Shown here piece by piece: positions 1 through 64,000 of a DNA stretch of 64,000 nt. The stretch is taken from assembly GCA_921293015.1 (NCBI GenBank), contig OV121081.1, positions 63,443,022 through 63,507,021 on the forward strand. Direction: 5' to 3'. The stretch is from Phorcus lineatus (lineage: Eukaryota > Mollusca > Gastropoda > Trochida > Trochidae). Numbering within the stretch: position 1 is the first letter of the stretch; each line of letters opens with the position of its first letter. The notes under the pieces are model-generated. The model worked only from the letters and a program-made list of their open reading frames with translations. It made no database searches and was not told the DNA's origin. Position numbers and translations under genes: made by a program.

Positions 1-707
1 TCGCTGCAAGCCACAGCTACAGGATCTTCCAAAAAGTTGTCTCCCTTATGAGGCTGGTGCCGCCATATGAGGTCACCTTTCTGCGAGATACACGTTAGAG
101 AATGCATTGAGTGGTCAGACACCAGGATGTCTCCTAGTGGAGTCGAACACAGGAACGTTGGTGTCATGAACATCCTGTTGTCGTATTTGTCGTGCACGAA
201 GGATTTGAGAACATGGCCACTCATATCTATAATGTCTACCGACCCCGGCTCCTCCCTGTGGGTCCCCACAACCAAGCAGTGTCGGACCCTCGGTAAGGAT
301 GTAACTCCAATATACATCTTTCTTGTCTTGATGACGTCCGTTACATTCATATCTCTAACTGACAATATTTTAATTTCTCTCGAAAGTGGAAGTGTAACAG
401 CAAGGGAATCATTGTCAACTTTGCACAATCTGTAAGGCAAGCCTTCAACTGGTACCTCGCGATTTCTGGAGGGGGAGAAAAATTTAATGACTTTGTTAGT
501 GTAGTCCGCTACGACGAGTGTGTTCCCATTATGCCGTGTAATGATGGCGATATCCGTTGGGAAGGGAGACCACTCCTTGAGGCTGATTCTAGACGAGGAC
601 ACTCTAAGCAATGACCTGCGGGAAGATGAAGAACTCGACTCTGTGGAACGACGTCTGTAGGACAACGTGGTAACCTCGGAGCGCCTCTTAACCGCCTTGT
701 TTCCCAT
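1..707 (-). CDS. NHL-repeat (TRIM-type beta-propeller) protein, 3' truncated by window edge
   Basis: The minus strand is open from a Met codon at 707-705 to position 1, about 235 residues. It starts MGNKAVKRRS, has a basic Ser-rich stretch (SSSSSSRRSLLRVSSSS, about residues 20-40), then blade-like NHL repeats: LVVADYTNKVIKFF, an unnamed blade around MYIGVTSLPRVRHCLVVG, and GDILVSDHSMHSLTCISQKG. The alternation of L-V-V-A-D or I-L-V-S-D strands with a hydrophobic strand about ten residues later is typical of NHL propellers in TRIM2/3/71-like proteins, which are numerous in molluscs and bind RNA or protein partners. No RING or B-box is visible here; those could lie in an upstream exon if the true start is not the Met at 707. 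An in-frame stop lies just upstream (about 765), and an AG at about 735 could also serve as an acceptor. The gene continues beyond the left edge. Confidence 0.7.
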   Translation of the reverse strand, partial: MGNKAVKRRSEVTTLSYRRRSTESSSSSSRRSLLRVSSSRISLKEWSPFPTDIAIITRHNGNTLVVADYTNKVIKFFSPSRNREVPVEGLPYRLCKVDNDSLAVTLPLSREIKILSVRDMNVTDVIKTRKMYIGVTSLPRVRHCLVVGTHREEPGSVDIIDMSGHVLKSFVHDKYDNRMFMTPTFLCSTPLGDILVSDHSMHSLTCISQKGDLIWRHQPHKGDNFLEDPVAVACS

Positions 708-738
708 GTCACAACAACCGAACTTCCTTCCACTAACC

Positions 739-746
739 CTTATATA
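739..746 (-). promoter_or_regulatory. possible TATA box for the NHL-repeat gene
   Basis: TATATAAG on the minus strand begins about 38 bases upstream of the Met codon at 707. If used, it would give a very short 5' leader and make 707 the true start. It is only a motif match in AT-rich DNA. Confidence 0.25.
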
Positions 747-750
747 CAGG

Positions 751-3645
751 TTTCTTGTTGCTTGTCAGATTGCTTCACTGTTTCTAAAGCTCATTGCAGT
801 AATAGTCATTTATGATTTGACGCAAATGAAGCGTATTGGTAAGACGACACCGTTGCCAAAACAGAGAACAGGGAAGCCTTGGGTGGTAGGGTTTGCATGT
901 TGTCAGCAATGTGTTAATTCGACGTATAGGTCGTGACTGTCTCAATGCACAGATAATGACTGGCACTGTGCAGCCCCTTGTGTTTTATCAGCTAACCTAT
1001 GTATATCTATATATACCTACACACGTGTCTACTTCCTGATTGATATGGGCACCCGGCTTTGTTCATGTCAATATATACGTACACTAGATTCGATAAGTAC
1101 ATGAAGTAAAAGCTTAGAAAAAATTCCCGGTTCCTGGTTTACCTTCTTTGATATCGTTCTGCTTTCTGAGGTATACATATGGTCACATGGACAGAAAGGC
1201 CACTCACGAAACTTTCCTTTTAACGCCGTGTATCATTACAGGGCATTCTTGACATTCACCGTAAATCATATCACACTAAGTCGCTGCTGTCTGTTAATCA
1301 GTCCACACTATGATTAAAAAAATAATTGCGAGGGGCAAACGAGGTTATAAAAAAGTTTGTTTAGGGTTGGGTTGGGGGATAAGATGACTTTGTGTCTTCT
1401 ATTTACATATACTACTTTAGACGTTTCTTTGTGCGATTTATTAACCGTTGATCATTACAGGAATCTTAAATTAAATTCTGAAGTGTTCTCAAGCATGACT
1501 GAGAAGTCGTGGTGTCGTGTAGTCTCCAGTTCTGATCTCTCCCTGGTAGAACGATACGCATTGAGGAGAACGTGTGCTGGGCTTTACTGATATGTTTGTT
1601 TCGTGTTATCTTTATGTCACATGTTACCCTTTATAAGCGATAATATATCTCATAAGACAAAGAAACCATAAGTGTACACTTTTTATTTTGACTGTACAAA
1701 GGGTGAACCTACAGCTATACCTTCCCCATATATCGGCCACTGCTACTAATTTTAGTAAAATTAGTTAATAATCAGTTTACTAGAAATTATTAACTTTTTG
1801 GCTACATTCATTACTACTAAATTTTGCGTTTGCCTTAATGATAAAGATTTTTTCAGTGAAATCACAGCAACAACCATGGGTCACCCGCTGTAAAATAACA
1901 TCGCAACGATCATACGTTACCCGAAAAAATCATCCTAAACAATCTTAGTTCAAATGACACGGGTTTCACATTTCCATAAGAAAGACGACATCTTCCTAGA
2001 AACCACCGTTATCATGAAGCAACAACACTTCTTTATCACTATAGCCTTTGAACCCTTCTGATAACCTTTATGTCTGAACTGAAAAGTTTATGGATAGATA
2101 TTATTTCTTTAGCTGAGAAGACATAGGAGGCATGCCTGCCATCAAACCATATCCAAAGATAAGCAGTGCGTCATGCGTCGATCACATTTAAAGAATTTCT
2201 TCACCTCAACGTGTAGTACACAATACGAGGGGTATCCCAAAAGTAGTATGCCTCCCTTTGTTCTCTTTGTCGAATGTTTGAAACGTTTTCGTCACTATAA
2301 TCCTAATAGCCAGCAAAGAAACAGCATTGTTTTTACACATCCGTGATATATTTTTTCATTAGTATTGTCATCTTGACACACTTGGATATAATACTTGTGA
2401 AATTAGGTATAAAACGTTAATCATCTTTCGCTTGGACCTCTTATAAAATGGTATGCCTTACAGCACGTCAATGAAAACATATCATTAGAATCAATCACCA
2501 ATCACAGATTTGAATTCTTTGATTCCGATTTTGATGGGGTCTGTTATGAAGGGAAAACACTTTGTTTAGAAAAGCAATGTGTCCAGACGTTGAAGCTTGT
2601 ACGGTTTATGACATGAGAGCTGTGAGACCATTCAGTATCCATTGTGAACCTTTGGTCATCACGTTGAGAGAGTGAAGACAATACAATAAGTGAAGACCTA
2701 AAGGTACAGTCGTCTTCAAATGATAGATTGTGTCTCACAAAGAACTACAGGAGTGTTCCATAAATAAAACGCGACATAAATTAAGCTGTGTAAGAGTTTT
2801 AATTTTACTCTTAGTATCTTTCAACCTTCATGAACTTGCTTTTGTTTCATTTCAATATCACCATCACCACTTTGTTTGATTTCTTATATTGGTACCATCA
2901 AAATGTTTAAATTAGATATAGATACTACTATCTTATTATAATGCATGGGTATTAAAATGTATGAGGCAGGTATAAGTTCAATGCAATATATTGCACATGT
3001 TGATGCAAACAAACACGCAACTTATACATACATCTACCTATCCAAACATTTACCCCTAAGAAATTTGCTTTACATTGCTCCTGACGGAAAGGACAGTCAA
3101 ATCGTTATAACGAAAGGAGCTAGTCTGTCTTACGCAGAAGTCACAGTTGTCTCGAAACAATCGTAGTTTTAGAAACCCAAGATCTTATAGTTACACGGAT
3201 ACAACGTTATTATACACAATCGAAATAGTTAAAAAGATTCCATTCTTTTTGTGACCTAAATAGCATCTTCACGTGAATTCATAAAAGAAGACAAATCTTC
3301 CTTGGAAACGCTGTTATCATTAGATAACGTCCATCTCGACTCTCAACCTTTGAGCAGCGCCGATAACACACATTTCCCATATACAGCTCAACACCTAATT
3401 AGACAAAACTGTTGAAAGCATGTCGTTATCATACACACAAGCACGTGGCTGAAAGTCGTTGATTGTATACATACGTGCAGTTACGTTGATAAACACTTAT
3501 TTAAAAAAATACACACGTACATAGCTTCACGTTATATGTATAAACATCATATTAAAGTTATTATGTGAGGTGAACATTTATTCATGTCATACATAATCGA
3601 AATATCTTAATTCATGAGTGTGACTGTCACTGATTCATGTTTCAT
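751..3645. other. intergenic, AT-rich, no gene seen
   Basis: Short scattered open frames here have no recognisable domain and no supporting splice signals. The only structured item is a stretch near 2,223-2,260 (ATACGAGGGGTATCCCAAAA) that resembles the end of a mariner-type element. No transposase or matching second end was found. Confidence 0.5.
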
Positions 3646-4257
3646 TTGTGGGAAACGTCACACTTCACTTGTTACACTTCAACCAATCTCATTGTGGGAG
3701 ACGTCACACTTCACTTGTCACACTTCAACCAATCTCACTGTGGGAGACGTCACACTTCACTTGTTACACTTCAACCAATCTCATTGTGGGAGACGTCACA
3801 CTTCACATGTTACACTTCAACCAATCTCACTGTGGGAGACGTCACACTTCACTTGTTACACTTCAACCAATCTCACTGTGGGAGACGTCACACTTCACTT
3901 GGTTCACTTCAACCAATCTCACTGTAGGAGACGCTACACTTCACTTGTTACACTTCAACCAATCTCACTGTAGGAGATGTCACACTTCACTTGTTACACT
4001 TCAACCAATCTCAATGTAGGAGACGCCACACTTCACTTGTTACACTTCAACCAATCTCACTGTAGGAGACGCCCCACTTCACTTGTTACACTTCAACCAA
4101 TCTCACTTTAGGAGATGTCACACATCACTTGTTACACTTCAACCAATCTCAATGTAGGAGACGCCACACTTCACATGTTACACTTCAATCAATCTCATTG
4201 TGGGAGACGTCACACTTCACTTGTTACACTTCAACCAATCTCACTGTAGGAGATGTC
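3646..4257. repeat. 46-bp minisatellite, about 13 copies
   Basis: A 46-base unit containing GGGAGACGTCACACTTCACT repeats head to tail. Copies differ by a few substitutions (GTGGG or GTAGG, GACGT or GATGT), with more divergence on the right. Each unit carries ACGTCA, a CRE/ATF-like half site. The open frames across it (three overlapping frames all open) are a consequence of the repeat and are not treated as genes. Confidence 0.95.
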
Positions 4258-4261
4258 TTTC

Positions 4262-4489
4262 GAGATCTCATTGAATAACTCGTACCTCGCTGCGTTCTGA
4301 TCTAAGTACTGTTCCAATAGGGTTGTTACAGATGGCCTTTGCCCTCCAGCCAATCACCGAAGAGGCTAGAAAGCCATAGATTTGATTCTCAAGCACAGAT
4401 GGGACCCCTGTGAGACAATATGGAGATCAGAGACGCATCAAGGTAATTCAGGTAAGCGTGATGGTGTCTATTCGATATCAATGAGATTG
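4262..4489. mobile_element. foldback/MITE-like element, same family as 6,147-6,250
   Basis: The left end (ATCTCATTGAATAACTCGTA, then CCTCGCTGCG) and the inverted right end (CAATCTCATTGATATCGAA on the minus strand) match the terminal repeats of the 104-bp element at 6,147-6,250. The interior (CCAGCCAATCACCGAAGAGG) matches the copy at 33.7 kb. A clean target duplication is not visible. It sits directly against the end of the 46-bp minisatellite. Confidence 0.55.
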
Positions 4490-4596
4490 CTCTCGAACAA
4501 CGCAGATCCTGTAACTACTGTAAATGCTAATTTGTTATACGTTACAAAAGTGAAAGAACACGGTGCAAACGACTAAAGTGACCAGGAGTTATTAAT

Positions 4597-4830
4597 ACGT
4601 CACCGCTACGTTAAGGGTGGACACCCTCACTGAAGTTACATACACGTCAACGCTACGTTTAGGGTGGACACCCTCACTGAAGTTACATACACGTCACAGC
4701 TACGTTTAGGGTGGACACCTCACTGAATTTACATACACGTCAACGCTACGTTTAGGGTGGACACCATCACTGAAGTTACATACACGACACCGCTACATTA
4801 AGGGTGGACACCCTCACTGAAGTTACGTGA
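4597..4830. repeat. 47-bp minisatellite, five copies
   Basis: Five tandem units with core CTACGTTTAGGGTGGACACC and the phrase CTCACTGAAGTTACATACAC. Period is 47 bases (ACGTCA starts at 4,597 and 4,644). Unrelated in sequence to the neighbouring 46-bp array. Confidence 0.92.
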
Positions 4831-4839
4831 ACGATTTAC

Positions 4840-6137
4840 AATAACAAGCAAACTGTATAAAAAAACGAGAGGTTATAAACTTCAGTCAAAGCGAGACGAA
4901 TCAGCCTTCCCATAGGTATCTTAAACGGATGCATTGTATCCTGCCTACAGCTACAGATAAGCGAATGTGAGGAAAACCCTGCTGAAACTGTTCGTGTCTA
5001 CTTATACGACAAGATAATGCATCTACTAGACATGGATTTATTACCTACATGTATATCTAATCACGTCATGTCCCCCTCTCCTTCTCTCTTATACAGGAGG
5101 GGAGTGCACAATGTCAATCTTAAAAAGTTAACTGCGACGTCATACGTCCTCAAACCTTCCATTGTCGTATATATTTAACTAAATAACAGAGATTTGGTAC
5201 CTTTCCTTTACAGAGAAACCTTCGTTGAAAAGAACTTATGATTAGTTTCAATCTCCTACGTGGGTAACGTGGAGCCAGCAAACCACAAGGGTATTATATT
5301 TTCATATGAATTGCAGGAAATAATCATTTTTCCCCAGAAAAAGTATATGCTCAAATCAGATCATAGTGATTATGTAGAGCGGTCATAACGAGTATGTATT
5401 TTCAAGTATAATAGAAAGAGAAAGAAAGAAACTGTCGAAATGATATCGTTGTTAAAGAAGACGGCCCCAGACAGAAGCATCTGGTGTTTGCTCCTTCTTT
5501 AATCTATACTCATACTTCTAACCGTCATTTGGAGAATGAATGACATTTCTAGGGAAATTAAAGTTTCTTATTCTGACGTTTGGATATTGAGTCTAATGTC
5601 GATGTCAATGACACACATCTACATAATCTGTGGACGTCCCTCGAACAGTATAAAATAGAAAATTACATATCTTCACATAATGATAATCTTTATATGTATT
5701 CTTCCTCTGAACAGCCAAACGTTCCACTCACCTATTTCAGACTGACGTAGTATTATAAGCCTTATTTTGATTCGTGTACCTTTCCAAGGCAGTAATTAGA
5801 TAAAATGATGGATTTCGTTAAAGGCACTTTTGTGCTTTCTTTGGTTCATATTTCCCCAATGAAATATCAGTTTAAGCAAAATATATCATCGTCAGAGGGT
5901 AAAAGATCTCATTAATCAACCGACTCTCCGTAGTCGTACAAGATGGTGCTACGTGTCGAGCAAAACATCCATGCGTGAACACTGGAAAAGCTGGAATATT
6001 TGTACCCATTCCTTTCTCTTGAAATTTAAAAAAAATCATAATTCGAGGTATGGAAACGGATTGGAAGAGCTTAACCAAACCTGGAACGTACGTGCCTTTG
6101 GCAACATTCGATATCATCAGTCTTCCTGAGATCCCGT
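4840..6137. other. intergenic, no gene seen
   Basis: AT-rich sequence downstream of the IgGFc/EGF gene. No domain-bearing frame, RNA gene or repeat was recognised. A canonical AATAAA for the minus-strand gene was not found here. Confidence 0.4.
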
Positions 6138-6146
6138 TATTTCCCT

Positions 6147-6250
6147 CTATCTCATTGAAATCAGCTCGATACGTCTCCCTCGTACCTCGCTGCGTTTCTT
6201 GAACATCAGCCAGGTACGAGGGACAAGTTTCGATGATTTCAATGAGATTG
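6147..6250. mobile_element. 104-bp foldback MITE with 9-bp target duplication
   Basis: The ends are CTATCTCATTGAAATC and, inverted, CAATCTCATTGAAATC. The arms continue imperfectly toward the centre (CCCTCGTACCTCGCTG against CCCTCGTACCTGGCTG), so nearly the whole element folds back. It is flanked by the direct repeat TATTTCCCT at 6,138-6,146 and 6,251-6,259. A 9-bp duplication fits Mutator-like elements best, but no transposase was seen. It lies about 150 bases past the stop codon of the EGF gene, so it may be in its 3' UTR. Confidence 0.75.
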
Positions 6251-6398
6251 TATTTCCCTAGAATGTACTACAGTGCCTGTAAATAACATTGTACCGTTCC
6301 ATCCGTAGTGCGCACATCTCACATTGAGAGATGTTTCCTGAGGACGCAAGTTTCTCACTCTACACTTGTACAACAGGTCACTCAGTGAGAAACGGTAT

Positions 6399-24807
<18,409 letters not shown>

Positions 24808-24925
24808 GAGTTATTTATAGGAGCGGAAGCAGCGATTATCATAAGCGTTTATAGTGGTGCATTTAGCTGTTTATTGATGTCATTCATAATACAGTTTCTT
24901 TGATGATGATGTTTGTCTCTTTAGA

Positions 24926-25190
24926 GTAAAAATCCCGCCAGGGGCTCGACAACTTTGTCTGCAGTAGATAACTGTTCTACACGCAGTCAGGTTCGGGTGC
25001 AATGCTACACTGAATTTCAGCGCACTTGCCACCCATGGTAAGCTAGTTCCAGCCGATGCTCGCAGGTTTCACCGCAATGCATAGCTACAATGGTGTTGCG
25101 GGCTTTCTCCCTGCAATAATACTGGCAGCCGCGATATAATTGAAATAATCTTGAAAGCGGCGTTAAACACCAACTCACCTCACCTCTTTA
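24926..25190 (+). mobile_element. tRNA-derived SINE, head-truncated copy
   Basis: It shares the body TGCAATGCTACACTGAATTT, the phrase TGGTGTTGCGGG and the tail AAGCGGCGTTAAACACCAAC/TCACCTCACCT with the fuller copy at 25,938. The tRNA-like head is reduced to the end of the B box region (AATCCCGCCAGGGG). Confidence 0.75.
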
Positions 25191-25937
25191 GAGTAAAAGT
25201 GACGCAGATTATGTTTGATTTTCTTTATATGTGCCCTAAATAAGAACACAAAATACCATATGTTTCTAGTTTGGTTCGCTTCGCCTCATTAAATTTTTAT
25301 ACACCTGTAAATGCAAAACTTATGGTATATTTTATGTTGTCAATGACAATCGAAAAACAACTCACAACTCATCCCTTTTACATGATTATTATTGAAATGG
25401 CAAGTCTAACATTAGCGACCAATATTTGTCAGTTTGTCTTGCTTTTAAATTTACCAAAAAGTTTGTTCGAGTCATTAACGCGCGCCATTGTTCGGTTTTC
25501 CATCACAAATCATGACCACATCCTCTTTATTTTGACTACGCTAAAGACTAAAATCGAAGCTTGTTATTTTCAGAATCAATCGCTACCTTTCGATGAAATA
25601 AAACAATTTGTGAAGTGTGACATATTCGATTCCATCAACAAACTCTGTCCCCCATTAAGTCTGCATACAATCTCAATGAAACAGATGAACATATTACCGC
25701 GTTTCTGGGCTGAAACTGTTCCAAGGCAATCAAGAAGAAGTGAATAGGCACATAATGAAATAAAAAAGCGGACCTTTGATTATTTGAATTTATCGCAAAT
25801 TAAAGATCATGCAGATTCGGAGTTACCCCTGACCAGTTCTTCCAACAATTCAAAATGTAAACCATTCCATATCTGCCATATTTGTAATATCCGAATACTC
25901 GATCGATATCTGAAATTGGACTCTATTCATACCCGCT
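25191..25937. other. intergenic between two SINEs, unassigned open frame
   Basis: A 158-codon plus-strand frame (25,271-25,747) begins at a GTT/ATG-poor stretch and has no recognisable domain, signal or splice signals. It is left uncalled. Confidence 0.3.
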
Positions 25938-26224
25938 CCTAGCCGCCCCGGAGTGGTCAGCGCGTTCGGCTTCGGATCAGGAGGTCTTTGGTTCGAATCC
26001 CGACAGGGGATAGGCAACTTTGTCTGTTCGCAATAAGGTTTGAGTGCAATGCTACACTGAATTTCAACGCAGTACCACCCATGGTTCGCTAGTTCCAACC
26101 GAAACTAGCATGTTTCATCGCAATGAATAGCCGCAATGGTGTTGCGGGGTTTCTCCATGCAATAGTGCAATGCGATATAGTAAAATACTCCTGAAAGCGG
26201 CGTTAAACCCCAATTCACCTCACC
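25938..26224 (+). mobile_element. tRNA-derived SINE, complete head
   Basis: The head has an A-box-like GGAGTGGTCAGCGCG and a perfect B box GGTTCGAATCC (25,990-26,000), as in polymerase III promoters. The body and the tail ending GGCGTTAAACCCCAATTCAC match the copy at 24,926. Both copies point the same way and lie 0.75 kb apart. Confidence 0.82.
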
Positions 26225-29200
26225 TTCCCGCCCTTAACTCTGAAACTCGACTCTCTGCGACAACACTCTTCTGTTACATGTACGTTTTAAATGAAATATG
26301 AAGCAAGTAAAGACGTGTTCAGAAAATGGTGTGATAAGCATTTTTCAGTTGATGTGACGCGGAAGATACAGAAACTGCCACTGTCGTAGCATGAATTAGT
26401 TGTATAACAAAAACAATTTCCACCTCAACGAATACAATTATTGACTGACTAGCAAATGTTTAGGTTTGTTAAGGATGAGAAATTAGGATACAATGTAGCG
26501 TTAGAATAGACCATCAAATCAAATTTCAATATGGCGACTTGACCCATTTCAAAATCGAACTAAAGGAGGATGTAAGGTGATTTTATACCAACCCAGATCA
26601 CAGACGTGGCGACGTGTAAATCCAAATGTTTCAGCATCATGAAGACTGGAGGTGGCAATTCATTTCAAAAGTGGTGTTATTTGTTAGCTCGGTTCTATTT
26701 CCAGAACTGAAGAAGCAAGTGGATAGAATTAATAATTCATTTTAAGAAAATGTATCATATATCTCATAATCATGAAAATCAATACCACGAAAGGTCGGAG
26801 GGTGAATTCTAAGTGGTTTGATTATATCATTTTACATTGAACAAGCATTGATACGGCGTAAAGTTAGTTGGCATCCTAATTTATTCGCATAAAAATGGAA
26901 ATCTTAGATGGAAGAATTTGCTCCCCCTAACCTCTTACCCCACTTGATATTTTTTTATAAAGTGACTACAAAAACATTAGACCTCCAACCTCCCCCGACT
27001 CCTTTGTTGGCCAACGGTCGTAAGATTTGTTACAAAACATAGTGTACAGAATAAAAGTATTTGCAAGTGTGGAATGTTTAAATTCAGAATTCGTTATTGA
27101 ATTGTTTGATTTACCTGAACAGACGATTAATTAGTAGACAAAAGAAGTGATTCATATCCTTCCCTGTATCTATTCATAATTTATACCAAAACCTTAACAG
27201 CTATGGCATTAGATAATTAAAAAGAGTATTTATCTTTCAATCGTTATTTTTTTTACCTATATCTGTAAATAATGTCATGAAAACCGACATTCCTGTATTT
27301 AATCTGCTGAATCTGATCAAACTCTTGTCATTCAGTGGTCATTCCGAAAAGACATGATTTGCTCTACATTTCTATCATTTTCCTTCAGCCTTTACATCGT
27401 CAAGACGCTAATCAATTACTCCCCAACAGGGAATAAAAGTCTATATGTGTTATGATTAATTAATGGTTAACTCATAGAGCCTAATCACTCAGCCTCCTTG
27501 CGACAACATCACTCGGGAACATTCGATCACACCTCTAGTATACATTATATATATTATTCTATTCTATCTAAAATTCCTCTGTCTTAAGGGTCGCGTTGCT
27601 ATTAAGATAGATATTAACATCTAAGTTGATAACCGAAGCGTGACCAGTCCATAATCCGTTTCTTAATAATTATGATTAACAGACCATACGGGAAAATACC
27701 AGTTCTACGTATTTACAAAGCTGAGTAATCAAACATTCTATCGTACATTCGGCGACTAATCCGGTTCTTGGATCGGATCCCTAGTGGTGCTAGTGGTGCT
27801 TAGAATTTATCAGCAATAACAAATTTGGATTTTTTATGTCTGTGAAATGAAAATTGTCGGACAGTGTCAATATTTATGAAAGGAAATACGAATAAAGAAG
27901 AGTCAGTTTTATAACTCTTATCTAGGGATTCTAACAGTCTCAGTTTCATTCAATGCTTCCGTTTGGTAAATACAGTGTAGAGCTCAGCAACCCTACTGGA
28001 GAGTACAGGAATTGAAGGACGGTCCATTTATTATTAACAATTGTGTTGAATACAATGCTAGGTTAATAAAATACTCCTCACACCTAGACGCAACTATGCT
28101 TATTTTGGTAAATCTGCTGTTGAAACGGACATGAGTACATGCTGGTTTGAGATTGTCAATACTTAACTAGCTTCATGTAAGGGCCCTATCATTAATATAT
28201 ACATGACTATGTATGACCTATATCGAAACCTACACAGAGTAACAATGTGTGGTACAAATAATAACCACTAAGTATGTACAAATAGGGGTTTTAGACCAAC
28301 GCAGGCCAAAATGTATTTTCTCATTAACCTTACACAAAAACCCTTAATTATACCAACTCCATTGTATATGCAAAGTATTACAACGCTATGAAAAATAGTT
28401 TTGTTAAATTAATGATCATGTTACGTCAAAAGAACAACCATGTTACGTACAAAGAATAACCTTTTCATGTACAAATGACATGTTACGCAAAACATACTAT
28501 CAATATTATGTAAAAAGAATAACAATATTACTACAAAGAATAACAATATTACTACAAAGAATAATTTTACTACTAAGAAAGATAATGTTACCTACAAACA
28601 AACAAACGATAACAATGTTACGCATATAGAATCATTATGGTATGTAGTGTATGTGAACAGCTCCTCTGTTTTGTTAAGAGGATGACCTTTAAATTTGTTT
28701 TGTTAAGAGGATGACCTTTAAATTTGTTTGTTTTCAGCCTATCTACCATTAAAACCTTTCTTCCAAAGTATCATATAAAACTGAGTTAAGTGTATAATTA
28801 ATTTTATTTTTTGCTGTTTCCTGTTATGTTTTCAAAATATCTTATGATTGCATGCTTTCCTGTTTCTCACTTGAACAAAATTAATAAAACTGACGAAGAA
28901 TGGTTAGTTAATCCGAGATCACTGGAATGCAGTTTATTAAATTTTACTTGTATGTATATAGATATGGTCTGAGTCTACATTCTTTATTTATTCTCGAGAA
29001 CCAGTCACGTAAGTAACAAGATTCATAGTTGAGGCACCTTGGCCAATTGGGAATATTAATCGTAGAATATGGACTCGGAGAGTCCTAGAAAGATTAAACA
29101 ATATATGCAAACGTTCACCACTTAAGAGTATTGAAATCATATTTACTAACTTTGGTTCCTTCTTTGGGCTGCAGGTACCAGGCCAAAAATGATTATTTCA

Positions 29201-30387
29201 ACTTCCTTTCAAGAACCAAAATATCAAGAAGCTAAATTATGGATGGCAGACTCCTTAACGAAAGATAATTATCAATAATAGATAATATCATTCTACATTC
29301 CACCACGTACACCACGACCTAAGAAACAATTAAACTTTTTCTCCTTAACAACAAAAAGCATGTTATATTATGTTTTAAGAATCCATTGTTCTTGCAGATT
29401 ATGAATTTCAAAATGATAGTTCTTAGATACTAAAAGCCATAAGCATCACATTCTTGAAACAATTTTGTTCTTCAGGCACAGAAAGCTGAAATCTTATGTG
29501 TATAAGACTCCTGGACATATGGAGATTAACGATAGATTCGTCAACTCTTTATCCCCCCTAAGTGCCTAGTTAACCAAATCTTAAAACCTATGTTGGTCTA
29601 ACGGGGTAGTTTCGGCCGTGTGGCAAGCGTGTCTACATGCGATCACACTTTAAGTTTTTCATGTTCCAACATTTTGGTAACTCGAGATTGTCACGCGATA
29701 TGTGTAGCTAATCCAGGAGCAGGGGTAAGTTCGGCCCTCCATATGCATATACTAGATAACCTATAAGGAGTCTAAAATCTACTTCACTGTGAGTTAGAGT
29801 ATTGATCATCTAGCCGCATGAACAAACATGACGAACGAGCAACATATTTTGTAGATTTGTTACCACTGGACCCCTTATATGGGCTCTTTATCGCCAAGAA
29901 AGTCCTTAGTGAGGAAAATCAACACGTTTTGACAAAATTGGTTTCATAAGGTGTAAAATGATGACCTTTTTACCAATTTTCGTTTTTCAAGAACAAGAGG
30001 CCATACTTGGATAACTGGACTCACTTATTACTGTATCTAGACAATTCATTTAATACTATTGATTAAAATTGATGAGCTACATATCCATCGGCCCTTTTTA
30101 AAATCACATTTACCGTCAAAGAAGTGTCCGTGTCTAGATGTTGTTATCGTGTAACCACGTCACCCTTGTTATCTCTGCATCTTGTAGTAACGATCAGTAG
30201 ACACAACAAACGGACTTCATTACGTATTTTGTAAAGGCTGCTAGAAAACTGGTATGTTCTAAACTTGAGAATCATCTGAGAACGAACTGTTAAAATATTA
30301 AAAGAATACAGGGGCCGTTTAAACACTCTCAATGATGTTTGATGATGATTCATATTCTGCACACAAACACGACAAACGCGTAACACA

Positions 30388-30462
30388 ATTACCTATCAAC
30401 ATTACCTATCATCATTACCTATCAACATTACCTATCAACATTACCTATCAACATTACCTATT
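30388..30462. repeat. 13-bp tandem repeat, about six copies
   Basis: Unit ACCTATCAACATT, about six copies with one variant. Confidence 0.9.
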
Positions 30463-30642
30463 GCTACCATCAGCTAACCGCCACGGGTAACTGATCCCGC
30501 TTTTTTCCCACAGCATCTGCTCTAAGAAATATACCCGATCATGCATGGTAATTGGTTACTAATAAAGGCCATATAGGTCATTATATTTATTTACATGCAC
30601 TATCTTGTACCTATATATTTACAGTAACAAACTATAGACAAT

Positions 30643-30773
30643 TATTATATTATATTATATTATATTATATTATCTAATATTATATTATATTATATTATAT
30701 TATATTATATTATATTATATTATATTATATTATATTATATTATATTATATTATATTATATTATATTATATTAT
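30643..30773. repeat. (ATATT)n pentanucleotide microsatellite
   Basis: About 26 TATAT/ATATT units with one interruption (TCTAATATT), 0.4 kb upstream of the PAN-sushi gene. Confidence 0.95.
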
Positions 30774-31197
30774 TGCAATGAAAGAAATTAAATGTTGACA
30801 GAGTTTTGACACAAATTGTAATCAATAACAAAATGTTTTGAGAACTCTTTAACCAGCCGAAACTAGTTTAACGCTTGATGTAAAAGCACTTATGCAGATT
30901 CCTCATTTAAACAAAATAGAGAACCTTAAGCTTCCGTTTCTACAATGATAATATCTGAAATGAAAACAAATGATAGTAGTTACAAAGATCAACATTTTAT
31001 AGATATCAACCAAATGAATTAAAGATATATCGGAAGCATTGGCAGAGTGAACTTGGATAATTTCATCAGCCCTTTTCCAGAAACAGATCTCTCGAGTTTC
31101 ATATTGATCACACGCTATGAACCGGAGAAACATCCATCGACCACCGATTCACTTTATTGAAAGATGAGGCAAGACCGAAAACACACTGTTGGAAGAA

Positions 31198-31446
31198 ATG
31201 GCACACTCTCTGCTTCCAGTCCTCGCAATTCTTATCATGTTGACATGTTACCACACCCGAGCGTATGTCCTACTGACGAAAGAAGTAGGAACGTACAAAC
31301 AATGTTACAACTACTGCGCCGCCGTCAGTGTCTGTCAGGTTGTTGAGTTTGTCCCAGAATCTCGGATTTGTAACCTCCTCACCCGCGCGGCCAGCACACG
31401 GAGAGATGGGTTTCGTTACGGTGATTTCTCCATACTGGCTAATCAG
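31198..31446 (+). CDS. exon 1: signal peptide and PAN/apple-like segment
   Basis: ATG at 31,198 (upstream in-frame TTG is not used) starts MAHSLLPVLAILIMLTCYHT, with cleavage likely after TRA. The mature part TYKQCYNYCAAVSVCQVVEF followed by RICNLLT has the C-x3-C-x5-C spacing and the later C-x-L of PAN/apple domains. It ends in phase 0 at LANQ with donor GTTTGT, a weak site. Confidence 0.78.
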
Positions 31447-34400
31447 GTTTGTCATATCATATCGAATTTGTTAACCTTTTTTATTAGCACAATTGTAATC
31501 TTTGAAACCATCAAAACCGTTTTCATATCGCCATCATTTCATATCTTTTTAAACAATAAGTGGTTAAGTATAAAAACTGACTATTTTATAAAAGAAACAA
31601 TTTTCTGAGTGATGTCACTTTAAAGCGATAGATGTTTCGTTTCTTATTTATATGCAGTTTATACTTGCAAACAACAGGCGTATTAAGTTTATCAACAGAA
31701 ATGTTATGTTTCTTGCCAAGGTTATATCTCAGAATTATGTACAAAGCGTGATCCCCAACGCACCGTAGTGACAACAAAACAACCTTAACTGAAAAGGCAA
31801 CAAAAATATTTGGCAAATATCATACGAATAATATGAATCTAATGTACAATCCGGCTATATCATCGTGTGTGTATGTGAGAATCTCTTACGATTTCTTGAT
31901 ATCTATCGCGCCCAAAAGATAACTAATTTAAACAAAACAAACAATAGCTAGTCCTTTCAATACTTCAGTTCATCTGTGAATATTTGAGTAAATGTACAGT
32001 ATATAAAAGTAAATATACCATTACGTGTGAACAAAATACATAATAACCTGAACGTATATATATATATATATATATCTTTAAATGTGAATAAACATGTAAC
32101 GGGATGTACAGCATACAACCATAAAACTAAACGTCTCTTGTCTTCCTCGTGCAGGTGCCTCATGATATTTGTCGAGCAAGACCATGCCAAATATGGGAAG
32201 TATGTGTGATGACGTCATCAGGAACCGGACATGTCTGTTTGGAAAGAGGTAACTCATTTTCCTCGCGTGCAAGCAGTTTTAACATTTCTTCTCATACCCT
32301 TTGCTTACACTTTGTAATATCTGCAACATGGCAATTTTAAGAAAGTTTGCAAAATTAGAAATAAAACGAGGGTTTATTCCAACAAATAAAGATGTCCCAC
32401 TGGAGAAAGTTTAGGGAAAAAAGTTCATTTGTTATCATTAAAGATTTAGATCAACAGTGTTTTACGCGCATGTCATGCTGTTATAGCATAAGATAGCGCT
32501 ATCGATCTAAATTTATTCAGATTGGAGAAACCTTAGAATGAAATCAGGAATTAGATAATGAAGTACGTTCCGCTAAGACTTCTTTGTCCATTGCAACTAT
32601 TGAAGAAAGTGACTAGTTCCTCACCGTTATCAAGACTCGTTCATCTAAAGTATCCTGATATATGATACATAAAAAATAAATTGAGAAAAACGTTTATAAA
32701 AAGGCTTAAAAACAACTACTACTTACATCGACGACATCATTATCTACCTGTGTGACTGATTGACGTAATTAATGCCGCAAGAAAATACATTTTGATGCAT
32801 GCATAATACTGATATACAGTTGTATATGTATAATTTTAAAATTAGGATATTTGAATCAAAATGAAACACTTTCTAGAAATGACACTTGAAATGACAGAAC
32901 TAACCATTAATCTGTTATATCCATCAGAAGTAGCTCAGTCATAAATTCAAGTCTTTATTGCTTGTTAGCATAGGATTTTATGACTAAGTATTAAATAAAT
33001 TAAGAAAATAAAACATAATTAGTTTTTTGACATGTTGATTTCGCACAACTGAGAAAATCAAAATACCCAAATAGACTCAATATTGGATATCCCTGAAAAT
33101 CTCTTACTATTTAGAAACGACTTTTGAAGTTCAACTGTTACAGTGGACGGCAGAGAAGCGGTCGCAGTCCTTTTAACTAAAAATGAAATGGATAAATTTG
33201 GAAACTTTTTCCACCGGAAGGCCAGGAAAAGCATAGAAGTCATGACCTTAATACAAGTGCTTCGTCTTCACGCGTTGTCACGCAGAAACCACGTGACAAT
33301 ACGTAATCAGTATTACTACAAACTACTTTCATACATCAGCAATGTTTTAAAGAATTACCGATTCTACATTCTTTTATTTTGACACTTGTTTGCACGGAGT
33401 GAAGTATGTCCCACTTTCCCAGGTGTTTCGGGAAAATATCACAAAGACTTTGTCCTCGAGGCCATGTTTCGCTAGCGCCTCGGGTTTATCCCTCCGCAAA
33501 CCGGGAACTCTTCTAGTAAGTATTACTTATCAACTTAGTAGCTTCGTAGTTCTCAGTAACGAAAATGGGGCAGCTTTGTTTTCGAACGGTTCATTTTCAA
33601 AAATGGGTTTAAACGGACACTGCGACCAAGGTATGTTGTAACGAGGCTAATTTACATAATACAACTTGTACAGATTGTTAGTCTCGTTGAAACCAGATCG
33701 AACTTGTCACTCGTACCTCGCTGTGTTTCTCATAATAGTATTGCTCCAAAATGGTACTTCAAGGTAACCTTGGCATTCCAGCCAATCGGCAACGAGGCTA
33801 AAGATACAGTGTCGTACGGAATATAGCTTCTCGTTTAGAAGCCGTCCTCATAGTCTGTTAAACAGGCTCCATAAATAAACATCGAAAATAAATATAATAT
33901 TGTTTTTTATGTGATTTTCCTAGAATATATTTTAAGAAATAGCACGTCAACACAGATTTTAAAAAACAAGTAACGTGCACTTGACGTCGAACACATTTCA
34001 TCAAGATCAACGTGCCCTCTATCTAAACTGTTTACTTATCATTCAGTCAGTGCTTTATAAACATATTAAAAACATATGCACCTGCAAGTATAAGCATCTT
34101 ATCACCTCGTGTACATGTGAGTTTTCAGCTTAAAAGTGCATCGATTGTCTGTAAATATATGGCCTTTTAGATTTACGTATCTCATCAATCAATAAGCACT
34201 TTAGAAAGTATGAACACGGGATTCACTTAACTTCTTTCATCTACTCTTATAGCCTACAAGACTACCATCAATAATTGAAGCACGAAGTGGTGATGTTATA
34301 ATAAGCTGATGTCTAGTGTAGTTTTTCTTTATGTTTGTTTGTTTGACCCTCCTCCGTTTCTTTAGCACTTCAGCAAATTATAACATTATGATAAATTAAA

Positions 34401-37400
34401 CGTTTATTGAAAACACAATTGTTACGACATTTACGGTTCACTGTCCCACTTATATACTACAATTAGTAACCGATGTTAACTGAAACGTCCGAATAAAAAT
34501 AGATCTAATGAAAAGAGATATAAAGATGGTTTTACTGATGTTTTCTCCAAGGCATAATTAAGGGAGAAGTTTGAAAATACTTATCAATAATTCAGATAAG
34601 TATTCTCTCTGAACTCGTACAACAGTGTGTACGTAGTCAAGCGCTATGCACCGTACTTAATGTGAATAATTTAGAACTTGCCTTGTGCCCGTCAAAAAGC
34701 AAATGACTGATTAATTACTCACGACTTTCTTTTATTGCAAGATTTTTCAAACAGTGAGGCGATTTAAAAGGGAAACTTTATGTTTTAAATGAGAGGTAAT
34801 TAAGCTTCGATAAATGCCAAATCGGAAAACTATCTGACTTGCAAACTTTAGAATTGGAATGGATGTTACCTACGAAATATTTCTGTGCCTTTTGACTCTG
34901 CACTCCATGGGCGTCCATGTTTACCAGGTTTTATCTGCTTTGAAAAAACTAAACGTCTGACGTTATTGATATTTTCGGAATATAAGCTCTCACTTTTAAA
35001 CATTAATTTTCAAAATGGATTACCGCATTTGTCTGCACCGGTTTTGGGATATATCAGTTGGTGTATCTAGTCGAGATCGGTGTGAAGTGTTAAACGTTTT
35101 TTACACATGATATAAGGTTTTAGTTTACGGGGTCTGTAAAGCTTGATGGGAATATGTCATGGCATGTCCGGCCGTCCGTAAACTGTTAGGCTAACTATTT
35201 TATCTTCTCCAGAACCATTGACTCTGAATCTTGAAATATTGTGTATATACTCTTTGACTAATGAGGTTTCTAATTTATAGATTTGACCCCTAATAAGGGC
35301 CACAGGGAAGACAACCTAAATTCAATGTTCACCTTCTTCTCCAGAAGCGAAAGGTCTCGAAACCTGAAACAGATTCCTTACTGATGACGATTATGATTTA
35401 TAGATTTAGTGAACCTGCTAAATTTTTACCACATCGTTAAACCATTTTTCATCTTCGCCGGTTTCTGAAGAAAATATGTAGAAATTTAATTTTTATGTAC
35501 ATACTAATAGGGATTATAAGATATAGATTGGATATCTTTATGTTCCCTCACTTAAGCCACAGGTGTCATGCCCTTATAACTGTCTTTTTCTCTAATAATC
35601 AAATCTTACAAAGTTAGAATGTTGTGTGCATCATAGGGATAAAATTTGTAGCCTTAGGAGCTACAGAGTCCATGGCTCTATTTTCATACCTCTCGTTGCA
35701 TATTTTGTAATACAAATATATCAAGATTGAATTCTTTACAACCATCTATGATATAAACAAATTGTGCATTCATTTGTATGTAACTAACACGTTTCTTCTA
35801 AATAGCAGAATAAATACCAATGTTTATAAAACAATATTTTGTTTTTCAAAAGAACGATTGAGGCAAAAGAGGAAAATATTTGTCTAGTGATAAGTGGCAA
35901 GACATTTCATGGAATTTGAAACAAAGAACTTGCTCAAAGTAAATAATCCGTCAAAAAGAAATCGATTGCAATTTTTTATATGGTTAAATAATACATTTTA
36001 TTCACATTAAAGTTCAGACACGATGCTTTCTGAGAGAATAAAGAGTTTTTAATTCATCCGTCTATCTAATACTAATTGTATTTTCGTGAATCCTTAAGAA
36101 GAAATTATCACTTGTTTTGTAGCGAGGAAGCAACTAATTTCTGATATTGCATATATTATTGGTAGATTAAACATTCCTTCACTAATTCTTGAAACAAATG
36201 ATGCGTATATAATGCTCATTTCTTTATAATCTATCTATTAACCTTTATGGTAGCCATAGAATTCATTTGATAGATATGAACTATTCAAGTTATGGACACA
36301 ATTTAAAAAGCTCGAATGAATCAATGCAACGTTGGCCGATCATACATGTCGTCGAATTAGATATGCAAATGTGAAAACCCTCGTTGAATAACAATAATAA
36401 ATAAAGGGAACATTACGTACATTTTCGCGCTCAAATTGTCTGTTTCAGAACAAACGAGGAAACGTGCTCTCCCTTAAGCATTCTGTCCATGTATCGTAAA
36501 ACTTACACACTTTAAGAAAGGTTATAAATAAAAATTATGCCACACTCATGGCCTAGTGAAACCTAGCCAACATTTTCATAATCTTAATTCTTATAGCAAC
36601 ATAAATTAGAATCAGTTATGTTCATGTATGAAAACATTGGAACAATTGTTTGCTGCCAGCCATCGACTGCGGTTCTCCATCAAGTCTTTCCCACATGGCT
36701 GGTTCATCGCCCAGCACAGGTTTTGGAGCCACGGCAGACTACGGGTGTAATGTAGGATACACAGGATCTGGGAGTGGAACGAGCACCTGTCAAGCGGACG
36801 GCACCTGGAGTACACCTGCTCTTATTTGTACAGGTGAACATATACCTTTGGCATAACATATTGAAACACCAAATTCTCTCTTTGTACTGTAAGCCATCTA
36901 AAGACATTAGGGGTATCCAGTTCACGGGCCCCGCTAACAGAGTCCCCTATGTATAGACTATTGACAGGGTACTTCACCCGCCATCTTCGAACTCTAGCGT
37001 GTAAAATGCTCTTTAAACGCAAATAAAAACTAAAAGTATATCACGAAATGATCGGACATATATACTTTGATACTCCGCCGCTAATCTTACCTTAATTTTT
37101 TTTTTTAATAATGCCTATTTCTGACTTAATTTTCGCGAAGCGAGCCTGGTTACATTTACCCCACCCGGAAGTTGTCAATGGCGGTCGACCAGTTATTGTT
37201 TATGACGAGTTATTGTAAAATTCGTTTTAAAATTAATGTCTTTAAAAAAATATTACCACTGAGTTAAGTTGACTTCTGACATTGTTGTTATCTCTCACGT
37301 GTTAAAAATGTCATGCGAACAAATTTAGAATTTCCCCCGCTTAATCAAGTGTTTATGGCATTCTACTAATCAACCAATGAGGTTCAAGAAGCGTTTTGGC

Positions 37401-40400
37401 TGCGGCCATGTCGGCAGCCATTGTTAACTTCCGGGTTAGGTAAATGTGACCTGACCGCTTCGCGAAAGAAAGATTAAAAGCAGGAATAAAACGATAAGTA
37501 TGAGGGAAAGGTTAGCGGCGGAGTATCTCTGGGAATGTGTTCTATCACTACATAATGCAATTTGAGTCGACAATAGCGTAAAATTAGATTTTTTGGATCG
37601 AAGATGGCGGGTGAAGTACCCTGTCAATAGTCTATACATAGGGGACTCTGTTAGGGGGGCCCGTGATCCAGTTATAACCAGAACTCTTCTGACAAACGAA
37701 TTACCAAGAATTACGTAGCGGAGCCGTTTTTGGGTAATCATTTGAGGTAATAAGGGTTGCACCAAATACTGACTTTCTTGCTTGTTTCTATGTCTTCAGT
37801 TATCAGTCGGTTTCAATAGAGGATGACATCTACAGTTTCTAATCACACATTGCTGTTGCAAGAAGGTTTTCTAGAATTGAAGCTTTGAGATTTTTCAATG
37901 GTTACGTCAACGACTACGTATCAATTGAATCGGTATTTTATCAAGATTTAAGATTTCGTTGGATTTCATGTCTTCGGACATTGTTCAACCCGAGAGAAGC
38001 CCTTTATAATGCCATGATGCTCGAATGTCAATATTGTACATCGAGACATTCGTTAAAAGGCAATTGTTTAATTACGTTTGTCAAGGTAAATACATTAAGA
38101 GTAAAGAAAAGAGAAAATATCATATCTACAAAACTTATGATATCATTATTGATCATTCAGGACATCCTTGCTTTTATTTTTGTTTTATTTTTTTGCAAAT
38201 AAAGGCGGCGTAAAGCGTGCTGTAGTTGTTAACTACTGGAAAACACATCCATGTAACATGATTTTTTTAATCACAAAATTTCGGACGTCTCTCGTGAATG
38301 AGAAATATTATTTCCAGTTGTTGACTGCGGCTCTCCATCAAGTCTTTCCAACATGACTGGTTCAACGCCCAGCACAGTTTATGGAGCCACGGCCAACTAC
38401 GGGTGTAATGTAGGATACACAGGTTCTGGGAGTGGAACGAGCACCTGTCAAGAAGATGGCACCTGGAGTACACCTGCTCTCACCTGTACAGGTTGGTCAA
38501 CCTAAACGTTAGTTAGTGAAATAATTTGATGATCTATTTTCCATGAATGTCATATGGTACAAATGCATACAAAATGATGTTGCTTTTGTGATACTGTTTA
38601 CAGGAAAGGGGCAGTTACATAACAATCTTAAATTACTTTCCTACCCTGTTGATAACAATTGATACTTAAAATCTTGAATCCTTTTAATTGATAGCAGTAT
38701 GGCATTGCAAGCAAAATACACATCGGGATCTTGATACATAAGGATTATCTATCAGATATCTCCGGTGACTATAAGCCCCTAATAGTGGTCTCAGAGGTCA
38801 TGACCACAGTGCAACAATGAAATCATCTAATGTTTATTTCTCTGAAGAGTATGCTAACAAAGTTGATAATCAAGCCCCTTGGGGTCAAAAGACACATCGC
38901 TTTAAGGATCCAAACCAAGTACCCAAATGTAAACAAAGGTAAACAGGTGCACATTTTAACTTTCCTTTTTTGAACAAGAAAACAACCAACATTCTTATAA
39001 AAGCTAGGTACTGTACATCGCCACGTTCAACAATTGATTAGCAACAATGACCATATATTAGGTTTGCCTGTCTCTGGAATGGTAATGGCATATGTCTGTC
39101 ATGATACTAGGAACCTTTTCATAAATAGGAAGTAACCATACCTGTACCAGGAAACTTTCCAATGTTTTAAAGCAACCAGCATTATTACTTATATGAAAAT
39201 AAAAAGTTAACCCACGAAACAACTGATCATTGCCAGCCATAGACTGTGGTGCTCCGACGAGTCATCCCAATATGACTGGTTCATCGCCCAGCACAGTTTA
39301 TGGAGCCACGGCCAACTACGGATGTAATGTAGGATACACAGGTTCTGGGAGTGGAATGAGCACCTGTCAAGAAGATGGCACCTGGAGTACACCTGCTCTC
39401 ACCTGTACAGGTTGGTCAACCTAAACGTTAGTTAGTGAAATAATTTGATGATCTATTTTGCATGAATGTCATATGGTACAAGTGCATACAAAATGATGTT
39501 GCTTTTGTGATACTGTCTCTGATTATAAGGTGTACAGGAAAAGGGCAGTTACATAACAATCTTAAATTACTTTCTTACTCTGTTGATAACAATTGATACT
39601 TAAAATCTTGAATCCTTTTAATTGATAGCAGTATGGCATTGCAAGCAAAATACACATCAGCATATTTTCCCTGCTTGTTGTAAATACTGTATCATATTTC
39701 CCCATAGCCATAAGAGCAGACACTTGGTGCCTGGAGAATTTCAACGCTTTATAAATCCACTCCTTATTATTATTGTTCATTATTTTCTTGATCCATAAGG
39801 ATTATCTATCAGATATCTCCGGTGACTATAAGCCCCTAATAGTGGTCTCAGAGGTCATGACCACAGTGCAACAATGAAATCATCTAATGTTTATTTCTCT
39901 GAAGAGTATGCTAACAAAGTTCCTAATAAAGACCCTTTGGATCAAAAGACACATTGAAGGAAACTTTCCGCTGTTTTAAAGTAATCAGCATAAATAACTA
40001 TATAAAAATGAAAAGTTTACCCATGAAACAATTGATCATTGCCAGCCATAGACTGTGGTGCTCCGACGAGTCATCCCAATATGACTGGTTCAACGCCCAG
40101 CACAGTTTATGGAGCCACGGCCAACTACGGGTGTAATGTAGGATACACAGGTTCTGGGAGTGGAACGAGCACCTGTCAAGAAGATGGCACCTGGAGTACA
40201 CCTGCTCTCACCTGTACAGGTTGGTCAACCTAAACGTTAGTTAGAGAAATAATTTGATGATCTATTTTCCATGAATGTCATATGGTACAAATGCATACAA
40301 AATGATGTTGCTTTTGTGATACTGTATCTGAATATAAGGTTTACAGGAAAGGGGCAGTTACATAACAATCTTAAATTACTTTCCTACCCTGTTGATAACA

Positions 40401-43400
40401 ATTGATACTTAAAATCTTGAATCCTTTTAATTGATAGCAGTATGGCATTGCAAGCAAAATACACATCGGGATCTTGATACACAAGGATTATCTATCAGAT
40501 ATCTCCGGTGACTATAAGCCCCTAATAGTGGTCTCAGAGGTCATGACCACAGTGCAACAATGAAATCATTTAATGTTTATTTCTCTGAAGACCATGCTAC
40601 CAAAGTTGATAATCAAGCCCCTTGGGGTCAAAAGACACATCGCTTTAAGGATCCAAACCAAGTACCCAAATGTAAACAAAGGTAAACAGGTGCACATTTT
40701 AACTTTCCTTTTTTGAACAAGAAAACAACCAACATTCTTATAAAAGCTAGGTACAGTACATCGCCACGTTCAACAATTGATTAGCAACAATGACCATATA
40801 TTAGGTATGCCTGTCTCTGGAATGGTAATGGCATATGTCTGTCATGATACTAGGAACCTTTTCATAAATAGGAAGTAACCATACCTGTACAAGGAAACTT
40901 TCCAATGTTTTAAAGCAACCAGCATTATTACTTATATGAAAATAAAAAGTTAACCCACGAAACAATTGATCATTGCCAGCCATAGACTGTGGTGCTCCGA
41001 CGAGTCATCCCAATATGACTGGTTCATCGCCCAGCACAGTTTATGGAGCCACGGCCAACTACGGATGTAATGTAGGATACACAGGTTCTGGGGATGGAAC
41101 GAGCACCTGTCAAGAAGACGGCACCTGGAGTACACCTGCTCTCACCTGCACAGGTGGATCTTTGATATGATAATCCAGTTTAATACCGCCATTGTAAACA
41201 GTCGTCAATTTATCCTAAAACACAATGACATTACAAGATATATCAACAATGTTACATTTATATACTACGTAGAAATATTATAGAGTTTGAATTTTGTACT
41301 AATGAATTTACATATGAGTAAATAATGACATGTTTCAAAGTCGCTGACTGCGGTATCCCAGTTGACACGTCGACGCATGTTGTGGTAAGCTACAGGACTA
41401 CTACAGAGGGGAACACGGCCACATACGCCTGTGGACTCAACCTGCAGGAAGTGTCAGGCGACCCTACCTCCACCTGTTCTGCCGGGACCTGGTCAACACC
41501 TACTCTCACCTGCACAGGTAGATATCGCTTGTCATCTTCACTTTGTTATCATAAACATGTGTGCATTACGTGTAGATTAAAACTGACCTGCAATCCCACT
41601 CTATTCCTTGAAGCTGAAAAAGGGAATTGCCAACGGAAAAAGTTGGAGGGCATTTTGAATTTATTTGAATTTTTAATGATACAACTATTGAATTCACTTA
41701 CTCTTGTAAACAAATAGATGGTCCTATCAATCAAAATACTTTCAAAACGCCAAAGACAACTAACGTTGTTAATACAGACGGGGGTGTATATACACCCTAT
41801 ACACCCTAGCTCTTGGTGTTTCCATTCTACATGGAATCCCGGATTTACAACGCCTGCAAGATACGATTCCTGTATCTACGATAGATTTGAAGTATTTGTC
41901 CCTTGATTAACTAGAAAGTTGCACATTGTCTCACCAGAGGCTTCATACCTAGTTTGCTTGACCACCTTGACAAACTGCAGAAGGTGCAACTCGACAATCA
42001 CCTAAAACCCCTATCCTAGAAAGATGTCCACTGGCAGCAGAGCCAGGATTCATTTTAAATTATGTTTAATTACTAAATCACTACATAAACATTCGCCAAA
42101 TACATATTTGATACCAATAAACATTCCTGCATGGACACTATAATCACAACACAGTCAGCTTTGGTCAGAGATCGTGCACATAATTTGTGTAATTTCTTCA
42201 CCTAAATGATTAATTTATTCCATGATTATTCTACCTGTAAATGTCCTAACCATAACCCGCTGTCAGGAGAGGATGATCCCCAGTGTGTTTGGGAATGGAG
42301 CATTGGAAAACATTGATTCAGATTAGCAAATGGCAGGTCCAATTATACTGATGCAAAAGCCTTTAAAATGGCAAAATTTGAGGCAACCATTATGCTTGGA
42401 AATACTGCGAAATAAAAGGGTACAAATAGGATAGGATTTACATGACGGCAAATGAGAAGATGAAGGCCAACAAAAGAACAAAAGATCTACATGCTATCCT
42501 CTATTTGGAAAAGGTTATTGTTAACGCAGGAAATTTTTTTATATTAATTTAATTACAATTTTATGTTTAAAGTTATTTTTTTGCCAAAAAGTTTTCATTT
42601 AATATTGCTAAGTACAAAAGTGTTAAAAAACTGTTATAATTTTAATGTTAAACTTTATTTTATAAGAGGTTCAGAAAGTCTAGGCAGGTTATAAATGTTA
42701 TTTGTTTTGCCTTAAGTATTATCATGATTGTTAGTCATAACTGGATTACTCCCCTTGAAACTTATGATGATGATGATGATGATGATCAGAGCACATGTTT
42801 GTCAGTGACACCATGTTTGATTGGCAGCTAAATTAAGGAAAGATAGGCAAGAACACAAATGTAAGTAACATGGTTTGCTATAATAAGATAGTTTAATGCA
42901 TAATACATGAATACTGTTTAAATGTTTTGCTAATTATATAGTTTATGAATTTAATTTGTTATTGATAATTTTGAGAATTTTTATGTTACTGTTAGGAATA
43001 GCCATACTAAGGAAGTGTTTATTTCTGCTTTAGTTTTCTGAACCTTACAAGTTCATGAAGATAAGCAATAATGAACTGTACAACGCATAAGAACTGTGAA
43101 CTTGAAACAGAATAAAACTTTGTGCAAGTTTATGGATGTTTGTGTCTTGCATCCACAGTTATATAATTATTTGTCCATCGCATCACATAATAGAATAGTG
43201 AGGCAAATATGCAGTTATATATATATATACAGTTCCGTTTTAAACAACAGTCAGTCACCGATTTATCCCTTGGAGAAAGGCGAAAGGGATCTAGTTCTAG
43301 GATAAAGGTCACAATTGATAGCGTCCAGCACCGCTCAAGATGTTTGATAGTTTTGCAAATTAATATGCATCACATGCATCAGTAAATTGTTTTTAAACTC

Positions 43401-46400
43401 TCAAGGATTGCCAGGACAAGATTTATTAAAGTATTGTCAGAAGCGTATTTCACTACCTCTATCTCTGTCACATAGGGATATCACACTACTTGACTCGGCT
43501 TTATCACATTCTATACTTATCGAAAACTATATGTGTTTTATTTAGTTCACGTGCAGTCATGAGGAATTGTATGCTGTTTTGACTCTTTTGCCCTTCAATT
43601 TGAGATTTGCATAAACAATCGTTTTTCGTATTAAAGATTGTCAATTATTTCGGGATACCCACATGGTCACGTGGTTCTAAATTTAATACAGATGTGTTCA
43701 TTGGTTATACGATATTGCCAAAATACAAAGAGGCTAAGTATTATTGATTTAATGTTCCATTGAAAATTCCAAGTGTAATATAGGGAGAAATTTCAGTCGT
43801 GAAGATGTTTCATATGATGGCTACAAGTCTCAATCAACAAATATTGCACATACCGAAAATAGGTGAATATTAAGACCACCTTGGAATCCAAAGTAGGCAC
43901 AAATTGAGAATGTTCGCATTTTTTTTACATAGTTGAAGATTTTACGAACATAATGTTATATGCAGGCGCTTCTAACCTGGTGACGACGGTTGAGTATGGC
44001 GGGAGTTCTGTTGCATGGGTGTGTGAAGAGCGGGTGTCCAGCCCGTCGGGTACAGCAGATGATAGCAGGGCCTACATAGAGTGCCAAGGAGACGATGTCA
44101 TGACAGGGTGTACCAGTCTACTGGATGTGTGTGCTTGATTAGTGTAGTAACATTAGAAAATAGTTATGAGCTGTCTAGCTGAATTGGTTAAATGATATTA
44201 AAAATCTTTTGACTGACAATGAAAGTAGCTAGTCAGCATCGTTGAATTGTTGATGTATGCTTCTCATATGCCATACTAGCATTATCCATCAAATGGTCTA
44301 CAGAATACTGAAAAAACTCTGTTCATTTAAGAGACAAACAGGTACTAAATGCTAATTTACGCCCATGGTTATCCCCTTCCCCTTTTCAATAGGTGACCAA
44401 TTTTCTAAAATGACTCGAGTCCTAGGTGAAACTTGAACTTGACTTGAACCTACATTTTGGGTGTTAGCTTTAATTTAGGGCAAGAGTCTTTACTTTGTAC
44501 TTCAAGCCGGGTATCTACGTTATTTTTAGATTGCTTCTCAACTGCAATATGGTTTGAGGTCCTCATTTTGTTGTGGATGTAAAACTGTAAGACTTCTTGA
44601 CTAGGGTTTAAGTATATTGAATCTTTTGTTTTCTCCAAGGAAAACGAGCCAGACGCGGATGGACAATATATTAACGCGGATAGCGGCAGGGCCAGATGTG
44701 TGGCGGTCAACAGCTACGGGACTTCAGGACGTGAGTGCTCCACAATTAGACAGTGAATAATACAACAAATACCTCCACAACTTCTACTAATACAATTACT
44801 ACTAATACCAATACAACTACGATTATTACTACTACGACTTCATTGTGCTTTTACCAAACAGCTGGTGCCTGGTTGAAGTGCATAAAACACATACAAAATA
44901 ATAACAAAAGCTTATGTGAGGAAAATATATCATAGTGTAGAGGATGAAAAGAATAAAACGTTTTCAAGTGCACTTTACATTTAACACAATGCTGTTTAAA
45001 TACACAATGCAGAAATTGAGTTTGAGCTAGTGAGTGATAAAAGTACAGGAGTGTTATTGGATCACATGGAAAATACAAGTTTCTCTGTAACATATTTGAA
45101 GCACTTCACATCATTCATATCCGCAACCTAATCATAATAAAGAGGTGAATACATTAAGAGTAAAGAAAATAGGACATCAAAAACATCTCTGTCAACCTTC
45201 AGGCAATTACTGCCAGCCCCACTTCTGAAATGAAATAAAGTTGATCACTACGTAGAATTTGAATTAGAGTTTGTGTTACACCTAATATTAGTTAATCGTA
45301 ATGTTTTCTTTGCCCCTTATTTGTTTGTGCAACTTCTGTATATGAGGGGAGGTCAATAAGAAGTGATAAGTCATAGAAGTCAGTGTTGATACACCCCTAA
45401 AGAAATCATCGTTGATATCGTTATTAAGATAATTTACAGACATAAGCAACCCTTCCCGATCATTTACTTGAGATTTACAGCCTGTTGGACACAGATACCC
45501 TCCTGTTATCATAGAAAGTTGTAAAACTGAGCATGGGCGGTTATCAAGTTCCTCATTAAAGAAGGTGTGAATGCGACCGAAATATATTAATGTATGACCT
45601 ATCAGTGTATGGCAATGAAGCCACTAGTTATTCTGCAAAATGGTAGCTGAGTTAAAGCGGAGCCGGAGCTCTTTGGGTGATGACACACGTCAGATAAGTC
45701 TGTTGAAGCCATTACAGATGGTTGCAAGGATCCAGGGCTTAATCATGTCCGATCGTAGAATGAAGGTGAATGAGATATCTTCAGAGCGTGGCATTTCTCA
45801 TGGAAGTGTTTGCACTAAAATTCATGAGCCCTTGCCAAGTTTAAAATCTCTGCTGGATTGGTGTCACAAAACTTGAATGCAAAAGATCGATACTAGAGAG
45901 TTGAATACAGTCGTAAATTCCTATACAACCTCTATCTTAATACAAAGGTTTCTCGGGCTTCCGGCAGTTTCCCCTACCGGCATAATATTGCAACTTAAAC
46001 TACCTGGCAATATTTCATCCTATGAAAATAACGAATGCATGAATAACATATTTGTTGTCACACAGGCCTTTACAATGATACAGTCACAAAATAAGGCGTT
46101 CATGTTCTTGTAAAGACGACTCAAAGTGCAAGGTGCATATATTCGAATCAAGTTAAGATTTTGGTAATGATAACTTTTGAAACGGCGTCGCTGATTGCAC
46201 AACTAACTTTGTAAATGCAAGATTTGAAAGTGCGCGTTTTGGGGTAATGCTTTCTGTACTAACAATTTTTAAGTTCAAATAAGCACAAATATTATCGTTA
46301 CTAAAATTACTTCTTTAAAACGGCTAACCAAATGGTCCAGTGGTTGTGTCTGTGCACATGTAACTCATGAGGATAACATCCTGAGTTCATACCCCATTAA

Positions 46401-49400
46401 TCCCTGACAAAAACTTTGTAATTCAATTTGCATGAAATAACTTCCATATGTAAATTAGCCTTATTCTAACTGGTTCTAATTGTATATCATATGACATCTC
46501 AAAAAGCACATGGTTTAAAAAGCATGCACAGCATATCAGATCAGATCTGGCCACCATGCTGATAACACGTTTCACCTCACTGCCTGCAAATTCCCATATT
46601 ATGGAACAAATGTAAGTTCAGTTTTCTACATAAATATTAACTTTAGTGTACCCTAACCTTTTTAATGTATCTGCAAGAATAGTATAGAAGGTTGTATCAG
46701 AATGCAGTAACTTATTGCATGTTGTTCCAAACGATAATTATTTCTATCTTTTTACCTGATAGTAATAGTAAAAATAATTGAATATGTATTAATGCTAACG
46801 TTTACTATGTGCATTAATGGTCAAATGTTATGGAATGTCTTTTTTTACATTGTTGTTTTTTAAACTGCATCTAACGCATCTCTTGAACTACAACATCTCT
46901 TGAACTACCGCATCTGTTGAACTACCGCATCTGTTGAACTACCGCATCTACTTTATCTACCGTATTTACTTCATCTGTCGCACCTGCCTTATCTACTATC
47001 TGTGGCACCCACAGAATGATGAACTGATGAAATGTAATAAACTGTATTAACTTTGATGCAAATTTCGGATTTTTTGTTCTTGCATCTACAAACTTTGATT
47101 GCATCCAACCAGCGTTCTAAATTTCTAGACCAAGAAACCTTCGTGCTAAGACAGAGATTGTATAGTAATTTATGACGGAGCTCCCTCTGTTGAGAGAGAA
47201 TGGAGCCTATTATGCTGCCTCGTTATTGGTATTAAACAGAGCTACACCAAAAAAATGTGGCTTTGAACAACTAAAACATCCCCTATACAGTCCAGATCTG
47301 GCCCAAAGCGACTTCGATCTGGCCCAAAGCGACTTCTATCTGTTTAGTTATTTCAAGCGTGGTATAAGATTTGGCGATGGTAATGAACTCAAGGCAGCTA
47401 TTTAGGAGTGGCGGAGGGCAAGAAGAAGAAGACTTGGAGCGCAAGTGTATAGACATTTTCAAGGACAAATGGACTAAATGTATCGAGATCAAGGAAGATT
47501 ATGTTGAAAAATAAAATCATGATTACAACCATTAGCTTCTGTTTTATATGCTCTTCTATGAATTGTTTCAGAAGTTGTAAATCCATAATATCATTGTCTT
47601 CCTCTTCCATGAACTTATTGACTTCCCCTCGTATGTTCACAAATGAAGAAGTGAGCCTGAACCAACCGTTGTTCAGTAGACAATTGTCCTAATATGTTTC
47701 TTCAACTGTTGTATCTTTCAACAGCTGTCCGAGCCACAGGCAGTTGTTGGTCTGTAGATATTTGTCATTCCTTGTTTGTACAACTGTTGACTCTATCCTG
47801 CTTACAGCTGTGCGAGCCCGAGCTAGGTGTTGTTCTCTGGTGGGGCTGAAGTGTGAGTACCTACATGCCGGATATACGTCTCACGACAACGATGTACGGC
47901 AATACACCGCCTGCAAACCTGGATTTTGGCCTACAGGTAGTTGCTTATCAAAGATTGTATTTGTCAGTAGTCATAGTTTGATGAGATGTAAATAATGATA
48001 CTTTTACTTGCAAAAGATGTGTTTATCTTATGAACATTATTTCAATATCAATCAACCGATGAAATGTTTCATAATGATATTTTCATAAACAAACTAATAT
48101 GATTTCCATGATTTAAAGAACATGGATGTTTCTTATCATTTCCTGTTACCATCGTAAATCCGTGCATAAGCTAGCTATTATTAATTTCATACTGCTATTA
48201 TTCCTAGCAGGGAATCTTTTTCTTTAAGATACCTGTTTAAAATTTACAACAAACAACAAAAACCCGTAATTATGGGAATTGTTTTATAACAGATATTGTA
48301 AAAGGAATTCCTGCCGAGAGGTATAACTTTGAATAAATATTCTTGCATATATCGAAGAACTAAACAAGGAGTTAATCATTTTTTGTATCACTAGTAAAAG
48401 ACTCACTTGGCAATGTTTTCAAAGCTAGGACTATTTCGGCAAGGACGTTGACCCCAGTTAGGTTTAGACTCGTCAATGATCAAAAGCAAGCTTATAATAC
48501 AAGAGAGGCAATTTCGCATTGACGTATGTATCATGTGTCATCAATAAGTACATTACATCTAGCTGATGTGTGTACAGGCTGTACAGTGCTGAACTGGTTC
48601 GGACAGTCGGACGGAGTCTTCTTGACAGACAATGGATGTACTGTACAGAACAGTGGACCAGATGCGGGTCAGTATTTTGAAATTCTTACATGTGTTTGCA
48701 CCGAGGTATGTCCTTGAGGTTCGTGTTATTCTTTTGCATCTTGGTCATTAAGTTCTTCAATAACAATCTCACTTTCAATGTCGATATCAATGCTTACCCA
48801 AAGTATCCGAAAAGCAATTGTCTAGATTTGAAGCCGGAGTTCATTATGTTGTGGGCTTCGAACAAAGCTGAACTGATTTCATCATCCTGATAAATCAGCG
48901 TATATGAATCCGCTCACGCTCTTTCCTAATACCCTGATCTCTCTCAAGCCAAAACCCTCGTATCGCACGAGCCAATGTCGCACTCAGCAACAGCGGCACA
49001 GCCCGGATAGTAAAATCCGTCGGGCTGAAGCTAGTACCTTCAAGCTCCTTAATTAACGACATTTTATTGGCTGAAAAAATAACATAGCCACGAATATCAA
49101 GCCGCTAGTCATACTTAGGATGTAGCCGAAAGAGATCAGGGCATAAGGAAGGAACGTGAGCGGATTAATGTACTTTGATTTAGCAGGATGTGGTGTCATG
49201 GGTTTTGAAAAAACACTTCGACTTCGACGATGGCTCAATGTAAACGAAATTTGATTATTATGATGTATTTTTTTTGCAGATATCTTTGACGATAACGTTT
49301 CGAAAATAATTGTCAATTTTGATTTACATTGTAGTGGGATTACATTTTGTAGATTTATACAGATTTTATTATAATTAAAGCTTGAGGGCGAAACTCTCAA

Positions 49401-51423
49401 ATCCTTTTTTCGTCGTCTTTTTCTTAACAAAGAGGCATAAAACACGTAAATGGTGTGTAGAGAGTATTTAGTAAATGAGTATTTTCATGAAACAATCATT
49501 GAACCCATAACACAGAAAGAAGGACCCGGGTCGACACCCTTTTTTTCTCCTTCGAAAGAACTTTAACACAGAAATAAATTAAAACGCCCTTTAACCTATT
49601 TTGAAAGCTTAATTGTTATCTACATGCCCAAGCGAACACAGATATGCCGAGTATCAAAGTTTTCATAATGGTCCTGAAAATTACAGATTTTCTATAAATA
49701 ACTCGAGGACTGATTGGCTGACAGAACTATTTTTATTCATTCGTGTAGTGAGTCTATCATTCACGTGTGACTTCAAAACAAACATTGTTTCATTTCGTAT
49801 GGAATAATATGAAACGTAAAATGTTTTATATGTAGTTTGTTTTACTATTTAGTTCATGTTGGATTGTCAAGCTTAATATATGATCAACAATCATGTAAAG
49901 AATTGCTGAGACTACATTTAACTGCGCCATGGCATATAGTCGTATATAGATCGAGTTCAGATAAACCTTACGAATTATTGTGAGAAATTCCTTGCCAAAA
50001 CTCGGAATTTATAACGATAATCCACGAGGGACAGATAAACCGTAAGTCCTCCTGGTTTATCCAAAGGTAATCTTTTTTTCAATTAATGGAATAATTCCAT
50101 CCTTACCACTACTCAATTTCAACCTTTGTCAGTGAAACTTAGTGATGTACCTTCCAATGACAGTTCAACCAAGTTTTAACAAAAATATTCTTTATACGAT
50201 CATTGAACTAAGGGCCTCCTCAGTATGTTTGACGATTGAAGTGCCCTCAACTTGCAATAATCTCTCAGCATTTGCAATCAAGGGTGATAAATGAAAAGCT
50301 GACCCACAAAGAGAAGAAGATAGACTTGTCAAACCCCAATATAAAAACATCCATTATATTAAGCTTGTTTCTCCTCTTGTCCTTTAAGAGAAGATGCGAC
50401 CAGTCCATGGTGAATGAATGAATGAATGAATGAATGAATGAATGAAACCCATGTAAACGCAAATTGAAGGCATATTACTCCATTGGGCAAATAATTGTCA
50501 TGTAACGCAGAATTATGTAAATAAGGAAAATTTTCTGGATAAACTGAGCCTATGTTCCAATACGGCGTGAATTTCACTATAAAGAAGTTGTTGTCCAGAA
50601 AGTCTTGTCTTATTTAAGGAATGGATCAATGATCAATGTTAACACTTTGCACTATCAGGGACAACAGGCAATACGATATGCTGTTCGGCACCGAACATGG
50701 AGTGCATGAAGGTGGTATCTCAACCCAGTGGGTACCTTAATGGCGACTCTACCAGTATCACCTGCCCAGCCGGCTACACCATGACGGGTTGCATGGCATA
50801 CACACCTTTTAGTGGGATACAGGGAGCCAAGATTGAAGGTTTGAGAACACAGCTGAATATCTTGTCAGGTTGTAAACACAAGGGGGAGGTAGACCTGAGA
50901 GTGTTTGGAATACAAACTAAACTATTTCAGTTTATCAATCTTAACATAACATATCACAAAGAGCAAATATGACGGCTCCAGTTAAAAGTTTGTCTAATCT
51001 TGATATTTTTTCTTCAGGCAAATCACGGTTTTCAAAGTATGAATTTATAAAATTCGAATGCTTTTTGGCTGTTGCCGCTATGAAATCTTTGGCCTAGTGC
51101 GAACTGGCTATGTGGAATTAAAGGATGTAACTGTTCCTTTAACCTTTACTTTATTAAACGTGGCGATACAATTGTTTATCCTTATGAATTTGTTAAATAT
51201 ATTGTAATAAATAATTAGTCTTTTCATTTCACTCACCAAATTTATGAACTGGAGTGTCAGTGTCCATTGTCAGCAAGCATCAATCCATCCTTGTAGACGT
51301 TTTCATTTTTGTCATCTTTCAGTGGTCAACGGTGAAGACACATGCTTTGCAGTAAACGGGAAATTGAAGTCTTCTTCTCACAGACCTCCTGTTGCCTATG
51401 CCGGATGTTGCATCATACACTGA
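31198..51423 (+). CDS. secreted PAN / six-sushi / PCSK9-like V-domain protein (whole gene, 14 exons)
   Basis: Fourteen exons (listed separately) splice to 2,142 bases, 713 residues plus stop, without a frame break. Order: signal peptide and PAN/apple-like segment, a four-cysteine segment, six CCP (sushi) domains, then six exons coding a C-terminal region with 18 cysteines in three modules. Each module has the pattern GY/GF-x-TGC, then C-x-V or a similar single Cys, then CC, and two of them end in a further Cys (KC, EC). This is the pattern of the V (Cys/His-rich) domain of PCSK9. There is no subtilisin catalytic domain and no membrane span, so it is predicted to be secreted. In PCSK9 the V domain binds partners; here a binding role in recognition is inference. 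CCP2-CCP5 are recent duplicates. Confidence 0.85.
32155..32248 (+). CDS. exon 2: four-cysteine segment
   Basis: Acceptor TCTTCCTCGTGCAG, phase 0 in and phase 1 out, donor GTAACT. Reads VPHDICRARPCQIWEVCVMT, then GHVCLERG. The C-x4-C-x5-C spacing resembles a short EGF-like or linker module seen between PAN and sushi domains; I cannot name it with certainty. Confidence 0.75.
33675..33805 (+). mobile_element. MITE-like fragment, same family as 4,262 and 6,147
   Basis: It shares TCTCGTTGAAACCAGATCGA, ACTTGTCACTCGTACCTCGC and CCAGCCAATCGGCAACGAGG with the copies at 4.26 and 6.15 kb. Only one terminal repeat is evident. Confidence 0.55.
35110..35520. repeat. dispersed repeat, related to 56,155-56,500
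   Basis: It shares a series of phrases in the same order with the copy at 56.2 kb: CGTCCG near the start, TCTTCTCCAGAAC(C/T), TTGACTC, TTGACTA, GGGCCACAG, TCTTCTCCAGAAG or similar, TAGATTTGGTGA or similar. Noncoding and diverged; the family is probably abundant in the genome but I cannot name it. Confidence 0.5.
36660..36833 (+). CDS. CCP (sushi) domain 1 exon
   Basis: 174 bases, phase 1 to phase 1, acceptor TGCTGCCAG, donor GTGAAC. Begins AIDCGSPSSLSHMAGSSP, contains ADYGCNVGYTGSGSGTSTC and ends DGTWSTPALICTG. Four cysteines and the conserved Trp before the last one define a CCP module. Confidence 0.93.
36923..37665. mobile_element. 743-bp foldback DNA transposon (MITE) with 8-bp target duplication
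   Basis: The ends CACGGGCCCC(G/C)CTAACAGAG are inverted copies that stay almost identical for about 68 bases (two mismatches). The homology then continues with gaps for over 250 bases per arm (CGCGAAGCG, ACATTTACC, CCCGGAAGTT). The direct repeat ATCCAGTT flanks it exactly (36,915-36,922 and 37,666-37,673). An 8-bp duplication fits hAT or P-type elements. No transposase is present. It lies in the CCP1-CCP2 intron. Confidence 0.88.
38318..38491 (+). CDS. CCP (sushi) domain 2 exon
   Basis: 174 bases, phase 1 to phase 1, acceptor TATTTCCAG, donor GTTGGT. Begins VVDCGSPSSLSNMTGSTP, like CCP1 at its start but like CCP3-5 afterwards, including the N-glycosylation sequon NMT. It looks like a junction copy from the exon duplication. 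Confidence 0.93.
39237..39410 (+). CDS. CCP (sushi) domain 3 exon
   Basis: 174 bases, phase 1 to phase 1. Begins AIDCGAPTSHPNMTGSSP and ends STPALTCTG. It differs from CCP4 and CCP5 at only a few positions (GMSTC here, GTSTC there). Confidence 0.93.
40046..40219 (+). CDS. CCP (sushi) domain 4 exon
   Basis: 174 bases, phase 1 to phase 1, acceptor CATTGCCAG, donor GTTGGT. Nearly identical to CCP3 and CCP5 (NMTGSTP in place of NMTGSSP). Confidence 0.93.
40980..41153 (+). CDS. CCP (sushi) domain 5 exon
   Basis: 174 bases, phase 1 to phase 1, donor GTGGAT. As CCP3, with SGDGTSTC in place of SGSGMSTC. Its donor and following intron differ from the other copies, marking the right edge of the duplicated block. 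Confidence 0.93.
41341..41517 (+). CDS. CCP (sushi) domain 6 exon
   Basis: 177 bases, phase 1 to phase 1, acceptor TGTTTCAAAG (weak), donor GTAGAT. Begins VADCGIPVDTSTHVVVSYR, then TATYACGLNLQE and GTWSTPTLTCTG. It is diverged from CCP1-5, so it is an older module. Confidence 0.9.
41518..43965. other. intron between CCP6 and the V-domain exons, nothing recognised
   Basis: 2.4 kb of AT-rich DNA with short GAT and TA runs (42,764-42,787 and 43,215-43,232). No exon with correct phase or cysteine pattern, and no transposon end, was recognised. Confidence 0.5.
43966..44126 (+). CDS. V-domain exon 1 (PCSK9-like module 1, first part)
   Basis: Acceptor TATATGCAG, phase 1 in and phase 0 out at donor GTGTGT. 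Reads GASNLVTTVEYGGSSVAWVC, and later YIECQGDDVMTGCTSLLD. The phrase TGCTS matches the TGCS-type turn repeated in each PCSK9 V module. Reading through the donor would hit a stop nine bases later, so splicing is required. Confidence 0.8.
44640..44730 (+). CDS. V-domain exon 2 (module 1, second part)
   Basis: Acceptor TTTTCTCCAAG, phase 0 in and phase 1 out, donor GTGAGT. Reads ENEPDADGQYINADSGRARC, then VAVNSYGTSG. The C-V-A-x-N-x-x-G phrase is the expected single cysteine strand of a PCSK9-type module; the other two frames give no sensible continuation. Confidence 0.78.
44731..45340. other. intron, low-complexity AAC/ACT tract
   Basis: A Thr/Asn-coding low-complexity stretch at about 44,750-44,840 (ACTAATACAATTACTACTAA), otherwise nothing recognised up to the mariner end at 45,343. 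Confidence 0.5.
46325..46430 (+). mobile_element. tRNA-like SINE fragment nested in the mariner
   Basis: TGGTCCAGTGGTTGTG resembles a polymerase III A box, and GAGTTCATACCCC about 50 bases later is a degraded B box. Its limits are unclear and it may be a decayed SINE head. Confidence 0.4.
46862..46985. repeat. short tandem repeat, about 18-bp unit
   Basis: The unit CGCATCTGTTGAACTAC is repeated about five times with decay to the right (ATCTACTTTATCTACC). It lies inside the DNA inserted in the mariner. Confidence 0.75.
47808..47936 (+). CDS. V-domain exon 3 (end of module 1, start of module 2)
   Basis: Acceptor CTGCTTACAG, phase 1 to phase 1, donor GTAGTT. Reads PVRARARCCSLVGLKCEYLH, then YTACKPGFWPTG. 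The A-R-C-C-x(5)-K-C phrase closes module 1, and A-C-K-P-G-F-x-x-T-G-C (completed in the next exon) opens module 2, closely matching PCSK9 V-domain signatures. Confidence 0.85.
47937..48577. other. intron, nothing recognised
   Basis: AT-rich, no repeat or exon recognised. Confidence 0.5.
48578..48667 (+). CDS. V-domain exon 4 (module 2, middle)
   Basis: 90 bases, phase 1 to phase 1, acceptor GTGTGTACAG, donor GTCAGT. Reads GCTVLNWFGQSDGVFLTDNG then CTVQNSGPDAG. It supplies the TGC turn and the single mid-module cysteine. Confidence 0.82.
48883..49190. repeat. 308-bp imperfect inverted repeat element
   Basis: The left arm from CATCCTGATAAATCAG through AATCCGCTCACG to CCCTGATCTCTCTC is matched in reverse complement by the right arm (CATCCTGCTAAATCA, AATCCGCTCACG, CCCTGATCTCTTTC): about 63 bases at roughly 80% identity. 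The centre, about 180 bases, looks richer in GC than the surroundings. On the minus strand two frames overlap at ATGTCGTTAA, one ending in a hydrophobic stretch (LISFGYILSMTSGLIFVAML) and one beginning MSLIKELEGTSFSPTD. Origin unknown: foldback element or transferred fragment. Confidence 0.65.
49191..50658. other. intron remainder with a GAAT microsatellite
   Basis: (GAAT)n at 50,411-50,446. A 130-codon minus-strand frame (49,053-49,445) overlaps the inverted repeat and has no domain match apart from its hydrophobic end. Nothing else was recognised. Confidence 0.5.
50659..50838 (+). CDS. V-domain exon 5 (end of module 2, start of module 3)
   Basis: 180 bases, phase 1 to phase 1, acceptor GCACTATCAG, donor GTTTGA. 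Reads GTTGNTICCSAPNMECMKV, then STSITCPAGYTMTGCMAYTP and GIQGAKIEG. I-C-C-x(5)-E-C closes module 2; C-P-A-G-Y-T-M-T-G-C opens module 3. This is the strongest single match to the PCSK9 V domain (C-x-x-G-W/Y-x-x-T-G-C). Confidence 0.88.
51323..51423 (+). CDS. V-domain exon 6 (end of module 3, stop codon)
   Basis: Acceptor GTCATCTTTCAG, phase 1 in. Reads VVNGEDTCFAVNGKLKSSS, then PPVAYAGCCIIH and TGA at 51,421-51,423. D-T-C-x-A-x-N-G followed by A-x-A-G-C-C closes the third module, giving 18 cysteines for the domain. Confidence 0.87.
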
Positions 51424-51429
51424 AGTGGA

Positions 51430-52400
51430 ACAAGCATGACCACTGGAGACACGAAACACTGTTATAACTGGAGACACGAATTACTGTTATATTTACTGGA
51501 GAAACGAAACACTGTAATAACTGGAGACACGAAGTCTCTTATAATAACTGGAGTTACGAAATACTGTTATATTAACTGGAGACATAAAGTACTGATCTAT
51601 CTACTAGAGATATAAAATACTGTTGTATGAACGGGAGACATGAAATACTGTTATATTAACTGGATACATTAGATACTGTTATATTAACTGGAGATACGAA
51701 ATACTGATCTAATTGAAAAACAGGAAATCCTAGGCCTGTTTTATCAACTGGAGATACGAACTACTGTTATATTTAATTGATACATGGAATATTACTGTAT
51801 TATAGGAACTCCCAAAATACCGACTTATTTAAGAATATCAGAACTTTTAAAAGAAAATAATTTTGAAAAGGAACATTTCAAAGCAAACGAATTAACAATT
51901 ATATTAACTGGAGATACGAAACACTGTGATAACTGGAGACATGAAATACTGTTTCATTAACTGGAGACATGAAATAAAGTTATGTTAACAGGAGACATAA
52001 GTACTGATATATCTACCAGAGATATGAAATAATGTTATTTTAATTTGAGACATGAAATGCTGTTGTTAAAACTGGAGACATCAAATACTGTTATATTAAC
52101 TTGAGACATGAAATACTGTTATATTATTCAGAGATATGAAATACTGTTTATAAACTTGAGACATGAAATGCTCTTGTTAAAACTGGAGAAATCAACTACT
52201 GTTATATTAACTTGAGACATGACATACTGTTGTTTAAACTGGAGGCATGAAATACTGTAATATTACCTGGAGACATGAAATACTGTTATATTACCTGGAG
52301 ACATGAAATACTGTTATATTAACTGGAGACATGAAATACTGTTATATTAACTGGAGACATGAAATACTGTTATATTAACTGGAGACATGAAATACTGTTG
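51430..52400. repeat. degenerate 26-31-bp tandem repeat abutting the stop codon
   Basis: Units such as CTGGAGACATGAAATACTGT plus TATATTAA are repeated about 30 times, diverged on the left and nearly identical at 52,255-52,395, with an interruption at 51,780-51,900. It begins within about ten bases of the stop codon, so it is likely in the 3' UTR of the PAN-sushi gene. Confidence 0.88.
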
Positions 52401-52463
52401 TATTATCTTGGCCACATAGGGAAATATTGTATGTGCTAACCTCAGTCCTATGGAATATATTTG

Positions 52464-52469
52464 AATAAA
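52464..52469 (+). terminator. possible polyadenylation signal of the PAN-sushi gene
   Basis: AATAAA about 1.04 kb past the stop codon and just past the tandem repeat. It is the first clear hexamer I saw downstream, but the position is a motif match only. Confidence 0.3.
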
Positions 52470-53385
52470 GTCAATGACGATATTAAATGCAGAAGAAAAA
52501 ATCACTTGAAATTTCTTCTCATGAAACAAAATAAGAGCACTCCCTCAAATACCCTCACTTCCAACGGTGATCATTTAGCGTTTTCTGTATGATGCAATTA
52601 CGTATTTTCTGTTAAGGGGATCAGTTGTGCATAAAATGACACACTGAAAGATAGTTGTGCTTGGTTGAGTTATCTACTACTGATAACTTTCTCAAGTGAC
52701 GTCGCAGTTATCAGGTCCGTTCCTTATAAAGGATAAAAGGGGATCATTTTTATTATTGAAACATGTTATGGCTTGATATGGTTAGATTTTTAAAAAAATA
52801 TTGAGACGATATATATATTGCAAGTAGTTCTCCTTGAAAAAAGTTTTGATAATTTTCCTCATCTTATGCTCGCTCTAGGCCTTGAAGAGCGGTCAGGCTT
52901 ACTCCTATTCTTGTCATATGGGCAGGTGGTCATAGTAATTAGTGTCCCATACCTGACCACAACAGCTGAAAGCTACACGTGGGAGCCACTAAGTGGACAG
53001 CTATGTGCTTGTAGAAGGACTGACTTCGTCTCTCTCTCAGTGATCTAGCTAACGCTTTCAATAGAGGCAAAAGAAGCCACAGATTCATATAAAAGACTTC
53101 TTTGAGAGTACAAACTCCCCGCAATATCAACAATTGATGCTCTTTTTCATAGTTGTAAAGGGGTATGTATGTGACCTTGGCCTTATTTAAAACCTTGAAG
53201 GAACATGTAACTAAATGTTTTAGATTTAGTTGTGCCATCATTAAGTATTGGAAACTCCAAACATCTTGATTCATATGCTCTACGTCAAGTGCCATGATTC
53301 CAAAGAAATGTTTTCCATATGGTGCATATGATGTGAGCATCACTGATGTTTACTTGAGGCATATACGAAGCTTGAATTAAAAAGT
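52470..53385. other. intergenic, unassigned open frame
   Basis: A 134-codon minus-strand frame (52,939-53,343) has no recognisable domain and overlaps a plus-strand frame of 76 codons. Given the mariner relic next to it, it may be transposon debris. Left uncalled. Confidence 0.35.
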
Positions 53386-54375
53386 TCGTAGAACGATATA
53401 GAAAACAATTTCAAAGTATCACTTTTTACATTTTATTTTTCAACATAGATTCTTCTGACATCAGTAGATCTGGATCAGCGATGTTCGAGATTTAGTATGG
53501 GGTAACTCCACATCTTGGGTATCATGAAATTTATTAACGGCAGAAATCAGGCAGTTGTTATCAGCAAAACATTTCAAAGTAAATGATCCTTCATTTCTGG
53601 GATGCTGCCAAATCTTTGAAGTAGGGTAGATGTAGAAGAATTTCAAAGGTTTAAACTGATTGACGACTCATCCTGAGTCACTTTATCTTTTTCAGGAAAT
53701 TATCCCTGTCTCCCCTGAATCGAGCCAAAAGTTTCTTTGAAATGTCAAAGCGTTATTGTTTCTGGTCGCCACTTAACATTCTTGGCACCTATCTTGCATA
53801 GAGCTTGCTCATATGAAGAACATTCGTCAGTATTAGTAATGCCACGTGTCTTAGCTAAGTGTTGAATGGACATACGTCTGTCCTATAGCATGATGTCGTG
53901 AACAGGGTAAACTTGAACATCACTGGTGGAAGTTCTTGGTCGATCAGACCTGACATCAACTTTAACACTCCGCCGGCGATATTTAAATTCAGCAACCCAA
54001 TTGACAATTGTGGAGAAAACATGGGAGTCGTCACCCAATGAATCGATCGTCTTTATGGATTTCCTGAGTAAGCACTCCTTTCCGGTTAGACTTGTTACCA
54101 ACGGTTGACTAATTGGTTCGTGTCAATGTCCCTTTTCCAATCTTAATAGCGTCTTTATACCTTCCTATTGTAACTTTTCAGAACTGATTATCTTTTGAAA
54201 TGATACTTTCTGCTTATGTCGGTTCATTTTGATTTTCTGATGACACCATTGGTAGAGCTTTGCATATGTGACCCCAGCAATTCCCCGAGTGTCTCTTGCA
54301 TTGAAGTTTTACGAGTTTGAATTTCAGGAATGAGTTCGTTGCCTTTTCTGCTGTGTTTAACCATTTTCGTGTAAC
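53385..54375 (-). mobile_element. mariner-type transposase relic B
   Basis: The minus strand reads STIVNWVAEFKYRRRSVKVD, then RSDRPRTSTSDVQV and, across a stop, DRRMSIQHLAKTRGIT: the helix-turn-helix region of mariner transposase. Further on come TQDESSIS in place of the catalytic TGDE-type motif, then KIWQHPRNEGSFTLK. The end TATGTTGAAAAATAAAATG matches the transposase end of the copy at 47.5 kb. Several stops and deletions; ends not clearly defined. Confidence 0.72.
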
Positions 54376-56154
54376 CCATTGATATCCCAGTTAATGAGTA
54401 GATGTAATTTTATCTTAAAATCCAATATTTTTGGTTAGATTTAATGAAATGTTTAACATATGTTCTAATATGATAAGACACATTTGTTAAATAAGGCCCT
54501 AGGAAACAAAGAAAAACAAAAACCATGTAAACTATTAAAACAACTTAACTTTCTCTATATATTTAATAATCATCTTGCAGGTCAGAACGATCTTGGTCTT
54601 GTGTTCTTCATTTACAATGCTGTAGTCATCTCACTATTCCTGTCTTACCGTCTGTTCCCTGGTCCGTTCCATCCATTTTCTCCCTCATCCACATTTTGCG
54701 TAAATGAAATAATGTTGAAAACACGTTAAACCTCAACTAAATGCCTCACTCAGTTAAAATGCAATATCTTCTCTGAGTATTTGAATCTGCATCTTATGAT
54801 CAACTTTCCGTGCAATTTTGTGGCAAAACCCCCTGATTTCATATCATCGTTGTTTCCGAGGGTTTCAAGCAAAATGTCAAGACTTCACGAATGCTGATGG
54901 ATTTGAAGATGACTTTTGTGTCGCTTATTGGTGTTTTAGGTTGCATCAAAAGTTAAAAGATGAATTAACAGACCTGCTTCACTCAAGCTTTAGTATGGTG
55001 ACTCAGCTGTCAGAAACCTTCATTATCTCAGAAAAGGAAACCGATAGGCTGGCCGCTACATGAGAGCCGAAACGTCAGACAGATTGATAACTTCCCTGCT
55101 TGATTAGATGCTTTAACGATCGCATAAGGACTGCGACCCCTTGACTCAACTACTACCCCGATGAAACCGGCCAGCCTCTCATAAGCCGTACGTGTCTCTA
55201 CAGAGGTAGGTCTGGCGTTTATGACATCAGCTTGCAATTCAGCTCATAGCTCACACTCTCGTGTTGAAACTAATAAGGCAGCAAGATTTCCTTTGATATT
55301 CAAATTCAAGTTTTTGAGCATGCACTGGAAAGATAAGTGTTACAAACTCCTTTGCATCTCGTCATATCTGGCAGTTTCATTGGCCTTTGTGTCATAACTA
55401 AACTCTGGGGCGGGTAATTTCAGTATAAAATTTCCCGATGAAGTTTCCAAGGTGTGATTAGTGGAGAATGTATGGGCGTTCAGCCCTGGATTAGCGAGGA
55501 TGTTCCATGTATTTGATGACTGAAATATTGTTGAAAAATGACAACTAAGTCACTCAACCAAATCTCATACATTACACAACCATAGTTTCTTGTGGGTTAT
55601 TTTATGGTTGCTTTTGTGTATATTTTCCATATGCGTTATCACTCTGCAAATTTATTATCATCTAATCAGGTAGCGGTTAATAGCATAGAAAAACATGGTT
55701 TGTGGGCATTATTAAGAAGTAATGCTCGGAATATGCTAGAGACCTACCTGAATTTATGATTATAGATACATACAGAAAAGACAAATGTATGGTAGACCAG
55801 GCTTCAACAGTTCTTTAAATAAATTTTTTATTTCTTCCTTGCCCTTATTTCCCATTTTACAAGACATATTTGCGTTGATCTGAATTCTGCTAATCGACCA
55901 TGGCTATATGCCGAAGGGGTGTAACTTGATATATATTTTCTACTGATTACCTGGATAGCGAATAAAACCTTTCATCAAAACGCCAAACAACTCCTCAGGT
56001 GGTGAAATCAGATTTACATTCATATCTAGTTACCTAGATGTTCCACAGAACCTTCATCATAAGCAAGCGATTTTCTCAGATAAGCAAGCACTGAGCAACT
56101 ATTTCTCGTGATGATATTACTGGTTTAAAGTTTATCTCTGTTCACTTTTTATAA
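54376..56154. other. intergenic, nothing confidently recognised
   Basis: Short frames at 54,484-55,063 have no domain match. The phrase GAGAGCCGAAACGTCAGACA at about 55,060 resembles text found in some invertebrate retroelements but is too short to call. Confidence 0.4.
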
Positions 56155-56500
56155 GCTCATCTGGCCTGAAACGCCCGATTGGCTTAAGGAATTGCATGTC
56201 GTCCAGCGTCCGTCCGTCCGTGTACTTTTCACTTTCCATCTTCTCCAGAACTGTTGACTCAGGAAATGTGACACTTATGTACATACATTGTACTTCTTGA
56301 CTATTGAAGCTTTTAATTTGTACATTTTTTTACCCTGTGACCACGAAGAAGGGCCACAGTGGCCACGCCCTTAAAATCTATTTTCATCTTCTTCTACAGA
56401 TAAAATAGGTCAAGAAAACTGAAAGCCTGTGTACTTATAAACCAATGGAGATTCTAATTGATAGATTTGGTGACCCAGTGAGGATAAGGATCACGCCCTT
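56155..56500. repeat. dispersed repeat, related to 35,110-35,520
   Basis: It begins AGCTCATCTGGCCTGAAACG, contains GTCCGTCCGTCCGTG and repeated TTCATCTTCTTCT-like phrases. The family seems to resume at 56,985-57,070 (TTTTCATCTTCTTCTCAAGA) on the other side of the reversed SINE, which suggests that the SINE inserted into it. Confidence 0.55.

Positions 56501-56502
<2 letters not shown>

Positions 56503-56550
<48 letters not shown>
56503..56550. repeat. (TAA)n microsatellite
   Basis: About 15 TAA/ATA triplets at the end of the dispersed repeat. Confidence 0.95.
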
Positions 56551-56555
<5 letters not shown>

Positions 56556-56689
56556 AGTTAAAATAGCGTTTTTGGATACATTTTCAGTCCACTGCAGTCA
56601 TTTTAGCCTGATTCTGCACCAACATGACGTTTTTAGTACGTTTACGGTACGTAGCAAACGTGTGAGCAGAGCGAGGTTGACTCAGTTTA

Positions 56690-56993
56690 CATGGCTCTCT
56701 GGCTCTCTGTGAATTTCATCACGCCAAAGTGTGTTTCCCTTCGACTTTGTGCATTTCGACCCTTGCTAACGCACTTAATTGGTATAGGTCCGTACTTTCC
56801 CCGTTGTTCAGGTACCCATTTGTACAGCTGGGTGAACTGAGTGCAAAGTGGATGAAGTGTCTTGCCCAGGGACACAACACAGGATGAGACCCAAGTCACA
56901 AATTTTGGTGTCTCCACCGGGATTCGAACCCGGGTCTCTGGCGTGAGAGGCAAGCATGCTAACCAATACACCACTGTGCTCCACTATTTTCAT
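56690..56993 (-). mobile_element. tRNA-derived SINE, minus orientation
   Basis: On the minus strand the head reads AGTGGTGTATTGGTTAGCAT (A box) with GGTTCGAATCC (B box, 56,930-56,920), followed by the body GTGTTGTGTCCCTGGGCAAG, a phrase common to several invertebrate SINE families. The tRNA acceptor arms do not pair, so this is not a functional tRNA. It is a different family from the SINEs at 24.9 and 25.9 kb. Confidence 0.78.
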
Positions 56994-57070
56994 CTTCTTC
57001 TCAAGAAGCAGGAGGCCTACAAAGCTGAAACATTGTGTCCAGACTCCTTAGCTAAGGGAATTCTAATTAA

Positions 57071-57528
57071 ACTACACGAAGATGTCATGTCAAAGCACGC
57101 CACCGGTAACATGATCTATGGACAGTTGTTATGTGTCACTTCAATGTACTTTGCTCCGTTTTTCTTCCTTGAACTGTACTAGGTAGCTGAAAAGAAGGAA
57201 AATAAATACGCTTTAGCACATTTTTGAGGTTTTAAAATTCAATTTCCCCTATGAGATCCTTCTTCATGCAAAATATGATTTCTTTAAAGGGTAGAAATCC
57301 CATTTTTCGATCCGAGTTTTTGTAAAATAAGGTGCAATGTTTCAAACGAAAACTGAATGTGGTCATGTTATTTTGAACACCTTATATCGATAGAGCTTTA
57401 ATATGGTTAAGATGTACGTTCGTTGAAGAAATCATGTTATTGATTTAAAAGATTTCATTGCAACTGGTAAAATCTGTTCGCCTTTTCGAGAGCTCTCTAT
57501 TCCCCAGTGGACAACATGACACAGTGCC
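57071..57528. other. intergenic, nothing recognised
   Basis: AT-rich sequence, no gene or repeat recognised. Confidence 0.5.
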
Positions 57529-57790
57529 CTCAAATCAAACATTGCCCCATCTAAATCAAACCTTTCACCATCTAAATCAAACACTGCCCATCTATATCAA
57601 ACATTGCACCATCTACATCAAACATTTCACCATCTAAATCAAACATTGCCCATCTATATCAAACATTGCACCATCTATATCAAACATTGTCCCATCTATA
57701 TCAAACATTGTCCAATCTAAATCAAACATTTCCCCATCTAAATAAAAAATTGCCCCATCTAAATCAAACATTACCCAATCTAAATAATAC
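57529..57790. repeat. 21-22-bp tandem repeat, about 12 copies
   Basis: Unit CATCTAAATCAAACATTGCCC and variants (TATATCAAACATTGCACCAT). The short histidine/leucine/asparagine-rich open frame over it is a by-product. Confidence 0.88.
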
Positions 57791-58857
57791 ATCTCCGCGT
57801 CTCCGAGTAACTATTTGCAAAAAGCAACAAACATTTTTTATGCTTTAGAAAACTATTTCTTAAAGAAAGAGAAAGGTACCTCGCAAGTTCATAGCACAAT
57901 TGGATTCTTGTTTCGTCAAAACTTGAAATGATAACCGAATTCCGTCATTGAGTCGTATCTCTGAAAAAATAGGCAATGACATTTATCTCTTGCATAAACA
58001 GCATTTAGATAATGTGAACCAATCTGTCAAACAAAATGGTATCTTATTACGTTACAATGATTTCTATATGCAGAACGATAAAGGCGTGGACCAAGAGAAT
58101 TTATTTTGGCTTCTGCTAATAATACTGCGTAATATCATAAGATTTTATTTTTTTAATTTAAAGAATAAAAATATACATTAAAGGAAACCATCATTTATTG
58201 ATCGATTGTAAAATCACAATATCAAACATTTGATGAGCTTAATTCTAATATTTGTTTAGTTTTAGAAAATGTCAGGGAAAAAACCCAAAGAAAACGTCAT
58301 TATCTTTCGAAGGATATTAAACTTAATAATAAACAAAATTACTTTTGGAAATTGAATTTTAACAGTCATTTGAAAGGCTTTTTACGCTGTTATTATTTTT
58401 AGTTTAAGAAATGAAAATTTACATCACAGAAAAGTCATCTTTCAGTGAAGGAACTTAAGTAAATACGAAGAAAAGCTCCATTGGAACATGGAACCTACTG
58501 TTTTCTATATTGATATGAGAAAAAAAGTAATTTCCGTTATTAGTCGTCTTGATGATTACTATAAAAATCAAGATACATAATTCTAAGAAACGGCCAGGCC
58601 ACTCCGTGCATTAAACACACGGTCTTGACGTGTTCAGTTCGTTTTAACTCGAACAATGTATCCACAAGTTCGCGGCCTTACCATGATCATTGCTAAGTCT
58701 ACTCGATCAGTTTTCTCCAGTTATCTCTGTAGCAAGTTGCCCACTGTCCCGCTGTTCGGGCGTGCCTCCTTTCTCTCGCCTCTCATCAAATGTACTTTTA
58801 TAACCTATCATAAGCAATTCTTATATATTGAAGGTAAATATTATGCACTTTCCATTC
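57791..58857. other. intergenic, nothing confidently recognised
   Basis: AT-rich. A 77-codon plus-strand frame at 57,948-58,181 is Asn/Leu-rich and may be retroelement debris, but no diagnostic motif is present. Confidence 0.4.
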
Positions 58858-59700
58858 ATGTATCAATTTCCACGTAGGGCGGATTTCAAGTTTCTGAACA
58901 GGAAGTAGCAAAAGTTTGGGCTGTAATATGGGTGATTCAGCTGTTCGAATCCACTTTCACGTATAGCGGCCTGTGCAACTATAGATCTGAGAACTGTAGC
59001 ATTGTCATGGAAAAGTAGAACACCACGTGAAAGCATTCCTCGGCGTTTCTGTCGAATTGTTCTTGCAATTCTTGCTTTATGTTGGCATAATATTGACCAT
59101 TCATTGTAGTTTTTGGTGGTATGAAATCAATTGATAGTATGCCTTTTGCATCCCAAAATATCGTGACCATTACCTTGCCAGCTGATGGCTGAGTGCTAAG
59201 CTTCAATGGAGGCGGGGTTGCTTCCACTGGTAGGATTCTAGTTTAGTTTCAGGGTCTCTGTGGTTGATCCAGGTTCATCAACTGTCACCAGAAGAAACAG
59301 AAACCCGGTGTCATCAGCATTATAAAGATCCAGAAGCTTCACACAACTTTCAGTTCTTTGATGGCGATGTTTTGCTTTGAGGTTTCTGAGTAAACATCTC
59401 GTGGATACCTTGGACATACCAAGATGACCATGAATGATTTTTAACACTTCCAACTGATATCTGAAATTCCAAGGACACTTCTTACACTTCCGCACGACGG
59501 TCAGCTATAATCCTTTTTCGATAGCGGGAATAACTTGCGTATGTGTGACCGTTGAGGGCCTGCCTGATCGTTTAAGGACTCCCTGCCCCTTTTAAACTGA
59601 GAAGAGCAGAGACAAACTGTTGAATAGTTAGGAACATTCTTACACATCTCATTAAACATATGATTATATGTTTCTGCAGGTTGGCAGTGCAACTATTATG
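58858..59700 (-). mobile_element. mariner-type transposase relic C
   Basis: The minus strand reads KKLFP-type debris and SQFKRGRESLND (HTH linker) at about 59,600, then KIIHGHLGMSKVSTRCLLRN, then PSAGKVMVTIFWDAKGILSI with DFIPPKT and NGQYYANIKQELQ. After a frameshift near 59,020 it continues VLLFHDNATVLRS (catalytic HDN) and GFEQLNHPYYSP, ending LKSALRGN. Motif order is that of a complete mariner transposase. Frameshifts and stops make it dead; terminal repeats were not found. Confidence 0.82.
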
Positions 59701-60732
59701 ACTGTTGCGTCTCGAAAATGTGTAGACGTGTGTCAATATTATATTGTTAGTAAAGTAACAACTGCTATAAACTGACACTGTTTATGTAAAATATGAATGT
59801 CCAGCTTAACCTAAGCAAAGCTTATTGAACAGCACTCGTACATAATGAGATCATGTGATGGTGTGAGATTGTTTTATATTAGCCAGTGAAACTGTTGAAT
59901 CTGTATGAAGTGTACATTTGGAGTGAACATCTATAATCATGAAATATTCGCCCTCTATCTTTGTGACTCTCCCTCTATGTCTGTGTCTAGCTCCCTCTCT
60001 CTCTGTCTTACTCCCTCCCCCTCACCTATTTCTCTTTTACTCCCTCATTCCCCTCCCCCCCTTTCTCTCACACCCACACACAAGCCGAGATTTATGGTTG
60101 ACTGTGCAACAGTTTAATCCAGATAGGCTTCTGGTGATTGTCACTCGGCCAGGAAGAATTGCTCACATCACGAACAGTAAGTGTCAGCAGAAGTGTTTTC
60201 TGAGAGATATATAGGACGCCATCCAAGCACAGTGACCAACTCCTTCTTAACACGAAATATTCGCGACAGAAGGTTTTAGAATAAAAGAACAGCAAACAAT
60301 TTATTTCTTCAATTCGATTTTATATACAGGGCACGTACTTGATAGCATAAACTAATAAGGTCTCCGGGGCTTTATAAAACGTTACTGTAGCATAAACTTA
60401 TTAACTTCACATAATCCTAAAGAAGCTGCCATCAAGGCCTACTTTTCTCTGAAGTTGAAGCACCGGAGGACATCTTTAAGGGTCGGAGATTATTGGTAAT
60501 AAACGTCTTCTCTAATAACGATCGACGGCCTAATTGAAACTGCATAGAAACATCGTCAGCCTTAAGCAAAACTCCGTTCTGTATGGAGAAGGCTCTTTAG
60601 TAACTTAGAAGCACTGTCTAGTCTCTGGTCGCTGTAGTCGGCTAATTTACTCCGACCCCCTCGGTAGTGGAAACCTCTCCGTGCACTCACATCGACTCAG
60701 GCGACGCTGTTGACATCTAAAGAGCCAATCGT
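59701..60732. other. intergenic with a pyrimidine-rich (CTCCCT)-like tract
   Basis: CTCCCTCTCTCTGTCTTACT-like pyrimidine-rich low-complexity DNA at about 59,950-60,075. Upstream of 60,733 there may be a 5' leader, but no promoter motif is clear. Confidence 0.4.
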
Positions 60733-60811
60733 ATGCCGGCAGCAAGAGCGGTGTTGGAGAAGATACTGATGTGTCATGCAGATAGTGCGTTCATTCTAGA
60801 CGGTCTAACAG
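60733..60811 (+). CDS. weak candidate first exon of a gene continuing right
   Basis: ATG at 60,733 opens MPAARAVLEKILMCHADSAF then ILDGLT, and ends in phase 1 at a good donor (AACAG/GTAGGT). The local sequence looks richer in GC than its surroundings. No continuing exon was found up to 64,000, and the peptide matches nothing I recognise. Confidence 0.25.
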
Positions 60812-63287
60812 GTAGGTCTATTACAGTCCTCTGTTCTGTGTTTCAATGAATGTGATCGTCTTGTATTAGCAGTTAAATCGTAAATTTCATTCGATGATTA
60901 AAGATAAATTTCAAAAGCTTTAAAATCATGTTCTACTTATATATTATCAAAATTGAGAAATGTACATCGAAGATTAATTATTAAAAACATATATATTTTG
61001 GATTTATTTTTAAATGGTGAAGTATAATTTTCAAAAGGCCCCCAGGTAAACTGTTATATCTAGTAAAACTAAATCCTGTTGACAGAAATAGGGCAAAGAC
61101 ATTGTTGTTATCATACACTTTCAAGGGACTCTCATACACGGTGCTCAAAGATTCGCTAAGCTTTTTGAATTTTCAAAACGTTATCAATGTTGTAATATCA
61201 CTGAGAAGAGTTGAAGTTTGGGTATAGTTTCTTTCTTGTTTGATCGTTTTATCCCTGTTACAGTCGACCTGAATACCAGGCAAACTATGCCACTTACAAT
61301 AAGAATTGTTCTTGTTGATGGATAACAATCCTGAAACTAAACTGATTTCATAAACACAATGTTAGCATCGTAGTTCATAACGAAGGCGGTTTGCCGTTTT
61401 TCCTTTTTTAAATTCATGTAAATATCAGTTAGAATATTAGCATCAAAGTTTATGCGGATTCATCGTATTTTCGCTATAATACTTCCGATCTTTTACAATT
61501 GAGTTGATAATACGTACATATTTGCCAAATAAATTGAATGGTAGATTAACTGAGTGCGGACCGTAAGTTCTATCGAGAGATATGCATCATCTATCCGTTA
61601 GTTGTAAATAACAAAATTATGATATGTCTTTAAAGGCCGTGGTATGATTCGTTGAATATCATGTATTGCCATGTATTGTCATGTATTACCATGTAGTGCC
61701 ATATATTGTCATGTCTATCAGCGAGCCAAGTTAGATGTTTTGAACTGATTTCAGCACTTCTACTATACTATAGGCAATGTGTCTCTTTTCTCATTAAGAC
61801 TGAGGATTTAATCGCGATGTTATATGGAAATACTTTGAAATTAATCAAATTACCACTGTCTTTGTTTGATGTCCATTGATGTCCAAAGTTTCATCGAATC
61901 CCATACAATCGTCCACAGTTTCCAGAACTGTTCGCCCCTCTAAACTCAAATTGTACACTTTCAAATTTAAACGTGGCACTCATTCGTTATCAATACTTTC
62001 TAGTGCAAAACCAATTACCTTACGAAACCAATTGGCCATGTTTTTAACGATTTTCAGTAAGCTACCCTTTAACGTGGCTGCGTGATTTAACATATTGTAT
62101 TCAGTAACGAATCTGGTTAGGAAAACGAGCAATGATGAAAATTTTGTTTTACAATGTTTACAAATCGCTTACTCTTGCATATGAATTGATGAGATTTGAT
62201 AGATTGAATTTTATAGACAGATATTTTCATTGCTACTGCATGTAAGTGGCGGTATCTCATTTCACACAAGCTGTTTCATATTTCATATAGAAGTAGGAAT
62301 TATTTCTTATATCATGCTAGAGTTTGTAGGTGAAGAGATAATGATTAACATTTTCATTGGAAGATTCACAAACACATTCACTAATAGTTCTTACAGATCT
62401 ATTAACTTCATCTAAGATCACTGCATCATAGTTTGAGACGACTGTTTACAGCGTGACAAGATTGATTTACGTAATTAAGAACGGTGTAATTGTTTTATTC
62501 AGACGTTATCAATAGAGATTTGAATTCACCAATTGCATAAGCATTCATGCAGTGTGTCAATGGATCAGCTTTTAAGCTTGCTTCTCTGTGGTCTGTAAAT
62601 GGCAATGTATAAACTCATAGCCCATAAACTAAAAGTAGTGAGACGCGTATGTGACGCTCAATTGATAAGAAATGTTTCGATAAACTGATGATTATATCAA
62701 AATCCCTTTGGTAATTAATTATGGACATATTTACGTCTCTTCGTTTGTCTGTTTTTCATAGCATTTCATTTGGCTTTTACAAGAGTCTAAATACCTACAA
62801 TGATGATATAAGTAAGAATAATATATAATAGTTTTCAATGAAAATCGTACAACAGCCAAAATCACAAGTCTCGTATATGGAACCACCAAGTTACTATCAA
62901 TCTGTAGGCTTTTGATCATCTTCAAACACAAAGTTTCTCTAAATCGTCGTGGTTATGTCTGATTTTCGATATTAATCCAGGTTCACAACTTTATTCATTG
63001 TGGCTATTCTACACAGATGGGCATTGAAACTATACTTGTCAGGAGCAATCAGTACTTCTTCACATTTGACGTAGTCCGACTGATAAGCATTGCCACATGT
63101 GAGTGAGGCCGACTTCAACAACACAATGTCGAAGGAAGCTATATTGGTGTAAACAATTTCATTACGTAAGCCAATTGGTGCCATTAGCCAGAGATCTTCG
63201 ATCTACATATCACCGGAACAGTAATTAGGAAAATTGTATTGAGTAAGGTCCGATACTGAGTGACTAATGTTAATACTGCTCGATTAC
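60812..63287. other. no gene recognised
   Basis: AT-rich DNA. It would be an intron if the candidate exon at 60,733 is real. Repeated ATTGCCATGTATTGTCATGTA phrases occur at about 61,665-61,715. A 70-codon minus-strand frame at 62,972-63,184 (MAPIGLRNEIVYTNIASFD) has no supporting signals. Confidence 0.45.
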
Positions 63288-63812
63288 GTGTTGATCTATG
63301 ACTGTCCTCTTTACGTGTTGATCTATTACTGTCCTCTTTACGTGTTGATCTATGACTGTCCTCTTTACACGTTGATCTATGACTGTCCTCTTTACGTGTT
63401 GATCTATGACTGTCCTCTTTACGTGTTGATCTAATACTGTCCTCTTTACGTGTTGATCTATGACTGTCCACTTTACGTGTTGATCTAATACTGTCCTCTT
63501 TACGTGTTGATCTATGACTGTCCTCTTTACGTGTTGATCTAATACTGTCCTCTTTACGTGTTGATTTAATACTGTCCTCTTTGCGTGTTGATCTAATACT
63601 GTCCTCTTTACGTGTTGATCTAATACTGTCCTCTTTACGTGTTGATCTAATACTGTCCTCTTTACGTGTTGATCTATGACTGTCCACTTTACGTGTTGAT
63701 CTAATACTGTCCTCTTTACGTGTTGATCTATGACTGTCCACTTTACGTGTTGATCTAATACTGTCCTCTTTACGTGTTGATCTATGACTGTCCTCTTTAC
63801 GTGTTGATCTTG
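63288..63812. repeat. 27-bp minisatellite, about 19 copies
   Basis: The unit is 27 bases, containing TTACGTGTTGATCTATGACT. Two unit types alternate (CTATGACT and CTAATACT), with occasional TCCACTTT variants. The period is nine codons, so the minus strand stays open for about 200 codons reading STRKEDSHR or STRKEDSIR. No start or splice support, so it is not called a gene. Confidence 0.93.
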
Positions 63813-64000
63813 GTAATAAGCAGTACCTTAACATTTGACGACACTCTGATCACGCCATGTCACGAAATGCTTTATTTAGTCCAGCTTACCAGAGATGCGT
63901 GTGTCATGGATTATCTGTCATGACATAGATGCGATAAAGATAGGATTCGGTGATGTATGGTTGCTTCTACTTCTACTAGCAGAATGTATCAATTTTGAAT

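Follow-up and report, generated by a model that had tools for sequence, protein, structure and literature searches.

PCSK9 is a major drug target, and the part played by its C-terminal V domain (CHRD; PF18459/PF18464/PF18463) in LDL-receptor degradation is unsettled. The domain is built from three modules of six cysteines each, in which disulfides join cysteines 1-6, 2-5 and 3-4. Resistin and resistin-like beta consist of one small module and form trimers, as against the three fused modules of V. The APC-beta domains of apicomplexan perforin-like proteins (TgPLP1 and PvPLP1) are pseudo-threefold, double-layered beta-prisms like PCSK9 V, and are grouped with it in the literature (PMC6294395). 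The mucus of nemerteans (ribbon worms) contains proteins annotated as 'PCSK9 superfamily' (PMC9132205). They are secreted and lophotrochozoan, and going by that annotation they may be V-domain proteins without a protease in another lophotrochozoan phylum, or some other kind of PCSK9-like protein (PMC9132205). HLA-C has been put forward as a candidate for the sought-after 'protein X' (PMC9816786), and a 2021 paper describes V as unique to PCSK9, which may refer only to the protease family (PMC8553125). In our partial coverage of the literature on V domains with sushi modules, with GH10 or in molluscs, no V domain outside PCSK9 was found. Pfam hits on gastropod GH10 proteins are already in the databases, apparently without discussion as far as we have seen. 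Since the domain is known and no such non-protease owner was found in the literature covered, we regard the present case as a new architecture around a known domain.

The locus lies in a stretch of 64,000 nucleotides from the gastropod Phorcus lineatus, analysed as a whole and referred to below as the window. We consider it probable (roughly 0.72) that a single gene in it encodes a secreted protein of ~713 residues, comprising a signal peptide, a PAN-like module, a short cysteine-bearing segment, six sushi modules and a three-module V domain, with V serving as a binding platform. The exons of this model and the other features of the window are listed in Table 1.

Table 1. Predicted exons of the V-domain gene and neighbouring features, numbered from the first letter of the window; 'profile' is the profile of five gastropod V domains from which the window sequence was left out.
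Feature	Position	Strand	Content and phase	Evidence
Exon 1	31198..31446	+	ATG, hydrophobic signal-peptide-like start, four-Cys PAN-like module; 83 codons, phase 0 out	Splice sites; PAN_1 19.1 bits, cut-off 21.4, borderline
Exon 2	32155..32248	+	Short four-Cys segment; phase 0 in, 1 out	Splice sites; EGF-like by eye only, no Pfam match
Sushi exon 1	36660..36833	+	Phase 1-1	Splice sites, Pfam
Sushi exon 2	38318..38491	+	Phase 1-1	Splice sites, Pfam
Sushi exon 3	39237..39410	+	Phase 1-1; within duplicated block	Splice sites, Pfam, block similarity
Sushi exon 4	40046..40219	+	Phase 1-1; within duplicated block	Splice sites, Pfam, block similarity
Sushi exon 5	40980..41153	+	Phase 1-1; within duplicated block	Splice sites, Pfam, block similarity
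Sushi exon 6	41341..41517	+	Phase 1-1; diverged from the other five sushi exons	Splice sites, Pfam
V exon 1	43966..44126	+	Module 1 Cys 1-3; phase 1 in, 0 out	Profile E 4.2e-6
V exon 2	44640..44730	+	Module 1 Cys 4 (C-V-A-V-N)	Frame and alignment; alone E 0.38, not significant
V exon 3	47808..47936	+	Module 1 CC pair, module 2 Cys 1-2	Profile E 2.2e-8
V exon 4	48578..48667	+	Module 2 Cys 3-4 (G-C-T-V, C-T-V-Q-N)	Profile E 0.0012
V exon 5	50659..50838	+	Module 2 CC pair, module 3 Cys 1-3	Profile E 1.8e-17
V exon 6	51323..51423	+	Module 3 Cys 4 (C-F-A-V-N), CC pair, TGA stop	Profile E 1.4e-5
NHL repeat frame	3-764	-	Near window edge	Pfam, 25.0 bits, cut-off 20
EGF-like frame	16906-17247	-	Same strand as, and downstream of, the IgGFc_binding frame
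IgGFc_binding domain	22257-23672	-	In long open frame	Pfam, E 1.4e-41
Mariner-type transposase N-terminus-like frame	45628-45876	+	Intron between V exons 2 and 3	By eye; no Pfam match
28-nt tandem repeat array	51442-52405		About 35 copies	Begins 19 bases past the V stop codon
AATAAA	51973 and 52464

The first-pass annotation had named six exon starts and held that the exons join in frame behind the sixth sushi exon, and the splice signals agree with it: AG precedes all six starts, a frame-keeping GT ends V exons 1-5, and V exon 6 closes with a TGA stop (51421-51423). Spliced in phase 1, the six exons give 250 amino acids with 18 cysteines; by inspection, V exon 1 needs its donor after 44126, as only then does V exon 2 follow in frame. 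Phase 1 out of sushi exon 6 meets phase 1 into V exon 1, a join predicted from phase and order, and the full model (two N-terminal exons, six sushi exons bounded in phase 1 and the V exons) comes to 713 residues. The junction of V exons 3 and 4 cuts, in phase 1, the Gly codon directly before the Cys of the module 2 TGC. The border of human PCSK9 exons 10 and 11 presumably falls at the same codon and in the same phase, which we treat as a lead only.

Phase, order and strand thus predict one gene running from sushi to V. The six V exons might instead form a gene of their own, with a first exon in the 2.4-kb intron or elsewhere, the sushi gene ending alone. One open stretch within 41518-43950 does offer an ATG, a hydrophobic run and a phase-1 donor (42222-42282), but judged by eye its peptide would be a poor signal sequence, and each of seven control blocks yields 0-2 such candidates. 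As this one weak candidate lies within the range of the controls, a V gene that starts from a signal exon inside the intron was rejected. The agreement of phases at the sushi/V join and the order and strand of the exons suit a single gene, and among window open reading frames of at least 18 residues there is no further significant V stretch. We regard two genes as unlikely and continue with the single sushi-V gene.

The identity of the C-terminal region was first proposed by eye, as a V domain of PCSK9 type with a TGC, a lone Cys and a CC pair in each of three modules and 18 cysteines in all. That count holds, with six cysteines per module spaced C-x19-C-x8-C-x18..24-C-x16..20-CC, and TGC and CC present in all three modules. 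In Pfam the spliced region passes PCSK9_C1 (46.4 bits, cut-off 31.3) and PCSK9_C3 (44.1 bits, cut-off 26.7), the latter dropping to 32.0 bits within the full protein and still over the cut-off; no match of the window V was reported to PCSK9_C2, which models the second module of PCSK9, and NCBIfam gave none. Tested singly, module 1 passes PCSK9_C1 with 36.6 bits, while modules 2 and 3 score 25.8 and 26.6 bits with PCSK9_C3, short of the cut-off by 0.9 and 0.1. A sequence library of solved structures gave 17 matches with E up to 1, every one of them PCSK9 (best E 2.3e-9). The domain assignment is thereby supported, including in the Pfam check that the annotation had proposed. The structural check was carried out on a relative and not on the window protein: in its predicted structure, overlaid, the relative's V domain appears to have the PCSK9 V fold.

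Disulfide-rich domains can converge, and the identity of the window V to human V is just 25%, so an unrelated domain with similar spacing was considered. A control profile was made from five gastropod V domains with the window sequence left out. Against it the window V reaches 190.4 bits and human V 98.7 bits, as compared with a maximum of 24.7 bits for shuffles with the cysteines held fixed (n = 300, all scored) and of 7.5 bits for full shuffles (296 of 300 scored). On the fixed-cysteine shuffles convergence was rejected, and we take it to be extremely unlikely. The same profile was also run in six frames over window open reading frames of at least 18 residues. Five V exons reach the inclusion threshold there and nothing else does; the sixth, V exon 2, has about 30 residues and falls short. 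On these comparisons the whole of the window V, its 18 cysteines included, is homologous to the V of PCSK9 and to that of gastropod GH10 proteins, and its nine disulfides would follow the pattern of PCSK9.

The partners of the domain are different from those in PCSK9. Six sushi stretches were found in the 713-residue model (PF00084, 165.7 bits, cut-off 20.7), in agreement with the complement-type modules noted upstream of V. Sushi exons 3-5 sit in 300-nt blocks that are 91-94% alike, intron flanks included (window 38230-41191), and an intron block is 98% alike between 38591-38890 and 40334-40633. Blocks so similar argue for recent tandem exon duplication, and sushi number may therefore vary between alleles or species. 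The PAN module had also been claimed, and here the case is divided: the four-cysteine spacing is PAN-like by eye, but PAN_1 reaches only 19.1 bits on exon 1 alone and 15.8 bits in the full protein, below the cut-off of 21.4. The absence of a protease was upheld, with no subtilisin domain in the 713-residue product (Pfam, E 1) and zero matches to three simple subtilisin (S8) patterns among window open reading frames of at least 18 residues. Compared with PCSK9, then, the window protein shares a C-terminal V of three six-cysteine modules in homologous positions, and differs in having sushi and PAN-like partners in place of subtilisin, in its low V identity and in lacking a match to PCSK9_C2.

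The closest V domains found belong to other gastropods. A search that took the full protein as query, with words drawn from the V region, found one of 753 candidates significant at E 1e-3, a Patella caerulea protein in which CBM4_9 and GH10 precede V. When the Patella caerulea V was itself used as query, five of 925 candidates (the query included) were retrieved at E 1, all of them CBM4_9-GH10-V; the window V domain alone as a protein query gave none among 144 candidates. The five relatives (P0001-P0005) comprise two from Patella, two from Haliotis and one from Babylonia (Patella caerulea, Haliotis rubra, Haliotis asinina, Babylonia areolata), and are animal glycosidases with a PCSK9 V as accessory domain. 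Three of the five bear names such as 'GH10 domain-containing' or 'exoglucanase XynX-like'. By pattern, both GH10 catalytic-glutamate motifs are kept in four of them; in P0004 the acid/base motif is absent and the GH10 match spans only profile positions 182-294 of 311. Like the window protein they are non-proteases with a C-terminal V of 18 cysteines (31-38% identical), and unlike it they have N-terminal carbohydrate-binding and glycosidase domains, not PAN-like and sushi modules. A fold search with the whole of P0001 gave, among the best 50 in each of two lists, GH10 xylanases and cellulases or Kemp eliminase designs, which are built on GH10. This search left the V part unprobed, and a V domain was therefore folded by itself.

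No relative with the PAN-sushi-V order was seen among the hits from the 753, 144 and 925 candidates of these word-limited searches. The first of them missed four of the five relatives (P0002-P0005), so coverage is partial, and little weight attaches to finding no other protein of this order. Bacterial and archaeal contigs were scanned twice with a few short patterns, which distant relatives may escape; the scans gave 100 and 11 pattern matches and no relatives by tblastn. A scan of viral contigs, likewise with a few short patterns, gave 27 pattern matches and again no relatives by tblastn. In a viral fold library two of 1048 matches were at E 0.001 or better, both with a TM-score of at most 0.30, and were set aside as noise.

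Seven V domains (window, five gastropod and human) were aligned. All seven have 18 cysteines, and 17 of the cysteine columns are filled in every sequence and one in six of seven, the exception being human Cys552, which is placed two columns off. Conservation extends to glycines, the turn preceding the third Cys and the A-[YV]-A-x-C-C end, and these positions, judged from the alignment, are the scaffold. In a tree of the 21 modules, module 1s, module 2s and module 3s group separately with two changes, the minimum, a value that none of 200 label shuffles matched. Branch support of the groups is modest (83/89, 78/60, 80/30), human module 2 being a long, loosely placed branch. The simplest account is a single origin of the tripled domain, ahead of the split between the mollusc and vertebrate proteins, after which it would have moved as a block. 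In the present gene it may have entered as one unit via phase-1 exon shuffling.

V contacts of PCSK9 with CAP1, annexin A2 and MHC-I have been reported, and we checked six of the residues named (PMC9816786). Human Arg491, Glu567, Arg657 and Arg659 face Asp, Trp, Val and Gly in the window V, and Gln554 faces Lys, or Pro with the cysteines in register. Arg549 faces an Arg in a stretch that is two columns off; counted back from the Cys, it faces Tyr. Five of the six checked residues thus differ and the sixth lies in a misaligned stretch; the window V is also acidic, with four His against 14 in human V. With five contact residues lost, the ligand is likely to be a different one. These replacements argue against a V that acts as in PCSK9, coupling a captured receptor to CAP1-like or MHC-I-like partners for degradation while sushi and PAN modules replace subtilisin as the capture part. 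MHC-I is moreover a molecule of jawed vertebrates. The same domain in the same C-terminal position and the aligned Arg549 speak for such an action, which we nevertheless judge very unlikely.

A different ligand is suggested by the gastropod enzymes, where V is joined to CBM4_9 and GH10 in all five relatives found and could be a glycan-binding module common to them and the window protein. Extra modules on GH10 enzymes often bind substrate, and all seven proteins have one to three aromatics in the C3-C4 loops of modules 2 and 3. Aromatics in two of three modules are, however, an unspecific sign, and human V is not known to be a lectin; glycan binding as the shared function is fairly unlikely. 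The aromatic loop was also tried as a hallmark of module 2 and dropped, as module 3 has an equal count, and our rating of glycan binding was lowered slightly on that account. The beta-prism shared with APC-beta raises the prospect of a membrane-lipid binding module like that of apicomplexan perforin-like protein 1, a reading we hold to be improbable. By analogy, glycans (GH10 partners), lipids (APC-beta) and proteins (PCSK9) are all suggested as candidate ligands.

Our preferred reading is more general: most likely the product is a secreted recognition or adhesion protein. The six sushi repeats would form a rod between two heads, one PAN-like and the other the V domain, V acting as a rigid platform whose loops grip a partner at the surface of a cell, a microbe or the matrix, and the whole working as a soluble protein. 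Recognition of pathogens is plausible, with carbohydrate, lipid or receptor binding equally possible. Because V is joined here to complement-type modules in place of a protease, it looks like a movable binding part that is not private to PCSK9. The suggestion that the fold has a use apart from PCSK9 proteolysis gains strength from the five gastropod GH10 proteins with a C-terminal V, and a separate origin, with V older than PCSK9, is possible. More specifically, and tentatively, at somewhat short of even odds, V may be an ancient recognition module of bilaterians; shuffling would have brought it, its three modules together, into secreted glycosidases and complement-type proteins of the mollusc line, with PCSK9 as one captor.

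Were that so, the debated V step in receptor degradation by PCSK9 would be a re-use of ancestral surface binding (to a glycan, a lipid or a cell-surface protein), and the mollusc proteins could offer a way to measure the ancestral activity. That a complement-type protein and GH10 enzymes both have a whole V suggests in any case that V can serve without a protease. It also offers a natural comparison, in which residues common to all contexts mark the scaffold and variable ones a candidate ligand surface, and the origin of the PCSK9 architecture becomes testable.

The window holds further features around the V-domain gene (Table 1). The IgGFc_binding and EGF-like frames, judged by sequence, perhaps belong to a neighbouring secreted or surface adhesion-type gene. 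An NHL repeat frame and a frame resembling the N-terminus of a mariner-type transposase were also noted, and the V stop codon is followed closely by a tandem repeat array, with AATAAA at two sites.
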